This document shows positions 1 to 64,000 of a stretch of DNA of 64,000 bases, piece by piece. The DNA is from Cyclobacteriaceae bacterium (GTDB lineage: Bacteria; Bacteroidota; Bacteroidia; Cytophagales; Cyclobacteriaceae): contig JAGQYM010000004.1 in assembly GCA_020436085.1 (NCBI GenBank), positions 1-64,000 of the forward strand, written 5' to 3'. Below the pieces are notes generated by a model that saw only the letters and a list, made by a program, of their open reading frames with translations, did not search any database and was not told where the DNA came from. Each line of letters starts with the position of its first letter. Within the stretch, counting starts at the first letter, position 1. Position numbers and translations under genes: made by a program.

Positions 1-603
1 CTCATACACCTCATCACTCAACACAAGCAGATCGTGCTTTTCCGCGAGAGCTTCCAGAGCCTTCATGTCGATCTCTGACAATACTGCACCACTCGGATTG
101 TGTGGTGTATTCACGATGATCATTCTGGTTTTGGTGGTAATTTTTTTCTCAACCAGATTCCAATCGATTCCAAATTGGGGCGGTAGCAAGTCGATAGTAA
201 CAGGAATACCTCCGTTTAGGCGAATTGCCGGATCGTAACAATCATACGAAGGATCAAACTTGATTACTTCATCGCCATCTTTCACCAATCCAGAAATTGC
301 TGCGTAAATCGCCTCGGTTCCGCCTGCTGTAATGGTCACTTCTTTCATGGCATCCACCTCCCGACCATAGGTAGTTTTAACTACACCTGCAATCGCCTCG
401 AGTAACTCAGATGTACCTGGCATCGGAGCATATTGATTGCGTCCAGCCTTCATATGCTGGTAAATCAAATCAATAAGTTGCTCTGAAACCTGAAAATCGG
501 GGAAGCCCTGAGAGAGGTTAATGGCTTGGTTTTCTAATGCCATTTTCGACATCACCGCAAAAATGGTAGTACCAACGTCCGGCAAGCGTGACTGGATTTC
601 CAT
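1..603 (-). CDS. Methionine-type aminotransferase, class I/II (partial, C-terminus outside window)
   Basis: The first 201 codons of a fold-type I PLP aminotransferase, running off the left edge. Visible landmarks are SQGFPDF (residues 31-37), NQYAPMPG (56-63), NTPHNPSG (165-172, substrate/PLP pocket) and SDEVYE at the edge. The NQYAPM signature is typical of the YbdL/kynurenine-aminotransferase-like branch that prefers methionine. The PLP-binding lysine lies beyond the edge. The ATG at 603 follows the def stop codon by one base, so the two genes are very likely co-transcribed and translationally coupled. Exact substrate is inferred from family resemblance only. Confidence 0.85.
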   Translation of the reverse strand, partial: MEIQSRLPDVGTTIFAVMSKMALENQAINLSQGFPDFQVSEQLIDLIYQHMKAGRNQYAPMPGTSELLEAIAGVVKTTYGREVDAMKEVTITAGGTEAIYAAISGLVKDGDEVIKFDPSYDCYDPAIRLNGGIPVTIDLLPPQFGIDWNLVEKKITTKTRMIIVNTPHNPSGAVLSEIDMKALEALAEKHDLLVLSDEVYE

Positions 604-604
604 G

Positions 605-1159
605 CTACTTACGCAATGGTGCTGCGATGCGGTATTCGGTGTTTACATCACCACGACTAATATCGTTCAGCTTTCCTTTAAGCAAGCGTTTCTTCAGAGG
701 CGATAGATAGTCAATAAAAAGTACTCCTTCGATGTGATCATATTCGTGCTGAATAATTCTTGCCTGCATGCCTTCATATTTCTCATCATGGGCATTCCAA
801 TCCTCATCGAAGTATTTGATTCTTATAGCATCGGGGCGGCCCACTTTCTCGCGAATGTTTGGAATGCTGAGGCAACCTTCTTCCATGTCGACATGGTCCT
901 CATCTTCCTCCACTATCTCAGCATTGATGAACACTTTTTTAAAATCCTCCATCCCGGGCTCGTCATCCAGAGAAGTACCATCCACAACGAACATCCTGAT
1001 GGGTTTGCCAATTTGGGGAGCCGCCAATCCTATACCCTGCGCTGCATGCATTGTCTCAAACATATCTTGCGCCAGCGTTTTCACATCTGCACTTTGATCA
1101 ATATCCTGAGCACGCTTCCTGAGGACAGGATCGCCATACATCACAATGGGGTAAATCAT
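605..1159 (-). CDS. def: Peptide deformylase
   Basis: Removes the N-formyl group from nascent proteins in the cytosol. All three deformylase motifs are present in 184 residues: GIGLAAPQ (42-49), EGCLSIP (94-100) and QHEYDH (137-142). Expected metal ligands are Cys96, His138 and His142. Length is normal for the family. It is the first gene of an apparent two-gene unit with the downstream aminotransferase (one base between stop and start). A TAAATTTG candidate -7 element lies upstream at 1181-1188. Confidence 0.96.
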   Translation of the reverse strand: MIYPIVMYGDPVLRKRAQDIDQSADVKTLAQDMFETMHAAQGIGLAAPQIGKPIRMFVVDGTSLDDEPGMEDFKKVFINAEIVEEDEDHVDMEEGCLSIPNIREKVGRPDAIRIKYFDEDWNAHDEKYEGMQARIIQHEYDHIEGVLFIDYLSPLKKRLLKGKLNDISRGDVNTEYRIAAPLRK

Positions 1160-1180
1160 TCTAAATCAAATTATCGGGGG

Positions 1181-1188
1181 CAAATTTA
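1181..1188 (-). promoter_or_regulatory. Candidate -7 element upstream of def
   Basis: On the minus strand the sequence reads TAAATTTG, an exact match to the Bacteroidota TAnnTTTG -7 box, 21 bases upstream of the def ATG. No TTG is found at the expected -33 distance, so confidence is low. Confidence 0.3.
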
Positions 1189-1215
1189 GCGATTTTAGCT
1201 GGCAAGCGGATTGAT

Positions 1216-1632
1216 TCATCGCCCTTTGGACTCCATGTAAGATTGGAGGATGAGCGTGGCACTGATCCTATCCACGTTTCCTTTTACCCTTCTGTCTTTC
1301 TTTTTCATCCCACCTGCCACCATGGTTTGTAAGGCAATCTTGCTTGTGAATCGCTCGTCCACAAACTTGATCGGCATCTTGGGAAAAGTATTAGCTAAAA
1401 GGTCAGCCATCTTTCGAACTTCGGGCGCTGTGGCCGAGTCTGTATTGTTCATCTGTTTTGGCAGGCCCATCACTATCTCATCCACCGGTTCTTTTTGAAA
1501 ATAAGTTTTCAGGTAGGTGATTAGCGTGTCGGTGGGAATCGTCTCAAGGGCGGTAGCAATGATTTGCAATGGATCTGTAACTGCAAGTCCAGTACGTTTT
1601 GTGCCGTAGTCAATGGCTAGAATCCGACCCAC
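1216..1632 (-). CDS. ruvX: Putative pre-16S rRNA nuclease / Holliday-junction resolvase-like YqgF
   Basis: A 138-residue RNase H-fold protein of the YqgF/RuvX family, which processes the 5' end of 16S rRNA. The N-terminal LAIDYGTKRTG motif (about residues 5-15) with its acidic residue, MGLPKQ (55-60), and the FVDERFTS strand (about 90-97) match the family. Length is typical. The predicted start is GTG, 18 bases after the stop of the upstream di-iron protein gene. Confidence 0.93.
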   Translation of the reverse strand: MGRILAIDYGTKRTGLAVTDPLQIIATALETIPTDTLITYLKTYFQKEPVDEIVMGLPKQMNNTDSATAPEVRKMADLLANTFPKMPIKFVDERFTSKIALQTMVAGGMKKKDRRVKGNVDRISATLILQSYMESKGR

Positions 1633-1650
1633 AAATTATTGGTAAGCTGG

Positions 1651-2409
1651 TTAGTTGTACTTAACCTTTTCATCAAAGATCTGGCGAACCTTGGTTTCCA
1701 GCATCATCGCTTTGGGAAACAAAATTTCATTTTCTATCCGCGCATGAGTTTTCAGGCTCTTCTCAAACGCAACCAACTCCGAGTAGATCACTTTTACATG
1801 AAGTGGAGTGGCGTTGTTAATCGCATAGTCGCTGGTGATTTTTCTGATCCCCTCCATTTCGTCATCGTGTGCCTCGTGTTCCATGGCGAATTTCTGAAGG
1901 GAATTTTTTTCCAGCATGTAATATAGTTGAGAAGGATTGTAAGTGCCACGTGATGCCCTCTCCAGAATCCTTATGTACCCAAATAACGTGTCCTCTTCTT
2001 CGTAGATGTGGTGAATAAAGTCTTCAAGGAAAAGAGGAAACAGTTCTTTCAGATCCTTTTCCACACCCTCGTAGTCAGAGTGGTCAGCTTTGAATGACTC
2101 AACCAGTCGGGAAATATAGGGGAGTTTATGCTTTACGAAGATGAAGTGGGCGTGCTTGAGATATTCAATAATCAGGTCGATCGGGTAAGAAATCAATGGC
2201 AGATCGGCCTCTTGAAAATTCTCGCCCGGTGACTCCAGTTCTTTAAGTACTTGCTCAAGTTTCAGCCCTTTTTCAGCGCAAGCCTGCTCCAGCGTCTGCT
2301 CAGAATACTCGTAAAACCTAATGTCAAAATAGTAGAGCACATAGGCTCTCACGCTATCCTGATCTACCAGGTCACGGATTCTTTTGTCCTTCAGGGCTGT
2401 TTTATCCAT
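1651..2409 (-). CDS. Ric/ScdA-like di-iron protein (hemerythrin fold, iron-sulfur cluster repair family)
   Basis: A 252-residue protein with a short N-terminal helical domain resembling the DUF542 region of ScdA/YtfE (starting MDKTALKDKRIRDLVDQD), followed by a hemerythrin-like helical bundle. The bundle carries His/Glu pairs such as HAHFIFVKHKLPYI, FIHHIYEEEDTLF, EHEAHDDEME and HARIENEILFP, consistent with a di-iron site. Family members repair Fe-S clusters damaged by nitrosative or oxidative stress. The canonical Cys pair of the ScdA N-terminus is not obvious here. I chose the ATG at 2409 because a near-consensus promoter covers the upstream in-frame codons. Confidence 0.78.
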   Translation of the reverse strand: MDKTALKDKRIRDLVDQDSVRAYVLYYFDIRFYEYSEQTLEQACAEKGLKLEQVLKELESPGENFQEADLPLISYPIDLIIEYLKHAHFIFVKHKLPYISRLVESFKADHSDYEGVEKDLKELFPLFLEDFIHHIYEEEDTLFGYIRILERASRGTYNPSQLYYMLEKNSLQKFAMEHEAHDDEMEGIRKITSDYAINNATPLHVKVIYSELVAFEKSLKTHARIENEILFPKAMMLETKVRQIFDEKVKYN

Positions 2410-2417
2410 ACAAAGGG

Positions 2418-2448
2418 TAAATATAGGCATACCCAGAACGTAAGCCAA
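2418..2448 (-). promoter_or_regulatory. Promoter candidate for the Ric-like gene
   Basis: Minus-strand TTG (2446-2448), exactly 20 bases, then TATATTTA (2418-2425), seven of eight matches to TAnnTTTG. Predicted transcription start is near 2413, only about 4 bases before the ATG at 2409. This rules against translation from the TTG at 2448 and implies an almost leaderless mRNA. Confidence 0.5.
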
Positions 2449-2517
2449 GGTTAAATTATTGGCCCTCCAAGCTCAGAATTGGGATTATGAGCCTTTTTTA
2501 CCTTTTTTGATCCGTTA

Positions 2518-2525
2518 TAACTTTA
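2518..2525 (+). promoter_or_regulatory. Weak -7 candidate upstream of the ctpA-like gene
   Basis: TAACTTTA matches TAnnTTTG at seven of eight positions, with a run of T at the -33 distance. It lies in the 160-base divergent spacer between the Ric-like gene and the protease. Confidence 0.25.
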
Positions 2526-2572
2526 AGTTGAATTAAAACGTTAAGTCCCTACTGGACACGGTTTTCTTGACT

Positions 2573-4192
2573 ATGAACGAACCCAATAATTCAAAATATC
2601 AAATTCGACTTCCTCTAATCCTTTGCATTGGCCTGGCAGGTGGCGTACTGATAGGCGCCAGTATCAATTCTAAAACAGCTACTGACGATATAGGGAGTGA
2701 TGTACAGAAATTCAGGGAGGTGCTCTCTCTCATCAAAACGGAATATGTAGATGAAACTAAAACGGATGAATTGGTAGATGATGCCATCTCGCACATGCTT
2801 GCAAAACTTGACCCCCATTCGGCATACATTCCTGCAAGAGAGCGAGAAGAAGCCAATGAAGACCTGCGAGGAAACTTTGAGGGCATCGGAATTGAATTCA
2901 ACATATTTCGTGACACACTGGTGGTTGTGGCCGCGCTGAGCGGTGGGCCATCCGAGGCAGTGGGTGTACGGACGGGAGACCGAATAGTAAAAGTTGACGG
3001 AGAAAATATTGCCGGTATAGGGCTTCGCAATAGCGAGGTCACAAAGAGGCTGAAAGGCCCAAAGGGCACAGAGGTAAAGATCGAAGTGGTAAGAGCAAAC
3101 ACCGAAGATCCCATTCAATTCTCGATCATTCGCGACAAGATTCCACAGTTCTCAGTTGATGCTTCTTACATGATCGACCAAGAGATCGGATATATCAAGG
3201 TGAGTCGTTTTTCGCAAACTACTTACTCTGAGTTTCGGCAAGCCATGGACAAGCTGAAAGGTGAAGGGATGAAAAAATTAATCTTAGACCTTCAAGGGAA
3301 TCCTGGCGGCTACATGAATCAGGCGATTGACCTAGCAGATGACTTTCTTCCAGCAGGTGAAAAAATTGTCTTCACCAATGGAAAGGACACCCGCTACAAC
3401 TCTGACGCTCTGTCAACCAATCGAGGAGAATTTGAAAAAGGTGACTTGATCGTGTTGATAAATGAAGGAAGTGCCTCAGCCTCAGAAATTGTTGCAGGCG
3501 CCCTGCAGGACAACGATCGGGCTTTAATTGTTGGCAGAAGATCATATGGAAAAGGACTTGTCCAATCTCCATTCGATTTGGATGATGGATCAGAACTTCG
3601 TCTTACTATTTCCAGATATTATACACCAAGCGGAAGATCAATCCAGAAGCCATATGGTGACGGCCAGGAATATTCTCGAGACATCATGAAGCGCTACAAG
3701 CATGGCGAGTTCTTCCATGCCGACAGCATCAAATTCAATGACTCACTAAAGTATCTGACTTTGAATGGCAGAACGGTATATGGTGGAGGTGGCATTATGC
3801 CGGATTACTTCGTTCCTCTCGATACTACACTCAACAGTCCATACTTGAACGCACTTTTTAACTCGAACTCTTTTCAGGAATACGCATTTAATTATGCGCT
3901 TGAGAATAAAGAAAAGTTGGAGAAAATGGAATTCCCTGAGTTTCAACACAATTTCAAAGTATCAAGGTCGATGTACAATGACCTTGCAAAGGTGGGTGAG
4001 CGTAATAATGTGAAGCCAGACCTTGCCGACTTGGAAAAGAACAAGGCTGTATTTGAAACATTTCTCAAGGCTAACATTGCACGAAGGATTTGGGGGAGCG
4101 AAAGTTTCTACCCCATATTCAATGAAACGAATGAGATCCTTCAGCAGGCAGTTCAACTTTTTGATCGAGTGCCTGACAGAGTAAAGATGTAG
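2573..4192 (+). CDS. S41 family C-terminal processing peptidase
   Basis: A 539-residue periplasmic serine protease of the CtpA/Prc family, which trims or degrades envelope proteins. An N-terminal membrane anchor or uncleaved signal spans about residues 12-30, followed by a PDZ domain (about 98-180) and the S41 catalytic domain. The Ser302-Lys327 dyad sits in GSASASEI and SYGKGLVQ with the usual spacing of 25 residues. The long C-terminal extension (about 430-539) is common in Bacteroidota. I prefer ATG 2573 over the in-frame TTG at 2567. It is divergent from the Ric-like gene. Confidence 0.92.
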   Translation: MNEPNNSKYQIRLPLILCIGLAGGVLIGASINSKTATDDIGSDVQKFREVLSLIKTEYVDETKTDELVDDAISHMLAKLDPHSAYIPAREREEANEDLRGNFEGIGIEFNIFRDTLVVVAALSGGPSEAVGVRTGDRIVKVDGENIAGIGLRNSEVTKRLKGPKGTEVKIEVVRANTEDPIQFSIIRDKIPQFSVDASYMIDQEIGYIKVSRFSQTTYSEFRQAMDKLKGEGMKKLILDLQGNPGGYMNQAIDLADDFLPAGEKIVFTNGKDTRYNSDALSTNRGEFEKGDLIVLINEGSASASEIVAGALQDNDRALIVGRRSYGKGLVQSPFDLDDGSELRLTISRYYTPSGRSIQKPYGDGQEYSRDIMKRYKHGEFFHADSIKFNDSLKYLTLNGRTVYGGGGIMPDYFVPLDTTLNSPYLNALFNSNSFQEYAFNYALENKEKLEKMEFPEFQHNFKVSRSMYNDLAKVGERNNVKPDLADLEKNKAVFETFLKANIARRIWGSESFYPIFNETNEILQQAVQLFDRVPDRVKM

Positions 4193-4262
4193 CAGATCGT
4201 CCCCAATTTTTCTTTTTGGAATTTGCTAACTTCGAATCTACAACGATTCAAAGCAATTAGAT

Positions 4263-5456
4263 ATGTATTATCATCGCTTAGGGAAAATTCCACCAAAGAG
4301 ACACACTCAATTTCGCCAACCTGACGGAAGCCTTTACAAGGAAGAACTTGTAAGCTCTGAAGGTTTTTCGGGGATCTATTCTAACCTCTACCATATAAAT
4401 GCTCCTACTCGCATAAAGTCTGTCGGAGACCCGGTGAAGTATGGCCCGAAGATGATCAAAGACTATGCGCTCAAGCAAACACACTTGAATACTTCAAAGG
4501 TAGAGCATACTGGTGATGATTACCTAAGTGCGCGGAAGGTGCTGATGATGAACAGCGATTGTTCGATTTCCATTTGCTCTCCTAAGCAGCGGAAAATGGA
4601 CTACTTCTATAAAAATGCTGAAGGAGATGAGGTGCTTTTCATCCACGATGGAAGTGGAGTGCTCATTTCACAATTTGGCAAGTTGGAAATCAGACAAGGA
4701 GATTATGTTGTGATTCCGCGAACTGTTATTTATAAACTGGAATTTAACGAAGGCCCGTTGCGCCTTCAGATAACAGAATCTGCCTCACCTATAGAGACAG
4801 TGAAAAGATATAGAAATCAATTGGGTCAATTGCTGGAGCACTCACCGTATTGCGAACGAGACATTCGCCCTCCTCACGATTTGATCACTGAAACGAAGCG
4901 CGGTGAGTACCTAATGAAAATAAAGAAGCAAGGCTATCTGCATCAATACCATTATGACTACAGTCCATTAGACCTTGTAGGTTGGGACGGGTTCCTTTGG
5001 CCATATGCATTTTCAATTCATGATTTTGAACCCATCACAGGTAGAATTCATCAGCCGCCTCCCGTACACCAAACTTTTCAGGCACACAATTTTGTAATAT
5101 GTTCCTTCGTGCCACGCCTCTTCGACTATCATCCCCAGGCGATTCCTGCTCCGTATAATCACAGTAACATCGACTCGGATGAGGTTTTGTATTATGCTGA
5201 AGGAAATTTCATGAGTCGCAGAGGAATTGAGAGAGGATCATTCACCCTACATCCCGGAGGCTTGCCGCACGGACCTCACCCGGGTACGGTGGAAAAAAGT
5301 ATCGGAGCAAAGGAAACACATGAACTGGCAGTGATGATTGATACCTTCAGACCTTTGTACCTAACAGAAGATTCATTGGAATTTTTGGATAAAAAATATC
5401 CAATGAGCTGGACAGATGAGTCGACTGAACCATTCAACGAAGTCAATACGCCTTAG
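4263..5456 (+). CDS. hmgA: Homogentisate 1,2-dioxygenase
   Basis: Opens the ring of homogentisate to maleylacetoacetate in tyrosine/phenylalanine breakdown (cytosolic, Fe(II)). The 397-residue protein has the HGD N-terminal signature (MYYHRLGKIPPKRHTQFR) and a C-terminal cupin. Probable iron ligands are His300 and Glu307 (or Asp306) in NHSNIDSDEV and His336 in LPHGPHPG. It belongs to the shorter bacterial HGD-like branch rather than the approximately 440-residue human type. It starts an operon with a thioesterase-like gene (3 bases later) and a cyclase-family gene; no fumarylacetoacetase or maleylacetoacetate isomerase is in the window. Confidence 0.9.
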   Translation: MYYHRLGKIPPKRHTQFRQPDGSLYKEELVSSEGFSGIYSNLYHINAPTRIKSVGDPVKYGPKMIKDYALKQTHLNTSKVEHTGDDYLSARKVLMMNSDCSISICSPKQRKMDYFYKNAEGDEVLFIHDGSGVLISQFGKLEIRQGDYVVIPRTVIYKLEFNEGPLRLQITESASPIETVKRYRNQLGQLLEHSPYCERDIRPPHDLITETKRGEYLMKIKKQGYLHQYHYDYSPLDLVGWDGFLWPYAFSIHDFEPITGRIHQPPPVHQTFQAHNFVICSFVPRLFDYHPQAIPAPYNHSNIDSDEVLYYAEGNFMSRRGIERGSFTLHPGGLPHGPHPGTVEKSIGAKETHELAVMIDTFRPLYLTEDSLEFLDKKYPMSWTDESTEPFNEVNTP

Positions 5457-5459
5457 CCT

Positions 5460-5906
5460 TTGGATAAATTTATTGTTCCCATTCAGATTCGTTGGTCAGA
5501 CATAGACCAGAATCGTCATCTCCGTCACTCTGCCTACTACGACTATGGCGCGATGGTGCGGATGAAATATCTCAATCAACACGGGCTAACAACCGAAAAG
5601 ATGGAGGAACTACAGGTTGGTCCGATCTTATTCCGTGAAGAGGCGAAGTTTCGCAGAGAGTTGAAACTCGAGGACAAACTCACAGTGGATGTGGAGATGG
5701 TGTCAGCACGCAATGATTTTTCGCGATGGAGCTTGAGACATAATTTTCTAAAAGATGATCAGACGGCAGCTGCAATTATCAATATGGATGGAGCGTGGCT
5801 TGATCTTGTAAAAAGAAAACTTGCTGATCCTCCCGAGTTTGTAAAAGACATATTCAGGTCATTCCCCAGAAGTGCAGAATTTCAATTCATCACGTCAGAA
5901 AAATAA
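5460..5906 (+). CDS. Hot-dog fold acyl-CoA thioesterase-like protein
   Basis: A 148-residue 4HBT-family protein. The segment IRWSDIDQNRHLRHSAYYDY (10-29) is the active-site region of FAT/YbgC-like thioesterases, with Asp16-x3-His20. The only plausible start is the TTG at 5460, three bases after the hmgA stop; the next Met (residue 32) would delete the active site. Its stop overlaps the next start (TAATG). Location suggests a role in aromatic or acyl-CoA catabolism, but the substrate cannot be read from sequence. Confidence 0.82.
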   Translation: MDKFIVPIQIRWSDIDQNRHLRHSAYYDYGAMVRMKYLNQHGLTTEKMEELQVGPILFREEAKFRRELKLEDKLTVDVEMVSARNDFSRWSLRHNFLKDDQTAAAIINMDGAWLDLVKRKLADPPEFVKDIFRSFPRSAEFQFITSEK

Positions 5907-6562
5907 TGTCGCTAATCGATCTGAGTCATACCATTGAGCACGGTCTGGTTACTTACAAAGGGCTTCCTGCTCCAATTGTCTGTGACTACCTCTCCTTTGA
6001 CGACTCAAAATCAAGATACGAAGACGCAGAGTTCAACATCAGTAAAATTGAAATGGTGTCGAACACCGGCACTTATATTGATTGTCCGTTTCATAGATAT
6101 CGTGACGGAAAAGATATTAGTGAAACTGAACTGCAGAAATTCGCCAACCTACCGGGAGTAATTGTCGATGCCCACTTCACTAAAGGCATAGAAATAGGAC
6201 CGGATCATTTTGAAGGAGTTGAAGTGCTTGACAAAGCTGTTTTAGTAAGAACGCATTGGTGTGATCACTGGAATACTGATGCGTATTACGAGAATCATTC
6301 TTTTTTGACTGAAGACGCAGCCAAATTTCTAAGGGACCGCGGAGCGCGCCTGGTTGGAATTGATTCTTATAATATTGACGACACCAGAACAAAAAGAAGG
6401 CCCGTGCACTCAATTCTATTAGGCGAGGAGATTTTGATCGTGGAGCACATGTGCAACCTGGACAAGATTCCGAGCGGAGCGAAATTTCTATTCAACGCTG
6501 TGCCGCCAAAAGTGAAGGGCATGGGCACATTTCCAGTGAGAGCGTACGCCCAAATTCTCTAG
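5906..6562 (+). CDS. Cyclase-family (kynurenine formamidase-like) protein with altered metal motif
   Basis: A 218-residue metal-dependent hydrolase/cyclase-fold protein, third in the hmgA operon (start overlaps the previous stop). The family motif H-x-G-T-H-x-D-x-P-x-H reads NTGTYIDCPFH at 53-63: both of the first two His are replaced (Asn53, Tyr57), while Asp59 and His63 remain. The later conserved His168 (PVHSILL) and Glu180 (IVEHM) are kept. The family includes kynurenine formamidases and isatin hydrolases. The changed ligands argue for a distinct metal site or substrate. The gene ends directly against the stop of convergent purN. Confidence 0.82.
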   Translation: MSLIDLSHTIEHGLVTYKGLPAPIVCDYLSFDDSKSRYEDAEFNISKIEMVSNTGTYIDCPFHRYRDGKDISETELQKFANLPGVIVDAHFTKGIEIGPDHFEGVEVLDKAVLVRTHWCDHWNTDAYYENHSFLTEDAAKFLRDRGARLVGIDSYNIDDTRTKRRPVHSILLGEEILIVEHMCNLDKIPSGAKFLFNAVPPKVKGMGTFPVRAYAQIL

Positions 6563-7141
6563 CTACTGTATTCCTAAAATCCATTTCTCAATCACCTCGG
6601 GATAATGAGCATATTCAAGCTGATGAACTTTGCTGGCAATTTCATCTGGTGTGTCTGTCGGGCTGATTTCCACTGAAGTCTGAAAAAGAGTTCTTCCTTC
6701 GTCATATTTTTCATTGACGAGGTGAATAGTAATTCCAGTTTCTTTTTCTTCAGCCAACTTCACTGCTTCGTGCACTTTCGAACCGTACATGCCCTTGCCT
6801 CCATACTTTGGCAATAGGGCCGGATGAATATTTATTATTCGATCGGAATAACTCGAAATCAATTCGCTTGGCACCAGCCAGAGAAAACCGGCCAATACGA
6901 TGTGAGTTATCTCGGCCTCCTTTAGCCATTGCAACACTGTTCCCTCTCTAAATTCTTGTCTCGAAAAAATTTTTGATGGCACATTGGCGTTGGCAGCTCG
7001 CTTTAATGCATATGCCTCAGCATTATTACTCAGCAACAACGCAACTTCTATTGAATCGTGGTTTTTAAAATGCTCAAAAATCCGTTCAGCATTGGTGCCA
7101 CTGCCACTTGCAAAAACCGCTATCCTGAATTTTTTACTCAT
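6563..7141 (-). CDS. purN: Phosphoribosylglycinamide formyltransferase
   Basis: Third step of purine synthesis, transferring formyl from 10-formyl-THF to GAR. The 192-residue protein has the N-terminal SGSGTNAERI phosphate-binding loop (12-21) and catalytic residues Asn104, His106 (INIHPALLP) and Asp147 (KYDEGR). GKGMYGSKVHEAV (115-127) is the folate-site loop, close to the usual GxHGxxVH. Full length. It is last in a minus-strand run behind the UbiA-family gene (29-base gap) and its stop abuts the convergent cyclase-family stop. Confidence 0.95.
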   Translation of the reverse strand: MSKKFRIAVFASGSGTNAERIFEHFKNHDSIEVALLLSNNAEAYALKRAANANVPSKIFSRQEFREGTVLQWLKEAEITHIVLAGFLWLVPSELISSYSDRIINIHPALLPKYGGKGMYGSKVHEAVKLAEEKETGITIHLVNEKYDEGRTLFQTSVEISPTDTPDEIASKVHQLEYAHYPEVIEKWILGIQ

Positions 7142-7170
7142 TGGTCGTAAAGCTAAATTGTTTCGGCATG

Positions 7171-8028
7171 TTAAACCAAAGGCATGCTCAAGATGCCCAA
7201 CAACAAAATCATCTTAGTGAACGTGCTCAAATGAGCAAAGTCCCGAATAGTATCTGCGCGGACGAGCCGAGTAACGAGATAGCCACATGGCACAAACAAG
7301 AAAAGAATGAAATAAATAATCGGCAGACCTACGTAGAGGAAATTAATCAGCAACACCAGCAAAATGAATAGAGTCAGCAGTACGTAAAGAAATATCTTGG
7401 TCTTTCGTATTCCCCAAACGATCGGCAAAGTCTTGCAGCCAAACGTATTGTCACCTTTCCAGTCCTCCATGTCCTTTATAATCTCTCTGATAACGGTCAT
7501 GGCCAAAGCAAAGACAGCATAAATCAAAATATAGGGATTGAACGGAGGGTATAGCACATTGACGACCCAAATTGAAACTCCCGTTAGAATTCCAATGCTC
7601 AAATTTCCTACAAAAGGTTGCCTCTTGAGATTATTGGAATAAAGCCACAATAAGAATGCCGACAGAAAATTGATTAGTGCTATTTGCCAACTTATTAGCA
7701 ATCCGGCAAACGAGCCTGTAACTGAAAGTGCGGTGTGAAAAAAAATTGCATATCTGCGGGTGATGCCTTTCCCGATCACTACTCTTTCCGGTTTGTTGAT
7801 CAGATCAATTTTAACATCGTAGTAATCATTGATGATGTAACCCCCAGCAGCAATCATCATTGTAAATGCTGCTAGTAAATACAATTGCCAGTCAAAAAAA
7901 GTATGAGGTCCAACAAGAAAATAGGCAGCAAAGAATTGCGCAAATCCGATAATCACCAGATTCCAGAATCGGGTAAGTCTAAACAGCGCTTTTGCAAGCC
8001 CGTAAATCTGCATCGCAAATGACGCCAT
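7171..8028 (-). CDS. UbiA-family prenyltransferase (geranylgeranylglycerol-phosphate synthase-like)
   Basis: An integral membrane prenyltransferase of about 285 residues and 8-9 membrane helices. The first Asp-rich motif is INDYYDVKIDLINKP (66-80, Asp68/Asp71/Asp75) and a second lies at REIIKDMEDWKGD. Members annotated in Bacteroidota attach prenyl groups to lipid or quinone precursors; this sequence resembles the UbiA branch often called geranylgeranylglycerol-phosphate geranylgeranyltransferase, but substrate is uncertain. I used ATG 8028; an in-frame TTG at 8061 lies 5 bases after the receptor stop. It probably shares the transcript with the riboswitch-controlled receptor gene. Confidence 0.82.
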   Translation of the reverse strand: MASFAMQIYGLAKALFRLTRFWNLVIIGFAQFFAAYFLVGPHTFFDWQLYLLAAFTMMIAAGGYIINDYYDVKIDLINKPERVVIGKGITRRYAIFFHTALSVTGSFAGLLISWQIALINFLSAFLLWLYSNNLKRQPFVGNLSIGILTGVSIWVVNVLYPPFNPYILIYAVFALAMTVIREIIKDMEDWKGDNTFGCKTLPIVWGIRKTKIFLYVLLTLFILLVLLINFLYVGLPIIYFILFLFVPCGYLVTRLVRADTIRDFAHLSTFTKMILLLGILSMPLV

Positions 8029-8066
8029 GACGTAAAGGTAAACAAAAGCACTGCTGAACAATCAGG

Positions 8067-10520
8067 TCATTGAATACGGAAGGACGCCATGATCATGTAG
8101 TTGCGACCAGCCTGCGGATAATAGTAATTCTGACGGTAAGTTTCTCCACCTCCAAGAAATCCGTATGTGTATCCATTGGACTCGTAAGCAACGTCAAAAA
8201 TATTATTAATCAGAAAACTGAATTTTAATTCTTTGAATACACCAACAGAGGTCTCGTATCCGAATCTCAGATCGTTAATAAAATACGCATCAATTGTCCT
8301 GCTTTCGTTTGAAGTGTTATCTAAAAACTGATCGCCCACATATTTCGAAAGCAAACTTGCCTCTAGTCCTTTAACTGGACTGAAAGTAAATGTGGACCCT
8401 ACAATAACCGATGGCGAGAAGGCAATATCCACATCCTTGAGATTGTTTTGAACTTCAATATTCTGGTCGAAGTTCACACCATAGTCGTAGAGCACCTCGG
8501 TAAAGTTCCCAATCTTGCTTTCGCTGAAAGTAGCATTTGCACCCCAGGTAAATTTGCGATTCAACCGGACTGCTCCTTCCAACTCGATTCCTGTTCGATA
8601 GCTTTTGTCAACATTCGTTCTTATCGCTGCACCTACATCATTAAGCGCGCCTGTGAGCACGAGCTGATTGTCGTAGTCCATGAGGTAATAATTGGCATTG
8701 AAGAAATAGCTGGGCTTCTTAATTCGAATTCCGGCTTCAATATTTTTTAGTTTTTCAGACTTGGGAGCCTGTCCAGGGTTCGCATTAATAAAATCATCTC
8801 GCACTGGCTCCCGTCTTCCAATGCTATACGATGCGTACAACTGCCTGTTGTTTCTAAGATCATAAACAAAGCCGACCTTGGGATTGAAGAAATCATGCTT
8901 AGTTAGAACATTGAACGGGTTCAAGTCATTTTCGATACCCGCGGCATCGTAGTCAACTCGTCTGTACTGCAAGTCAACGAAACCATTAAGTCTGTTAGTT
9001 ATCTCATAGCTATTCTTCCAATAGATATTGAAATCCTTTTTATCGCCCTTGTTGAAATAATACCGGTAGTCTTTCGGGGCATTAGCAGCAATTTCAGCCC
9101 AAATGATTTCCCCAAAATGATCACCTTCGTATCTGTTCCATGCTCCTCCGACTACACTTTCAAGTTTTCCGAGCTCGTAGTTTGTCGAAAATGTTACCCC
9201 ATAAAAATCATTATCCAACCACCTTCTTCTGATCAAGTCCATTGTAGAAATGGTTTCCGTCCCGATCGTGAAATCCGGTAAACCGTAATCAGAAAACGCT
9301 TGATCTCTTTTATACTCTTCGTAATAGCCTTTGCCGGGCGTATAGTGCAACGAAATGTTTCCTGTAATGCTCTCGCTAAATCGGTTGGATAGATGAAGTT
9401 GGAAATGGCTTTGCGAATAATCATCCACCTGATCTTTGTAGTCATAAATATTAAACGTACGGCCTGAGTTAAGCAGATTGGCAGTCTGTTCGGCATCCCA
9501 ACCTTCTGTTGCCGCAGTTACTTGCATTGCGGCCACATCGTTGTTGAGTCTTGATTCCGGAACTCCCCACCAGCTCTGGTAGGTCGTTTCTTTTCCTCCA
9601 AAGGCTATGGCTTTGACAATAGTTTTTTCTCCATAGTAGCCACCAGAAAAATAATATGACTTCAAATCTGAAGATGCACGATCGATATATCCATCAGAAT
9701 GGATCAATGAAACGCGCCCATCGAAAATAAAACGATCATTGATCAACCCACTTCCAAATCCGGTTGTAAAACGTCTGGTGTTAAATGATCCCGCAGACGT
9801 GATCACCTCAGAGTAAGGTGCGTCATTTCTATTCGTTGTTTGCAGGTTGATAGTGGCACCAAATGCACCAGCTCCATTCGTTGACGTGCCAACACCACGT
9901 TGCAACTGAATACTCTGAGTCGAGGTAGCAATGTCCGGAATGTCAACCCAGAATACGCCCTGCGATTCACTGTCATTGTACGGAATGCCATTGATGGTGA
10001 CATTGATCCTTGTCGCATCGCTTCCGCGAATTCGAAGTCCGGTATAGCCAACACCGGCACCAGCATCTGACGTAGTTACCAGTGAAGGTGTCCAGTTGAG
10101 CATGTACGGAAGATCTTGCCCGAAATTTTGCTTACGAATCTCCGCCTTATTCAGATTCGTGTAGGTAGTCGGGCTATTCTCCGATGCACGAGTAGCCAGC
10201 ACGATAACTTCTTCTGCGATCCTTACATCTTCGCGAAGAACAAAATCCAGGTCGAGGTTGCTGTTTACGGTCACATTTTTTTGTGCCTCTTCAAATCCGA
10301 GAAAGCGAACAGTGAGAACGTATTCCCCAGGAGAAACATCGTTTATCACAAACTCTCCCAAATCATTGCTAACGGCATAATAGCCGCCCGCATCAGTTTG
10401 AACTGTCGCCCCAATCAGGGGCTCCGCTTTTGCATCCTTTACCGTTCCTGAAATAGAAAACTGAGCCTTGCTGAACACAAAGCTTACACAGCCAATTGCC
10501 GTGAGTACTAATCTTAACAT
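8067..10520 (-). CDS. TonB-dependent outer-membrane receptor, probably for thiamine or a precursor
   Basis: An outer-membrane active transporter of 817 residues. A signal peptide (MLRLVLTAIGCVSFVFSKAQ) is followed by a carboxypeptidase-like regulatory domain (about 20-105), a plug (about 120-240, with GLRIRGSDATRINVTINGIP) and a C-terminal beta-barrel ending in an aromatic-rich strand. The upstream TPP riboswitch is strong evidence that the substrate is thiamine or a related compound; such riboswitch-linked receptors are known in Bacteroidota. The start is ATG 10520, because the upstream GTG at 10565 lies next to the riboswitch and before a signal-peptide-like start. Confidence 0.93.
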   Translation of the reverse strand: MLRLVLTAIGCVSFVFSKAQFSISGTVKDAKAEPLIGATVQTDAGGYYAVSNDLGEFVINDVSPGEYVLTVRFLGFEEAQKNVTVNSNLDLDFVLREDVRIAEEVIVLATRASENSPTTYTNLNKAEIRKQNFGQDLPYMLNWTPSLVTTSDAGAGVGYTGLRIRGSDATRINVTINGIPYNDSESQGVFWVDIPDIATSTQSIQLQRGVGTSTNGAGAFGATINLQTTNRNDAPYSEVITSAGSFNTRRFTTGFGSGLINDRFIFDGRVSLIHSDGYIDRASSDLKSYYFSGGYYGEKTIVKAIAFGGKETTYQSWWGVPESRLNNDVAAMQVTAATEGWDAEQTANLLNSGRTFNIYDYKDQVDDYSQSHFQLHLSNRFSESITGNISLHYTPGKGYYEEYKRDQAFSDYGLPDFTIGTETISTMDLIRRRWLDNDFYGVTFSTNYELGKLESVVGGAWNRYEGDHFGEIIWAEIAANAPKDYRYYFNKGDKKDFNIYWKNSYEITNRLNGFVDLQYRRVDYDAAGIENDLNPFNVLTKHDFFNPKVGFVYDLRNNRQLYASYSIGRREPVRDDFINANPGQAPKSEKLKNIEAGIRIKKPSYFFNANYYLMDYDNQLVLTGALNDVGAAIRTNVDKSYRTGIELEGAVRLNRKFTWGANATFSESKIGNFTEVLYDYGVNFDQNIEVQNNLKDVDIAFSPSVIVGSTFTFSPVKGLEASLLSKYVGDQFLDNTSNESRTIDAYFINDLRFGYETSVGVFKELKFSFLINNIFDVAYESNGYTYGFLGGGETYRQNYYYPQAGRNYMIMASFRIQ

Positions 10521-10530
10521 TTTATTTTTT

Positions 10531-10553
10531 GGTTTAAACCTGTGTAGCACAGG
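10531..10553 (-). promoter_or_regulatory. Hairpin between the TPP riboswitch and the receptor ATG
   Basis: On the minus strand a perfect 6-bp stem (CCTGTG / CACAGG, 3-base loop) is followed by the palindrome GGTTTAAACC, ending 10 bases before the ATG at 10520. There is no T-run after it, so it is not a standard terminator. It may be part of a translational expression platform for the riboswitch. This role is inferred. Confidence 0.4.
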
Positions 10554-10576
10554 GGAATGCGACACGTACGTTTAAT

Positions 10577-10654
10577 CCTTGCCTCCCTTCGGCCGCATTA
10601 TCGGCATCAGGTTCTATGGGTATAATCTCAGCCCGTATTATTGGCACCCCTAAT
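10577..10654 (-). ncRNA. TPP riboswitch (THI element)
   Basis: Read on the minus strand, the conserved parts occur in order: GGGGTGCC (10643-10650), GGCTGAGAT (10625-10633), ACCC (10618-10621), GAACCTGATG (10605-10614), and GGCCG-GGGAGGCAA near 10579-10594. This is the full thi-box aptamer with the pyrophosphate- and pyrimidine-sensing loops. It precedes the TonB-dependent receptor gene by about 57 bases and follows a consensus promoter. Thiamine pyrophosphate binding is expected to repress the receptor and genes co-transcribed with it. Confidence 0.95.
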
Positions 10655-10662
10655 TGATGGCA

Positions 10663-10693
10663 CAAAGGTAACGGCCATGACCACAATTCACAA
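10663..10693 (-). promoter_or_regulatory. Consensus promoter for the riboswitch-receptor transcript
   Basis: Minus-strand TTG (10691-10693), 20-base spacer, TACCTTTG (10663-10670), an exact match to the Bacteroidota consensus. The predicted transcription start, about 10658, lies just before the TPP aptamer, as expected for a riboswitch leader. It is back to back with the promoter of the biotinyl carrier gene. Confidence 0.65.
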
Positions 10694-10707
10694 TTTTTGA
10701 CGTTGAA

Positions 10708-10738
10708 TTGGGCGATGTCGGGAAGACAACTATTTTTG
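10708..10738 (+). promoter_or_regulatory. Consensus promoter overlapping the start of the biotinyl carrier gene
   Basis: TTG (10708-10710), 20-base spacer, TATTTTTG (10731-10738), an exact consensus match with the same spacing as the divergent promoter. The predicted start of transcription, about 10743, falls on the second of two tandem ATG codons, implying a leaderless mRNA. Confidence 0.5.
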
Positions 10739-10739
10739 A

Positions 10740-11237
10740 ATGATGTACAAGGTCAAAGTTAAAGATCAGGAGTTCGAAGTGCTTTCTTCTAACGAAGGCC
10801 TAACCGTTAATGGCAGCCTGCTGGACTGGGACTTTGCCAAAGTCTCTGACGGCTATTTTCATATCATTTATAAAAACAAAAGTTATCGGGCCGAGATTGT
10901 GAAGCAGGATTTGGCCACAAAATCTTTTCACATCAAGGTCAATGGAAAAATTTATCCCATCTCTGTTAAGGACAAGTTTGAATTGTTACTAGAGACAATG
11001 GGAATGAATGCAGGTGCCGCAAGCAAGGTCAATTCAGTTAAAGCTCCTATGCCGGGACTAATCATCGACCTGAAAGTAAAAGCTGGCGACAACGTGAAAG
11101 CTGGCGATCCGCTCCTCATTCTCGAGGCGATGAAGATGGAGAATATTCTAAAGTCGCCCGGTGACGGCACAGTCAAAAATGTGAAGGTGGAAAAAGGAAA
11201 TAGTGTAGAGAAAGGTCAAGTGCTCATTGAGTTCTGA
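10740..11237 (+). CDS. Biotin/lipoyl attachment protein (biotin carboxyl carrier type)
   Basis: A 165-residue carrier protein. The C-terminal biotinyl domain (about 100-165) contains APMPGLI and EAMKMEN with the biotinylated Lys132. The N-terminal 100 residues form the extension typical of the carrier subunit of acyl-CoA carboxylases (propionyl-/methylcrotonyl-type) in Bacteroidota; that a separate carboxylase elsewhere uses it is inferred. Two tandem ATG codons (10740, 10743) begin the gene and the promoter geometry favours the second. Confidence 0.88.
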   Translation: MMYKVKVKDQEFEVLSSNEGLTVNGSLLDWDFAKVSDGYFHIIYKNKSYRAEIVKQDLATKSFHIKVNGKIYPISVKDKFELLLETMGMNAGAASKVNSVKAPMPGLIIDLKVKAGDNVKAGDPLLILEAMKMENILKSPGDGTVKNVKVEKGNSVEKGQVLIEF

Positions 11238-11266
11238 CTCACTATTTCAAAAGCGACTTTTCACCC

Positions 11267-11291
11267 AAAACCGATATATTTGCACGGTTTT
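11267..11291 (+). promoter_or_regulatory. pyrH promoter candidate inside an inverted repeat
   Basis: TATATTTG (11275-11282) is an exact -7 match, with TTTT at 11258-11261 near the -33 position. It lies inside a perfect 7-bp inverted repeat, AAAACCG (11267-11273) and CGGTTTT (11285-11291). This could be an operator or a weak terminator hairpin for the preceding gene. Confidence 0.4.
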
Positions 11292-11308
11292 AGCTCTAAA
11301 CTGATCTC

Positions 11309-12016
11309 ATGAAATATAAGCGCATTCTACTTAAACTAAGTGGCGAATCTCTCCAGGGTGGTAATAAGAACACAAACATTGATCCGGCTATGCTTGAGCA
11401 GTACGCGGCCGAAATTCAAACGGTGAGAGAGCAGGGAGTAGAAATCGCAATTGTCATTGGAGGTGGAAATATTTTCAGAGGTGGTCAGGCTGAGGCACTT
11501 GGTATTGATCGGGTGCAAGGTGATTACATGGGCATGCTGGCCACTGTGGTGAACGGCATGGCATTGCAAAGTGCGCTGGAACGACATGGTATGTATACTC
11601 GCCTGATGTCGGGAATAAAGATGGAACAGGTATGTGAACCTTTCATCCGAAGAAGAGCAATACGCCACCTCGAAAAGGGACGCATCGTGATATTTGGCGC
11701 TGGTATCGGCAACCCCTACTTTACTACGGACTCAACGGCAAGCTTGAGAGCGATTGAAGTGCAGGCAGATGTGGTGCTCAAGGGCACAAGAGTTGACGGT
11801 GTTTATTCAAAAGATCCAGAAAAATTCAGCGATGCCGTACGCTACGACAAATTGTCGTTTCAAGAGGCTTATGAGAAGAATCTGAACATTATGGATATGA
11901 CTGCATTTACCCTCTGCATGGAAAACAAGCTGCCAATCGTGGTATTTGACATGAATAAACAAGGTAACTTGCTAAGGATTGCCAAGGGTGAAGAAACCGG
12001 CACTTTGATCAGCTAA
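11309..12016 (+). CDS. pyrH: UMP kinase
   Basis: Phosphorylates UMP to UDP in pyrimidine nucleotide synthesis; a hexameric cytosolic enzyme of the amino-acid-kinase fold. The 235-residue protein has [10 protein letters not shown] near the N-terminus, GGGNIFRGG (about 51-59), and the conserved [14 protein letters not shown] stretch near residue 158. Normal length. It is followed by frr 41 bases downstream, the usual pyrH-frr order. Confidence 0.97.
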
Positions 12017-12057
12017 ATATTTTAAGTACTAAGTCTTACGATTGAACCCTATTTGTC

Positions 12058-12612
12058 ATGGAAGAAATTGAATTGTACCTGCAGGAAGCGAAAGATTTAA
12101 TGGACAAAGCAGTGAGTCACGTTTCTCACGAGCTTACCAAAATCAGGGCGGGCAAGGCAAGTCCTTCAATGTTGGATGGTTTACAAGTGAGTTACTATGG
12201 TGCAATGAGTCCACTCAACCAAGTTTCATCGGTGACCACACCTGATGCACGCAGTATATTCATCAAGCCGTGGGAGAAAACCCTCATCCCGGAAATCGAA
12301 AAAGCAATTTTGGCTGCTAATCTTGGCCTCACTCCTCAAAATGATGGACAGCAGGTGATCATCAACGTACCAATGCTTACAGAGGAAAGAAGAAAGCAAT
12401 TGGTAAAGCAAGTCGGGCAGGAGTGCGAACATGGTCGTGTCAGCGTTCGCAACGTACGCAAAGACATCAACGAACACCTGAAAAAAATCAAGGGGGTGTC
12501 AGAAGATGATATTAAAAACGCAGAAGGGTCGGTTCAAAAATTTACCGATGAGCATATTGAGAAGATTGACAGCCTGATGAAGAGAAAAGAGGCTGAGATC
12601 ATGACTGTGTAG
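12058..12612 (+). CDS. frr: Ribosome recycling factor
   Basis: Splits post-termination ribosomes together with EF-G. At 184 residues it is the standard length. Family features include LTKIRAGKASPSMLDGLQV (about 26-44), the VTTPDARSIFIKPWEK segment and the C-terminal helix EHIEKIDSLMKRKEAEIMTV. It lies between pyrH and lgt on the same strand. Confidence 0.97.
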   Translation: MEEIELYLQEAKDLMDKAVSHVSHELTKIRAGKASPSMLDGLQVSYYGAMSPLNQVSSVTTPDARSIFIKPWEKTLIPEIEKAILAANLGLTPQNDGQQVIINVPMLTEERRKQLVKQVGQECEHGRVSVRNVRKDINEHLKKIKGVSEDDIKNAEGSVQKFTDEHIEKIDSLMKRKEAEIMTV

Positions 12613-12652
12613 TTCTGTCAGTCGGGCTCTGCAATAATCAGCACATTACACG

Positions 12653-13453
12653 ATGCATCCCATACTTTTCGAAATAGGGCCCGTCACCATTTATTCCTAC
12701 GGATTTTTTATTGCTATCGGGGCAATTGGCGGTTTAGTCTATATGGCACGCGCTGCGAAAAAACAGTTTGGCGTATCCTACGATCAGAGTAACACCCTTT
12801 TTCTTTACATAGTTATTGCCGCATTTATTGGTGGCAAATTTTTCTTTCTCTTTGAAAACCCTTCCTATTACCTCAGTCATCCCGCTAAGCTGATCGGTGG
12901 TGGAGGCTTTGTTTTCTTCGGATCTCTTTTGTTCGCCATTCCAACCATGTTGTGGTTTTTTGGCAGGAATAAAATACCCGTGTTGCCGATGTTGGATGTG
13001 ATGGCAGTGGTTACGTGTATTGTCCACGGATTTGGCAGGATAGGATGCTTCATGGCCGGTTGTTGCCATGGCAAACCGACTGATAGTTTTCTAAGTGTGG
13101 TTTTTACCAATCCCGTTTGTCAGGCAGAGCCTTTAAACACACCACTGCACCCCACGCAGCTTTATGAAGCGGGAATGATTTTTTCCATCATGGCTTTCCT
13201 ACTGATATTTAAATCAAACAAAAAGTTCGATGGCCAAATGTTTCTTATCTATCTAATAGTTTATTCAATAGGCCGATCTGTTCTTGAGGTATTGCGCGGT
13301 GACATTGCACGAGGATTTGTAATCGAAGACTGGATTTCTCATTCACAATTCATAGCTATTATAGTGACTGCAGTGTCGATTTACTTCTATGTTAAATTGA
13401 AGAGAAAAGGTAAATTGCTTAAGTCCAACTCTCAAGCCAATGGAAGAAGATAA
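12653..13453 (+). CDS. lgt: Prolipoprotein diacylglyceryl transferase
   Basis: Inner-membrane enzyme that transfers diacylglycerol to the lipobox cysteine of prolipoproteins. It has 266 residues and about seven membrane helices. The Lgt signature GRIGCFMAGCCHGKP (128-142) is intact, as are HPTQLYE and a GRSVLEVLRGD segment near the C-terminus. It overlaps the downstream small membrane-protein gene by 14 bases. Confidence 0.95.
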   Translation: MHPILFEIGPVTIYSYGFFIAIGAIGGLVYMARAAKKQFGVSYDQSNTLFLYIVIAAFIGGKFFFLFENPSYYLSHPAKLIGGGGFVFFGSLLFAIPTMLWFFGRNKIPVLPMLDVMAVVTCIVHGFGRIGCFMAGCCHGKPTDSFLSVVFTNPVCQAEPLNTPLHPTQLYEAGMIFSIMAFLLIFKSNKKFDGQMFLIYLIVYSIGRSVLEVLRGDIARGFVIEDWISHSQFIAIIVTAVSIYFYVKLKRKGKLLKSNSQANGRR

Positions 13454-13862
13454 TATTTTCAAACGAGCCGGCAGGGCAACGATGAAAATCGTAAAACGCA
13501 TTTTGCTAATCGCACTGATATTAGGACTTGCGGTTTTGAGTTTTGCCTATTGGGGCGAATATGAAAGTGGAGTGATGGCCGGAAAAGTGTTGAGGGTGAC
13601 GGAAAAAGGTATTCTTTTCAAAACTCACGAAGGGAAGATAAGCCTCGACTCTTTTGGCGCGCTGAAAGGCGTCAGTCCGGTTGCGGAAACATTTGATTTT
13701 TCAATTGAATCTGATCAGACTGAAGTACTGAAAAATCTCCAGGAAGTTTCACTCAGTGGAGAACGTGTCAATCTGTATTTTGTAAAACGTTACATGAGAT
13801 TCCCCTGGAGAGGCGATACCAAATATTTCGTCACAAAGGTTGAGAGGGTGAAGGCTAACTAG
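13440..13862 (+). CDS. Small single-pass membrane protein, function unknown
   Basis: A 140-residue protein with one membrane helix (about 17-40) and an outside domain of about 100 residues. Homologues in Bacteroidota are often mislabelled 6-phosphogluconate dehydrogenase; no dehydrogenase motif is visible here. The GKVLRVTEKGILFKTHEGK segment and the terminal PWRGDTKYFVTKVER are the most distinctive parts. It overlaps the end of lgt (ATG inside the last codons) and ends 4 bases from the convergent selD stop. Confidence 0.72.
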   Translation: MEEDNIFKRAGRATMKIVKRILLIALILGLAVLSFAYWGEYESGVMAGKVLRVTEKGILFKTHEGKISLDSFGALKGVSPVAETFDFSIESDQTEVLKNLQEVSLSGERVNLYFVKRYMRFPWRGDTKYFVTKVERVKAN

Positions 13863-13866
13863 GCTT

Positions 13867-14895
13867 CTAATTTACTTTCACTACGTAAGGCGACTTTGTT
13901 ACCAGTTGTCCAAACGCTTGAACGTTCAATCCATTCTCTTTAGCAAGAGATTCAAACTCACCGGCCTTTTCTGCATCTACAGAAACTAACAGTCCACCAC
14001 TGGTTTGTGGATCAGCTAATATTACCCGTTGCGCATCTGTGATGGGGCTGACCTTGTGACCGTAGCTATCCCAGTTTCTTTGTGTGCCTCCCGGCATACT
14101 TTTTTGTTGAATATAATCATCCAGAAAATCGAACGTGGGAACTTTGCCAAACTCAATGTCGGCAGAAAGATTACTTCCTTCACACACTTCGCTCAAGTGC
14201 CCCAACAATCCAAAACCGGTAACATCGGTCAGCGCGTTGACGTAAGGTAGTTTTCCCAATACCGCCCCAAAACTGTTTAGCGTCAACATACTTTCAACTG
14301 CCTTATTCAGATGCTGCTCTTTTACAATTCCTTTCTTTTGTGCTGTTGTAACTATTCCTATACCGAGTGATTTTGTCAGGTACAATTTCGATCCTGCCTT
14401 TGCCTGGTTATTTTGTTTGAGATGCTCTTTTCTAACCTTGCCAGTCACAGCCAATCCAAATACTGGTTCGGGGCAATCGATACTGTGGCCACCGGCCAAC
14501 GGTATCCCAGCCTTTTTACAAACGTCTCGTGAACCTTCAAGGACTTCTCTCGCGACTTCTGCTGGGATTTTATTTATTGGCCAACCCAAAATCGCAATTG
14601 CCATCAAAGGCTCTCCCCCCATCGCATACACATCACTGATCGCATTCACGGAAGCAATACTTCCAAACAAAAATGGATCGTCAACAATCGGCATAAAAAA
14701 ATCAGTAGTGCTGACAATGCATGTTCCATCTCCCAGGTCATAAACTGCTGCATCATCTTTCGACTCATTGCCCACAAGCAATGAGGGAAAAATTGCCTTC
14801 GCTTGCTCGGAATGAAGCATTGTCTCTAAAACGGCTGGTGAAATTTTACAACCGCATCCCGCCCCGTGGCTGAATTGTGTAAGCTTAATATCCAT
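13867..14895 (-). CDS. selD: Selenide, water dikinase (selenophosphate synthetase)
   Basis: Makes selenophosphate from selenide and ATP. The 342-residue protein has the active-site segment [12 protein letters not shown] with Cys14 and Lys17 in the positions of E. coli Cys17 and Lys20. It is a cysteine form, with no in-frame UGA. The ATP-binding Asp region ([12 protein letters not shown], about 47-58) and the C-terminal AIRS domain are complete. It follows mnmH with a 3-base gap, so both are one operon devoted to selenouridine in tRNA. Confidence 0.97.
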
Positions 14896-14898
14896 GAG

Positions 14899-15933
14899 TC
14901 AAAATAGTGTCGTTTGTTTAGAGAGTTGTATCAGGTTTTGCGCAGCCTCATCCGCACTCTTGCCGTCCCAATCAATGGCTCCTATGTTCTCAGGATTTCT
15001 CCTTTGCATGCTATTTGTATAAGCCTTGTCGTAATAGGTCAGCAATATTTCCATTACTTCTGGCATCTGGTTTTGCACAAGCTTTTCTTTTGCCGCATTA
15101 AAGTGCTGTCCACCCAGTTTCTTTGTGATCTTTGTCATCGCTTCAAGGAATTCGTCTCTATCTGCCGGGCCATATTCATCTACTAATCGCTGAATGCGGA
15201 CGTCTCTATCAAGATTCAACATCATGACCGGGCTTTTTCGCATCGTTGACCAAAATGACGAGGGAATAAAAACTCGCCCGACCGCAATCGACTCATCCTC
15301 TACCCACACTGGTTTTTCAACGTCCAAGGGTCTGATCTCCTCGAAAAGTAAATTTTCGAATTGTTCTGTGGTTGGTTGCGGTGGCATCATCAACCCTCCA
15401 AAAGCTGAGCCCTTATGGTTGGCAAGTTTCTCAAGATCTAATATTTGTTCACCCTTTTGGCGAAGCGCGCGCAAAACCTCACTCTTGCCACTGCCAGTGC
15501 AACCGGAAAGAAGAATAAGCTTGAGCGGTTTTTGAAACTGACTTTGAGCCTCCTGTCTGTAAGCTTTGTATCCGCCTGTGAGCACCCAACTTTTTACGCC
15601 AGCCATTCCCACAAATTGTGCAAAGTTCGATGAGCGCATGCCACCTCTCCAACAATGAATCATCAATTCCTTTTTCGGAGTCACAGCTGTTGCTTCGTCA
15701 ATCATATCACCTAGTCGAGGCCCTACCAATCGAAAACCTGAACGAATTGCCTCCGCCCTACCTCGTTGTTTGTAGTCTGTTCCTACTATCTTCCGCTCCT
15801 CATCTCTCAGTAGTGGGATATTAATCGCACCAGGGATATGCCCTGAGTCGAATTCTGACTCTGAGCGAACGTCAATCAACGGAACGTTTTCTCGAAGTTC
15901 AAATAACTGACGGCAATCGATCGACTTGATCAT
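14899..15933 (-). CDS. mnmH: tRNA 2-selenouridine synthase
   Basis: Converts 2-thiouridine to 2-selenouridine at the wobble position of certain tRNAs, using selenophosphate from SelD. It has 344 residues. An N-terminal rhodanese domain (about 1-125) has the catalytic loop HCWRGGMRS with Cys94, and a P-loop follows (GCTGSGKS, 144-151). I used ATG 15933 instead of an upstream in-frame GTG (15948), because the candidate promoter would start transcription at about 15948. Operon with selD. Confidence 0.94.
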   Translation of the reverse strand: MIKSIDCRQLFELRENVPLIDVRSESEFDSGHIPGAINIPLLRDEERKIVGTDYKQRGRAEAIRSGFRLVGPRLGDMIDEATAVTPKKELMIHCWRGGMRSSNFAQFVGMAGVKSWVLTGGYKAYRQEAQSQFQKPLKLILLSGCTGSGKSEVLRALRQKGEQILDLEKLANHKGSAFGGLMMPPQPTTEQFENLLFEEIRPLDVEKPVWVEDESIAVGRVFIPSSFWSTMRKSPVMMLNLDRDVRIQRLVDEYGPADRDEFLEAMTKITKKLGGQHFNAAKEKLVQNQMPEVMEILLTYYDKAYTNSMQRRNPENIGAIDWDGKSADEAAQNLIQLSKQTTLF

Positions 15934-15952
15934 GGGGATGTTAGGCACACCA

Positions 15953-15960
15953 CAAAAGTA
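15953..15960 (-). promoter_or_regulatory. Candidate -7 element for mnmH-selD
   Basis: Minus-strand TACTTTTG, an exact -7 match, 19 bases upstream of the mnmH ATG and in the short space after the preceding gene's stop. There is no TTG at the usual -33 distance. Confidence 0.35.
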
Positions 15961-15980
15961 TGGAAAGTGCGAAAGATGTT

Positions 15981-18611
15981 TTAGTCAAATCCAAGATTGA
16001 CGCTGGTCGCAACACCAATCCTGAATCCATAGTTTTGATAGGCTCCATTAGTAAACGATACTGCACCTTCAAGCCTAAAGATTCTCAAAATGCCGTCTAG
16101 TGAATAGCCAATTTCTGTATAATCAGCAGATAGCGGTGTCGCCAGGTAGTTTACAAACACATTTTCTGTGATCCCTGTTAGGCGAATGATCGGTATCTGT
16201 GTAACCAAAAACTTTCTAAAATGATAATGAACATTAGCAGTAAAATATTTGTCACGGGTGCTGTAGATGTAGTAATCCAACAGACGAAAGCTTCCCACTG
16301 GATCAGTGGTAATAATTGGCGTTTGGTTACCAAGAAAATGCGCATAATCCATAAAATACATCTTCCGATTGTTCACAAACTTGCCACCTTTTAATGCTAC
16401 ATCAAGTTTTCCGCGTATGCCCAAACGCAGCGAGTGTTTCACTCCAACTTCAATCAAATCATAATCAACATCACTATTTAGTAGGTTGTTGAACCCATGA
16501 GTGAAATCTAATGTGAACAACGGTGATGAATTCTCCACCCGGTATTTGCGACCATTTCGCATTCTATACTTCTGCCATGGCCTTGCTTCAAACCCAAGCG
16601 AACCAATTACCGCGTTATGTGTTGGAAAGGTGGTTGTAGACAGCAATTGATTTACTGGCTCATTCGAGGTGTAGGCTTCTTTACTCCTATCTACCAGCTG
16701 AAAGTCTGACGTATTGAATAATTCTGTTCGCCTGGCAATATCCAACGAAGCTGTCATGGTCAGCTTTGGATTGATCCTCTGTCGATAGTTAATGTCAATG
16801 AAATCGCGCTCGTACAATTTCATTAGAGTCTTTTCGAGCAACAGCGTGGTAAAAGTGTTGACAAGTGGATGAATTGGTTCATCTGCATTAAATTGTTGAA
16901 CATACCTGCCTCCCTCGACAACAAGCTGCGTGTTTGTTGATCGGTAGTTGATATTCAATTTTCCTGATAGCTTCCCTCTGGAAAAAGCATAACGAGCAAT
17001 TGGCGTGATTTCCAGTCGTGACACTTTGGGTCGTAAGTGTGTGTTCACAGAATCTCGATCTACCCAACGTTTGACATACCCGATTTTATAAATAAGGTTA
17101 AATCCCTCAACCGTATTGAAACCACCTCCTGGTGTATGAATTATAAAAGTGGACGTTTTTGACAGTTTGTAATTATCTCCGATCAAAATATCCCAAGGTT
17201 GAAATCCCTTATGTTTAGATGACTTCAGTGTATCTCCTTCTTCCTTTTTCCTCTCTATCTCGGCAAGACTATCCGCTTTGTGATAACCCTTGATCTCCTC
17301 CGCAGTCAGCGCAGTCGGTCTCATTTCTGTCCAGAATGATGAATCTTTTTTATGCGCAAGAGAATCGACTTTAAAGATCCTTTCGGAAACAACTTCCGGT
17401 TCATCTGACTTCTTGAGCTCCTCCTTTTCATACTCCTTCACCAACTTTCGTAGTTCCTTATTAGTAATCTCCTTTCCACTTTCCAATCGTTCCTTCAAAT
17501 CCTGATCCTTCTTGCTGAACTGCGTTTTTATCTGCTCCGAATATTCTTTTTCCAACTTCTCATCGATCACCTGCATATCCAACTGCAAGTCTGGATTAAG
17601 TGTAATCTTGTAATCTTTAACAGTTGCCAAATACTCATACTCGAACTCAAATCCAAAAACCTTTCCCTCCACCTGGAACTGTTGAGAAACTGGTAGCCAC
17701 GCTTTGTCTTCTACAGGATTATAAATCTGTTTAACCTGAAAATCTATTCCCAGTTTTGTGACTTTGAAGTCAAGGCTATGAATACTCCACCAATCCTCAA
17801 CAATAAATAATGTGCCTTCAAATACATTGTCGCCTCTCGATCTTGGAGTTACTTTGATTTTGCTAACCTCATAGCTTCGGTCTTTGAAAGTACCCTGGTA
17901 TTCAAACCGATAGTAGGAGAAGGATTTCGGTGATAGTGGCGAAATGGTTTCGGCAATCTCTGGCTCGTAGAAACTTCCGAAGACATATTCATTAGGCGAG
18001 GTTTCATTATCGTTTCCGCTACTGTATACGGCAATCACCTTCTCTTCAAATTTGTTAGGTCGCGTGTAAATAACTTCGCTGACAGACTCAGAAATGAATA
18101 ATCGATCTTTTGTCACACCCTCTTTCTCCAGTGCTTTTTTTGCGATCCATGGATAGTCTTTAAGTCTACCTTTCCCTTTGATGTAGACCTTCGCAGAATA
18201 AGTATCAATTTCCTGCGTGTGAAACTTGGCTTTAGCTATCGCCTTGCGCATGATGGTGTAGGCGGGATCCTCATCAGCTGCTGTGATCGTCACATTCTGC
18301 AATACAATTGCCTGACTCTTTAGCGTGATGTCAAGAATTGTCCACGTATCATTTACGGTAACCTCCTTCGATACGGATTCATAACCGAGATATTGGAAGA
18401 CTAAATCATAACTTCCGCTCGGTAGCGATATCTCGTAGTCCCCTTCCAAACCTGTAACCGCACCCGACCCAGTTTGATTGACAAAAATAGTAGCGTAGGC
18501 CAGCGGAGAACCATCTTCAGTGGTAACCTTACCTCTTATGCCTCCTGCGAATGCCGAGAAGGAGAAGGCCAGCATCAGGCCAGTAATTTTAAAAATCCTG
18601 AAAAGTGACAT
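15981..18611 (-). CDS. DUF5686-type outer-membrane protein with carboxypeptidase-like domain
   Basis: An 876-residue envelope protein with a signal peptide (about 1-22). A carboxypeptidase regulatory-like Ig domain follows (about 23-105, GIRGKVTTEDGSPLAYATIF), then a mixed region with a charged helical stretch (about 370-480), and a C-terminal half rich in alternating aromatic beta strands, probably a barrel. The architecture matches the Bacteroidota family often annotated DUF5686. Function is unknown. It lies 8 bases after nadD, so it is probably in the nadD-gmk transcript. Confidence 0.85.
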   Translation of the reverse strand: MSLFRIFKITGLMLAFSFSAFAGGIRGKVTTEDGSPLAYATIFVNQTGSGAVTGLEGDYEISLPSGSYDLVFQYLGYESVSKEVTVNDTWTILDITLKSQAIVLQNVTITAADEDPAYTIMRKAIAKAKFHTQEIDTYSAKVYIKGKGRLKDYPWIAKKALEKEGVTKDRLFISESVSEVIYTRPNKFEEKVIAVYSSGNDNETSPNEYVFGSFYEPEIAETISPLSPKSFSYYRFEYQGTFKDRSYEVSKIKVTPRSRGDNVFEGTLFIVEDWWSIHSLDFKVTKLGIDFQVKQIYNPVEDKAWLPVSQQFQVEGKVFGFEFEYEYLATVKDYKITLNPDLQLDMQVIDEKLEKEYSEQIKTQFSKKDQDLKERLESGKEITNKELRKLVKEYEKEELKKSDEPEVVSERIFKVDSLAHKKDSSFWTEMRPTALTAEEIKGYHKADSLAEIERKKEEGDTLKSSKHKGFQPWDILIGDNYKLSKTSTFIIHTPGGGFNTVEGFNLIYKIGYVKRWVDRDSVNTHLRPKVSRLEITPIARYAFSRGKLSGKLNINYRSTNTQLVVEGGRYVQQFNADEPIHPLVNTFTTLLLEKTLMKLYERDFIDINYRQRINPKLTMTASLDIARRTELFNTSDFQLVDRSKEAYTSNEPVNQLLSTTTFPTHNAVIGSLGFEARPWQKYRMRNGRKYRVENSSPLFTLDFTHGFNNLLNSDVDYDLIEVGVKHSLRLGIRGKLDVALKGGKFVNNRKMYFMDYAHFLGNQTPIITTDPVGSFRLLDYYIYSTRDKYFTANVHYHFRKFLVTQIPIIRLTGITENVFVNYLATPLSADYTEIGYSLDGILRIFRLEGAVSFTNGAYQNYGFRIGVATSVNLGFD

Positions 18612-18619
18612 TTAGTAAC

Positions 18620-19204
18620 TTAAAGATAGAAACCTCTTGACTCAATCAAGTGTTCCACTGACTCTGGAACGAGGTACTTTATCGACTTGTTGCCCTTTAT
18701 CTGATTTCTGATAAAAGTTGCAGATATATCCAGCACAGGTGCGTCAACCATCTTCACATTGGCGTGACGTTTCAAATCAGAATTTGTTACACGTGGACGC
18801 GGATAAACAAAGAGTTGATAAGACTCGAGTATATGTTCATGGTTTTTCCAACGGCCAAAATTGGCGAGGTTATCCTCACCGATTATCAAAACGAAATTTT
18901 TATCCGGGTTTTTTTCTGAAAGATGTGCAAGAGTATATGCGGTGTAGCTAGGCTTAGGCAAATGGAACTCAACATCTGAAACCTCGAACTTGTAGTTATC
19001 GGTTATAGCCGCTTTCACCATATCAAACCGATCAAACTCATGCAACAATCCTCTGCTTGGTTTTAATGGATTCTGTGGCGTAACTACGAACCACACCTTG
19101 TCCAATGGCCCGTTTTCCAACATGCTGTTGGCGATGATCAAATGCCCGACATGAATGGGGTTAAAGGATCCAAAAAAAAGCCCAATTGTTTTTTTTGAGT
19201 CCAT
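18620..19204 (-). CDS. nadD: Nicotinate-nucleotide adenylyltransferase
   Basis: Adenylates nicotinate mononucleotide in NAD synthesis. The 194-residue nucleotidyltransferase has GSFNPIHVGH (12-21) with the HxGH motif, and the C-terminal ISATFIRNQI, equivalent to ISSTxxR. Full length. It lies 6 bases after gmk on the minus strand. Confidence 0.96.
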   Translation of the reverse strand: MDSKKTIGLFFGSFNPIHVGHLIIANSMLENGPLDKVWFVVTPQNPLKPSRGLLHEFDRFDMVKAAITDNYKFEVSDVEFHLPKPSYTAYTLAHLSEKNPDKNFVLIIGEDNLANFGRWKNHEHILESYQLFVYPRPRVTNSDLKRHANVKMVDAPVLDISATFIRNQIKGNKSIKYLVPESVEHLIESRGFYL

Positions 19205-19210
19205 GTGTGT

Positions 19211-19783
19211 CTAATTCTTTCTGCAGAAGTCTTCGTATAAACTTTGCGCTTTCGCCTTTGATGTCTCAAGGTTGTCATTTATCAACACGACATCAAATTT
19301 GTCTTCAAAGGTCATCTCAAATTTTACCTTGAATAGTCGTCTTGAAAGGCTTTCCTGAGACTCCGTACCTCTGTCACGGAGGCGTTGTTCGAGGATTTCA
19401 AGTGAGGGCACCTTCACAAAAATAGAAATGGCTTTATCACCAAAATACTTTTTCAAATTGATTCCACCTTTTACGTCTACATCGAAGATCACATTTTTAC
19501 CTGAGTCCCACAGACGTTGGATTTCAGACTTCAGAGTTCCGTAAAAATTTCCCTCATACACCTCTTCCCACTCGATAAACTCATCGTTATCTATTTTCTT
19601 TTTGAATTCTGACGGTGTGAGAAAGTAATAATCCTTTCCATCTTGTTCACTACGACCGCGTTTGTCGCGTGTTGATGCTGAAATGGAGAACCCCAGGTCG
19701 GGATTATTTTCCAGTAGGTATTTTACCAGCGTAGTCTTACCAGAGCCTGATGGAGCGGAAAAAATGATAGCCTTTCCAGCCAT
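19211..19783 (-). CDS. gmk: Guanylate kinase
   Basis: Phosphorylates GMP to GDP. The 190-residue protein has the P-loop APSGSGKT (10-17), the GMP-binding [16 protein letters not shown] (about 37-52) and the lid Arg region RLRDRGTES. The ATG directly follows the TGA of the anti-sigma gene with no spacer, indicating coupled expression. Confidence 0.97.
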
Positions 19784-20047
19784 TCAGGAGATCGAATTCA
19801 CCTGACTCTTGATACGGTCAACAAGGTCTTCAGGTACTTGGCCTCCACAGCATTTTGATTTGATCAGCTGTCGGATTTGCATGTCCAACTCAAACGATTT
19901 GTAGCAGGGCATACACGCATCCATGTGTTTCTTAAAATAGAGATGTTGCTCTTCCGTAGCCTCACCGTCTAAAATAACCTGAAGCATTTCCAGGCACGTG
20001 ACTTTTTCGCCTGATGGTTTTGAAAAGGGATTGTCGAGATGGCTCAT
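19784..20047 (-). CDS. Zinc-binding anti-sigma factor, RsrA-like
   Basis: An 87-residue soluble protein with Cys18, then His41-x3-Cys45-x2-Cys48 (HMDACMPC), the zinc-site layout of ZAS-type anti-sigma factors such as RsrA. A further Cys66-Cys67 pair sits near the C-terminus. It has no membrane helix. It starts 3 bases after the sigma gene stop. By analogy it would bind and silence the ECF factor, possibly releasing it on thiol oxidation; the redox role is inferred. Confidence 0.82.
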   Translation of the reverse strand: MSHLDNPFSKPSGEKVTCLEMLQVILDGEATEEQHLYFKKHMDACMPCYKSFELDMQIRQLIKSKCCGGQVPEDLVDRIKSQVNSIS

Positions 20048-20050
20048 AGG

Positions 20051-20635
20051 CTAAGCGTTTTTGTAACCCATTTTTTTTGCGTATTCGCTCAATTTATCTT
20101 TCAATAAGTTTCTTGCTCTATGCAATCTGCTTCTCACCGTTCCAATTGGAATGTCGAGAATTTTCGCCATTTCATCATACTTAAATCCTTCTAGGTCGGC
20201 TAGTATGATCACCGTCCTGAAATCGACATCCAGTGCGTTCAATGCATTGGAAATCTCATCTCCAATCATGTTTTGTAAGGCCTCAACCCTGAGATCTGTC
20301 GTGATTTGTCGATCCACATCATCCGAGTTGTAATAACTTTCTACCTCTTGATAGTCAACTTTGTTTGGTTCCTTACTTTTCTTGCGATAATCGTTAATGA
20401 AACTGTTTTTCAAAATCCGGAACAGCCATGCCTTTGCATTAGTTCCTTTTTGGAATGATTCTATAAAGCGATAAGCCTTCATGTAGGTATCCTGCACGAG
20501 GTCTTTCGCGTCATCCTCGTCCAGCGTGAGCCTATACCCAAAGTTGTACATCGAGTTGATGTGGGGCAAAAACTCGTTGTTAAAAACGGTGAGCTTCTCT
20601 TTTTCCGAATACTGCGATCTGGAGGAACCTTCCAT
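20051..20635 (-). CDS. ECF-type RNA polymerase sigma factor
   Basis: A 194-residue sigma-70 family protein with region 2 (about 18-85, DAKDLVQDTYMKAYRFIESF) and region 4 (about 130-185, LDIPIGTVRSRLHRARNLLK helix-turn-helix). It pairs with the downstream zinc anti-sigma gene, and its closest functional parallel is SigR-RsrA. A -7 candidate at 20643-20650 lies immediately upstream. Confidence 0.94.
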   Translation of the reverse strand: MEGSSRSQYSEKEKLTVFNNEFLPHINSMYNFGYRLTLDEDDAKDLVQDTYMKAYRFIESFQKGTNAKAWLFRILKNSFINDYRKKSKEPNKVDYQEVESYYNSDDVDRQITTDLRVEALQNMIGDEISNALNALDVDFRTVIILADLEGFKYDEMAKILDIPIGTVRSRLHRARNLLKDKLSEYAKKMGYKNA

Positions 20636-20642
20636 AAAGGGC

Positions 20643-20650
20643 CAAAAATA
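20643..20650 (-). promoter_or_regulatory. Candidate -7 element for the sigma/anti-sigma/gmk/nadD run
   Basis: Minus-strand TATTTTTG, an exact -7 match, 7 bases before the sigma-factor ATG at 20635. A TTG at the -33 distance is missing. It would give a leader of about 3 bases. Confidence 0.33.
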
Positions 20651-20671
20651 CGAAAGAAAACCAGAGATTTA

Positions 20672-21544
20672 TCAGACGATTTTATAATTGCGAAACTCAC
20701 CAATTCTCCATCCAGTGAGTTTTTCAACTACTCGTTTGAATCTGTCCTTCGTTCTTAAATTGTTTTTGGAAATGTCGTGATCGAATTGCCAATTGATAGC
20801 GTGTATTCTCGGCTGCATCACTTTTGGGTGAGTTCCTTCAAACCTTCGTAGTGCGTCTATGCCTGTATAGTCAAATGACTCTGCCTGTCCGATGTGCTTC
20901 TCTATCCACTCGTCATCGAAATAAAAGTGATTGAATGACCTTTGCTTTCCTTGCATCGCTCTTGGATCTCGCACCCAGCCATAGTGATACACGTATGCAT
21001 CAATCAGCTTTCCACGCAACTTGATGTCAGGCCTTTTACGAAAACCCTGCGCATCCTTGTAAGAGGTTATCGACTTATCATTTTTAATAACTCGCACTTC
21101 TCTTCTATACCATCGATATGCATCCCCAACGTAATCGTATGATCCATAAAAATGGAGGTAATTAAATATTAGTCCATCGACTGTTGGGTCGTCTTTGTAG
21201 CGGAGCATTGCCTCCTTGATCCGATCGTGATATTTTTCATGAACGATCTCATCTCCTTGGATATAAAAAGCCCAATCCGAATCGGATGAGATTTCATTAA
21301 ACGCCTTATTGGTTTCAATTGCAAACGTTCGCCCCCCTGTACGAAGAGACTCATCCCAAACTGTGTCAATTATTTTAATCTTTGGCGACCCAATCGATTG
21401 GATTAGTTTCCGCGTTTCATCTTCAGAGGCTCCCACGGCAATAACGAATTCATCGCAGAGAGGAAGGATAGAAGTGATGGCCTCCACTACGGGATAATCA
21501 AACTTCACTGCATTTCTTACAAAGGAGAAGCCGCTAACTTTCAT
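20672..21544 (-). CDS. Family 2-like glycosyltransferase
   Basis: A 290-residue GT-A fold enzyme. The N-terminus (MKVSGFSFVRNAVKFDYPVV) and FYIQGDEIVHEKY (metal/acidic site near residue 98) match a GT2 subgroup common in LPS and glycan clusters. The ATG at 21544 overlaps the TGA of the upstream gene (ATGA), which decides the start against an upstream in-frame codon. Donor and acceptor are unknown. Confidence 0.85.
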   Translation of the reverse strand: MKVSGFSFVRNAVKFDYPVVEAITSILPLCDEFVIAVGASEDETRKLIQSIGSPKIKIIDTVWDESLRTGGRTFAIETNKAFNEISSDSDWAFYIQGDEIVHEKYHDRIKEAMLRYKDDPTVDGLIFNYLHFYGSYDYVGDAYRWYRREVRVIKNDKSITSYKDAQGFRKRPDIKLRGKLIDAYVYHYGWVRDPRAMQGKQRSFNHFYFDDEWIEKHIGQAESFDYTGIDALRRFEGTHPKVMQPRIHAINWQFDHDISKNNLRTKDRFKRVVEKLTGWRIGEFRNYKIV

Positions 21545-23082
21545 GCGGCAATATACTTGCCGATTCCGTTTTGACAACTAGTGAGTTGTTCAATAATAGC
21601 TTGCTCAAGGATGAGATCATTTTTGCGTAGTGCTTCGCGAGAACTTTCTTTATGATAAAGGTGGTACCCAAATCCAGCAAACTTGAGATGTTTTCGCCTA
21701 ATGCCCATGTTGTTCATTCGAACAGCAAATTCTGAGTCTTCTCTTCCCCACCCTACAAAGTCTTCATTAAACCCATTCACTCGTACTACATCTTGCTTCC
21801 AAAATGAGAGGTTAGCTCCTCGAATTCGGTTCGGCTTATTGTTGTAGAAAGAAGCAATTCTGGACAAGAAATTAGAGTAAAGAGTATTAAAGCGATTGCG
21901 GATACCGGGTGTAAAAAAATTAAATGAAACACGTTTATTCTCCAAAGTGTTTTTGGTAAGGTCTTGCTGCAAAAGAACTCTAGATCCTTGCAAAAATTGA
22001 TTCATCTTAGCATTTCGCTTGTGACTTCTTATAAAATGCTTGTGCATGATGATATCTCCGTCAATCATGATCAGATATTCACCTTGAGCTCTTGCAATTG
22101 CCTTGTTCCTTATGGTCGCAAGGCGAAATCCCTGATCTTCGTGCCAGCAGTGCACAATTGGAACCGGAAATTTGCTGCGGTACTTATCTATTAGCTTTTT
22201 GGTCTCATCTCCAGATCCATCATCAGCAATAATGACTTCGTCTGGTAGCTCAGACTGATGAAGTACTCCTAGCAAAGTTAGCTCGAGAGCATCCTCTCTA
22301 TTATAAGTTGAAATAATAAGGCTTGCGCTAAGCTGATTGTTGGCTTCACGCAATTTAGAATATTTATAAAAAACAAAATTTGCGTTACAAACTGAAATAA
22401 GGAGACCCTTATACCCATCAATAATTCCTTGTTTTAGGAAGAAGCTCTTAATAAAAGCAAAGGTTGTCTTATAAAAAATTTTAAAACCAGACGATTCAAG
22501 TTTAAATCTGTGTTCTCGAGCGTAGATATCAGAGTATCTTTGAATTTTTTCCAAAAATTGCGTTATGTTATCATACGCATGATGAAGTAAATCCCCTGAA
22601 AGATGTTTAATGGTGTGTTTTCCATTCATCTCAACCCTTTCATGAATACCTTGCCCACGCCAACTGCCTTTGCCTTTTTTCCACAGCCTCAGCTTCGTAT
22701 CAGGATACCAGCCACAAGTACGCACCCATTCTCCTGCATAGCTTGACAACCGATTCATCGTGTATCCCTCAAATTTCATACTGTTCTTTGCCGCACGAAT
22801 TGAATCTGTTAGATCGATAGACAAATACTCGTCCGCATCGAGGGAAAGTATATAGTCGTTGGACGCTAGGGATGCCGCATAGTTTTTCTGATTGGCAAAA
22901 CCCAAAAATTCATTTTGGACAAAAGTGACTCCTTTTGATAAGCAGATCTCCTTGGTGTAGTCGGTTGAAAAACAGTCGACCACGATAATCTCATCTGCAA
23001 TAGGTCGCAACGAATCGATACAACGACCAATGTTGGCCTCTTCGTTGTAGGTGATGATTACTGCGCTGATTTTATTCGTCAT
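21541..23082 (-). CDS. Two-domain glycosyltransferase (WaaE-like GT2 + GT2/GT7-C)
   Basis: A 513-residue cytosolic protein with two GT-A domains. The first (about 1-245) begins ISAVIITYNEEANIGRCIDS and has SLDADEYLS, as in WaaE/KdtX-type LPS core transferases. The second (about 253-513) begins SASLIISTYNREDALELTL, carries MIDGDIIMH and ends with the GWGREDSEFAVRM motif of the galactosyltransferase-like C-terminal domain. The start is ATG 23082; an earlier in-frame codon at 23127 adds only an unsupported 15 residues. Confidence 0.87.
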   Translation of the reverse strand: MTNKISAVIITYNEEANIGRCIDSLRPIADEIIVVDCFSTDYTKEICLSKGVTFVQNEFLGFANQKNYAASLASNDYILSLDADEYLSIDLTDSIRAAKNSMKFEGYTMNRLSSYAGEWVRTCGWYPDTKLRLWKKGKGSWRGQGIHERVEMNGKHTIKHLSGDLLHHAYDNITQFLEKIQRYSDIYAREHRFKLESSGFKIFYKTTFAFIKSFFLKQGIIDGYKGLLISVCNANFVFYKYSKLREANNQLSASLIISTYNREDALELTLLGVLHQSELPDEVIIADDGSGDETKKLIDKYRSKFPVPIVHCWHEDQGFRLATIRNKAIARAQGEYLIMIDGDIIMHKHFIRSHKRNAKMNQFLQGSRVLLQQDLTKNTLENKRVSFNFFTPGIRNRFNTLYSNFLSRIASFYNNKPNRIRGANLSFWKQDVVRVNGFNEDFVGWGREDSEFAVRMNNMGIRRKHLKFAGFGYHLYHKESSREALRKNDLILEQAIIEQLTSCQNGIGKYIAA

Positions 23083-23402
23083 AAATAGAGCGTATGCAAA
23101 TTTCCTGTTTGGCGGGACATAAAACAAGGTTTAAGAAGCGTAAATAAGCCTATTAGACGGCCCTTTTGCTAAGAAAAAGGCAATTCTAGAGTCTGTTCAT
23201 TAGATTCTGAGCCTGAATCAGGTTTATGAATTCCTGTCGATATCCTCCCTTGTCATCGCCCTTTATGCGTGGCCAATTCAAGAACTTCGTCAACCTTAAA
23301 TCAATTTTTGGTGCTCTGACGACTTAAGAATCATCTGGCTATTAACAGCGATGCGAGGTTGGTCGATTTCCTTAAATGTTTACATAATTTTTAACTTGGA
23401 AG
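23083..23402. other. Divergent intergenic region, 320 bases
   Basis: No gene seen. It separates the minus-strand glycosyltransferases from the plus-strand ECF operon and must hold promoters for both. A short imperfect hairpin lies at 23160-23181 (GCC-TTTT / AAAA-GGC) and a 5-bp inverted repeat GATTC/GAATC near 23200. TAATTTTT at 23385-23392 is a weak -7 candidate for the sigma gene, with TTG 23 bases upstream of it. Confidence 0.5.
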
Positions 23403-23966
23403 ATGTTCCTTCGAGAAAAGGATTCTGAAAAGTCAGATGAAGAGATTATAGTTGCCTATCAGCAGGCCGGGGAAATAAGTCTCGTTGGGGAACTATTTTC
23501 AAGGTATAGCGCAATGATATATGGCGTGTGTCTAAAATATCTGAAGGATCGGGACGATGCGAAAGATGCTGTAATGCAGATATTCGAGAAGCTCCCAAAA
23601 AGTCTCATGAATCACGAAATTCAGCATTTTAAGAGTTGGCTGTATACTACCAGCCGAAATCATTGTTTAATGGCTCTAAGAGCCTCCAAAGGGAAAAGTA
23701 CAGAAGAATTTAGGGAGGTTTTTATGGAAAACACCTTGGAAGTGCATCCTGAAGGTGGAACTGATACAAATGAAGAAGATTTACAAAAATTGGAACGATG
23801 CATAGAACAATTGCGTGATGAGCAAAAAGGATGTGTCGAATTGTTCTATCTAAAGTCGGTATGCTACAAAGACATTTCACGGCAGACAGGACTAGATCTC
23901 GGAAAGGTGAAAAGCCACATTCAAAACGGAAAAAGGAATTTGAAAAAATGTATGGAAGGTGAATAA
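23403..23966 (+). CDS. ECF-type RNA polymerase sigma factor
   Basis: A 187-residue sigma-70 family protein. Region 2 (about 25-95) contains KDRDDAKDAVMQIFEKLPKS, and region 4 (about 125-180) contains CYKDISRQTGLDLGKVKSHI. It overlaps the next gene by 8 bases, the usual arrangement for a sigma factor and its regulator. It is a different subgroup from the sigma factor at 20051. Confidence 0.93.
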   Translation: MFLREKDSEKSDEEIIVAYQQAGEISLVGELFSRYSAMIYGVCLKYLKDRDDAKDAVMQIFEKLPKSLMNHEIQHFKSWLYTTSRNHCLMALRASKGKSTEEFREVFMENTLEVHPEGGTDTNEEDLQKLERCIEQLRDEQKGCVELFYLKSVCYKDISRQTGLDLGKVKSHIQNGKRNLKKCMEGE

Positions 23967-24975
23967 CCTCAAGGACCAAATTGCAAAATACCTGAAAGGA
24001 GAACTTTCTCCAGATGAAATGCACGCGCTCGAAAAGCGGGCCCTAAATGATCCATTTCTTGCGGATGCGTTGGAAGGAGCTGAGTCAATTGATCCGGGAC
24101 AATTCGAAAAAGACGTTAATGCTATTGAGAAAGACATTCTGCAAAAAAAACACACGATAATATCTTGGCCATTGCGAATTGCCGCTTCCATCATATTAGT
24201 TATAGCTGCTACCTATATAGTTGTCGACATCTCTTCCAGAAAAAATGAAAATGGCACTATCGCGTTAAACAAAACTTCAGAATCAAAAGATCAGACTGAC
24301 GAAATCACAGCACAGCCAAAAGAAGAGACCATATCACTGCATGAAGAGGCTCACGAGGAAGCTGAACAATCGAAACCTATAATCAATTCTAAGCCAAAAA
24401 CAGAAATACGTGAACGCTTAGCCTCAGAACAGTCAAAGCCAATCGAAACAAAGCCTTCAACTGAAACTACAGGGGCCGGTGCCACTCTCAGTAACGAAAA
24501 CTTAACTACTGAGCAAACTTTAACTTCCACAGAAGAGAATGAGACGTTTTCAATGGCAGACGATAAAGACCTACGTGTGCGAGATGAAATCACCACAGCT
24601 AGGAAGGAAACGGCAAAAGCTGATTTAGCTACAGAGGAAGCAAGAAGTGAAATATCAAAATCCAAAAAGTTAGCGCTACGTGCAGCCGAGCAGGCTTCTC
24701 CGGTGCCAGGGCTGGAAGATGAACATCAAGATTATGTGAAAAAAAATGTGATATATCCTCAAAGTGCGATTGAAAATAGAATTGAAGGAGAGGTTGCTTT
24801 GTCGTTTAGAATTGCAAATGACGGAACTCCATATGATTTTCAAGTTGAGAGATCATTGGGATATGGTTGTGATGAAGAACTAATCAGGGTGATTACCCAA
24901 GGGCCAAAATGGAATCCTCCAGCGAATGCAACACAACGCACCAATTTCAGCTTCACATTTACACTTCCGGAATAA
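23959..24975 (+). CDS. Membrane protein with anti-sigma-like N-terminus and TonB C-terminal domain
   Basis: A 338-residue protein with a GTG start inside the sigma gene. Residues 1-65 form a short helical cytosolic segment like those of Bacteroidota anti-sigma proteins, with one membrane helix at 67-88. A long charged, low-complexity periplasmic linker follows (90-245), then a TonB C-terminal domain (about 250-338, YPQSAIENRIEGEVALSFRI). It may both hold the sigma factor and contact an outer-membrane receptor. This dual role is inferred. A terminator-like hairpin follows. Confidence 0.82.
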   Translation: MNNLKDQIAKYLKGELSPDEMHALEKRALNDPFLADALEGAESIDPGQFEKDVNAIEKDILQKKHTIISWPLRIAASIILVIAATYIVVDISSRKNENGTIALNKTSESKDQTDEITAQPKEETISLHEEAHEEAEQSKPIINSKPKTEIRERLASEQSKPIETKPSTETTGAGATLSNENLTTEQTLTSTEENETFSMADDKDLRVRDEITTARKETAKADLATEEARSEISKSKKLALRAAEQASPVPGLEDEHQDYVKKNVIYPQSAIENRIEGEVALSFRIANDGTPYDFQVERSLGYGCDEELIRVITQGPKWNPPANATQRTNFSFTFTLPE

Positions 24976-24990
24976 TTTTAGTTTGGTTTC

Positions 24991-25016
24991 ATTGAGCAAC
25001 CCCCTCAATTCTTTTT
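24991..25016 (+). terminator. Rho-independent terminator after the ECF operon
   Basis: A perfect 6-bp stem ATTGAG / CTCAAT with a 7-base loop is followed by TCTTTTT, beginning 16 bases after the stop of the TonB-domain gene. Confidence 0.6.
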
Positions 25017-25023
25017 ACTTTTA
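25016..25023 (+). promoter_or_regulatory. Weak -7 candidate for the permease gene
   Basis: TACTTTTA matches TAnnTTTG at seven of eight positions; a TTG (24992-24994) lies 21 bases before it, inside the terminator stem. ATG is at 25046. Confidence 0.28.
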
Positions 25024-25045
25024 AGAATTACCAACTCACACTGTT

Positions 25046-26488
25046 ATGCCAAATTCCCTTTTCAAAACGAAGCCGATGGAAGTATTAAAAGCTGAGTCGG
25101 GAAGTTCCAGTACTCTTAAACGGACACTAAGTAGAACAAACCTCGTTGCTCTGGGAATTGGTGCCGTGATTGGCGCTGGAATTTTTGTTTTGACCGGACA
25201 GGCTGCAGCACAATATGCTGGTCCTGCTGTTGCAATTTCTTTTGTCGTCTCTGCAATGGCCTGTGCATTTGCAGGATTGTGTTACGCGGAATTTGCGGCC
25301 ATGATTCCCATCGCGGGAAGCGCGTACACTTATGCATATGCAACAATGGGAAGAATAGTAGCATGGATTATTGGTTGGGCATTGATTTTGGAATATCTCT
25401 TTTCTGGAGCAACAGTTGCTGTCGGGTGGTCGGGTTACGTTGTTAATTTCTTGTCTTCAACATTTGGAATTGATATTCCTGCCAGTTTTGCTACGGCTCC
25501 AATATCAATCAACGAAAACAATGAATTGTTCTTTACGGGATCAATTGTCAATTTACCCGCTGTGATAATTGTTCTTGTTATCACAATACTCCTTTACAGA
25601 GGAATTAAAGAATCCGCCAACTTTAACAATTTTGTTGTTGTCCTTAAGCTAACCGTTATCGCGCTATTCATTATCGCGGGATGGTTCTACATCAACAATG
25701 ATAATTGGGTGCCGTTTATCCCTGAGAATACTGGAAATTTTGGCCAATTCGGCTGGACAGGAATTTTTAGAGCCTCGGCAGTTATTTTCTTTGCCTATAT
25801 AGGCTTCGATGCTGTGTCTACGGCTGCGCAAGAGGCAAAAAATCCGCAGAAAGATATGCCTTGGGGGATTTTGGGATCACTGCTAATATGCACCGTAGTC
25901 TACATCCTGGTGGCCCTTGTGATGACAGGGATTGCACCCTTTAATGAGTTGAATACAGCCGCACCTATAGCTGTTGCAATCGACAAAGCTGGAAGCGGAC
26001 TGGTTTGGTTAAGTCCGTTTATTAAACTTGGCGCAATTGCGGGACTGAGTTCGGTAATTCTGGTGATGCTCATGGGGCAAACACGCGTGTTTTACTCAAT
26101 GTCCAATGACGGTTTATTCTTCGCCCCTTTTTCTAAAATTCACGAGAAATTTCAAACACCTTATGTGGCAACAGTAATTACTGGGGTAATCGCCATGATT
26201 GCCTGTGGGCTGCTTCCAATTGGTATTCTGGGCGAACTTGTTTCCATTGGCACTTTGCTGGCATTCATGATTGTTTGTCTGGGAATACTTTTATTGAGAT
26301 ACAAGCACCCTGAATTTGAACGACCTTTTAAAACACCATTGTTCCCGTTTGTACCTATTATGGGGATTGTTTGTTGTGGTGGAGTGATGCTATTCCTCAA
26401 CCCTATCATTTTCGTCATCTGTGGGATTTGGATCCTGATCGGTTTGGGTATCTACTTCTTCTACGGAAGTAAACATGCAAAATACTAA
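25046..26488 (+). CDS. APC-family amino acid permease
   Basis: A 480-residue inner-membrane transporter with about 12 helices. The first helix has GIGAVIGAGIFVLTG (about 36-50), the substrate-site motif of APC permeases, and FFAYIGFDAVSTAAQEAKNP (about 247-266) is the family's helix-6 region. It resembles the cationic amino acid transporter/YfnA branch. Substrate is not determined. Its stop overlaps the convergent lipoprotein stop by 4 bases. Confidence 0.92.
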   Translation: MPNSLFKTKPMEVLKAESGSSSTLKRTLSRTNLVALGIGAVIGAGIFVLTGQAAAQYAGPAVAISFVVSAMACAFAGLCYAEFAAMIPIAGSAYTYAYATMGRIVAWIIGWALILEYLFSGATVAVGWSGYVVNFLSSTFGIDIPASFATAPISINENNELFFTGSIVNLPAVIIVLVITILLYRGIKESANFNNFVVVLKLTVIALFIIAGWFYINNDNWVPFIPENTGNFGQFGWTGIFRASAVIFFAYIGFDAVSTAAQEAKNPQKDMPWGILGSLLICTVVYILVALVMTGIAPFNELNTAAPIAVAIDKAGSGLVWLSPFIKLGAIAGLSSVILVMLMGQTRVFYSMSNDGLFFAPFSKIHEKFQTPYVATVITGVIAMIACGLLPIGILGELVSIGTLLAFMIVCLGILLLRYKHPEFERPFKTPLFPFVPIMGIVCCGGVMLFLNPIIFVICGIWILIGLGIYFFYGSKHAKY

Positions 26489-26931
26489 TTCAGGATTTCC
26501 TCTGTGATGGTGAGGACACCTCCATCAAATTGAGTACGATATTGACGAAGTGGTCGCCACGCAGGTCCGCCACTTGGCATTCCATCCTCAAATGAAAACG
26601 AAGATCCACAGCAGGGGTCAATCATAAATAGACCCGAAGAGTGTACCTCAACAGTTGCGCAGGCTTCATTAGGAGTATAAGAACAGTTCTTTTCGAACGC
26701 AAAAAACGATGTGGCTGACTTGCGATAAACAATGATTCCCCTTACACCCGCGTCCTTAAGGTTGCTAATGTCTTTGAATCCCCCATCTCTATTTAAGTCT
26801 GTGTATTCGGGAAATGATGGATTGATGACCACATCCGAGAATGACGCCAAGGGAATTGGGTCATCCACTAAATTTGGCTCGCATGATGAGATACCCAAAA
26901 CAGCAAACAGCAAACTAACTCGAGTAATCAT
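26485..26931 (-). CDS. Lipoprotein with a degenerate Rieske-like domain
   Basis: A 148-residue lipoprotein with lipobox ISSC at 14-17. The C-terminal half resembles a Rieske domain (AFEKNCSYT, FMIDPCCGSSF, GGPAWRPLRQY), but the cluster ligands are changed. C-x-H reads Cys83-x-Tyr85 and C-P-C-H reads Asp105-Pro-Cys107-Cys108, so normal [2Fe-2S] binding is unlikely. The start lies inside the last codons of the upstream dehydrogenase (17-base overlap). Function unknown. Confidence 0.75.
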   Translation of the reverse strand: MITRVSLLFAVLGISSCEPNLVDDPIPLASFSDVVINPSFPEYTDLNRDGGFKDISNLKDAGVRGIIVYRKSATSFFAFEKNCSYTPNEACATVEVHSSGLFMIDPCCGSSFSFEDGMPSGGPAWRPLRQYRTQFDGGVLTITEEILN

Positions 26932-27775
26932 AAAATCCTCTACCTGACTTTTTACCTAGCTCTCCGGCACTTACTTTTTGCTCCTGTATTCTGCTGGGTC
27001 TGAACTTTGGGTTTTGGTGAAACGCATTATACATCGAAGTAGTTACAGAAAAATTCGTGTCAACGCCTATAAGGTCCATAAGTTTGAAAGGTCCCATTTT
27101 GAGTCCAGAACTCTGAAGCAGTTGATCTATTGTTTCAATATCTGCGATTTGTTCCTCAAGTAATTGTAAGGCTTCGACATAATAGTGACGAGCCACCCGA
27201 TTAACGATAAACCCCGGTGAATCTTTTGCAACCACCGGATCTTTTTTGATTGATCGTGCAAAGTTTTTCATCAGCTCTATCACCTCCGGGGATGTTTTCG
27301 CTCCGGCAATCACCTCAACAAGTTTCATGATATGAGCAGGATTGAAAAAATGGAGACCGACACATCGCGAAGGATTGGTTAACGCTCGCGCAATTTGAGT
27401 CACCGGAATTGAGGAGGTATTGGTCGATAAGATCGTCTCCTCAGTGTTGATTTTTTCTAACTCGGAAAATATTTGCTGTTTAATATCAAGTCGTTCCACT
27501 ACAGCCTCCACGATTAAATCAACTTTGAGATCAGAAAGTGATTCGGCTATTGAAACACTAGCCAATGTAGCTTGCTTTTGATCTTGGGTGATCTTCCCCT
27601 TCTCAACACCCACATTTAGGTTCCGCTCAATATCTTTCAAAGCTTTTTGCAGAAGGTCCGCATTGACATCAAAAACAAGGGTATCATACCCAGCCATTGC
27701 GCAGACCTGCGCGATGCCTGAACCCATGGTCCCAGCTCCTACAACCCCGACTGTTTTAACTTTTTGAAGATTCAT
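26915..27775 (-). CDS. 3-hydroxybutyryl-CoA dehydrogenase-like enzyme
   Basis: A 286-residue NAD-dependent 3-hydroxyacyl-CoA dehydrogenase. It has the Rossmann motif GVVGAGTMGSGIAQ (10-23), the LSTNTSSIPVTQIA segment, and the catalytic His region LHFFNPAHIMKLVE near residue 145. The C-terminal helical domain has GFIVNRV and ends in GRGFYDY. It could act in butyrate/PHB, phenylacetate or fatty-acid metabolism; neighbours do not decide. Confidence 0.92.
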   Translation of the reverse strand: MNLQKVKTVGVVGAGTMGSGIAQVCAMAGYDTLVFDVNADLLQKALKDIERNLNVGVEKGKITQDQKQATLASVSIAESLSDLKVDLIVEAVVERLDIKQQIFSELEKINTEETILSTNTSSIPVTQIARALTNPSRCVGLHFFNPAHIMKLVEVIAGAKTSPEVIELMKNFARSIKKDPVVAKDSPGFIVNRVARHYYVEALQLLEEQIADIETIDQLLQSSGLKMGPFKLMDLIGVDTNFSVTTSMYNAFHQNPKFRPSRIQEQKVSAGELGKKSGRGFYDYSS

Positions 27776-27790
27776 ACCTGTAAGTTACCC

Positions 27791-27830
27791 AAAAAAACGG
27801 CCAAGGGATGGAGATTGCAGATGTCCTTGG
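27791..27830 (-). terminator. Candidate terminator downstream of pheS
   Basis: On the minus strand CCAAGG pairs with CCTTGG across an approximately 18-base loop and is followed by CCG and seven T. The large loop keeps confidence moderate. A GC-rich inverted repeat (CCCC...GGGG around a GAGCTC core, near 27855-27876) lies between it and the pheS stop. Confidence 0.42.
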
Positions 27831-27887
27831 GTGTTTGAGTCCAGAGTACCAACACCCCGGCCGAGCTCGCGAGGGGCTGCCAAAGAT

Positions 27888-28910
27888 TTAAATAACCGAT
27901 TTAAACTGCTTCAAAAACCGGATGTCGTTTTCTGAGTACAACCTCAGATCATTAACGCGATAGCGAAGTTGTGTAACGCGTTCAATACCCATCCCAAATG
28001 CGAAACCCGTATACTCCTCTGGATCGATGCCGCAATTTTTAAGCACATTAGGATGAACCATACCTGAGCCCGCAATCTCTACCCACCCGCTATGCTTACA
28101 CACCGTACATCCATCGCCATAGCAAATCAGGCATGAGATATCGATCTCTGCGCTCGGCTCAGTGAACGGGAAAAATGAAGGTCTGAATCGAATCTGGATA
28201 TCCTTGCCATACATTTCTTTAGCAAAATGATAGAGTGTTTGCTTCAAGTCCGCAAAACTCACATTCCTATCAACATACAAACCTTCCACCTGGTGAAAGA
28301 AACAATGTGCGCGTGCAGATATTGCTTCGTTGCGATACACTCTGCCCGGCATGATAGACCTTATAGGTGGTTTCTGTTTCCCCATCAACCTGATCTGCAC
28401 GTTGGAAGTATGGGTACGCAGTAGCATGTCGGGATTCTTCTCGATGAAGAAGGTATCCTGCATTTCGCGGGCGGGATGATTTTCTGGAAAATTCAGCGCA
28501 GAGAAGTTGTGCCAGTCATCTTCAATTTCTGGTCCATCGGAAACATTGAAGCCCAGCCGCTCAAAAATTTGAATGATTTTATAACGCGTGAGATTGAGGG
28601 GATGAAGATTGCCAATCTGTTCCTCGACCGGAGGCAACGTTAAATCAATATCGATATCGCCCTGCCCCTTCTTTGATTCCAGAGTGTCTTGCAACGACTT
28701 GAAACGTTCCTCAGCGGCTTGTTTTAGCTCATTGAGTGCCTTTCCAACTTTCTTCTTTTCCTCACCCGACAGTCCACGAAACTCATCAAAGAGCTGCGAG
28801 ATCACTCCCTTTTTGCTAATGAACTTAAGGCGGTATGATTCGAGGGAGTCGCGGGTGTCGGCAACAACCTTATCTATTTCTTCAGACAGCTTTTGTATTT
28901 GTTCCTGCAT
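27888..28910 (-). CDS. pheS: Phenylalanine--tRNA ligase alpha subunit
   Basis: Charges tRNA-Phe together with PheT. The 340-residue class II synthetase subunit has an N-terminal coiled coil (about 1-85), motif 2 around RVYRNEAISARAHCFFHQVE and motif 3 FGMGIERVTQLRYRVNDLR near the C-terminus. A four-Cys cluster (ISCLICYGDGCTVCKHSG) is the zinc-like site seen in some bacterial PheS. I chose ATG 28910; its first 29 bases overlap the end of the WecA-like gene. Confidence 0.95.
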   Translation of the reverse strand: MQEQIQKLSEEIDKVVADTRDSLESYRLKFISKKGVISQLFDEFRGLSGEEKKKVGKALNELKQAAEERFKSLQDTLESKKGQGDIDIDLTLPPVEEQIGNLHPLNLTRYKIIQIFERLGFNVSDGPEIEDDWHNFSALNFPENHPAREMQDTFFIEKNPDMLLRTHTSNVQIRLMGKQKPPIRSIMPGRVYRNEAISARAHCFFHQVEGLYVDRNVSFADLKQTLYHFAKEMYGKDIQIRFRPSFFPFTEPSAEIDISCLICYGDGCTVCKHSGWVEIAGSGMVHPNVLKNCGIDPEEYTGFAFGMGIERVTQLRYRVNDLRLYSENDIRFLKQFKSVI

Positions 28911-29949
28911 TCTTTTGGCGCCATTTAAGCGCAAAATTAATCAATAAACAGAGCACAACAACCAGAGGTATCAATACCAGATCTGATTGTTTGCGAAGTA
29001 AAATCGCCAGAACCACAAACGCGATATTAATCGCCCCTATCCTAACAACCGACTGCGCATGATTGTATCCCAACTTCAAGAACTGATGGTGAATATGATT
29101 TCTATCTGCCTTGAAAGGAGATAAGCCTTTTCGCAGGCGAAAGATCACCACTCTAGAAGTATCAAACACCGGGATAATGAGCACGCAACACAGTGTACCG
29201 ATCGAACTTGAGAAGGGGATGTTGAAATCGTCTCCAATATTCTCGTTCACTTCAAGAAAGGTGATGGCAAAAAAGGAAATAATAAATCCAATCAATAGCG
29301 CACCCGTATCACCCATAAAAATTTTAGAGGGTTGCCAATTAAATTTTAGAAAGGCCAGGATCGACCCAACAACACTCAATGCTATAAGAGAAAGATAACT
29401 TTCGCCTGCGAAAAAAAACCACAATCCAAAAAAAGAAAGTACAATAACACCGGTAACTCCAGCCAAGCCATCTAAACCATCGATCAAATTATATGCATTC
29501 GTTGTAAGAACAAAGGCCGATATTACAAGAAGAAAAATTACCCAGCCAGGAAAGGAGATTGAAGGGATCCCAAGTATGGAGGAACCAAAAGATAATTTAC
29601 CAAAAATTACAATGATTAAAATCGGGAGCAATTGGCCAATTAATTTCTTAATTGGAGTTAGACCAAGGATGTCATCGCGGAGCCCGATAAAAAACATTAG
29701 GCTGGTGCCAATAAAAAAATATTTCAATTTGACCCATTCAGAGAATGGCATTGCAATTAGCAATGCCACCAAAACTCCCGCGTAAATCGCGATTCCTCCC
29801 ATTGAGGGAGTATAAGAGCTATGAATTTTATGGTCCTTCGTAGAGTCATACAATTCGAGTCTAGCCAGCAACCGAATCTGCACGGGGATTAAAAGGAATG
29901 TCACGACAAATGCGATAACGGGAACTAAGAATTGAGGGTATAGATTCAT
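28882..29949 (-). CDS. WecA/MraY-family undecaprenyl-phosphate sugar-1-phosphate transferase
   Basis: A polytopic inner-membrane enzyme (355 residues, about 10-11 helices) that would load a HexNAc-1-P onto undecaprenyl phosphate. Motifs are RDDILGL (91-97), NAYNLIDGLDGLAG (151-164), FMGDTGALLIGF and the HIHHQFLKLG loop. It is closer to WecA/TagO than to MraY. A clear Shine-Dalgarno-like AAGGAGT lies about 5 bases before the ATG, unusual for this genome. It overlaps pheS at its 3' end and lies 17 bases after the sugar transferase. Confidence 0.9.
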   Translation of the reverse strand: MNLYPQFLVPVIAFVVTFLLIPVQIRLLARLELYDSTKDHKIHSSYTPSMGGIAIYAGVLVALLIAMPFSEWVKLKYFFIGTSLMFFIGLRDDILGLTPIKKLIGQLLPILIIVIFGKLSFGSSILGIPSISFPGWVIFLLVISAFVLTTNAYNLIDGLDGLAGVTGVIVLSFFGLWFFFAGESYLSLIALSVVGSILAFLKFNWQPSKIFMGDTGALLIGFIISFFAITFLEVNENIGDDFNIPFSSSIGTLCCVLIIPVFDTSRVVIFRLRKGLSPFKADRNHIHHQFLKLGYNHAQSVVRIGAINIAFVVLAILLRKQSDLVLIPLVVVLCLLINFALKWRQKNAGTNTKAV

Positions 29950-29966
29950 GTAACTCCTTAATACCG

Positions 29967-31295
29967 TTAGTTGCCTTCGCGTAACAGACTAACGACTGTG
30001 AGAAAAATAATCTTAATATCAAGCCAAAACGTCCAGGTTTCAATGTAATGTCTATCAAGTCGAACACGGTTTTCCATGTCCTCAAGGCCTTTTATTTCAC
30101 CTCGAAACCCAAGACATTGTGCTAGCCCAGTTACACCAGGCTTGACGTAATGTCTGCCCATAAAACTCTCGATCAGCTTACTATACTCTTCTCGATGACG
30201 AACCATAAACGGTCTTGGACCTACCACTGACATTGAACCCAACAGAACGTTAACAAATTGTGGAAATTCATCAAGGCAAGTTCGTCTCAAGAATTTTCCA
30301 ACAAAAGTTATTCTGGGATCATTCGATACCGCCTGCTTTGTATCAGCATCCTTGTTAACCACCATCGTTCGAAACTTAATACATCTAAATTGCCTGTCAC
30401 TCTTGCCAGTTCGCATCTGAATGAAAAACACTGGACCTTTGGAGTCCATTTTAATAAAAAAGGCAACTATCGGAATAAGCCATGAAAGGACAAAAAAGAC
30501 AATCAATAGCGAAAAGGAGATATCAAAAAATCGCTTAATAGTTCTATAGGCATAATCATCTAGTTTGATCGTGGTCTCACTAGGTAGATTTAAATCCTGC
30601 GCTTCGGTTCTGAGAAGTTGATAACTCTTGACAACGCCCATTGCTATAAGCCTAATCTGAATCAGGTGATCCAGGCCAAAATTAATCAGCTGTGTAGTCA
30701 GATCTCTGTCCATGTCCTTTTTGCAACAAAATATCTGATCAACCTTATTTAATGAGCAGGTGTGCCTAAGGTGATTGAGGTCGGCAGGACTTGTTAGGTC
30801 ATAATACCCGTAAAACCGAAAGTTCAGATGGCTATTTAAAAGATAAAATCTTCTAATGTCAGTTGCGACATCGTCACTACCAATAATAATGTACCTGATA
30901 AAGGTGGCATTACTTCTCCTTTGGATTACAAGGAAGTAAATTGTTTTGAGTGAAATAATCAGGGGGGTAAAAATGGCATAAATTAGTACGATGTATGAAG
31001 GGCTATACGATTTGTGAAAAGAAACAATTAAGAAGGCAACTACAATTGAATGTATAAAAAGAAAAAGAAATTGGTCCTTAATTGCAATCAATAAAGTCCA
31101 GGATTTCGGAGATACTTGGTAGCCAGAAACCAAAGCAAGGAAAAGCCATGATAGGTTGCTATAAATTAGCAAGTAAATACTATTGACTTCGGCAATCTGA
31201 TTGTAGGATCCAAAATAAAAGAAGTGAGCTAAAAAGATGGAAATATTAAGCAGAACCCAATCTAAAAAAGGAAGTAAAGTCCTGTTAATCATCAA
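29967..31295 (-). CDS. Polyprenyl glycosylphosphotransferase (WcaJ/WbaP-type initiating sugar transferase)
   Basis: A 442-residue initiating enzyme of polysaccharide repeat synthesis. The N-terminus has four to five membrane helices and a CoA-binding-like region. The C-terminal bacterial sugar transferase domain (about 250-442) has RTIKRFFDISFSLL, KFRTM, RRTCLDEFPQFVNVL and VGPRP. It transfers a hexose-1-P to undecaprenyl phosphate. With the WecA-like neighbour, the locus encodes two alternative initiators. Confidence 0.92.
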   Translation of the reverse strand: MMINRTLLPFLDWVLLNISIFLAHFFYFGSYNQIAEVNSIYLLIYSNLSWLFLALVSGYQVSPKSWTLLIAIKDQFLFLFIHSIVVAFLIVSFHKSYSPSYIVLIYAIFTPLIISLKTIYFLVIQRRSNATFIRYIIIGSDDVATDIRRFYLLNSHLNFRFYGYYDLTSPADLNHLRHTCSLNKVDQIFCCKKDMDRDLTTQLINFGLDHLIQIRLIAMGVVKSYQLLRTEAQDLNLPSETTIKLDDYAYRTIKRFFDISFSLLIVFFVLSWLIPIVAFFIKMDSKGPVFFIQMRTGKSDRQFRCIKFRTMVVNKDADTKQAVSNDPRITFVGKFLRRTCLDEFPQFVNVLLGSMSVVGPRPFMVRHREEYSKLIESFMGRHYVKPGVTGLAQCLGFRGEIKGLEDMENRVRLDRHYIETWTFWLDIKIIFLTVVSLLREGN

Positions 31296-31337
31296 AAGAA
31301 AACGTAACTCACCAGCAAAATTAGGAATACATTTGAA

Positions 31338-32597
31338 TCAAACACCAAGTTCCTTTTCATACTTAAATGAAATAAATAATTGATGAAACAAAGCAAAGAA
31401 AATTACCCCTTGATATCTCCCCAGAAAAACCTCAGTAATTCCATATAAAATGAATGGAAAAAGTACCATAGTACCCAATGCATCCTGTCGTCTCACTGAA
31501 ACATAGAGCGGGCGCGAAAGCAAAATAGTTAGACCAATCAGGCCTAACAAGCCTCCAGTAAGGTACTGGTGAATAAATTGATTATGAGCGTTGTAACTAT
31601 CTTCGGCAAACGCGGCCATCCCATGAGAATTGTAATACCCATTAAGTACCTCCTTATAATCACCGGTTCCAACGCCAAAAATTTTATCTGGATTGGCCAA
31701 AATTGCTGACTTCCAAAGCACTGATCTCTCCCAGTAATCATGAACAGAGATTTCAGGCATCTCAATTTCAAGAAAACCCACAACAAAAAGACCGCACATC
31801 ATAAGTGCAACTGATACTGCGGCCACAATTCGCTTTGCTGACTTCTTATCCAAAAGGAACTTGAGCAAGAAAAAAGAGAGTACAAAAAGTAAACTTATCG
31901 ATGCAGTCCTTCCTCCTGTTAGTGTAAATGTTCCAAACAATAGAATCAACACAACATTCCAGGCGAACACTCTACCTTTCGGCAGGTCTTCAAAATAAAA
32001 CAAGTATAGGATGAAGGTTATTGCCGTTATTTGATAGTAAGCAAAATAAGTTGGATGTGAATTGATTACATCTACAAACTTGTAGTAAAAAAAAACACTA
32101 CTATCCCTCGTTTCGAAATAGTTGGCAATGGCATAGATGAGACACATAAAACTTGCGGTCGCGACTCCGAGGATAAACGCATAAAAAATTCTGTAAACAT
32201 CCGACTTATGGTACATCCTAGAGCCATATAGAATGAATGGTATAGCCAGAAAACTGAAATTTGTTTCCAGCACCTTAAAGGCAGTGGTTACATCATCAGT
32301 GTACGTATAGCCAATCAGTATAAGAAGAATTCTCAGGAGGAAGTCCCATCCATTATGAAGTATTTCCCTAAAATCAGAAATTTTACGAAGCGCAAATATT
32401 GAAATAACAAATGCAGCGAAAAGTAGCCTTGCACTCAAAACCTGAGAAATCGGTGTTACAGCCACGCACAGTATCAACACTCCTCTTATCAGGCCAGGTA
32501 TTTTCAATAGGATTTGACTTTGATCACAAAGATAATTAGTAGGCAATAAGATTATATCTAGTATCGATCTTAATATTTTTACCGATAAAAGTGACAC
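31338..32597 (-). CDS. O-antigen ligase/polymerase-like membrane protein
   Basis: A 419-residue protein with about 10-12 membrane helices and a large periplasmic loop with FGVGTGDYKEVLNGYY and YNAHNQFIHQYLTGG, the Wzy_C/WaaL-type signature (GxGTGxY... HNQFI). The start appears to be GTG 32597, only 5 bases from the divergent ATG at 32603. It could polymerise or ligate a glycan; the two roles cannot be told apart here. Confidence 0.85.
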   Translation of the reverse strand: MSLLSVKILRSILDIILLPTNYLCDQSQILLKIPGLIRGVLILCVAVTPISQVLSARLLFAAFVISIFALRKISDFREILHNGWDFLLRILLILIGYTYTDDVTTAFKVLETNFSFLAIPFILYGSRMYHKSDVYRIFYAFILGVATASFMCLIYAIANYFETRDSSVFFYYKFVDVINSHPTYFAYYQITAITFILYLFYFEDLPKGRVFAWNVVLILLFGTFTLTGGRTASISLLFVLSFFLLKFLLDKKSAKRIVAAVSVALMMCGLFVVGFLEIEMPEISVHDYWERSVLWKSAILANPDKIFGVGTGDYKEVLNGYYNSHGMAAFAEDSYNAHNQFIHQYLTGGLLGLIGLTILLSRPLYVSVRRQDALGTMVLFPFILYGITEVFLGRYQGVIFFALFHQLFISFKYEKELGV

Positions 32598-32602
32598 TAA
32601 CT

Positions 32603-33409
32603 ATGGACGCAGACATTACGGTCCTTATTCCTCATTTCAATGATTTAATGGGTCTGGAAAAAGCGATCAAAACGATATCTTTTTCAGGGACAATATTTGT
32701 ATTGATTATTGATGATGGTTCTGAGTTCCAACAGAAACCAAATAAAGAATGGGCGAAAAATTGGGAGACGTTGATAGGACATCACATTAAAGTAGTTTCA
32801 TTACCCGTAAACCGAGGAATTGAAGAAGCCCTCAATGTGGGCTTGCATATTATCATGACAAATTATTCAACGAAGTATATCGCTCGGATGGATTGCGGTG
32901 ACGAAAATTTTCCTTATCGATTTGAACAACAATTTTCCTTCTTAGAAGAAAATACTAACATAGCCCTACTTGGATCAGCCGTTGAGGTCTGGCAAGATGG
33001 CCAACACATTTACAATGTTGACTTACCCACCGACCAACGTCTAATCGAACGAAAAATGTACCTGAACAATTGCTTCATTCATCCAGCAATAATGATCAGA
33101 ACACAAGCCATAGAATCCATCGGATTATACCCTACGTCATTTCCAGCCGCGGAAGACTATGCCTACTTTTTCAAATTTGTCAAACGATACCCGACCGCCA
33201 ACCTGAGCGATAGACTAGTAAAGATAGAAAAGACACCTGGTGGAATCTCACAGATAAGACGCAAACAACAGCTCTTGAGTCGAATCAGAGTTATTATTGA
33301 AAATTTCAATTGGAGTTTTTTTGCACTTTGGGGTCTATTAAGAACATTGATATTGCTAAGCCTTCCCACTACTTGGGTAGAGAATATGAAAAAAACAGTC
33401 TGGAAATAA
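32603..33409 (+). CDS. Family 2 glycosyltransferase
   Basis: A 268-residue GT-A enzyme with ITVLIPHFNDLMGLEKAI at the N-terminus, IDDGSEF, ARMDCGDENFP (DxD-like site near residue 99) and AAEDYAYFFKF acid-base region. The ATG at 32603 is preferred to an in-frame GTG (32591). First in a three-gene plus-strand run with the GT4 and ligase-like genes. Confidence 0.88.
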   Translation: MDADITVLIPHFNDLMGLEKAIKTISFSGTIFVLIIDDGSEFQQKPNKEWAKNWETLIGHHIKVVSLPVNRGIEEALNVGLHIIMTNYSTKYIARMDCGDENFPYRFEQQFSFLEENTNIALLGSAVEVWQDGQHIYNVDLPTDQRLIERKMYLNNCFIHPAIMIRTQAIESIGLYPTSFPAAEDYAYFFKFVKRYPTANLSDRLVKIEKTPGGISQIRRKQQLLSRIRVIIENFNWSFFALWGLLRTLILLSLPTTWVENMKKTVWK

Positions 33410-33412
33410 GTC

Positions 33413-34480
33413 ATGAAAGTGCTTCACGTAATCGAACCTTTCGCCTCGGGTATAACCACTTTTCTCGTATACCTCACTAAACATCTCCCCCAACATGATC
33501 ACATCATACTGCATGGCACAAGGACATCCGTAGACAACATTGTAAATGTCCGGCAGAGATTTGACAAAACAGTTTCATTTATCGAATGGCCGGGTGCTCA
33601 AAGGGAAATTTCCTTGGTACGTGATCTCAAAGCTCTGTTTCAACTCGTCCGCGTGATCCGCCAAGTTCCTTGCGAAATCATCCACTTGCATTCCTCCAAA
33701 GCCGGATTCCTGGGTGCCATTGCATGTTTAGTGCTTCGAAAAAAAAATGTGGTATACACACCTCATGCGGTGTCATTTTTACGCACCGATATCTCTGTTC
33801 GAAAACGAAAACTGTTTCAATCTCTAGAAAAAATTGCATCCAAAATTAACCCTCGCATCATTGCCTGCTGTAAACAGGAATGGTTGGCCTACAAAAAATT
33901 AGGTATTGAGACAACTCAAATTAACAATGGTTTCCCATCATATGATATCGAAAAATATTCGAATAGCCGTGTGAATATCGTATTCTCGGGACTGATAACC
34001 AGACAAAAGGATCCAGAAACCTTTAATCTAATTGCTAAGGCTTTTGTTGAGAATAGTGAGATATCTTTTACCTGGATCGGTGATGGTGAACTGCGTGATC
34101 AGTTGAGCTCTACCAACATCCGTGTCACAGGTTGGATAGAGAAACCTGAGATAAACAAATTATTAGGTAGTGCAGACATTTATCTTGCAACCAGCAGTTG
34201 GGAAGGTCTACCCTATGGGGTTCTCGAGGCAATGAACTCACGCTGTTCACTAGTATTATCGAAGGCGGGTGGCCATATCGATTTAGTAAAAATTGGGGTT
34301 AACGGATACCTATTTGATTCAACCCAAGAGGCAATAGACCAGATTGCAGGCTTAATTGGTGACAGAAAAAAAATTGACGCAATGGGTATTAGTTCCTACA
34401 GTATCTTAAGGCAAAAGTTTTCTATTGACCAAATGACCGAGAGCTATCATAACTACTACAGCCGTATCATTAAGAAATGA
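33413..34480 (+). CDS. Family 4 glycosyltransferase
   Basis: A 355-residue GT-B retaining glycosyltransferase. The N-domain starts MKVLHVIEPFASGITTFLVY, and the C-domain has VFSGLITRQKDPETF, TWIGDGELRDQL and the ATSSWEGLPYGVLEAMNSR donor-site E-x7-E motif. Three bases follow the previous gene, and its stop overlaps the next ATG (ATGA). Confidence 0.9.
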   Translation: MKVLHVIEPFASGITTFLVYLTKHLPQHDHIILHGTRTSVDNIVNVRQRFDKTVSFIEWPGAQREISLVRDLKALFQLVRVIRQVPCEIIHLHSSKAGFLGAIACLVLRKKNVVYTPHAVSFLRTDISVRKRKLFQSLEKIASKINPRIIACCKQEWLAYKKLGIETTQINNGFPSYDIEKYSNSRVNIVFSGLITRQKDPETFNLIAKAFVENSEISFTWIGDGELRDQLSSTNIRVTGWIEKPEINKLLGSADIYLATSSWEGLPYGVLEAMNSRCSLVLSKAGGHIDLVKIGVNGYLFDSTQEAIDQIAGLIGDRKKIDAMGISSYSILRQKFSIDQMTESYHNYYSRIIKK

Positions 34481-35751
34481 AGTTAATTCACGACAATCTC
34501 TGGCGAGACAAGATATACAAAGTGTTATTGCAGCTGATCATACTTGGTTTTGTAACGTTGTGGTTAAAGGGAACAAATCTGGTCATCATTCTTACCGGAT
34601 TGTTTTGGCTAACAGAGCCTGACCTTAGGAACAAACTCAAAAAAGCCTTAACAAACAAGCTTTTTTTGGCCACGATAACTGTGTTTCTAATTCATGTGAT
34701 CGGGCTTGTTTACACTGATTACTTTAACGATGGCATTAAACAGATCGAAATACGGGCCTCTCTCCTGGTCTTTCCTTTGATTTTTTCGACTGCCCCCATC
34801 AGTAGGACCACCCATGATAGCTTACTCAAAACCTTTATTTGGACTTGTTTCTTCGTTGGATTAATTGGTATTGTGAACGCATTGATCTTATTCAACAGAA
34901 CGTCAAACACGGTTTACTTATACAGTGATAATCTTTTAATCCTTATCAATGGACAAGCCATCTATTTCGCGCTATATCTCAATGTCTGTCTCTTGTTTAT
35001 CTGGGACCTTCAGCGAAGAAATCAGCTTGGCAAATGGAAACCTGTATATCTGGCCGTAGCCGCCCCAATTTTAGTAACACTTATTTTTCTTTTGGCCAGT
35101 CGCATGTCGCTACTAATATTGGCATGCATTGTTTGCCTGGGGATAATTACATTCATTGTAAAGCAAAAAAGATATTTGATGGGGGCTATGTTATGTACGG
35201 TCGTGGTGCTAACGGTGATTGTCCTTGCATTTGCTTTTCCAAAAACAATTAACAGATTCAAAAGCCTGACTTACTTTCATTTTGACTACAAAAACTCCGA
35301 AGAGGTCTACCACTTCAACGATGAGAACTTCGTAGAGAAATGGAATGGTCTAACCGTGCGGTTAGCAATATGGTCCTGTGCTGTTCAGGAATATATCAAA
35401 GTTCCATTTTTTGGAACAGGCACTGGCGGATATATGCCAGCCTTAAGGCAATGCTATCAGGAAAAAGAATTTGTTTTAGGAATCAGGCACGACTACAGTC
35501 CACATAATCAATACATCCAGATGCTACTAAGTTTTGGAGCTTTTGGTTTTCTTATTTTTCTCTTCGCACTAATTTATCCGTTGCATTACAGTTATAAAAC
35601 GGGTGATCTTCTGTACCTGATCTTTTGCATATTCATGCTATTGAATATGACCACAGAGGACGTATTTGGAACTTTTAGAGGAGTGGCTTTTTATGCATTT
35701 ATCAACTCAATGATATTATTTCAGCCGAGGAAGGAACAGGATAAATCTTAG
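34477..35751 (+). CDS. O-antigen ligase/polymerase-like membrane protein (second copy)
   Basis: A 424-residue polytopic protein with the same periplasmic-loop signature as the protein at 31338 (FGTGTGGYMPALRQCY and SPHNQYIQMLLSFGAFG). About 10-12 helices. The two are only distantly alike in the rest of their sequence, so they may handle different glycans. Translationally coupled to the GT4 gene; its end overlaps the convergent ABC ATPase gene by 4 bases. Confidence 0.85.
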   Translation: MKLIHDNLWRDKIYKVLLQLIILGFVTLWLKGTNLVIILTGLFWLTEPDLRNKLKKALTNKLFLATITVFLIHVIGLVYTDYFNDGIKQIEIRASLLVFPLIFSTAPISRTTHDSLLKTFIWTCFFVGLIGIVNALILFNRTSNTVYLYSDNLLILINGQAIYFALYLNVCLLFIWDLQRRNQLGKWKPVYLAVAAPILVTLIFLLASRMSLLILACIVCLGIITFIVKQKRYLMGAMLCTVVVLTVIVLAFAFPKTINRFKSLTYFHFDYKNSEEVYHFNDENFVEKWNGLTVRLAIWSCAVQEYIKVPFFGTGTGGYMPALRQCYQEKEFVLGIRHDYSPHNQYIQMLLSFGAFGFLIFLFALIYPLHYSYKTGDLLYLIFCIFMLLNMTTEDVFGTFRGVAFYAFINSMILFQPRKEQDKS

Positions 35752-36506
35752 TCTGTCGCTTCTTCCTCCACATGATTGTCCTCCATGTACATCTGGATAG
35801 CCTCTTCAGGAGAACCAAGGAACCTAATTTTCCCCTTTTGCAAGTAAATCACTCTATGGCAGTATTTCTTAATGTTGTCCATTGAATGGCTTACCATCAC
35901 GACTGTTCTACCGTCTAACCAGCTCTTCTCGAGGACCTCCACTGCCTTTTTCTTGAACACTGCATCACCAACAGCAAATACTTCATCTAAGAACATAATT
36001 TCAGCATTGGCGTTGACTGCGATTGAAAATGACAAACGCTGAATCATACCAGAGGAGAAGTACTTAATCTTTGTATTTACAAATTCTCCAAGTTCTGCAA
36101 ACTCAATAATCTGATTAAACAACGAATCAATTTTTTTCAATGACAGACCCAAGGCCGAGCCGGTAACATAGATATTCTCTGCAGCAGTTAATTCATGACT
36201 GAGGCCTATTGACAAACTCATTAGCATTGACGAGCCGTTTCGTATCACCTTACCTCCCGCATCGGGTACAAATGCACCGCTCAATACCTTTACAAGCGTT
36301 GATTTCCCGCTTCCATTTCGGCCGATAATTCCGAAGACCTCTCCCTTCGGAACCGAAAACGTTATGTCTTCGAGAGCCTTTAAAATTTTTACTTCCTTCG
36401 TTCTCAGGGCCGAGAATAATCTGGCCTTAAGCGTATCCACCAAAAACTGATCTAAATAGAACGTTTTACTAACTCCTTCGACAACAAGCGCGTAGTCCTG
36501 ATCCAT
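35748..36506 (-). CDS. Polysaccharide ABC exporter, ATP-binding protein (Wzt/TagH-like)
   Basis: A 252-residue ATPase with Walker A GRNGSGKST (62-70), signature SSGMIQRLSF (151-160) and Walker B IMFLDEVFAVGD (170-181), in the Wzt/KpsT style. It lacks the C-terminal carbohydrate-binding domain of long Wzt proteins. The start is ATG 36506; the upstream in-frame start would overlap the permease gene. It energises glycan export with the permease at 36518. Confidence 0.92.
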   Translation of the reverse strand: MDQDYALVVEGVSKTFYLDQFLVDTLKARLFSALRTKEVKILKALEDITFSVPKGEVFGIIGRNGSGKSTLVKVLSGAFVPDAGGKVIRNGSSMLMSLSIGLSHELTAAENIYVTGSALGLSLKKIDSLFNQIIEFAELGEFVNTKIKYFSSGMIQRLSFSIAVNANAEIMFLDEVFAVGDAVFKKKAVEVLEKSWLDGRTVVMVSHSMDNIKKYCHRVIYLQKGKIRFLGSPEEAIQMYMEDNHVEEEATD

Positions 36507-36517
36507 CCTAATTGTAA

Positions 36518-37300
36518 TTACAAAAGTTCGCTGGCACGTGGCCCAAGCCGCTTTAACATCCAAAGCCCCAATAACATAATGAGACTAGCATAAACGAAGT
36601 CAAACCCAATCATCGCCCAATCGGGTTGTTGTTCATACAACATCACTGCTCGCGCGTTATCGATTATTCCAGCCATTGGGTTAGCATAGTTCAAAATTGG
36701 CATCTTCTCTTCGAAAAGTTTACCGCGATAAAGGATAGGCGACAAAAAAAAGAGGAACCCTACTATTATCCCCCAGACCTGGCTAATATCCTTGAACAAC
36801 AAAAAGAGTGAAGACAAAAGTAACGCAACTCCAAGGCTAAGCAGAAAGAGATTAATGAAAACTGGAACAAAGAAGATGTAGTGATAACTCGGGTATATTC
36901 CGCTAATCAACGATCCAATAACAAAAATCCCTATGTTAATAACCAAACTAATAGAGATACTCATCATATGAGATAAGTAGATTTCCAGCTTATTCATATT
37001 AGTATGCGTATACAAATACTTTTTTGTCTGAAGTATCTTAATCATTCCTGTCGATGACTCAGTGAAAAATTGCCAGACTAACAAGCCAGACCATAGGTAG
37101 ATAGCATAGTTGGGTACTCGCTGTCCAAGGATGACTTGAAACACGAGATAATACATCAGAATCTGACTAGCCGGCTTGATCAGTGCCCATAGCAGCCCGA
37201 GCTTATTCTCGTAGTACCTTAGCTTAAATTCGATTTTTGCCAGCATCCACATGCGTTCCCAGCGATGGGCAACTACCGGCTCTCTCTGCACTGATGTCAT
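36518..37300 (-). CDS. Polysaccharide ABC exporter, permease (Wzm-like)
   Basis: A 260-residue ABC-2 type membrane protein with six predicted helices. The N-terminal amphipathic segment (MWMLAKIEFKLRYYENKLGLLWALIKP) is typical of Wzm/KpsM/TagG permeases. ATG 37300 shares one base with the stop of the upstream glycosyltransferase gene. It works with the ATPase 11 bases downstream. Confidence 0.92.
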   Translation of the reverse strand: MTSVQREPVVAHRWERMWMLAKIEFKLRYYENKLGLLWALIKPASQILMYYLVFQVILGQRVPNYAIYLWSGLLVWQFFTESSTGMIKILQTKKYLYTHTNMNKLEIYLSHMMSISISLVINIGIFVIGSLISGIYPSYHYIFFVPVFINLFLLSLGVALLLSSLFLLFKDISQVWGIIVGFLFFLSPILYRGKLFEEKMPILNYANPMAGIIDNARAVMLYEQQPDWAMIGFDFVYASLIMLLGLWMLKRLGPRASELL

Positions 37301-39444
37301 CACCTGTTAGCTATCTTTTCAAACATTTTCGATGCAATGTTACGTAAAATTCTATTGCGCTTTAACCAGTTTACGACTGTTGAATCCTCAAGAATTTGTC
37401 CGAACCGCGCCCCTGTTTTGGCGGGGTTTTTATAGTACATTCCAGGTCCATTTGCATTTAAAATATTTACAATTTCGTCTGCATACCGGGCAAAGAATTC
37501 TTTATGCTTCGCGGAGATGATCTGATAAAGATATAGCTGAGAATATCTATTAAACGCCTGAGCCATTGATGATCTTCTTATTCGGTAATACCAAAGGATT
37601 TCGGGGAGGACCACGCCTCCGTGGCCGCTCTCAACCATACCTATCACGCTATCGTAGTCTTCCATACCGTACACCATGCGAGGGTCATTGAGCCCAAAAC
37701 TCAAGCAGCACTCCGTTTTATAAACGAGAGCACTGCTATTGATCATATTGTGTGTTAGTAAGTAGGGTGGTTCAGGATTAAATGTTGGCCAAACATCTCG
37801 ACTATCACCAAAATATTGTGCCCAGCAACCAACAAAACTGACATTTTCATATTCCTTAAGTACGCGAATAGCCTTTGTGAAATAGGTTCTATTCACTTTG
37901 TCATCTGCGTCAAGAAAAGCCAGGTACTCTCCTGTGGCCAAGCTGGCACCATAATTTCTAGCGGCACTCAAGCCTCGATTATCCTGTCGGACAACTCGAA
38001 CAGGGTATCTGGTTTTGACACCCTCAAGGATTCTCAGACTTTGAGAGTCGCTACTTCCGTCATCAATTATTATTATTTCTTTGTTTGAGTAGTCACTCTG
38101 AATAAGGGACACAACACATTCTTCAATGAATTCCCCAAGGTTATAAAAAGGGACAACTATGCTCAATAAATTCTCTACTAGTCCAGCTGGCATTAAAGGA
38201 AGTTTCCTCTTCTGAGGTCTTATAAAAGGAAACTTACTCACTCTTTTGGGGCTCCGCTTTACCTCTAATAGTTCCATTTTGGTTTGAAAGACAGTTTTAT
38301 AAGAACACTCTTCAAGAATCTTCTTTCGTGCCTTCCGGCCAATTTCCTTAGCTCTTTCTTTGCTGAGGTCAAGTATGGCATGTAGAGTATTTGCAAAGGA
38401 CTGAGGATCATCATGTGAAAACATAAAGCCGTTCTCACCATTCTCTATTAATTCGGAATGCCCACCTTGTGCAGAAGCCAATACGATCTTGCCCATCAAC
38501 ATCACCTCCAAGACGGTATACGGAAGGTTATCAACAACACTTGGCACAATCACAACCTGAGCATTCAGTAATCTTTCATGAAGTTTTTCTGGTAAAATGT
38601 GTCCTTCAAACCTGAGCAATCCTCGTTTAATATATGTCTCGTATTTATGACGCAAGTACGCTCCCATATCCATCATCTTCGGATGGAAGAAGTGCTCACC
38701 TCCACCGATGATATGAATCGGTCTCTCAAAACCTTTATCCCACAGTTCTTTGAAATATTGCAGCATTTCAATTGGCCCTTTTTGCGGGATTAGTTTTCCA
38801 AAGAATACTAATTCTCCAGAATCCCGGCTGTCTGGTTGATCACTTGAACTGAGTGGATTGAAGATAACCGTGCTCTCCAGTTCGGTCAAATCCATACGTT
38901 CAGCCAGCTTGTCCAGAAGGTATTGACTTGGTGAAATAACAAAATCAGCACTTCGAAGCACTGATTTCTCCATTTCACCAACCCAATACTCTGGAGCTTT
39001 AAATCTCGGTGCTTGGTTAAACTCCTGGTACAAAAATCCAGGAGCATGCGCTGTCACGAAAAAACAGGATTTACCGAGATAGTTTTCCTCCAGCAGTCTT
39101 CGTTGTAAAGGATAGTAAGCTATTCCATTATATTCCTGAGCCTCGATAAAATCTGGCTCTCCGTCCTTCTCCTGAAACTCCTTTAACACCTTTGAAAATT
39201 GATAGCTAAGTGCTGCTTCGTGCCCTAAAAAAGAGTTCTGCGGATTGCCACTGGCTTTAAAATAGATCAGCCGAATATTCTCTTGCTGCATCACAATCCT
39301 GGTTGACTGTGACTGGACTGCTGGAATAAAAACTGTTACCTGAATATTATTCTCAGCGAGCATGCGTGCCGTATGCCAACAATATGTACTGATTCCTCCG
39401 CCACTCAGGGGAGGGTACTCTGTCGTCAAAAGCCAGAATTTCAT
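37300..39444 (-). CDS. Fused GT4-GT2 glycosyltransferase
   Basis: A 714-residue soluble protein. The N-terminal GT4 domain (about 1-410) starts LLTTEYPPLSGGGISTYCWH and has VFFGKLIPQKGP, IHIIGGGEH and the donor-site region around VLEVMLMGKIVLASAQGG. The C-terminal GT2 domain (about 425-714) starts LLSIVVPFYNLGEFIEECV and has FLDADDKVNRTY. It is directly coupled to the ABC exporter genes, suggesting its product glycan uses that exporter. Confidence 0.92.
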   Translation of the reverse strand: MKFWLLTTEYPPLSGGGISTYCWHTARMLAENNIQVTVFIPAVQSQSTRIVMQQENIRLIYFKASGNPQNSFLGHEAALSYQFSKVLKEFQEKDGEPDFIEAQEYNGIAYYPLQRRLLEENYLGKSCFFVTAHAPGFLYQEFNQAPRFKAPEYWVGEMEKSVLRSADFVISPSQYLLDKLAERMDLTELESTVIFNPLSSSDQPDSRDSGELVFFGKLIPQKGPIEMLQYFKELWDKGFERPIHIIGGGEHFFHPKMMDMGAYLRHKYETYIKRGLLRFEGHILPEKLHERLLNAQVVIVPSVVDNLPYTVLEVMLMGKIVLASAQGGHSELIENGENGFMFSHDDPQSFANTLHAILDLSKERAKEIGRKARKKILEECSYKTVFQTKMELLEVKRSPKRVSKFPFIRPQKRKLPLMPAGLVENLLSIVVPFYNLGEFIEECVVSLIQSDYSNKEIIIIDDGSSDSQSLRILEGVKTRYPVRVVRQDNRGLSAARNYGASLATGEYLAFLDADDKVNRTYFTKAIRVLKEYENVSFVGCWAQYFGDSRDVWPTFNPEPPYLLTHNMINSSALVYKTECCLSFGLNDPRMVYGMEDYDSVIGMVESGHGGVVLPEILWYYRIRRSSMAQAFNRYSQLYLYQIISAKHKEFFARYADEIVNILNANGPGMYYKNPAKTGARFGQILEDSTVVNWLKRNRILRNIASKMFEKIANR

Positions 39445-39474
39445 GATTTGATCAACACTTTTTCAGCTCAATGA

Positions 39475-40062
39475 TCAAGTTATCTTTCTAAGAACCACAT
39501 CGCAAAAAAGATTAGGATGGTAGGCAAAGTATAAAAACTCCCAATTGTGCTCTACGCAAAACTCATTTGTTGCAGGCACGACTCCGTATTTGAAGCCAGC
39601 CAAATGATCGTAGAAGATGTAGTCATTCATTACAATATAACCGTCTGGTTTAATTTTCTTATGACTTTGAGCGAGGTCCTTCTTTACGGAATCGTAATCG
39701 TGAGCTGCGTCAATGTAGATGATATCAAAATACTCATCATCATAATTAGCAAGCATGTCCCACGACTTTCCTTTTCTCAAAAAGACTTTTCCGCCTTTGA
39801 TTGAAGACACAAACCTGTTTTCAACAAATCGATAATTATCCTTTTTTTTAAACCGGTTATGATCGGGGAAATCATCGCAATAGAAGACATCAATCAGATG
39901 CAGTTCTGAAGGATCCATGTTCTTTAAAATCCATTCGGACAGGTCACCGGCCAGCACGCCTACTTCTGCTATACGACACTTTTTGGGCAATTGTAGGAGC
40001 GCTTCGCTGCGACCATGGACAAACTTGCAATTTTGAGTATGCTTTTTAGATAGAAATACCAT
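39475..40062 (-). CDS. Class I SAM-dependent methyltransferase
   Basis: A 195-residue protein of the TylF/Methyltransf_24 type. Motif I is RIAEVGVLAGDLSEWIL (about 30-46), LHLIDVFYCDD the acidic loop, and FDIIYIDAAHDYDSVKKDL (about 113-131) the catalytic/metal region. Likely O-methylates a sugar in the locus glycan, as inferred from context. It sits between two glycosyltransferase genes. Confidence 0.87.
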   Translation of the reverse strand: MVFLSKKHTQNCKFVHGRSEALLQLPKKCRIAEVGVLAGDLSEWILKNMDPSELHLIDVFYCDDFPDHNRFKKKDNYRFVENRFVSSIKGGKVFLRKGKSWDMLANYDDEYFDIIYIDAAHDYDSVKKDLAQSHKKIKPDGYIVMNDYIFYDHLAGFKYGVVPATNEFCVEHNWEFLYFAYHPNLFCDVVLRKIT

Positions 40063-40083
40063 GAAGGGGCAAAAGTAGATATT

Positions 40084-41007
40084 TTATGGCTTCCTGCCTC
40101 TTAAAATCTTGAACAGCAACTTTCCTAATCTTACAAACCATCTGGGCTGGTGGCCATAGGTGCTTTCATACCACTGCTTTTCATGTTCCAGTGCCTCGAG
40201 GCGTGTGATGAGAAGATCCCGTTCCAAATTAGTTGTAAGGGATGGGGGATTATCAAAGAAATCAATATAGACGCGTTTGTTATCCTGGATCAATTCATAT
40301 TTTCTTTTGCTTTCTTTATCGCTCTCAAGAGCGTTAACGAGATGACGGTTCATAGCCGAAGCATATGGCCCCTTTTGATGACCGATGTAGTCATTGCTAA
40401 AACTTACATCAAATGGATGCTCTGGATGATTGTAGCCAGCTCGCGCGGCTCGTATGGTATAATCAACATGACCGACACCTCGAAATCCAAAGTTCTCAGT
40501 GTCCATAAAGCCTACGTCCCTTATCACCGGGGGGCTTAGCGTGAAGAATGCACCCTGCACATCCTTAGCTCTGCAATAACTGACCAAGCTCCCCCTAGTA
40601 ATTGGCTTTTTGAGAATTTTTTCGGGCCGCCATCGAATATCAAAGTGGCAGAGGTGGTCGAAACCAGTTTCTCGTATCGCATCGATATAAAGTTTGTCCC
40701 ATCCCGGCCGCAGAAACTCAATATCATCATCACACTTAAAACAAAAATCATAAGATTTCTTTTCAAGCGCTTTGACAATCGTGTTGAATTGGTGATGTAC
40801 CCCTTGACGATTGTTTCGAATGACCTCAACAGACAAATTATCAATTTCGAGCGAATCCAAATAATCGTGTGTGCCATCTGTAGAACCGTCATCGGCTATG
40901 ATAATTAACCACTGGTTGTTTTTGGTATCGATAGTATTAACAAAAGATCTGATCAAAGATCTAATAAAGTGAAGGCGATTGAATGTAGTTATTGCAAGAA
41001 TGTTCAT
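40084..41007 (-). CDS. Family 2 glycosyltransferase
   Basis: A 307-residue GT-A protein. MNILAITTFNRLHFIRSLIR opens the domain; IIADDGSTDGTHDYL, CFKCDDDIEFLRPGWDKLY (acidic metal site) and the C-terminal ESTYGHQPRWFVRLGKLL follow. The last segment closely resembles the C-terminus of the GT25-GT2 protein at 41118 (DRTYGHLPKWYLKIGGIF), indicating a shared C-terminal tail. Confidence 0.88.
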   Translation of the reverse strand: MNILAITTFNRLHFIRSLIRSFVNTIDTKNNQWLIIIADDGSTDGTHDYLDSLEIDNLSVEVIRNNRQGVHHQFNTIVKALEKKSYDFCFKCDDDIEFLRPGWDKLYIDAIRETGFDHLCHFDIRWRPEKILKKPITRGSLVSYCRAKDVQGAFFTLSPPVIRDVGFMDTENFGFRGVGHVDYTIRAARAGYNHPEHPFDVSFSNDYIGHQKGPYASAMNRHLVNALESDKESKRKYELIQDNKRVYIDFFDNPPSLTTNLERDLLITRLEALEHEKQWYESTYGHQPRWFVRLGKLLFKILRGRKP

Positions 41008-41117
41008 TGCCTTTCCAAAAAGTCCGGACCTAATCTAAAAAATTGTTATAAAAAGTGTTTATTAAAAAGAAACAGTTATTCAACCACCCCATTCAAGGTC
41101 CTCCGACAAATTGTTCC

Positions 41118-42977
41118 CTATTTACATGGCCATCGTCTAAAGATTCCTCCAATCTTTAAATACCACTTTGGCAAATGTCCATACGTTCGATCATACCAGG
41201 ATAGGCCATTTTCAAGTTCAACGACTTGCTTTCTTGCCGACTCAAGCATCTGATCCTTTACTTGATTCCTGACTTTCAATTTCTGCTCGAGTATATTACA
41301 TCTGCTATTTAGTGCAGCTATTCTATCGTTTGCTAATTCGAGTGGCGTCTTCTCCATTGCGCCAATTTTGGCGTCAAGTTTTGGGTATTCATATTCAATT
41401 TCCCCAGATAATCTTGACCTCCACACTCTTCTAAACTCCAGTTTCTCCTCTTGTCTATGGCGATTGGTCACGTTAGCCTCACCCATTTCTGTACTGATGA
41501 CAAGAACTTCATCGATCCTTTTGTATAATCCCTCTATCGGATCACAGTCCCTAAGAAAAGTGTGTACGTTCTCGTCATCATAAAACCGAACATCCGCCAG
41601 ATGAAACAGTATGCGTTCACAAAACTCAGCATCTGAGGCAAATCGTTTTTCCCAAAACAAACCAAGTTTTTCAAATAGCGATCTGCTAAACATAGAACTG
41701 TTAAGGCCTAATATCTCCCGATCTCGGTACTCAAATTTTCCATCACTATTCGGGATTCTCCTACTCTGCACCATTTGAATCATCTTGTTGTCATCTGAGA
41801 GATCAAATTCATCAGCTCGACACCGACTTCGGTAGATCCTTGAAATAACAAATTCCGCCTGACCAGCTACCAACGGAATGAGCTGGCGCTCTATTCTGGT
41901 GCTCAGAGAAATGTCGTCAGCATCCTGAATGGCTATGTAACGACCCCTGGATTGTCTAATCGCATCGTTGCGAACAAAATAACATCCACGGTTTTCTTTA
42001 TTTTCAAGAAGCGTTATTCTGGAATCCCTAGCTTGAATTTTCTTTACAACCTCTACTGTGTTGTCAGTGCTACCATCGTCTGCGACAATAACTTCCAATC
42101 TAGGGTAAGTTTGATTGATGACTGACATGAGGCATTTTTCAATCGTCAACTCAGCATTAAATGCCGGAACGATCACACTAACAAGGTCGCGATATTCATC
42201 AATATCATACAGTTCCATGTCCCATTTGACTTTCTCCGCTAATTCATATTGATTTCTTCCAATACCGATATTACTGTCAGAAACATCAGCTATCACGAGG
42301 TTTGGCTGAGCTACGAAACACTGTTCCTGATACAATTCACAAACGCGTCTCAAAGGGCCGGAATCAAAGGGAGCATTGAACCGTTCAATCTCCTCAATCA
42401 GTAGATCATAGATACTGCTATCGATCCCAATAGCAAATGATCCATCTGTTATTAGCGGGTAATAGAAGGGTTCCTGAACATCATACTCTGTTTTACTGGA
42501 GTCACGATACCGATTGGTCTTCGGCAAATTCCAGGTGTGTTGAGTAGCTCCGAGATATAGTAGTTTCCAATTCTCGCCAACTTCCCTAATAAATCGATCA
42601 AATTCCGCGTGAAAATTTTTATGAAAAAGTACGTCATCATCAAAACACAGGATTCTCCTATATCCGCTTATTTTCGCCTGTTCCAGGATTTTGTGATATG
42701 TTTTTAAGTAGCCCCAGGCACCAGGGCTCTGAATTAGTTTTTTATTGTATTTTAATTCAAGTGGATGAGCACCCTTCGCGCCAACTGGAGAGTTGACATA
42801 TTTATCATACTCGTTCAAATTGGGTTCTGACGAGCCATCAACCGCTTCTGTGACTTCTGCGTGAAATCCATAATAATTTAACTTCTGCAGCATACTAAGC
42901 TTGCGGTCTGTTCTCTTAGAGAGATTGATTAGAAATGTCCTATCGAATATTGAAGTTAAACTGTGGCGAGTTTTCAT
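41118..42977 (-). CDS. Fused GT25-GT2 glycosyltransferase
   Basis: A 619-residue protein. The first part (about 1-250) is GT25-like (LPS glycosyltransferase): FLINLSKRTDRKLSML, then FDDDVLFHKNFH and YLGATQHTWN. A GT2 domain follows (about 262-500): VSVIVPAFNAELTIEKCLMS, VADDGSTDNTVEV and AIQDADDISLSTR. A short coiled coil and a tail shared with the neighbouring GT2 finish the protein. The start is ATG 42977; the in-frame TTG at 42995 is less likely. Confidence 0.9.
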   Translation of the reverse strand: MKTRHSLTSIFDRTFLINLSKRTDRKLSMLQKLNYYGFHAEVTEAVDGSSEPNLNEYDKYVNSPVGAKGAHPLELKYNKKLIQSPGAWGYLKTYHKILEQAKISGYRRILCFDDDVLFHKNFHAEFDRFIREVGENWKLLYLGATQHTWNLPKTNRYRDSSKTEYDVQEPFYYPLITDGSFAIGIDSSIYDLLIEEIERFNAPFDSGPLRRVCELYQEQCFVAQPNLVIADVSDSNIGIGRNQYELAEKVKWDMELYDIDEYRDLVSVIVPAFNAELTIEKCLMSVINQTYPRLEVIVADDGSTDNTVEVVKKIQARDSRITLLENKENRGCYFVRNDAIRQSRGRYIAIQDADDISLSTRIERQLIPLVAGQAEFVISRIYRSRCRADEFDLSDDNKMIQMVQSRRIPNSDGKFEYRDREILGLNSSMFSRSLFEKLGLFWEKRFASDAEFCERILFHLADVRFYDDENVHTFLRDCDPIEGLYKRIDEVLVISTEMGEANVTNRHRQEEKLEFRRVWRSRLSGEIEYEYPKLDAKIGAMEKTPLELANDRIAALNSRCNILEQKLKVRNQVKDQMLESARKQVVELENGLSWYDRTYGHLPKWYLKIGGIFRRWPCK

Positions 42978-43135
42978 AACCTTGATTATAACCAATTCAA
43001 ATTAGCCGTTAGATTCCTAAGTGACTATCAACTAAATTATGTTTGCACAACTTGATTGGCAAAATCAAACAAAAGTATCACATTTACGGCCTTCCAATTG
43101 CTCTCAAAACAAATTTAAGCTTACAATTACTTCCG

Positions 43136-44305
43136 ATGACAAGTAAGATGATAAAGGACATCGAATTATCCATAGTAATGCCGTGTCTTAACGAGGCTGA
43201 AACCCTGGAAATTTGCATCGTAAAAGCGAAGAATTTCCTGCAAAATGCCAACGTGCCTGGCGAAGTTGTCATTTCGGACAATGGAAGTACGGACGGATCC
43301 CAGGACATTGCAATAGCACTTGGGGCCAGGGTAGTTCACGCTTCCATAAAAGGATATGGGGCAGCTTTGCAAACAGGTATTGAAAATGCACATGGAAAAT
43401 ATGTCATCATGGGAGATGCTGACGATAGCTATGACTTCAGCGACCTAAAGTTATTTGTCGAGCAACTGAGAGCCGGTAATGGCCTGGTAATGGGAAATCG
43501 ATTCAAGGGCGGTATAAAACAAGGAGCAATGCCATTTCTGCATAGATACCTGGGCAATCCGGTCCTCTCTTTTATCGGAAGACTTTTCTTTAAAACCCAC
43601 ATTGGAGACTTCCACTGCGGACTGCGAGGATTCAGTAGAGAAGCATATCAAAAGATGAGGTTGAGAACAACCGGGATGGAATTTGCCTCAGAGATGATTG
43701 TAAAAGCCGCCCTCCAGAAGATTTCGATAGCCGAAGTTCCAACCACGCTTTCACCTGACGGAAGAAGTAGACCTCCACATCTTCGCACCTGGAGAGACGG
43801 CTGGCGACATCTGCGTTTCCTTTTACTATTCTCACCTAGATGGCTTTTTCTTTATCCAGGTTTGCTACTACTCGGACTATCCCTTGGACTAGGGGCTACC
43901 ATATACCTTAAGCCTGTCAAAATCAGCCACCTGGTTCTAGACATACACTCACTGATTTACCTTTCCTTCATACTTCTAATCAGCTTCCAACTCATCTTCT
44001 TTCATTTCTTTACAAGAATCTATGCGATCAGAGCAAAAATGCTACCCGATAGTGTTAAACTCACTAAGCTATTACAACTTTTGAGCTTAGAGAAGGGTCT
44101 AATAATTGGAGGACTCATACTGGTGCTTGGTGCTGCGATGATGGTAGGCAATTTCGTTACCTGGAGTCAGGTTAATTTCGGGAATCTGAATCCAACCGAT
44201 TTCGTCAGACAGGTTTTGGTGGCAACGCTTACATTCACCATTGGAGCTCAGATCATCGTTTATTCATTTGTTTTTAGTTTTCTTAGCATTAGTTATAGTG
44301 AATGA
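43136..44305 (+). CDS. GtrB/DPM1-like glycosyltransferase with C-terminal membrane helices
   Basis: A 389-residue GT2 enzyme. The catalytic domain (about 10-240) has IVMPCLNEAETLEICIVKA, DNGSTDGSQDIA, GDADDSYDFSD and FHCGLRGFSREAY. It is followed by four membrane helices (about 245-389). It probably makes a polyprenyl-phosphate-linked hexose on the inner leaflet. It overlaps the GT-C-like gene by 4 bases, so the pair likely works as donor maker and transferase. The start at ATG 43136 is chosen over an in-frame TTG 43043; ATG 43148 is also possible. Confidence 0.87.
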   Translation: MTSKMIKDIELSIVMPCLNEAETLEICIVKAKNFLQNANVPGEVVISDNGSTDGSQDIAIALGARVVHASIKGYGAALQTGIENAHGKYVIMGDADDSYDFSDLKLFVEQLRAGNGLVMGNRFKGGIKQGAMPFLHRYLGNPVLSFIGRLFFKTHIGDFHCGLRGFSREAYQKMRLRTTGMEFASEMIVKAALQKISIAEVPTTLSPDGRSRPPHLRTWRDGWRHLRFLLLFSPRWLFLYPGLLLLGLSLGLGATIYLKPVKISHLVLDIHSLIYLSFILLISFQLIFFHFFTRIYAIRAKMLPDSVKLTKLLQLLSLEKGLIIGGLILVLGAAMMVGNFVTWSQVNFGNLNPTDFVRQVLVATLTFTIGAQIIVYSFVFSFLSISYSE

Positions 44306-46152
44306 CTCTACCCGCCTCTATGCAAAAGGCTTTTAGCGCTATTGATCATAAGAAACTAATATTCGTCATTGTTTCTTGTGCAATCCTAACCTTAGGTTTC
44401 TATAGAAATTTGTGGCACGGAGCCGACAGCAATTTTCATGGGTTCCAATTAGACTCTGAGTCGCTGGTAATTGGAAGGCTGGCTTTGAGCCAAAACCGCG
44501 GAATGTTCACCCAAGGAGCCCTCTTGGGCAGATATCAAAGTCACAAGAGAGAGGAAGTCAATGAATTTCAGTACAAGGTTTATCAAGAGGGATTAAATGT
44601 AGATTCTCTGGGTTTTACTACTTACAATAGCCAATCCGCAGGGCAAGCCATGGCGTTTGGGCTTATTCAAAACCTTTCCCCCTTTTCAAACACCACAAAT
44701 CTAAAATTATTCAAGCTGATAACTTCCCTTCTATCAGCCTTGGTTTTCACTTGTTTCCTTGTCTGGGTGAATAATAATTTCGGGATCTGGCCTGCATGTA
44801 TTACCCTGATTCTACTGGTGTTGTCACACTGGACAGTTCTATTCGGAAGAAATCTATACTGGAGCCTGTGGGCGTTCTATATCCCTTTTTTGAGCGTATT
44901 GGCCCTCACGGCCTATGAACAGAAAAGTGAGAAGAGTCTAACGCTTACCCGAATCGGCTTGATCATCTCTCTTTCGTTATTTCTCAAGTGTTTCTTTACG
45001 GGATTTGAATACATGACAACCACCCTGGTCATGATGGTTACCCCGTTAATATTCTATGCAATTCTGAATTCCTGGAGTATTAAAAAGCTTTTTCAAAGGT
45101 TTGGCATCTCGGTAGCAGTCTCTTTAGTGGTCACACTTATATCATTTACAATACTTGCCTACCAAATCTCATTTGTGAAAGGTAGCATCGCAGAGGGATT
45201 CAAGTTTATTGCTTTCAGTTTTTTTAAAAGAACCTATGGTAATCCAAGCGAGTTTCCGGAAGCCTACAGAGCCTCGCTTAACTCAAATATCCCCGAAGTA
45301 CTTCAAATCTATTTTAGAGGAGCTGCATTTGATTTCAATCACATTATCCCCAATACGATTTGGAAAAATTTATACATCATAGACTTTGGAGAACTCGTTC
45401 TGATCTTCATGATTATTACGGTTCTAAGCCTCATGTCTTCGCAATTCTCGCCCAGGTTAGCAAAGGCAAGGAAGAGGCACATCGCGCTTCTCGCGACATT
45501 ATGGTTTTCAATAACGGCTCCTCTTTCATGGTTCATCCTATTCAAAGCTCATTCCTATATCCACACGGGCATGAATTACATCACGTGGTATATGCCGTTT
45601 GCTCTATTGGGCTTCGCGCTGGCCGGAAGCACCACTTATTTGGGTACTAAAGATTGTCTTGATTACCTTAGAAAAATACCTGTGGTGATACGCAAGGCTA
45701 TTTTGGTTGCTTTCGGCATTTTATTGCTTCTTCTGGCAGGCCTTTTTGTTGCAACCAAAGTCAAAAAACATGAACTCCTTTCACAAATCGAAACGGCTGA
45801 AGCAGATTTTACTGCATCAAACGGCATGAAAATATATTTAGCTGAAGGGAACATCTTTATTCTTAAAGAAAATTTCACAAGTGAGGATATCAATACAAAA
45901 TTCTTCCTTCACTTGTTTCCTAGTAACAAGAGTGTACTACCAAGCAATCGGCAAAAGGTAGGTTTTGATAATTGGGATTTTATGGCAGAGCAATACAGGG
46001 TCACAGCCCCTCGGTGGCTCGATGAGCACAAAGATCTCTTAATTCAAAGAGTCCTCCCTAGCTATGATTTGAGGGCACTTAGGTTGGGGCAATTTAATAA
46101 ACATGGAAAACTCTGGGAGGAAGAAATTAACATAGCTTCCACTCACCATTAA
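44302..46152 (+). CDS. Multi-pass membrane protein, probable GT-C glycosyltransferase
   Basis: A 616-residue protein with about 11-12 membrane helices. After the first helix it has a periplasmic loop with acidic residues (WHGADSNFHGFQLDSESLVIG), the position where GT-C enzymes hold their catalytic Asp. The C-terminal 120 residues are soluble. It is coupled to the GtrB-like gene (ATGA overlap), which supports use of a polyprenyl-phosphate sugar. No precise family was recognised. Confidence 0.72.
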   Translation: MTLPASMQKAFSAIDHKKLIFVIVSCAILTLGFYRNLWHGADSNFHGFQLDSESLVIGRLALSQNRGMFTQGALLGRYQSHKREEVNEFQYKVYQEGLNVDSLGFTTYNSQSAGQAMAFGLIQNLSPFSNTTNLKLFKLITSLLSALVFTCFLVWVNNNFGIWPACITLILLVLSHWTVLFGRNLYWSLWAFYIPFLSVLALTAYEQKSEKSLTLTRIGLIISLSLFLKCFFTGFEYMTTTLVMMVTPLIFYAILNSWSIKKLFQRFGISVAVSLVVTLISFTILAYQISFVKGSIAEGFKFIAFSFFKRTYGNPSEFPEAYRASLNSNIPEVLQIYFRGAAFDFNHIIPNTIWKNLYIIDFGELVLIFMIITVLSLMSSQFSPRLAKARKRHIALLATLWFSITAPLSWFILFKAHSYIHTGMNYITWYMPFALLGFALAGSTTYLGTKDCLDYLRKIPVVIRKAILVAFGILLLLLAGLFVATKVKKHELLSQIETAEADFTASNGMKIYLAEGNIFILKENFTSEDINTKFFLHLFPSNKSVLPSNRQKVGFDNWDFMAEQYRVTAPRWLDEHKDLLIQRVLPSYDLRALRLGQFNKHGKLWEEEINIASTHH

Positions 46153-46455
46153 CTAGGAACTATGCCATGAATTATTAACACGATTCTCAGCGGCAACAAA
46201 CATTTAGCAAATCCATAGAAATCAAATCGTGCCTTAATCACTGACCATAAATCATAATAACGTCTTCCTAGCTAGTTACCTGAAACACATTCTCCCCAAA
46301 ATAAACCCTTCAGAAAGGCAAATTGAATTAACCAATTCCTGAAATATTATCCCACCCTGTCAATAGACAGCTTCAAATATTTACTTATTAAATATCCCTA
46401 AATTTGATACGAAATGGCTAACAGCCAAGGATGTTAATGTCTCAAATTTATTGAT
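46153..46455. other. Intergenic region, 303 bases
   Basis: AT-rich, no gene seen. TAAATTTG at 46399-46406 is an exact -7 match for the gene at 46456 but lacks a TTG at -33. A small perfect hairpin GGCT-aac-AGCC lies at about 46417-46427, in the predicted leader. Confidence 0.45.
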
Positions 46456-49400
46456 ATGCAAATAGTAGTTCTAGGAATGCATAGATCGGGAACCTCCGTT
46501 GTCTCGAGAATTCTCAACCTAATGGGAATTTATTTTGGAGCCGAAGGATCCTCTACTTCAGCAAATGACGAGAACCCGAAAGGCTTTTGGGAAAGGCAGG
46601 ACGTCAGAAATCTAAACGACTATATCTTACAGAGCAACGGGCTGGATTGGTACAAGATTTCTGAGTACTCATTGGAAAAATTTTCATCTGAGTCGATACA
46701 TGAGTTTGAATCGAAGGCCAAAAAACTAATCTTGTCACTTGACGCTCATCGACCTTGGTTCATTAAGGAACCGAGGTTGTGCCTTACGCTTCCATTTTGG
46801 CTAAAGCTTCTGGAGGTTCCGGTGTGTGTGTTCGTCTATAGAAACCCACAAGAAATCGCAGCATCTTTGGAAAAACGAAATGGGTTCCCCCTTCATTTTG
46901 GAATTGATCTATGGGAGCGTTATACCTACTCTCTCTTGAGGGCTAGTGAAAATCTACCTTTGATCTTTGTTAATTACAATAATCTGCTACAAAACCCGAA
47001 GGAAGAAATTGACGCCCTATTTCAGAAGCTCTCATCAGCAGGTATTTCACCCTTACGAAAGATTAGTGACAAGGAACTAAATGCTTTTATAGATTCAAAT
47101 CTCTACAGAAATAGAAGCACTGGACTCAGCCTATTGAGACCAAATCAGCTAATGCTTTACAACCAGGTGTTAGCCCAAGAAATCAACAATACATTTCTGG
47201 ACTCTTATACGACAACTAAGCTCTCGGATACCTCTTTAAAAAGAATGGAGGAATTATTTGATTTCAGAATTAGACTCCAAGGGATGTTCAAAGATGCGGA
47301 TGACGTTCTGAATAGGATTGCAACAGAGCGCGAAAACAGGGAAAAACTTTCTAAAGAAAATAGCGAGAGGGCTTCAGAAATAGCGAGACTGAAACAGAGT
47401 CTTTCAATTTCACAACAGGCACACAAAAACAAAGTCCTGGAAGAGGAAATTTTGAAACTCAAATTTGAAAACGAAAGGAGAGAATACGAAAACGAAAGGA
47501 AAGAGTACGATCTGAAAATCAAAAATCTAAACCAACGAATTAATCTATTAACAAAAAACATAAATGACAAAGAAGCCTTGATAAGCAAATATTGGTTTCA
47601 AATTCAAGATATGAGGTTGTCCAGTAGATTACTGAGATTATTTGGAATCCGAAAAAGAACAGGTTCACTAATTGAAAGTGTCAAAAAAAGTTTTGACGAG
47701 CGGTCCGACAGGAAAACGCTCAATCAAAAAAAGACAAAAATTGTACAATCTATCGTCAGCTCTTCAGACCACTCTCTTCCGAGCGAAAAACCTATGGTAA
47801 GCATAATCATCATCAATCGAGATGGCCTTGCTCACCTCAAAATACTTTTTAATAAATGGAAAGAAACCACCATCTATCCCAACTACGAAATCATAGTTTT
47901 TGACAACGACTCCAAAGACGACTCCGTCAGATACCTCAATAAACTGAACCTCAATCTAAGAGTGATTAGAAACAATACTAATGACTCATTTTCATCCGCC
48001 AACAATAAAACCGCATCAGAAGCGAAGGGAGAATTACTTCTTTTTCTGAACAATGACACTGAACCTATTTATGGGTGGTTGAACCAAATGGTAAAAATGT
48101 ATCTGACCAATAAAGAAAAAATCGGATCAATTGGAGCACGGCTAATTTATCCCATTCAAGAGGGGGAGGAGAAAAGTCTAAGGATCCAGCACAACGGAAT
48201 TGGATTCAAAATGGATAACGATTTTTTCCGGCCATATAATCTGGACAACAACGAAGAATACTGCGACCTACCTAAAAAGGATGATTTCCATCGAATCTGC
48301 ACAACAGCTGCATGCCTCTTGGTGCCCAAAAATAGATTTAATGAGGTTGGAGGATTTGATGAACAATATGTTTACGGGTTTGAAGATGTAGACTTGGGTC
48401 TCAAATTGCATCAGGGTGGCTATGATAATCTAATCTGCTACAACTCAGTGCTATTCCACTACGAATTCGGCACACAAGGAAATGAGGCTATCGATGTGGT
48501 GGCAAGTCGCAGGAATAAGAATAGGGACATTCTGAAAGAAAAATGGCACAAGTACTTACAGACTCAAATTTTCAAAGAAAAGTTGATTTCGAACGGCACC
48601 TTGTTGTTTACTCGCACCAAAATGACAGTGGCCTTTGTTGTGACCGAAGCTAAGGATGATACCACGGCTGGTGATTACTTCACTGCTCAAGAGCTAGGGA
48701 TTCAATTCAGGCAAAAAGAATGGAACGTAGTTTTTCTGGAGAGAAAGAATGGGGACTGGTATGACATCCCGCTCGAGGTTGACATCCTTATTGTTATGTT
48801 GCACAATTATGATATTTCTAAAATAAAAACGAAGAGAAATATTGTCAAAATCGTCTGGATGCGAAACTGGTTCAATGCATTTGCTGAAGACTACAGTTTG
48901 CATAGATATGATATCACACTTGTTTCAAGCGCAATTGCCCAGAACTATTTGCGTGAGAGGATAGGAATAGCAAGTTATGTTTTCCCAATTGCTGGTAATC
49001 ATGATCGCTTCAAAAATGAGAACAACAAATATGACCCAAATTTTGAGTGCGACTTCTGTTTCACTGGCAGCTACTGGAATGACCCACGCGAAATCATTGA
49101 TTTGCTCCATCCAGAGCTTTTGCCAGAATACAAATTTCATTTATATGGGCTTGGGTGGGAATCCGTGAGAAAATTCAAGATCTACCAAAAAGGCTTCGTA
49201 CCTTATGCAGAGATGCCCGTGGTCTACCAAAACACGAAAATCCTAATTGATGATGCCAATAGAGTAACTAAATCCTGGGGGTCAGTAAATAGCAGAGTTT
49301 ATGACGCCATTCTTAGTGGCGTCCTGGTGTTAACTAATAATGAAAAGGGATCTGCGGAAATTTTCAATAAAAAGCTTCCCGTGTTTAAAACAACAGAAGA

Positions 49401-50463
49401 ACTAAACCAGCTTATTAGGTTTTACCTTACGAACACCGAGGAGAGAATCCAATTAGTCACTGAACTACAAGAGATTGTAAAACAACATCACACTTATAGC
49501 ACGAGAGCCAATGAACTCATCTCACTTTTGAACTCATGGGGAACTTCGGAGAAGATTGCCTTAAAGGTACCAGCGCCAGCTTGGGATGTGTGCAAAGAAT
49601 GGGGGGATTTTCACCTCGCATTAGGGCTCAAAAAGCAATTTGAAAAATTGAAATTTTTAGTGTCAATTCAAATGCTGCGCGAATGGGATGATGATATAGC
49701 CGCTGACTACGTTTTGGTATTCCGAGGGCTGAGCAGGTACTACCCCAAAAAATGGCATTTCAATATGATGTGGAATATTTCCCATCCAGATGAGATTCAG
49801 CTAGAAGAGTATCAACAATTTGATCACGTTTTTGTGGCCTCGAATAAGCTCACCAAAAAATTAAAACCAATTTTGGGAGCAAAAGTGAGTCCTTTACATC
49901 AATGCACTGATCCAGAAATTTTTAGGCCAACAGATGACCCAATCAAAACTGAAGTGTTATTCGTTGGAAACTCGAGAAAGGTTCTTAGGGATGTAGTGAA
50001 AAACGTCATATCATTCAGTCAATTTCAATTCAAGGTATACGGTTCATATTGGGATGGGCTCATTGATCCAAAATACATTGGAGGAGAACACATTGAGAAC
50101 AGAGACCTCTACAAATACTATTCTGGCGCTAAGGCCCTTTTAAATGACCATTGGGAAGACATGAAAGAAGAAGGGTTTGTATCGAATAGACTATTCGATG
50201 CTGTGGCCTGTAACGCTAACATCGTCAGCGATTATATGAAAGAGATTGAGGAAATCTTTGGAAACAGAGTCCACACTTATAAAGATAGGGATCAATTGCT
50301 CGAACGCCTGTCAGTCTGCACCAATGGCGCAATTAGACACTATAATGATGGGCACGAATTCGTCTCCAAATACCACAGCTTCGAAACAAGAGCAAATCAG
50401 ATCTTATCAATAATTAACGACCGGAAAAAATCTCATGGAGAAAACGGAAAAACACTCAATTAA
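46456..50463 (+). CDS. Four-domain sulfotransferase-GT2-CgeB-CgeB protein
   Basis: A 1335-residue cytosolic protein. Residues 1-215 are sulfotransferase-like, with the PAPS 5'-phosphosulfate loop GMHRSGTSVVSR and VYRNPQEIAASLEKR. Residues about 265-385 form a charged coiled coil. A GT2 domain spans about 444-715 (VSIIIINRDGLAHL, FLNNDTEPIYGW, YGFEDVDLGLKL). Residues about 722-1030 and 1040-1325 are two GT-B domains like CgeB (CFTGSYWNDPREII with WGSVNSRVYDAILSG; VLFVGNSRKVLRD with EGFVSNRLFDAVACN). It probably adds several sugars and perhaps sulfate to one glycan. The end overlaps the next gene by 29 bases. Confidence 0.85.
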   Translation: MQIVVLGMHRSGTSVVSRILNLMGIYFGAEGSSTSANDENPKGFWERQDVRNLNDYILQSNGLDWYKISEYSLEKFSSESIHEFESKAKKLILSLDAHRPWFIKEPRLCLTLPFWLKLLEVPVCVFVYRNPQEIAASLEKRNGFPLHFGIDLWERYTYSLLRASENLPLIFVNYNNLLQNPKEEIDALFQKLSSAGISPLRKISDKELNAFIDSNLYRNRSTGLSLLRPNQLMLYNQVLAQEINNTFLDSYTTTKLSDTSLKRMEELFDFRIRLQGMFKDADDVLNRIATERENREKLSKENSERASEIARLKQSLSISQQAHKNKVLEEEILKLKFENERREYENERKEYDLKIKNLNQRINLLTKNINDKEALISKYWFQIQDMRLSSRLLRLFGIRKRTGSLIESVKKSFDERSDRKTLNQKKTKIVQSIVSSSDHSLPSEKPMVSIIIINRDGLAHLKILFNKWKETTIYPNYEIIVFDNDSKDDSVRYLNKLNLNLRVIRNNTNDSFSSANNKTASEAKGELLLFLNNDTEPIYGWLNQMVKMYLTNKEKIGSIGARLIYPIQEGEEKSLRIQHNGIGFKMDNDFFRPYNLDNNEEYCDLPKKDDFHRICTTAACLLVPKNRFNEVGGFDEQYVYGFEDVDLGLKLHQGGYDNLICYNSVLFHYEFGTQGNEAIDVVASRRNKNRDILKEKWHKYLQTQIFKEKLISNGTLLFTRTKMTVAFVVTEAKDDTTAGDYFTAQELGIQFRQKEWNVVFLERKNGDWYDIPLEVDILIVMLHNYDISKIKTKRNIVKIVWMRNWFNAFAEDYSLHRYDITLVSSAIAQNYLRERIGIASYVFPIAGNHDRFKNENNKYDPNFECDFCFTGSYWNDPREIIDLLHPELLPEYKFHLYGLGWESVRKFKIYQKGFVPYAEMPVVYQNTKILIDDANRVTKSWGSVNSRVYDAILSGVLVLTNNEKGSAEIFNKKLPVFKTTEELNQLIRFYLTNTEERIQLVTELQEIVKQHHTYSTRANELISLLNSWGTSEKIALKVPAPAWDVCKEWGDFHLALGLKKQFEKLKFLVSIQMLREWDDDIAADYVLVFRGLSRYYPKKWHFNMMWNISHPDEIQLEEYQQFDHVFVASNKLTKKLKPILGAKVSPLHQCTDPEIFRPTDDPIKTEVLFVGNSRKVLRDVVKNVISFSQFQFKVYGSYWDGLIDPKYIGGEHIENRDLYKYYSGAKALLNDHWEDMKEEGFVSNRLFDAVACNANIVSDYMKEIEEIFGNRVHTYKDRDQLLERLSVCTNGAIRHYNDGHEFVSKYHSFETRANQILSIINDRKKSHGENGKTLN
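47467..47508 (+). repeat. Two tandem 21-bp repeats in the coiled-coil linker
   Basis: Two adjacent 21-base units (47467-47487 and 47488-47508) differ at few positions and encode ENERREY and ENERKEY. They add three heptads' worth of charged helix to the linker between the sulfotransferase and GT2 domains of the 46456 protein. Confidence 0.85.
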
Positions 50464-51595
50464 TAATTTTGATAGTGAAGTTTTCAAGAAACTCAGTGAT
50501 GAAGATCTGTATTTTATAAAATCTGAATATTTGACCTTGGCTGCTGCAGACGCCCAGGCCTATCGTGAGAATATTGAAGATTACCTTCAATACGATAAGA
50601 CACTGAGTGTCGGTAAAGAAAAGAACGTCACAATTCTTCTGGAAACATCGTCTATAGGAAGATACCTATTCCACCTGGCATTTTTCTTTCTCGACACGGG
50701 ACACCGCGTTTTCTTAGTTGCGAAATCCGCAATTATCGCACGGTTAGACGTTTATTCTAAGAAACTCTTTCCGCTGAACAATTTCTTTCTCCTATTTACT
50801 GTTAATTCAAAAGGTACCATAGTTTCTGATAGCGAGAAATCTCATTGCGATATCCTATTAAACTTTAACTATTTCAGTAAGACTCAAGCCTCATCCAAGG
50901 CCTCATTTCCCTTCCCAATGCACCCGATGCAGTATTTGTTGGGTAGATACAAAGAACTGCATTCCATCAGGGAAAATAAGACCAAGATAAAAATATTATT
51001 CGCGGGTAACCTCAATGAGAGTCTTTACGGGCGCCTCTCTCCTAAATTTGGAATACTGCAGCGTCATAGTGTAATAAATAAATTAATAACTGAGCTAACT
51101 GATGAGGAGATTCTCGTCTTGGACAGCTCATATACCTCAGAAAAAATTCAAAAAGGGGAATTCATTAATAAGCTAGTAATTCTTGATAGTAGGCTTGGTT
51201 TGGTAAAGCCACCAACTTGGTTAAGCTTCTTATCCTGCAGTAGTTTTTACCTTGCTCTGCCAGGAGTTGTAAATCCCCTAAGTCACAACATCATTGAATC
51301 TCTGGCCGTAGGTGTAATTCCAATTACACAATATGGGCATTATTTGCGTCCAAAGTTAAGCGATGAAGTTAACTCTTTATCATTCGACCAAAATTCGTTA
51401 ATACCAACAATAAGAAAGATTCTAAATATGGATTCTGAAGATTTCTCTAGTATGCGTGATAGTTGTATTTCTCAATATGAAAATCATTTTTCAACGCAGC
51501 ACTTTCGGAACATCATTGAGAACCGTACCACAGCCATTGAATTAATATTCAATACAGGTCACTCTTCCGCTGCGCAATTCATACGAGGAGACTAG
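50435..51595 (+). CDS. Unknown protein, probable GT-B glycosyltransferase
   Basis: A 386-residue soluble protein with no family I can name. Residues about 165-350 look like the second half of a GT-B fold: IKILFAGNLNESLYGRLS, EEILVLDSS, and LALPGVVNPLSHNIIESLAVGVIPITQYG, with a glycosyltransferase-like E in the donor-site position. The ATG lies 29 bases inside the previous gene, so expression is probably coupled. Function in glycan assembly is inferred from location and fold. Confidence 0.65.
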   Translation: MEKTEKHSINNFDSEVFKKLSDEDLYFIKSEYLTLAAADAQAYRENIEDYLQYDKTLSVGKEKNVTILLETSSIGRYLFHLAFFFLDTGHRVFLVAKSAIIARLDVYSKKLFPLNNFFLLFTVNSKGTIVSDSEKSHCDILLNFNYFSKTQASSKASFPFPMHPMQYLLGRYKELHSIRENKTKIKILFAGNLNESLYGRLSPKFGILQRHSVINKLITELTDEEILVLDSSYTSEKIQKGEFINKLVILDSRLGLVKPPTWLSFLSCSSFYLALPGVVNPLSHNIIESLAVGVIPITQYGHYLRPKLSDEVNSLSFDQNSLIPTIRKILNMDSEDFSSMRDSCISQYENHFSTQHFRNIIENRTTAIELIFNTGHSSAAQFIRGD

Positions 51596-51664
51596 ACCCC
51601 ACGTCACATTGCGGTGCATAAAAACTGACTTAAGCAGGCAGAAGACAATCTTGAAATTCTAACT

Positions 51665-51672
51665 TATCTTTG
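51665..51672 (+). promoter_or_regulatory. Candidate -7 element for the GT39-like gene
   Basis: TATCTTTG is an exact -7 match 14 bases before the ATG at 51687. No TTG at the usual -33 distance. Confidence 0.3.
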
Positions 51673-51686
51673 CCTCAAATAGGGTA

Positions 51687-53789
51687 ATGGGAGACCCCAG
51701 AATTATCGCCATTTCTATGAATTCAAGTTTATTAAAAAGATTTACTAACCGGCTAGCCACGCTTCGCACGCGAATAATGATAACAGAAGACGGAAGAATC
51801 CACACCATTCTACTCTTCATACTCATTTTTGCATTAGTTGTCAGACTCCTGGGTATTGCAGAAGGGTTGCCCTACATCCATCATTTTGATGAACCTTATA
51901 TTGCATCAACCGCTCTGCAAATGATGAGGTCAGGTGATTTAAACCCTCATTGGTTTTATTATCCAGGCTTCATGATGTATGCCTGCTTTGGCATAGACAT
52001 ATTACATTACTTGCACTTGGTTGGTCAAAGCGCGGACTCGGTCAACTATATAAATGATTTAAAGGATATTGTTATCAATAAAGATACCGGCTGGAATTGG
52101 ACCATCTCCCATCCGTCCTTCTATCTGTGGAATCGAGGCTTGATTGCGATATTTGGTACAATTGCGGTTTACTTCACGTTTTTGATTGGCAAAGAAGTTT
52201 CTAACAATAGTTACGTTGGCCTTATAGGCGCTTGTTTTGTCGCAGCATCTTCAGAGCTTATAAAGCACTCCCAGGTCATCACCCCCAATATGACAGGCGT
52301 ACTATTTGTACTTGGGGCAGTCTACTTTTCGTTGAAATTTAACTCAACTAGAAAGAATTCAGATCTGCTTAATTCCCTAATATTTGTTGGGCTGGCTATC
52401 GCTACGAAGTATAATTATGCAATCTGCATGATCATCCCCATGTTGAGTTTCTTGGCGAACGCGAAGCACACAAAATTTAATTATGTATACGGCCTTGTGA
52501 TTTGTTTCACAATTCCGACTTTAGTTTTCTTTCTATTCAACCCATTTACTTTAATCAATTTTAGTGAATTTCTTGGGCATATGAGCCGAATGATTCGGCA
52601 CTACAAGGTAATGGGACATGGAAGTCATACTATTGAGCCTGGCATCACTCATTTCCTTTTTCAAATTGGAATATTCAAAAAAGAATTTGGAATTGTACTT
52701 CTGACCATTTCTGTTTTTGGGATGATATTGTCATTCAAGCTAAAAAATGGATGGCTCCTATTCCTGTTCCCTGCCATATACATGCTATACATGACAAGGC
52801 AAAGAGTCGACTTTCATAGAAATTTCATTGCCCTATATCCGTTCATCGGTATATGGATAGGCCTGGCTGTATATTTTTGTCATGAATACCTTAAGAAATG
52901 GGTTGACAATCTTAAAACAAGAATTTCAGGCCAAAATCTTCGAACATTTTTAATCAAGACACCCTATACTGCGATTATCTTGGTGTTAGTTTTAACCGCA
53001 AAAACGGAACTTGTAAAAGCAGTTAATGTCTACAAACAAAAGGAGACGCGATCACAAGCTATTGATACAATAAATGAACTAGTCAAAAATTACAGGCCGG
53101 GAACAACGATTGCTATTGCTAAGGAACTGAGAATTCACGAACAAGATTTGAGGCGTCTTAATGTCAGGTACGACATCATTAATCATTTAGATTTCAAGAA
53201 ATCTGAAAAGTATAAGTTTTTCGTCACTGCGCTATATAGTCTTCCAGCAAATTTCAAATCAAAAGAAGACTCTATTTATAACGTGGCCTATGCCAACAAT
53301 GAAGTGATCCGAAAAATTGCGGGGAGGAGTAAAATGCGGCTTAAGGTCTTCACTGGCGACCCTACAATCTATATTTATGAAAGAGGTGAAACAATTTATT
53401 CGAATATTTCACCGAGTTCGTTTGATGGGATCAGTAAGACATCAAAATGGGATGAAAATGCGCCACCAGAAACCTACATAGGTACAAGTGGCGGTGAGTA
53501 TACAACACCTATCTTTCAGCTAGAGCCAGGTATCTACAGGTTATCTGCTGTGTTAAAAGGTACGGCAGTTGCCAATGAATCAGCGAAACTTGAGTTCACA
53601 TTAGGTGATAGACACCTAGCAGGTATCAACACAACTACCTCATTTTCTGAATTTAGCCATGATTTCGAAGTCGATACATTAACCAAAGCGCGACTTAGAC
53701 TGTATTTTCTAAACGACCACTGGAATCCCGAAAAAGGAGAAGATCGAAATTTCTACATTAAGGATTTACGAGTACAAAAAGTTAGATGA
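51687..53789 (+). CDS. GT39-like (PMT/ArnT-type) membrane glycosyltransferase
   Basis: A 700-residue polytopic protein. After the first helix (about 41-60) the periplasmic loop has HHFDEPYIASTALQMMRSGD and NPHWFYYPGFMMY, the acidic catalytic loop of PMT/ArnT-type GT-C enzymes. About 10-12 helices run to residue 440, followed by a soluble C-terminal part whose last 130 residues are beta-rich and may bind carbohydrate. It would transfer a sugar from polyprenyl phosphate. An internal ATG at 51717 is an alternative start. Confidence 0.82.
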   Translation: MGDPRIIAISMNSSLLKRFTNRLATLRTRIMITEDGRIHTILLFILIFALVVRLLGIAEGLPYIHHFDEPYIASTALQMMRSGDLNPHWFYYPGFMMYACFGIDILHYLHLVGQSADSVNYINDLKDIVINKDTGWNWTISHPSFYLWNRGLIAIFGTIAVYFTFLIGKEVSNNSYVGLIGACFVAASSELIKHSQVITPNMTGVLFVLGAVYFSLKFNSTRKNSDLLNSLIFVGLAIATKYNYAICMIIPMLSFLANAKHTKFNYVYGLVICFTIPTLVFFLFNPFTLINFSEFLGHMSRMIRHYKVMGHGSHTIEPGITHFLFQIGIFKKEFGIVLLTISVFGMILSFKLKNGWLLFLFPAIYMLYMTRQRVDFHRNFIALYPFIGIWIGLAVYFCHEYLKKWVDNLKTRISGQNLRTFLIKTPYTAIILVLVLTAKTELVKAVNVYKQKETRSQAIDTINELVKNYRPGTTIAIAKELRIHEQDLRRLNVRYDIINHLDFKKSEKYKFFVTALYSLPANFKSKEDSIYNVAYANNEVIRKIAGRSKMRLKVFTGDPTIYIYERGETIYSNISPSSFDGISKTSKWDENAPPETYIGTSGGEYTTPIFQLEPGIYRLSAVLKGTAVANESAKLEFTLGDRHLAGINTTTSFSEFSHDFEVDTLTKARLRLYFLNDHWNPEKGEDRNFYIKDLRVQKVR

Positions 53790-53970
53790 CGCTTACAGTG
53801 GGCTTGAATCTCACCTCAACGCAAATTTTGAGCGGTTTCTTTGGATGAAGTGAAACAGATTGACAATTCGAGGGTGAAATAATTTTATTGAAGTTGGTAT
53901 TTTGATGAATGTTAGATTTATTACTCAAAATAACCATAGTCCGGTTCCATTCATTCTTGTGTAATTAAAT

Positions 53971-54888
53971 ATGTACTCGATCGTCATTCCGGTTTACAAT
54001 AGTTCGAAATCAGTTGCTACACTTGTTACCAAAATTGAGGATGTATTTACCAATCAAGTAAGAGCCGATTTTGAGATCATTCTTGTGGACGATTGTTCGC
54101 CAAACCCCAATACATGGTTAACATTGTCACAACTAGCTTTTCATCACCAATTTGTGAAGGCTGTACAGCTCACACGAAATTTCGGACAACAAGCGGCCAC
54201 CCTATGTGGTTTCGAGTATTCCCAAGGAGATTATATTATCACCATGGATGACGATCTACAGCATCGACCTCAAGATATTCCAAAACTTATTCTTCATAGA
54301 AATCACGATGTGGTTATAGCTCAAATGGCTAACAAAAGACACTCAGCTTTCAAACGAATAACAAGCAAGATAAAAAGCTGGTTTGACTCTGTCCTGATCG
54401 GCAAACCAAGGCATATTCAACTTTCGTCATTTAGACTCATAAACAGAAACATCGCACTTGGAATGCTGAAAATTCGCACACCAAAACCATTCATTCCAGC
54501 TCTGATGTTCTACATTTCAAAAGATATCTTCGGAGTTGAAGTTGAACACGATAAGCGATCAGAAGGGAAAGGCAATTATACATTTTGGAAGATGTTAAGC
54601 GTGTTTAGTAACTTGTTAATTAATAACTCGTCCTTTTTGCTACGCGTTTTAGGTTTGTTTGGAATTGTGATTTCACTCATGAGTCTTGCGGGTGCTGTAT
54701 ACTTTATTGCGCGAAAGTTACTTCTTGATGAAACACCTGTTGGCTGGACTTCAGTTATTGTTGCGGTTCTTTTTTTTGGAGGGATACTGCTATTTGCTGT
54801 AGGCATAATCGGTGAGTACCTCATTAGAATTATCTCAGGCACTGAACAAAAACCAACTTATATTGTAAGAACCACAATGAATATCTAA
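53971..54888 (+). CDS. GtrB/ArnC-like glycosyltransferase
   Basis: A 305-residue GT2 enzyme that would make polyprenyl-phosphate-sugar. YSIVIPVYNSSKSVATLVTK, ILVDDCSPNPNTW, TRNFGQQAATLCGFEYSQGD and MDDDLQHRPQDIPKL match the ArnC/GtrB group; two C-terminal membrane helices lie at about 230-290. It follows the GT39-like gene (181-base gap with no gene), forming the second donor-maker/GT-C pair in the locus. Confidence 0.9.
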   Translation: MYSIVIPVYNSSKSVATLVTKIEDVFTNQVRADFEIILVDDCSPNPNTWLTLSQLAFHHQFVKAVQLTRNFGQQAATLCGFEYSQGDYIITMDDDLQHRPQDIPKLILHRNHDVVIAQMANKRHSAFKRITSKIKSWFDSVLIGKPRHIQLSSFRLINRNIALGMLKIRTPKPFIPALMFYISKDIFGVEVEHDKRSEGKGNYTFWKMLSVFSNLLINNSSFLLRVLGLFGIVISLMSLAGAVYFIARKLLLDETPVGWTSVIVAVLFFGGILLFAVGIIGEYLIRIISGTEQKPTYIVRTTMNI

Positions 54889-55064
54889 CACATAAAATTC
54901 CCTACTTGCCCTTATGGCAATATCAAAATGGACACCACAAGATCAATTAAATTGCTTTCACTTTCCTAGTTCATGAAAAAGGAAGTCAAAATGAGCATTA
55001 AAATAGTATTAGACAGCAACGCAGTAGCGCACAAAAATACACTAGTTTTTTTTCGCTTTGTTAG

Positions 55065-55074
55065 AAAAAAAAAA
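55065..55074 (+). repeat. A10 tract ending in the ATG of the methyltransferase gene
   Basis: Ten consecutive A bases end with the A of the start codon at 55074; a T8 run lies 12 bases upstream (55046-55053), so the two could pair. Such tracts can vary in length by slippage. Confidence 0.9.
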
Positions 55075-55874
55075 TGTTACAAAAGGATATAAATGATATA
55101 TGGCGTGATGGGGCACCGGATAACATTTCCTACCCTAAAACTGCAAACAAATATTGCTTTGCGATTGAAGAGAGTAGCTTTTGGTTTCAGCATCGCAACA
55201 ACGTCATACTGTCTATAATGAAACGATTCCCTTGTGTCAACAACTTTGCTGACATTGGCGGTGGCAACGGATTTCAAATCAATTTTTTGAGCAAACAAAT
55301 AAAGGACAAGATTTTCTATTTAATTGAACCTGGCTACGAAGGTTGCCTCAATGCCAAAGAGAGAGGGGTAGAAAATGTTTACAATATTGAATTTCAAAAG
55401 TTTCCATTTCAAGAAATGAACATCGGGGGGGTCGGTCTTTTCGATGTATTAGAACACATAGATAGAGACAAAGAATTCTTAGTTCAGCTAAAATCATTCT
55501 TGGGCAAAGGGAAATACATTTATCTAACCACGCCTGCACACATGGGGTTGTGGTCTGAAGACGATAAACATGCAGGGCACTTTAGAAGATACACTCTTAG
55601 TTCCTTTGAAAATTTAAGCGTAGCCTGTGATATGAAACTAGTTTACTCCAGCTACTTTTTTACCTACCTGCCTATACCTACTTATTTAATCCGATCTCTT
55701 CCCTCCAAACTGGGGATACGAAAGAAGTGGAAACAACAAGTTGCCACAAAAGAACACAAATTAGGACCATACGTCAAAAGGCTTCTTAGTCCCTTTAACT
55801 CATTCGAGCTAAGGAAGCTAGAAAACTCAAGTAACCGCTTTGGTGCAAGTTGCATCGTTGTCTATCAGACCTAA
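55074..55874 (+). CDS. Class I SAM-dependent methyltransferase
   Basis: A 266-residue protein of the Methyltransf_23/UbiG-like type. Motif I is NFADIGGGNGFQINFLSKQ (about 57-75), then FYLIEPGYEGCLNA, GVGLFDVLEHIDRDKEFL and YLTTPAHMGLWSEDD. Probably methylates a sugar or a polyprenyl-linked intermediate. A G7 run in the coding sequence (55425-55431) and the A10 tract at its start are possible slippage sites. The 185-base gap before it holds no gene. Confidence 0.83.
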   Translation: MLQKDINDIWRDGAPDNISYPKTANKYCFAIEESSFWFQHRNNVILSIMKRFPCVNNFADIGGGNGFQINFLSKQIKDKIFYLIEPGYEGCLNAKERGVENVYNIEFQKFPFQEMNIGGVGLFDVLEHIDRDKEFLVQLKSFLGKGKYIYLTTPAHMGLWSEDDKHAGHFRRYTLSSFENLSVACDMKLVYSSYFFTYLPIPTYLIRSLPSKLGIRKKWKQQVATKEHKLGPYVKRLLSPFNSFELRKLENSSNRFGASCIVVYQT

Positions 55875-55932
55875 GAGTCTCCTTATTAAGTTTTCTCTCA
55901 ATAACTATTTCCGCAAGAGTAATTTTGGCAAC

Positions 55933-57072
55933 TCATTTTTTGAGGCCGAAAAATTCTAAAATGCTATCAATGATAAAACGCTGTTCCTCCTTTGTCAATT
56001 CAAAATATAAAGGCAGTCGAACAAGGCAATCAGAAAATCTATCTGCATGCCTTAATTCTCTTCCATCATGTTTGCTCAAATAATAAGGACTTTTATGTAA
56101 GGATTGATAGTGAAACACGGCACTTATGTTTTTTGCCTTTAAGTACTTAATAAGAGAAGATCTTTGTTCTTGAGACTTACAAATCATGTAAAACAAATGA
56201 TAATTGTTAGAGCTATAGCTGGGGATTTTCGGTAGTCCGTATTGCTTTTCCCAACTCCCCGTCATTAACTCACTTTGGTAAAGCTCCCATACCTCCCTCC
56301 TTCTTTCTTGGATAATGTCTAAATTCTCAAGTTGCGCCAAAAGAAAGGCTGCAATAATCTCTGATGGCAAAAAGGAACTACCTATATCAACCCAATTATA
56401 TTTATCGACCTCGCCTCGAAAAAAAGCAGAACGATTTGTGCCTTTCTCCCAAATAATCTCAGCTCTTCTAATAAATTTGGGGTCATTTACCACTAACATC
56501 CCACCCTCACCTGAGATCACATTTTTGGTCTCATGGAATGAGAATGTCGACAGGTGACCTATACTACCTAATGGGCGGCTTTTATAATTTCCATCAATCG
56601 CCTGCGCAGCATCTTCAATCACGAAAAGATTGTATTTATCCGCCAGCCCCATGATTTTATCCATGTCACAAGCAAAGCCCGCATAATGGACTGGCACAAT
56701 AGCTTTGGTTCTATTGGTAATTTGCTGCTCGATCAAATTTTCATCTATACCAGGGCAATCCGGATGGCTATCGATGAAAACCACCTTTGCCCCTCTTAAA
56801 ATAAAAGCATTTGCTGTCGAGACGAATGTGTACGAAGGCATAATTACTTCATCCCCAGGTCCAATTTCAGTTAGAATCGCTGCCATTTCTAAAGCAGCAG
56901 TACAAGAAGTAGTTATCAAGCACTTTTTGAAGGAAAATTTATCTTGAAAGAAAGAATGGCAACGCTTGGTAAAACTTCCATCACCGGAAATCCTACCAGA
57001 GACCACAGCCTCTCGAATATACTCTACCTCCTTGCCAAGTAGGAACGGCTTGTTGAAGGGAATTTTGTTCAA
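55933..57072 (-). CDS. dTDP-4-amino-4,6-dideoxygalactose transaminase-like (WecE/RffA)
   Basis: A 379-residue DegT/DnrJ/EryC1 family PLP enzyme that would aminate dTDP-4-keto-6-deoxyglucose. The PLP lysine is Lys183 in SFHETKNVISGEGG and Asp154 lies in VIEDAAQAIDG. The N-terminal IPFNKPFLLGKE and the SGDGSFTKRC loop closely match WecE of enterobacterial common antigen. It is the last gene of a run with a WecD-like and a hexapeptide acetyltransferase gene. Confidence 0.9.
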   Translation of the reverse strand: MNKIPFNKPFLLGKEVEYIREAVVSGRISGDGSFTKRCHSFFQDKFSFKKCLITTSCTAALEMAAILTEIGPGDEVIMPSYTFVSTANAFILRGAKVVFIDSHPDCPGIDENLIEQQITNRTKAIVPVHYAGFACDMDKIMGLADKYNLFVIEDAAQAIDGNYKSRPLGSIGHLSTFSFHETKNVISGEGGMLVVNDPKFIRRAEIIWEKGTNRSAFFRGEVDKYNWVDIGSSFLPSEIIAAFLLAQLENLDIIQERRREVWELYQSELMTGSWEKQYGLPKIPSYSSNNYHLFYMICKSQEQRSSLIKYLKAKNISAVFHYQSLHKSPYYLSKHDGRELRHADRFSDCLVRLPLYFELTKEEQRFIIDSILEFFGLKK

Positions 57073-57132
57073 TGGAGTAACTTTTTGAGATTAATTTCGG
57101 AATTTGACGAAAATGTTCACATCAGTCACTAA

Positions 57133-57984
57133 CTAAATTAAAGTTGAATTATTCTTGTCATCATCGCTTCGGAGGTTGCCTACCTTAAAGAAGGTTAAGG
57201 ACAGTGACTCCAAGCGTCTATGAGATTTGATGTGATTACGAATCACTGGAAGATTTGTAAGTTGTGTTGTATTATCAACATAGAATTTTAGTTCAGGTAT
57301 CCTTGAAAATAAATAGCTCTGCATTGCAAGGTGAGTGGACTTGCCTCTGTAGGATTCGTCAATCACAGTAAGAATACCTTTGTACACCGGAATGTTCTCC
57401 TTCAAACCGCGTTTTTCATAAATAAAGTACCCTGCTACCTTTCTCATACGATCAATCAAAACACAAGACAAAGAAGCCTCAGACTTCAGGGCATTGGTAA
57501 CCCAAGTGGTAAAATACCTATCTACATCCTCATTTTCAAAAAAAAGAGGGTTTTTATAGCGACTAATAAATTCCTTATTGTCAGTGAGGTATTTTTTGGT
57601 AAGCGAAATAACCTCCGTCAATAAATCATCTGAAAAATCTGCAATTTGAAGCTGGGGAAAGTCCAGCTTAAAGGCTTGTTTTTTTAATGAAGCCGCATCT
57701 AAAAGAGTTAAAAACGAAATTCTCGAATCCGCCAATCTAAATCCAGTGTCCTCCAGCAATGGCACCAGAGTGAACAAATCAGCCGTAGCGTTAAACTCAA
57801 GCAATTCATATTGATCTCGACTATCAGCAATAGCCGTGTCTAGTTCAAACTTAATTGATTCTCTACTCTGAAAAATAAGATCATTGACCGAGTTCCCAAC
57901 CCATTTGAGTTCACCCCATTTTTTTGCAAAAAAATTGGACTCCCAGACTTTTGGCTTGATTGTGAAATTTGCTTTGTCGGACAT
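57133..57984 (-). CDS. WecD-like GNAT acetyltransferase
   Basis: A 283-residue protein. The N-terminal VWESNFFAKKWGELKWV resembles the start of WecD (dTDP-fucosamine acetyltransferase), and the central region (GYFIYEKRG, GILTVIDESYRGKSTHLAMQSYL) has the GNAT acetyl-CoA loop in a loose form. The ATG at 57984 lies 4 bases after the upstream stop. Immediate neighbours are a WecE-like transaminase and a hexapeptide acyltransferase, supporting acylation of a 4-amino sugar. Confidence 0.75.
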   Translation of the reverse strand: MSDKANFTIKPKVWESNFFAKKWGELKWVGNSVNDLIFQSRESIKFELDTAIADSRDQYELLEFNATADLFTLVPLLEDTGFRLADSRISFLTLLDAASLKKQAFKLDFPQLQIADFSDDLLTEVISLTKKYLTDNKEFISRYKNPLFFENEDVDRYFTTWVTNALKSEASLSCVLIDRMRKVAGYFIYEKRGLKENIPVYKGILTVIDESYRGKSTHLAMQSYLFSRIPELKFYVDNTTQLTNLPVIRNHIKSHRRLESLSLTFFKVGNLRSDDDKNNSTLI

Positions 57985-57988
57985 GCAA

Positions 57989-58534
57989 TTACTCCACCTT
58001 CTTGTAAAATTTGGCTGGGCTACCGTACCAAATTTCGTTATCGGGGACGTCATGTCTCACTTGTGAACAGGCTCCTATTTCGGAATTTACTCCAACAGTA
58101 ACTGACGGCATGATAACAACATTTGCACCATATCTAGATCCTCTTTTAAGCATCCCTGTTTTCTTTTCATTATTCCTCCTCAAATCGGCTGTATCCGTCA
58201 CGACAAACCCATATTTCATTATTACGTCATCCTCCACAATGGTATTAGCCGATAAAGTACACCTGCTCCCCATTGAAACGGAATTTCCCAGTTTACAATT
58301 ATCCCTGATTTCACAATACGAAGTAAAGCTGCAATTCTCCCCAATAGATGCTCCTTTACCTACCTTTGTATAAGTCCCAAGTTTAGTTCCACTTCCAATA
58401 GTGGCCCCCCTCAGGACCATTGCATATGCCTCAATAATGACATTGTCTCCGATAATTACATCATCCTCAATGATACAGAACGCTCCGATTGTAACATTCT
58501 TTCCAATTGTTGCAAGAGGCGAAATTTTATTCAT
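57989..58534 (-). CDS. Left-handed beta-helix (hexapeptide) acyltransferase
   Basis: A 181-residue protein built of repeated hexapeptides such as IGKNVT, IGAFCI, IGDNVI and IGSGTK, with a central insertion and the IGACSQVRHDVPDNEIWYGSPAKFYKK terminal motif family. It is of the WbbJ/FdtC type that acetylates sugars or nucleotide sugars. It probably works on the same amino sugar as the neighbouring WecE/WecD-like proteins. Confidence 0.87.
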   Translation of the reverse strand: MNKISPLATIGKNVTIGAFCIIEDDVIIGDNVIIEAYAMVLRGATIGSGTKLGTYTKVGKGASIGENCSFTSYCEIRDNCKLGNSVSMGSRCTLSANTIVEDDVIMKYGFVVTDTADLRRNNEKKTGMLKRGSRYGANVVIMPSVTVGVNSEIGACSQVRHDVPDNEIWYGSPAKFYKKVE

Positions 58535-58597
58535 GGTTTCGATTCAAGAAATTTAAGTCTAGCAATATAGCGATTTGAATAATTATGGTTGTTGTTG

Positions 58598-59596
58598 CTA
58601 CCACAAATTCGTCAGCTTTGAAATCTGCGCTGAGATATCAAATTTCAGTGAGTAATTAAAAGCCATTTCCCTTTTTTTCATATCAACTGGAGCCTTTAGC
58701 AACTCGACTATATCTCTGACATCTTTGTAAACATAACCCGCATCGCCAATGTAATCCTTAATGTCTGGTCGGACTTCCGGCATGTAAACCATGGTCCCCG
58801 AGGCCATCGCTTCCATAACCGCCATCGGCCATCCAACGGTTTTCATTTGCATGTTGGCAGTATAAACCAAGCTTCTATGCTTTTTATATTCACGAGGCAT
58901 TTGTGAGTATAGAGTCGGTTCAATAAAATTCACCCTACCCCCGATTTCTTTGTTCAATGCAGCTATCTTATTTATATCATGACCGAGGCCGTAAAGGTTG
59001 AACGTGTCGTTGGGTAAAAGTTTCGATAGACTCACAAACGTCTCCATACTTTTTTTCGGTATGCAAGCACCAGTGTTCATGATCCCGTTACCATTTGGTG
59101 TCTTGTCAAAAAAATGCTTTGTGTTGACTACTGGAGGCGCGTCTATTAATTTATTTGGATTGACTTTTCCGATCCTGATCAGCAAGTCTCTAGTGAATGG
59201 AAATATTAGAACTCCTTTACACAAATCATGATTTAAAAACTCATGCAGCTGTGATATGTGAGAAGGAAAATCATCAGCCATTTCATTTTTTAACGCGTCA
59301 AAAGAATGTGCTCTTATAGTAAATGGGATGTTTGTTTTCTTACTTACGCTACTAATGACTTTGGCCATAAGTAAATAATGTCCATGTATTATATCCGGTT
59401 TAAACCGCTCAATATGCTGTATAATTTTCTCTTCGTCTGAAATTTGTTGATATGGTAGGCATTCAACATCTGGCGTGTTAGGTACTGAGGTGGCAATTAT
59501 TTCAATTTGAAAATCCTTTATAAGACAATTTATTTCTGATTTGATATAGGATTGAGATAGCTGGGGGTAGTTTTTGACGATGTATAAAACTCTCAT
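58598..59596 (-). CDS. Family 4-like glycosyltransferase
   Basis: A 332-residue GT-B enzyme. MRVLYIVKNYPQLSQSYIKS and the GHYLLMAKVISS segment form the N-domain; FNLYGLGHDINKIAAL and MAVMEAMASGTMVYMPEVRP (donor-site E) the C-domain. It overlaps the upstream GT2 gene by 4 bases (ATGA). Confidence 0.87.
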   Translation of the reverse strand: MRVLYIVKNYPQLSQSYIKSEINCLIKDFQIEIIATSVPNTPDVECLPYQQISDEEKIIQHIERFKPDIIHGHYLLMAKVISSVSKKTNIPFTIRAHSFDALKNEMADDFPSHISQLHEFLNHDLCKGVLIFPFTRDLLIRIGKVNPNKLIDAPPVVNTKHFFDKTPNGNGIMNTGACIPKKSMETFVSLSKLLPNDTFNLYGLGHDINKIAALNKEIGGRVNFIEPTLYSQMPREYKKHRSLVYTANMQMKTVGWPMAVMEAMASGTMVYMPEVRPDIKDYIGDAGYVYKDVRDIVELLKAPVDMKKREMAFNYSLKFDISAQISKLTNLW

Positions 59597-60432
59597 CTCG
59601 TTAGATTAAAGGGTTTAAATGAGGACAAATAATTATCATAAATAAGACTCCCTTGTTCCAGGGCATTCTCTAATTTCTCTTCTGAATAAAAGAACCTGTC
59701 AAATTCACCGTGAAGTTCATCTTTCATCAGCAAGTCATACCAGTATCGTTTATGGTAACCTGTGTTTTCACTAAGTTTTTTATTCTGTGCATAGCCGCTC
59801 CCTCCATTTTTGACCTTAGATTCGAATTGTTGGTATGATCGAATCGGGAAATGTAAAATTTCTAAATCAGCTCCTTTAATTACTTTTGATAGAATGTCAC
59901 CGGAAACCGAATGATTCCCCTGAGATACCGCAATGTTAGGAGAACAGCGGTGCACCACCTTTGGCGGCAAAGGCCTCCCGCTTAACGCCAGTGATATTGC
60001 TCTACGATATGGGAAGTCCGTGGGTAAAAATTCATCACATTTGGCCATAATTGGAACGTAGTCATGCCGACTAACCGAAATAACCGAAACTTCTAAGGGA
60101 ACTTCTGTCAGGCAAAGTTTTATGTTATTATGGCTTCGAGAGACGAAAAATTCATCTGCATCGGAATTTATTATCCAGCTAGCCCCATATTTAGACGACA
60201 ACAAATTGGCCATTTTACTTACGTAAGAGTATTGCGAAAAATCAAATGGAGGTTCTTTAATGATTTCTACAACTCCATGATTAAGGTATTCTTGACATAT
60301 TTCATAAGTCCCATCAAGAGAACCGTTATCAGTAATAATTATAAAATCAACTCCATTGTTCAAATGGTACTCAATGTTTGCCCGAACGATGTCTGCTTCG
60401 TCTCTAACCAGCAAGGTCATTCCAACTTTCAT
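59593..60432 (-). CDS. Family 2-like glycosyltransferase
   Basis: A 279-residue protein of the GT2 (Glyco_tranf_2_4) type. MKVGMTLLVRDEADIVRANI opens the domain; IITDNGSLDGTYEICQEYL and WIINSDADEFFVSR provide the nucleotide and metal sites, and HRCSPNIAVSQGNHSV is the later conserved His region. Coupled to the downstream GT4-like gene. The 195-base gap upstream holds no gene. Confidence 0.88.
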   Translation of the reverse strand: MKVGMTLLVRDEADIVRANIEYHLNNGVDFIIITDNGSLDGTYEICQEYLNHGVVEIIKEPPFDFSQYSYVSKMANLLSSKYGASWIINSDADEFFVSRSHNNIKLCLTEVPLEVSVISVSRHDYVPIMAKCDEFLPTDFPYRRAISLALSGRPLPPKVVHRCSPNIAVSQGNHSVSGDILSKVIKGADLEILHFPIRSYQQFESKVKNGGSGYAQNKKLSENTGYHKRYWYDLLMKDELHGEFDRFFYSEEKLENALEQGSLIYDNYLSSFKPFNLTR

Positions 60433-60627
60433 CGGTTCGAATTTGTTAAAGCCAATTCAAAAGGGGATCTTCAATTTGTGTAAAAGCAGAATGGGCTTCA
60501 TCAAGCTCCATTCTACAAGAAAAAGCCGTCAATTTTTTGTGATTTTGAATCCACCAAAAGGGACTTACAAAAACTACTAGCAATGTTTTTTTCTTGCACC
60601 TAATTGTCGGTTTGATTTACGACTAAA

Positions 60628-61497
60628 CTACTTTGTAGGAAATCCCATTTCCCCTACAAAGGAAATATCTTCAGGAGAGAATTCACTAATATCCTCATTC
60701 TTATATCTTCCAATAGAGTCCGGTGGTTTTACAAATTGTAAAAGGTGATCAATGATTTCTTTACGAATTTCAAAATTTAAAAACTTGAGCAATTTTTGCA
60801 GCCCAATTTCGGGATTGGCGCAGAAGTTATCATAATTAACCAAATAGAAGTTTTCTCCCAGAGTTTTCCCAATGGATAACATTCTCTTATGTACCCAACA
60901 CCAATAACTTAGTGACGCTTTTGGGTCAAATTTAGGTGCCTTTTCAAAAACTAACCACCACCATCTTCTGAGCTGATTCTGATTGTCGCTAAATGCCATA
61001 TCAAGCCCATTTCTCATGACATGTATGTATTTTAAGTCTGGAATGCACTTTACAAGACGATCAATTAAGATATGCGTGTTGGGTTCTTTCCAGCCCCATC
61101 CTTGAATTCTACCCTGCTCAAGTTGAGATTGACGGCTAATTATTTCAATTCTTTCATCAAGCCAGAGAGGCCTTGTAGTAGCAGGATTATCTTTCATGGA
61201 AAATCTTTTTATAAAATCTATTTCCACAGGAGTCAAAATTGAACCCATTTTCATCCTCTTGGCAAATAAAGTGACCGCTTCTTCAAATTCTGAATCAATG
61301 CATTTTACACTTGTATCATTCTTAAAAATTAGAGTGAAAAGCAAATTGTCGAGTGAGTCATTCAAATCCTCACCCATCCAGTATCCCAACTCCGAGAGAA
61401 TTTTGCAGAATAGGCGAGTCCCGCTCCCTCCAACTCCACCTATCGCAACCGGATGTCCTAATTCTGTGTTACCTTGCAGCTCATTTGATATTGGCAT
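60628..61497 (-). CDS. Sulfotransferase-family protein
   Basis: A 289-residue protein with an N-terminal PAPS-type loop (VAIGGVGGSGTRLFCKIL) and the central IHVMRNGLDMAFSDNQNQLRRW region that fits the 3'-phosphate-binding Arg/Ser motif. FYLVNYDNFCANPEIGLQKL is typical of the family C-terminal half. Likely sulfates a sugar in the surface glycan; the substrate is inferred. It is divergent from the unknown gene at 61565. Confidence 0.83.
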   Translation of the reverse strand: MPISNELQGNTELGHPVAIGGVGGSGTRLFCKILSELGYWMGEDLNDSLDNLLFTLIFKNDTSVKCIDSEFEEAVTLFAKRMKMGSILTPVEIDFIKRFSMKDNPATTRPLWLDERIEIISRQSQLEQGRIQGWGWKEPNTHILIDRLVKCIPDLKYIHVMRNGLDMAFSDNQNQLRRWWWLVFEKAPKFDPKASLSYWCWVHKRMLSIGKTLGENFYLVNYDNFCANPEIGLQKLLKFLNFEIRKEIIDHLLQFVKPPDSIGRYKNEDISEFSPEDISFVGEMGFPTK

Positions 61498-61564
61498 ACT
61501 GTTTCTTTTTTATTTACACCGAGAAAAATTCAATCTTTGACAAAGATAGTTGTCTCCTAATAAA

Positions 61565-62518
61565 ATGATTATCAGAACTGTATTTGATTCGAGAGCTAAG
61601 TCGCTAAAATATAAAATTTCTCTTCAGGTTCTTGCGGCTTCATGGCACAGGTATCTAAAGTCCGTCTTCCCTTTGGAAGTTGTTCATATTGGCCTTTTAC
61701 CGACTCAGCTCAGAGGTTTCTTAGACGATATCGGTGCGCTCCACATGGAGGCCCTACCAAACAAAAATGACCTGATATCTAAAACAAGTAACACTATTCA
61801 AGGTCTGGAATTAAATAAGGGCAAAAACGTTCTACTTATTGACAATGATACCTTCTTTGCAAATTCATTTGCCAAAATTCCTATAGATCACAATCATGTA
61901 GGGGGATCAATACCAGGTGGCCTACGCGTCACAAGTGATCAATGGGACATAATAACGGGAGAGCTTAAGTCTAAGCTCCTACCCGCTCAAGTCAGTCCAT
62001 TATCGGAATCGGTCAAAGCCATTATCACAGAATCAAATCCTCAGGTACTTCGGCACGTGTATGTTAACGGAGGAGTTCTATTCATCCCCGGCTCAATTGG
62101 TTTCAAGACTATCTGGGAAAACCATGTCGCTAGAATATCCAATCACTTTAGAAATCATCCATTAAAGGACAATAACGTCTATGGCAGCAATATGGCTGGC
62201 TTGGCAACCGCGATCGCGGAGTATGGAAAATTCTCCTGGCTGCCAATTGACTTTAATTATCGACCATATTCGTTTGCACTGGGACTAAGTGAATTGGAGA
62301 AGATCAAAATTATCCATCTCACAAACAATCCAGCTATAGAATATGCTACATCTGTGACAGCATGGTATCAACACTATTGGGACAAATTTATCCTAAATCG
62401 CCTGAATTCACTTAAAACAAAAATTGGAAATGGCGAGTACTTAAAAAGAATGGAAATCATCTCATCGGCTCAAAAAAAAATAAATGAGTTGGTGAATGAC
62501 TTTGGTATTTCACTATAG
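61565..62518 (+). CDS. Unknown protein, GT8-like nucleotide-sugar transferase fold possible
   Basis: A 317-residue protein with no firm family. NVLLIDNDTFFANSFAKI (about 95-112) resembles the DxD site of GT8-type transferases, VYVNGGVLFIPGSIGF (about 166-181) resembles the N-G-G-x-x strand of the same fold, and KIIHLTN the terminal His strand. ATG 61565 is preferred to an in-frame TTG at 61550. It is followed 3 bases later by a sulfotransferase gene, so the two may act in succession. Confidence 0.65.
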   Translation: MIIRTVFDSRAKSLKYKISLQVLAASWHRYLKSVFPLEVVHIGLLPTQLRGFLDDIGALHMEALPNKNDLISKTSNTIQGLELNKGKNVLLIDNDTFFANSFAKIPIDHNHVGGSIPGGLRVTSDQWDIITGELKSKLLPAQVSPLSESVKAIITESNPQVLRHVYVNGGVLFIPGSIGFKTIWENHVARISNHFRNHPLKDNNVYGSNMAGLATAIAEYGKFSWLPIDFNYRPYSFALGLSELEKIKIIHLTNNPAIEYATSVTAWYQHYWDKFILNRLNSLKTKIGNGEYLKRMEIISSAQKKINELVNDFGISL

Positions 62519-62521
62519 CAT

Positions 62522-63211
62522 ATGTCTTTTATTTCGTTACGTCACAAGTTGATATTCATTCATATCGCCAAAACCGGTGGAAAAAGCATGAATGTGCTTC
62601 TTAAAAATCATTGTAAACCTGAGATTGTCTTTAATACAAAGTCGCTAATTCATAATACTGATCAGCTGGGAAAAAGAATCGCACTAGAAGCAATGAAGTT
62701 AACTAGCAATGAGGTGTGGGATTCATGCTTTAAGTTTGCTTTTGTGCGTAATACCTGGGATCGAACCGTTTCTATGTATGAACACCTCAAAGAATCATAC
62801 CGGAGCCAAATGTCAACGGGAGGCACTCCGAATGACAAAATAGAAATCGTAAACTCGATTCTGGATGTTTTGAATATAAAATTTGAGGATTTCACTTTTG
62901 AAGTTTTCGTGAAATCCATCATTAGAGATCAAATGTTTAAAAACTATCATTGGGACTTGCAGCTGAATTGCATCAGTGACGGAGAAGATAGGATTGTAAT
63001 AGATTACATTGGCCGTTTTGAGTCATTGGAAAAAGATTTTGGTTTTGTTTGCAGCCATGTGGGGCTTCCTAAACTCCATTTACCACATTTTCACAAATCC
63101 AACCACTCACATTATGCAATGTACTATACCAACGAATTAGTGAAGATTGTAGGAGATTTTTACAAAAAAGACAATGATTACTTTCAATATAAATTCAATC
63201 ATTCGATCTGA
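62522..63211 (+). CDS. Sulfotransferase family 2 protein
   Basis: A 229-residue carbohydrate sulfotransferase-like protein. The N-terminal IFIHIAKTGGKSMNVLL is the PAPS 5'-phosphosulfate loop and FVRNTWDRTVSMYEHLK the 3'-phosphate-binding segment, both well preserved. Length fits compact Sulfotransfer_2 proteins. Its stop lies one base from the stop of the convergent membrane protein. Confidence 0.9.
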   Translation: MSFISLRHKLIFIHIAKTGGKSMNVLLKNHCKPEIVFNTKSLIHNTDQLGKRIALEAMKLTSNEVWDSCFKFAFVRNTWDRTVSMYEHLKESYRSQMSTGGTPNDKIEIVNSILDVLNIKFEDFTFEVFVKSIIRDQMFKNYHWDLQLNCISDGEDRIVIDYIGRFESLEKDFGFVCSHVGLPKLHLPHFHKSNHSHYAMYYTNELVKIVGDFYKKDNDYFQYKFNHSI

Positions 63212-63212
63212 T

Positions 63213-64000
63213 TCAGAATTCACCTGGATATGCCAAGAACTCCTTTCCGACATCGACAACAGCAGTCTCGTTAATACATGCATACTCATGAACATTACAA
63301 ACATTAAGACCTATCCTTGTGGGATCATGCCCTGTCTCCCCAGCCACCTCATCAATTATAGCCAAAAACATCGGCAGCGTAGCCCAGTCAACAGAGTTGG
63401 AAAGTAAGCCAAACTCACCGCCCGACTCCCTTTGCACGATGTGTTGTTCCTCCAAAAACTGACGCGAGGGTCTTATTATATTAATTTGATTCACCTTACG
63501 TTCGGTATCCTCCTCAAGGATTTTTCGAACAGCGTTTTTGAGTATAGCATATTCTGCTGTCTGAATATTGGTGACCCCAAATCGGAGATTATAAAAGCCT
63601 GCGCAAACAAACACCGAAGTTATTGCGATTGTAAGTATTAAGGCGATCTTTTTTGAAATGAAAAGGTGATCAATTGCCTTATATAAAAAATATCCATTAA
63701 GAACCACCAGGGTTCCCAAACTTCGGTTTGAGGCATGGTTTTCTACTGCTGCCAGGCTTGGGAGATAGGCAAGCAAATAAGCAACCACGATCGCCAAAGC
63801 GTAAGTAACGGTTTTCCTATTTGCTCCATTGGTATAGAAATACAGACAGATGCAATAGAGGAATAAAAGAGCAACAGGTACACGGACAAAATTGGCATAA
63901 CTATTCCTCACAATGATCAAATTAAACTTGAGCGAATTGACGAATGCTGTCTCAACAAACCACTTGATTTTAGCAAAAACATCAAGGCTTACATGGCTCC
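63213..64000 (-). CDS. Polytopic membrane protein, C-terminal part (partial at window edge)
   Basis: The frame is open to the right edge, so only the last 261 residues are seen. Four to five membrane helices occupy about the first 140 visible residues (VPVALLFLYCICLYFY, VTYALAIVVAYLLAYL, LGTLVVLNGYFLYKAI, IALILTIAITSVFVCAG), followed by a soluble C-terminal domain of about 110 residues. The pattern fits GT-C or GtrII-type glucosyltransferases, but no motif decides this. Confidence 0.7.
   Translation of the reverse strand, partial: SHVSLDVFAKIKWFVETAFVNSLKFNLIIVRNSYANFVRVPVALLFLYCICLYFYTNGANRKTVTYALAIVVAYLLAYLPSLAAVENHASNRSLGTLVVLNGYFLYKAIDHLFISKKIALILTIAITSVFVCAGFYNLRFGVTNIQTAEYAILKNAVRKILEEDTERKVNQINIIRPSRQFLEEQHIVQRESGGEFGLLSNSVDWATLPMFLAIIDEVAGETGHDPTRIGLNVCNVHEYACINETAVVDVGKEFLAYPGEF

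Follow-up and report, generated by a model that had tools for sequence, protein, structure and literature searches.

A single gene of a Cyclobacteriaceae bacterium (GenBank assembly GCA_020436085.1, contig JAGQYM010000004.1) encodes a 1335-residue protein in which a sulfotransferase is joined through a long predicted helix to three glycosyltransferase (GT) modules, a GT2 domain and two consecutive CgeB-like domains (B1 and B2), and we propose tentatively, at slightly short of an even chance, that it is a polymerase ending its own chain by sulfation. The window referred to here is the whole 64,000-nucleotide stretch analysed, in which the gene, its parts and its neighbour lie as follows.

46456..50463, + strand: the entire gene; its 1335-aa product carries, in order, a sulfotransferase, the long helix, GT2, B1 and B2 (open reading frame, Pfam, codon scores)
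46456..47130, + strand: sulfotransferase domain, residues 1-225 (Pfam, model, Foldseek, motifs)
47227..47643, + strand: predicted long helix, residues 258-396 (model; coiled coil presumed)
47647..47700, + strand: residues 398-415, a basic segment of amphipathic character (moment 0.556; p 0.005 against shuffles)
47776..48591, + strand: GT2 domain, residues 441-712 (Pfam, model, motifs)
48592..49539, + strand: first CgeB-like domain (B1), residues 713-1028 (Pfam, model, hhalign)
49546..50421, + strand: second CgeB-like domain (B2), residues 1031-1322 (Pfam, model, hhalign)
50435..51595, + strand: next gene, 386 aa, overlapping the 1335-aa reading frame by 29 bases

The gene is a single uninterrupted coding frame, as an earlier note on this DNA had read it, with a stop codon six codons 5′ of the ATG; codon scores for six segments, the helix-GT2 linker included, were positive in frame and negative in the two other frames, and the smallest in-frame advantage in any 60-codon window was +0.06. 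The same five-module order was found in no other genome examined and in none of the searches made, as might be expected had two genes been joined by an assembly or frame artefact, but the in-frame coding signal runs across the junction, and sulfotransferase-helix-GT fusions of other kinds occur in other genomes, leaving such an artefact highly improbable; a frame artefact in particular was judged unlikely from the codon scores.

All four domain assignments made in the earlier note scored above curated Pfam cut-offs, with active-site motifs intact: Sulfotransfer_3 (PF13469) at residues 3-192 (35.7 bits, cut-off 27), Glycos_transf_2 (PF00535) at residues 449-596 (61.7 bits, cut-off 23.3) and PF13524 in two stretches (146.9 bits, cut-off 25), the last being named ‘Glycosyl transferase-like’ in Pfam and called ‘CgeB-like’ here and in the earlier note. 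The sulfotransferase retains GMHRSGTS (7-14), KEPR (104-107) and YRNP..AASL (128-138), and has the 5′-phosphosulfate loop and 3′-phosphate site of a PAPS-dependent enzyme together with the sulfotransferase fold. In a Foldseek search with the sulfotransferase and helix model, ranks 1-35 of the list were all sulfotransferases, headed by 4gbm (E 5.5e-6) and 4gox (1.1e-5), with a target TM of only 0.51-0.54 and an rmsd of 11-12 for a query that includes the helix. An APS kinase is encoded in the same genome, and the window holds two further sulfotransferase genes.

The GT2 domain adopts a GT-A fold, matched by structure, and both its metal site (NND 532-534) and its ED motif (643-644) are intact; NND at the DXD site is shared by most aligned relatives. 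The model of the GT block is confident (pLDDT 88.2, pTM 0.86), and the 50 PDB matches listed for it are all polypeptide GalNAc-transferases, corresponding to the GT2 part. B1 and B2 are homologous to one another (hhalign 100%, E 4.5e-40, 285 columns, 19% identity), carry intact motifs and have no relative detected by sequence among solved structures (best E 0.3 for B1 and 1.2 for B2). Their designation as GT-B domains is provisional: the double PF13524 match and the confident model suggest this fold, and no GT-B structure appears among the 50 matches listed.

The model supports a long helix between the sulfotransferase and the GTs, predicted to span residues 258-396 (139 residues, ∼21 nm if straight), confidently so only over the 80 residues 291-370 (block pLDDT 79-90). 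For the charged coiled coil proposed earlier, a long helix is thus supported and the coil itself presumed, its 3.5-residue (heptad) periodicity in a Fourier analysis being unexceptional for the 1335-aa protein and not decisive. Ruler proteins of the WbdD, WbbB and ORF6-O7 type have an amphipathic, membrane-associated helix close to the polymerase; residues 398-415, where model confidence is low, may make such a membrane contact.

Described chain-length proteins run from terminator through coiled coil to polymerase, and the available text of PMC11231755 describes terminators of the coiled-coil type that add methyl, methyl-phosphate or Kdo, with no mention in that text of a sulfotransferase or sulfate. 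The window protein matches the plan of WbdD, WbbB and Klebsiella ORF6-O7, with a sulfotransferase in the terminator position (PMC11231755). Klebsiella pneumoniae ORF6-O7, which belongs to an ABC transporter pathway, has in one chain a terminator at the N-terminus and GT modules at the C-terminus with a coiled coil between them, the arrangement that the window protein would share, but its terminator is a methyltransferase-kinase and its GT modules are two GT2; WbbB of K. pneumoniae O12 likewise polymerises, terminates and measures in one polypeptide, although with a Kdo transferase terminator and GT99, GT102 and GT103 modules (both as described in the same source). In E. coli O9a, the coiled coil of WbdD bears the capping enzyme and sets chain length, whereas the cap is a methyltransferase-kinase and the polymerase WbdA is a separate protein (PMC3482155, available part). 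A sequence search of PDB chains with the window protein, with E values as high as 1 allowed, gave no match to WbdD or WbdA. Sulfation is described as ending matriglycan extension by LARGE1 (PMC9746966, available part), a polymerase that also has a coiled coil; that system, LARGE1 with HNK-1ST, differs in being two separate proteins of the eukaryotic Golgi, and no homology is claimed.

In the proposed mechanism, the protein would work at the cytoplasmic face of the inner membrane, as part of a surface polysaccharide pathway that depends on an ABC transporter, and its GT2 and two CgeB-like domains would lengthen a chain attached to a lipid. The helix, which probably forms a coiled coil of two or three protein copies, would space the sulfotransferase up to ∼20 nm from the polymerase; a growing end that reaches it would be sulfated from PAPS, blocking further extension, and Wzm/Wzt would then export the finished chain. 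We infer that the domains are catalytically active, that the protein polymerises instead of adding single sugars, that sulfate ends the chain and that the helix serves as a ruler. Candidate transporter genes lie in the window.

36518..37303, - strand: ABC-2 permease (Wzm-type), 9 kb from the gene, opposite strand
35748..36563, - strand: Wzt-type ATPase of an ABC transporter, 271 aa, in which no Wzt_C domain was found

A functional link of the 1335-aa gene to this pair is presumed. Of the features of ruler proteins, the transferase at the far N-terminal end of the helix, GT modules after it and an ABC transporter in the locus are present, and a Wzt with a C-terminal domain reading the chain end is absent (no Wzt_C match within an E limit of 0.01). 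The Wzt C-terminal domain reads the chain end in O9a and O12, and is perhaps not required in all members. The window also encodes two Wzy_C proteins, and four Polysacc_synt flippases are encoded elsewhere in the genome, as would suit an enzyme that builds an oligosaccharide or repeat unit, adding one sugar per GT to a short sulfated glycan that a Wzy-type enzyme polymerises if at all, with the helix as a spacer or dimerisation element; the three distinct GT modules could indeed form three linkages. This is an unlikely though serious alternative, against which count the lack of a flippase on the window's contig and the long helix between transferase and GTs, a described mark of ruler systems in the available literature.

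Relatives in other genomes bear on the same choice. Comparison of sequences indicates that GT2-B1-B2 is a genuine and mobile tri-module, with identities to the window protein of 42-47% in Methanobacteriaceae and 32-38% in Paracoccus, Tabrizicola and Phormidium. The Methanobacteriaceae proteins (L014-L016, L021, L024) share all three GT modules, identically arranged, within ∼955-1053 aa, but no sulfotransferase segment was found in them, and they group with the window protein at 100/100 in a tree built from 12 of the 19 rows of alignment A2 (partial or divergent L013, L017, L022, L023, L026, L027 and L052 excluded; L028, with its modules in a different order, was kept out of the alignment itself). 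In three methanogen loci (L015, L016, L021) ABC-2 permease and ATPase genes directly follow the tri-module, and in L014 a partial permease does so, which speaks against an oligosaccharide builder; no Wzt_C domain was found in the methanogen Wzt proteins. Six bacterial tri-module loci (L010, L011, L018, L019, L025, L026), however, had no Wzm/Wzt relative in the stretch retrieved, in favour of that builder.

Separate sulfotransferases joined to long helix-like stretches also occur beside GT genes: in Paracoccus aminophilus, such a protein with a long helix-like tail adjoins the tri-module gene, and in a Phaeobacter locus with ABC transporter genes, another adjoins a three-GT protein, an arrangement resembling the WbdD/WbdA split. 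A SW[RK].T.PLR-type motif found at the end of these separate proteins is absent from the window protein. Two other genomes encode a sulfotransferase and long stretch fused to other GTs. That of G416 lies within a Wzm-Wzt cluster whose Wzt had no Wzt_C domain, and its sulfotransferase has lost motif residues (SDPR; L replacing a conserved S). That of G947 (L086:4469-7483; a Bacteroidota-sample genome, 82% complete, 3% contamination) shares with the window protein a sulfotransferase, a long stretch and then GT modules in one chain beside Wzm and Wzt, but has two GT2 modules, no CgeB-like domain and the SW[RK].T.PLR-type motif, and its Wzt carries Wzt_C, unlike that of the window. As such fusions occur with other GT modules too, the window protein is not alone in its general plan, although the searches made found no described enzyme with its exact order, in keeping with what the earlier note had supposed.

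It is reasonable to suppose that the modules act together on one sulfated glycan. As for that note's ‘processive assembly of a defined sulfated oligosaccharide’, the terminator-helix-polymerase order, the methanogen ABC linkage and the separate sulfotransferase-helix proteins beside GT genes point somewhat more to a polymer sulfated at its growing end. The ABC-exported Cobetia capsule, in the available source, is written with its sulfate at an internal position (Rhap2S), which means that the sulfotransferase of an ABC locus need not act as a terminator. The GT block might thus polymerise while the sulfotransferase decorates repeats during growth and terminates nothing, a reading to which the two additional sulfotransferase genes and the lack of a Wzt_C to read the chain end also lend support; a sulfotransferase at the far end of the helix would be poorly placed to act on every repeat, and the separate sulfotransferase-helix proteins suggest that the helix matters; such decoration is the less likely of the two serious alternatives. 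Against the sulfate-capping polymerase stand the window Wzt without Wzt_C, the distance and strand of its transporter genes, the two Wzy_C proteins, the unremarkable heptads, the short confident part of the helix, the missing SW[RK].T.PLR-type motif, the six bacterial loci, the G416 motif losses and the internal Cobetia sulfate.

A broader reading, somewhat more doubtful than the capping polymerase itself, is that bacteria use sulfation to end the chains of polysaccharides exported by ABC transporters, and that helix-borne sulfotransferases, separate or polymerase-fused, form an unrecognised class of ruler. The window protein would be the most complete form of it seen here, a single polypeptide that unites a sulfate cap and a ruler with a polymerase built on the GT tri-module common to methanogens. 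No sulfotransferase-terminated bacterial polymerase was listed in the open literature searched, which does not establish absence from print. A sulfate cap, if true, would be a further terminus beside methyl, methyl-phosphate and Kdo (PMC11231755, available text), and would explain why Bacteroidota and Alphaproteobacteria encode helix-borne sulfotransferases within GT genes or next to them. It would also provide a single enzyme with which sulfated chains of defined length could be made, and would give the CgeB-like domains, with no sequence-detected solved relative, a function that can be tested.

The 386-aa next gene matched no Pfam family above cut-off, and a promoter and terminator scan was uninformative, sites being rarer than in shuffles. 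A phage origin of the 1335-aa gene was rejected, with no PHROGs match and no relative in a viral_contigs scan; of the 13 phage records that match the protein, the 10 listed cover only the GT2 range. A search of its own genome found one full-length copy, the sole further match being at 25% identity in that same range.

The 1335-aa protein is read from a single uninterrupted frame, as the earlier note had claimed, with codon scores indicating that 6 of 6 segments of the ORF are coding in frame and non-coding in the two remaining frames. An in-frame stop lies 6 codons upstream of the ATG, the N-terminus is immediately the P-loop strand of the sulfotransferase, and one copy of the full-length gene is present in its own genome. 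The ORF and its companions in the window are:

46456–50463, + strand: sulfotransferase-helix-GT2-B1-B2 ORF (B1 and B2, two CgeB-like domains), 1335 codons, open throughout
50435–51595, + strand: neighbour gene, 386 aa, 29-base overlap with the 1335-aa ORF, no Pfam family over cut-off
51687–53789, + strand: PMT_2-type membrane protein whose C-terminus matches CBM60
35748–37303, opposite strand to the 1335-aa ORF: Wzm and Wzt
37300–39444, − strand: fused glycosyltransferase (GT) protein, GT4-type and GT2
41118–42995, − strand: fused GT protein, GT25 and GT2
21541–23127, − strand: fused GT protein, two GT2 stretches
60628–61497, − strand: further sulfotransferase gene, Sulfotransfer_3
62522–63211, + strand: further sulfotransferase gene, Sulfotransfer_2

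Sulfation genes are numerous in the cluster, and the window also encodes two Wzy_C proteins, one Bac_transf and one Glycos_transf_4 protein; the genome's four Polysacc_synt proteins all lie on other contigs, and a Poly_export protein is on contig C120. A 322-aa ORF with no Pfam match separates the two further sulfotransferase genes, and the 386-aa protein resembles, by eye, a GT-B C-terminal half.

The proposed combination of a sulfotransferase, a GT2 and two CgeB-like domains is borne out by intact motifs and by Pfam matches above curated cut-offs (Sulfotransfer_3, residues 3–192; Glycos_transf_2, residues 449–596; PF13524, two stretches in the B1/B2 region); NCBIfam returned only matches far under its cut-offs. 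When the sulfotransferase was aligned with 11 relatives, the P-loop read HRSGT in 9 of the 10 whose row spans the site (HRSAT in L059), KDPR or KEPR recurred in 10 of 11 (SDPR in L052), and the 3'-phosphate-site arginine was present in all 11. The AlphaFold2 model of residues 1–440 has a mean pLDDT of 73.9, with blocks in 1–210 mostly at 74–90 and weaker at 31–50 and 71–80; Foldseek with this model placed sulfotransferases at all of ranks 1–35, with CurM and olefin synthase domains on top. Residues 441–1335 were modelled at pLDDT 88.2 and pTM 0.86, and the profile of the GT block (GT2-B1-B2, the tri-module) best matched chondroitin synthase among solved structures, within the GT2 range. Judged by sequence, B1 and B2 are mutually homologous, and alignment with relatives finds the GT2 NND and ED, B1 DDAN..NSR and B2 NDHW..SNR motifs all intact in the window protein. 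The GT2 motifs are decayed in L022 and L023, loci with GT2-B1 only (HNN or NSN; AD in place of ED), and the L052 relative in genome G416 shows decay of GT2 and most of B1, with B2 intact; single modules decay independently in relatives, with no such decay in the window copy. Relatives with some motifs lost and others intact are L022:9956–11797, L023:2764–4725 and L052:10246–12714.

The charged coiled coil of the earlier note stands as a long helix: residues 258–396 are predicted as one helix, with block pLDDT of 79–90 over 291–370 and 47–69 at both ends. The coiled coil itself is not proved, since 3.5-residue periodicity reaches a maximum of 8.3 over 254–316, whereas 91-residue windows in other parts of the protein go as high as 12.3. 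Residues 398–415 form an amphipathic stretch (moment 0.556, shuffle p 0.005).

A search with the full-length protein at set thresholds gave matches in at least 8 of 295 family, 4 of 390 order and 22 of 395 phylum genomes, own genome counted each time, the draws overlapping and two candidates being scored per genome, so that these are lower bounds. Listed places outside the own genome comprise the sulfotransferase, GT2 (to residue 801 at most, into B1) or B2 alone. The five-module order was not found beyond the own genome in the sampled family, order and phylum genomes or the pattern-based contig scan; 265 plasmid records matched, none with a place spanning 80% of the query, and among 267 class genomes the B2 profile hit 1, the own.

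That scan of genome_contigs, which needs short exact peptide patterns, picked out 52 stretches by pattern, from which 15 loci came, the module content of matching ORFs being assigned by segment BLAST. The GT block occurs in window order in 10 of the 15 (L014–L021, L024, L025; B2 incomplete in L017 and L020, at or near the contig end), GT2-B1 in L022, L023 and L026, only B1 in L027, and B1 ahead of GT2 in L028. The sulfotransferase segment had no match in the matching ORFs of the 15 loci or of L010, L011 and L013, or in the 822-aa ORF of L052 (E up to 1e-3). Identity to the window is 42–47% for methanogen rows that have at least two modules, and 32–38% for Phormidium, Paracoccus, Tabrizicola and one Acetobacter MAG; plasmid proteins of P. 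yeei and P. aminophilus carry the GT block after other N-termini. In an unrooted 12-row tree the window groups with five Methanobacteriaceae rows, and a 100/100 split sets these apart from six cyanobacterial/alphaproteobacterial rows; this suggests transfer between domains of life, in either direction. The N-terminal stretches of the tri-module proteins L018:2677–5718 (Phormidium) and L010:6309–10736 (P. yeei) are alike by eye; this type matched no Pfam family in the search on P0002, and is possibly carbohydrate-binding.

Genes for an ABC-2 permease and an ATPase come after the GT block on its own strand in L015, L016 and L021, and a partial permease comes after it in L014; neither was seen beside it in L024, and the L017 contig has no sequence downstream. 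Wzm-Wzt, a GT2 and a membrane protein are found upstream of the 822-aa relative in G416, and L013, with only B2 in common, has an annotated ABC transporter permease nearby. In the stretches fetched for L010, L011, L018, L019, L025 and L026 a search for Wzm/Wzt relatives (E up to 1e-10, over half the length) gave none, which speaks against a general link between tri-module and ABC transporter.

ABC-transporter-dependent assembly, as set out in the excerpt of PMC11231755, places a terminating enzyme at the far end of a coiled-coil ruler, with polymerase modules separate or fused at the opposite end, and the 1335-aa protein shares this order of terminator position, helix and polymerase position. 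That it is a polymerase with a helix ruler, whose chains would be capped by sulfation and exported by Wzm/Wzt, is given slightly less than an even chance. Precedent for sulfation ending extension comes from matriglycan, where it is able to stop elongation (PMC9746966, in part), and PAPS supply is plausible, as the genome encodes one APS kinase and three Sulfotransfer_3 genes. Confidence is lowered by the short confident part of the helix, the bacterial loci without Wzm/Wzt, and the ABC-exported Cobetia capsule, a counter-example to sulfate as terminator in which rhamnose carries sulfate in the structure as written (PMC11766843, in part). Cyanobacterial ABC-type clusters with sulfotransferases are also reported (PMC8205485, in part). 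The protein may work like WbbB or ORF6-O7, but is not filed with them, because Wzt_C was not found in the window's Wzt, its coiled coil, membrane helix and terminator role are putative, and no WbdD or WbbB match appeared among PDB chains.

Separate sulfotransferases with long charged tails, called helix-like from sequence, adjoin a tri-module gene in P. aminophilus, a Phaeobacter G2 protein that has one GT2 and two GT4-type domains and whose locus includes ABC transporter genes, and kaiC and kaiB on a Cereibacter plasmid (L070:4971–6434), a rhamnan synthesis F gene lying one gene off; all three end C-terminally in STSW[RK][VI]T.P[LI]R. Fusions comprise a 1325-aa protein in G416 (sulfotransferase with GT4-type and GT2 domains; no Pfam match to the sulfotransferase, two motif residues differing) and a 1005-aa protein in G947 (sulfotransferase and two GT2 domains; the sulfotransferase detected by the sulfotransferase profile at E 2.1e-49 but not by Pfam at 0.01). 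The G947 contig runs Wzm, Wzt (L086:1567–3660; a single chain combining ABC_tran, Wzt_C and a GT2-like part), sulfotransferase, then the fusion, one gene downstream of Wzt; it might be foreign to its genome, which is 82% complete with 3% contamination. Sulfotransferases on long helices could constitute an unrecognised class of chain-length ruler, sulfation ending ABC-exported chains and the 1335-aa protein being the most complete form seen, a generalisation held more tentatively than the model for the single protein. Among phylum genomes the sulfotransferase profile had matches in 11 of 395, and among order genomes the window's sulfotransferase as query had matches in 10 of 241, the own genome being counted in both; G827 encodes a 763-aa sulfotransferase-like ORF with, by eye, a GT-like C-terminal part.
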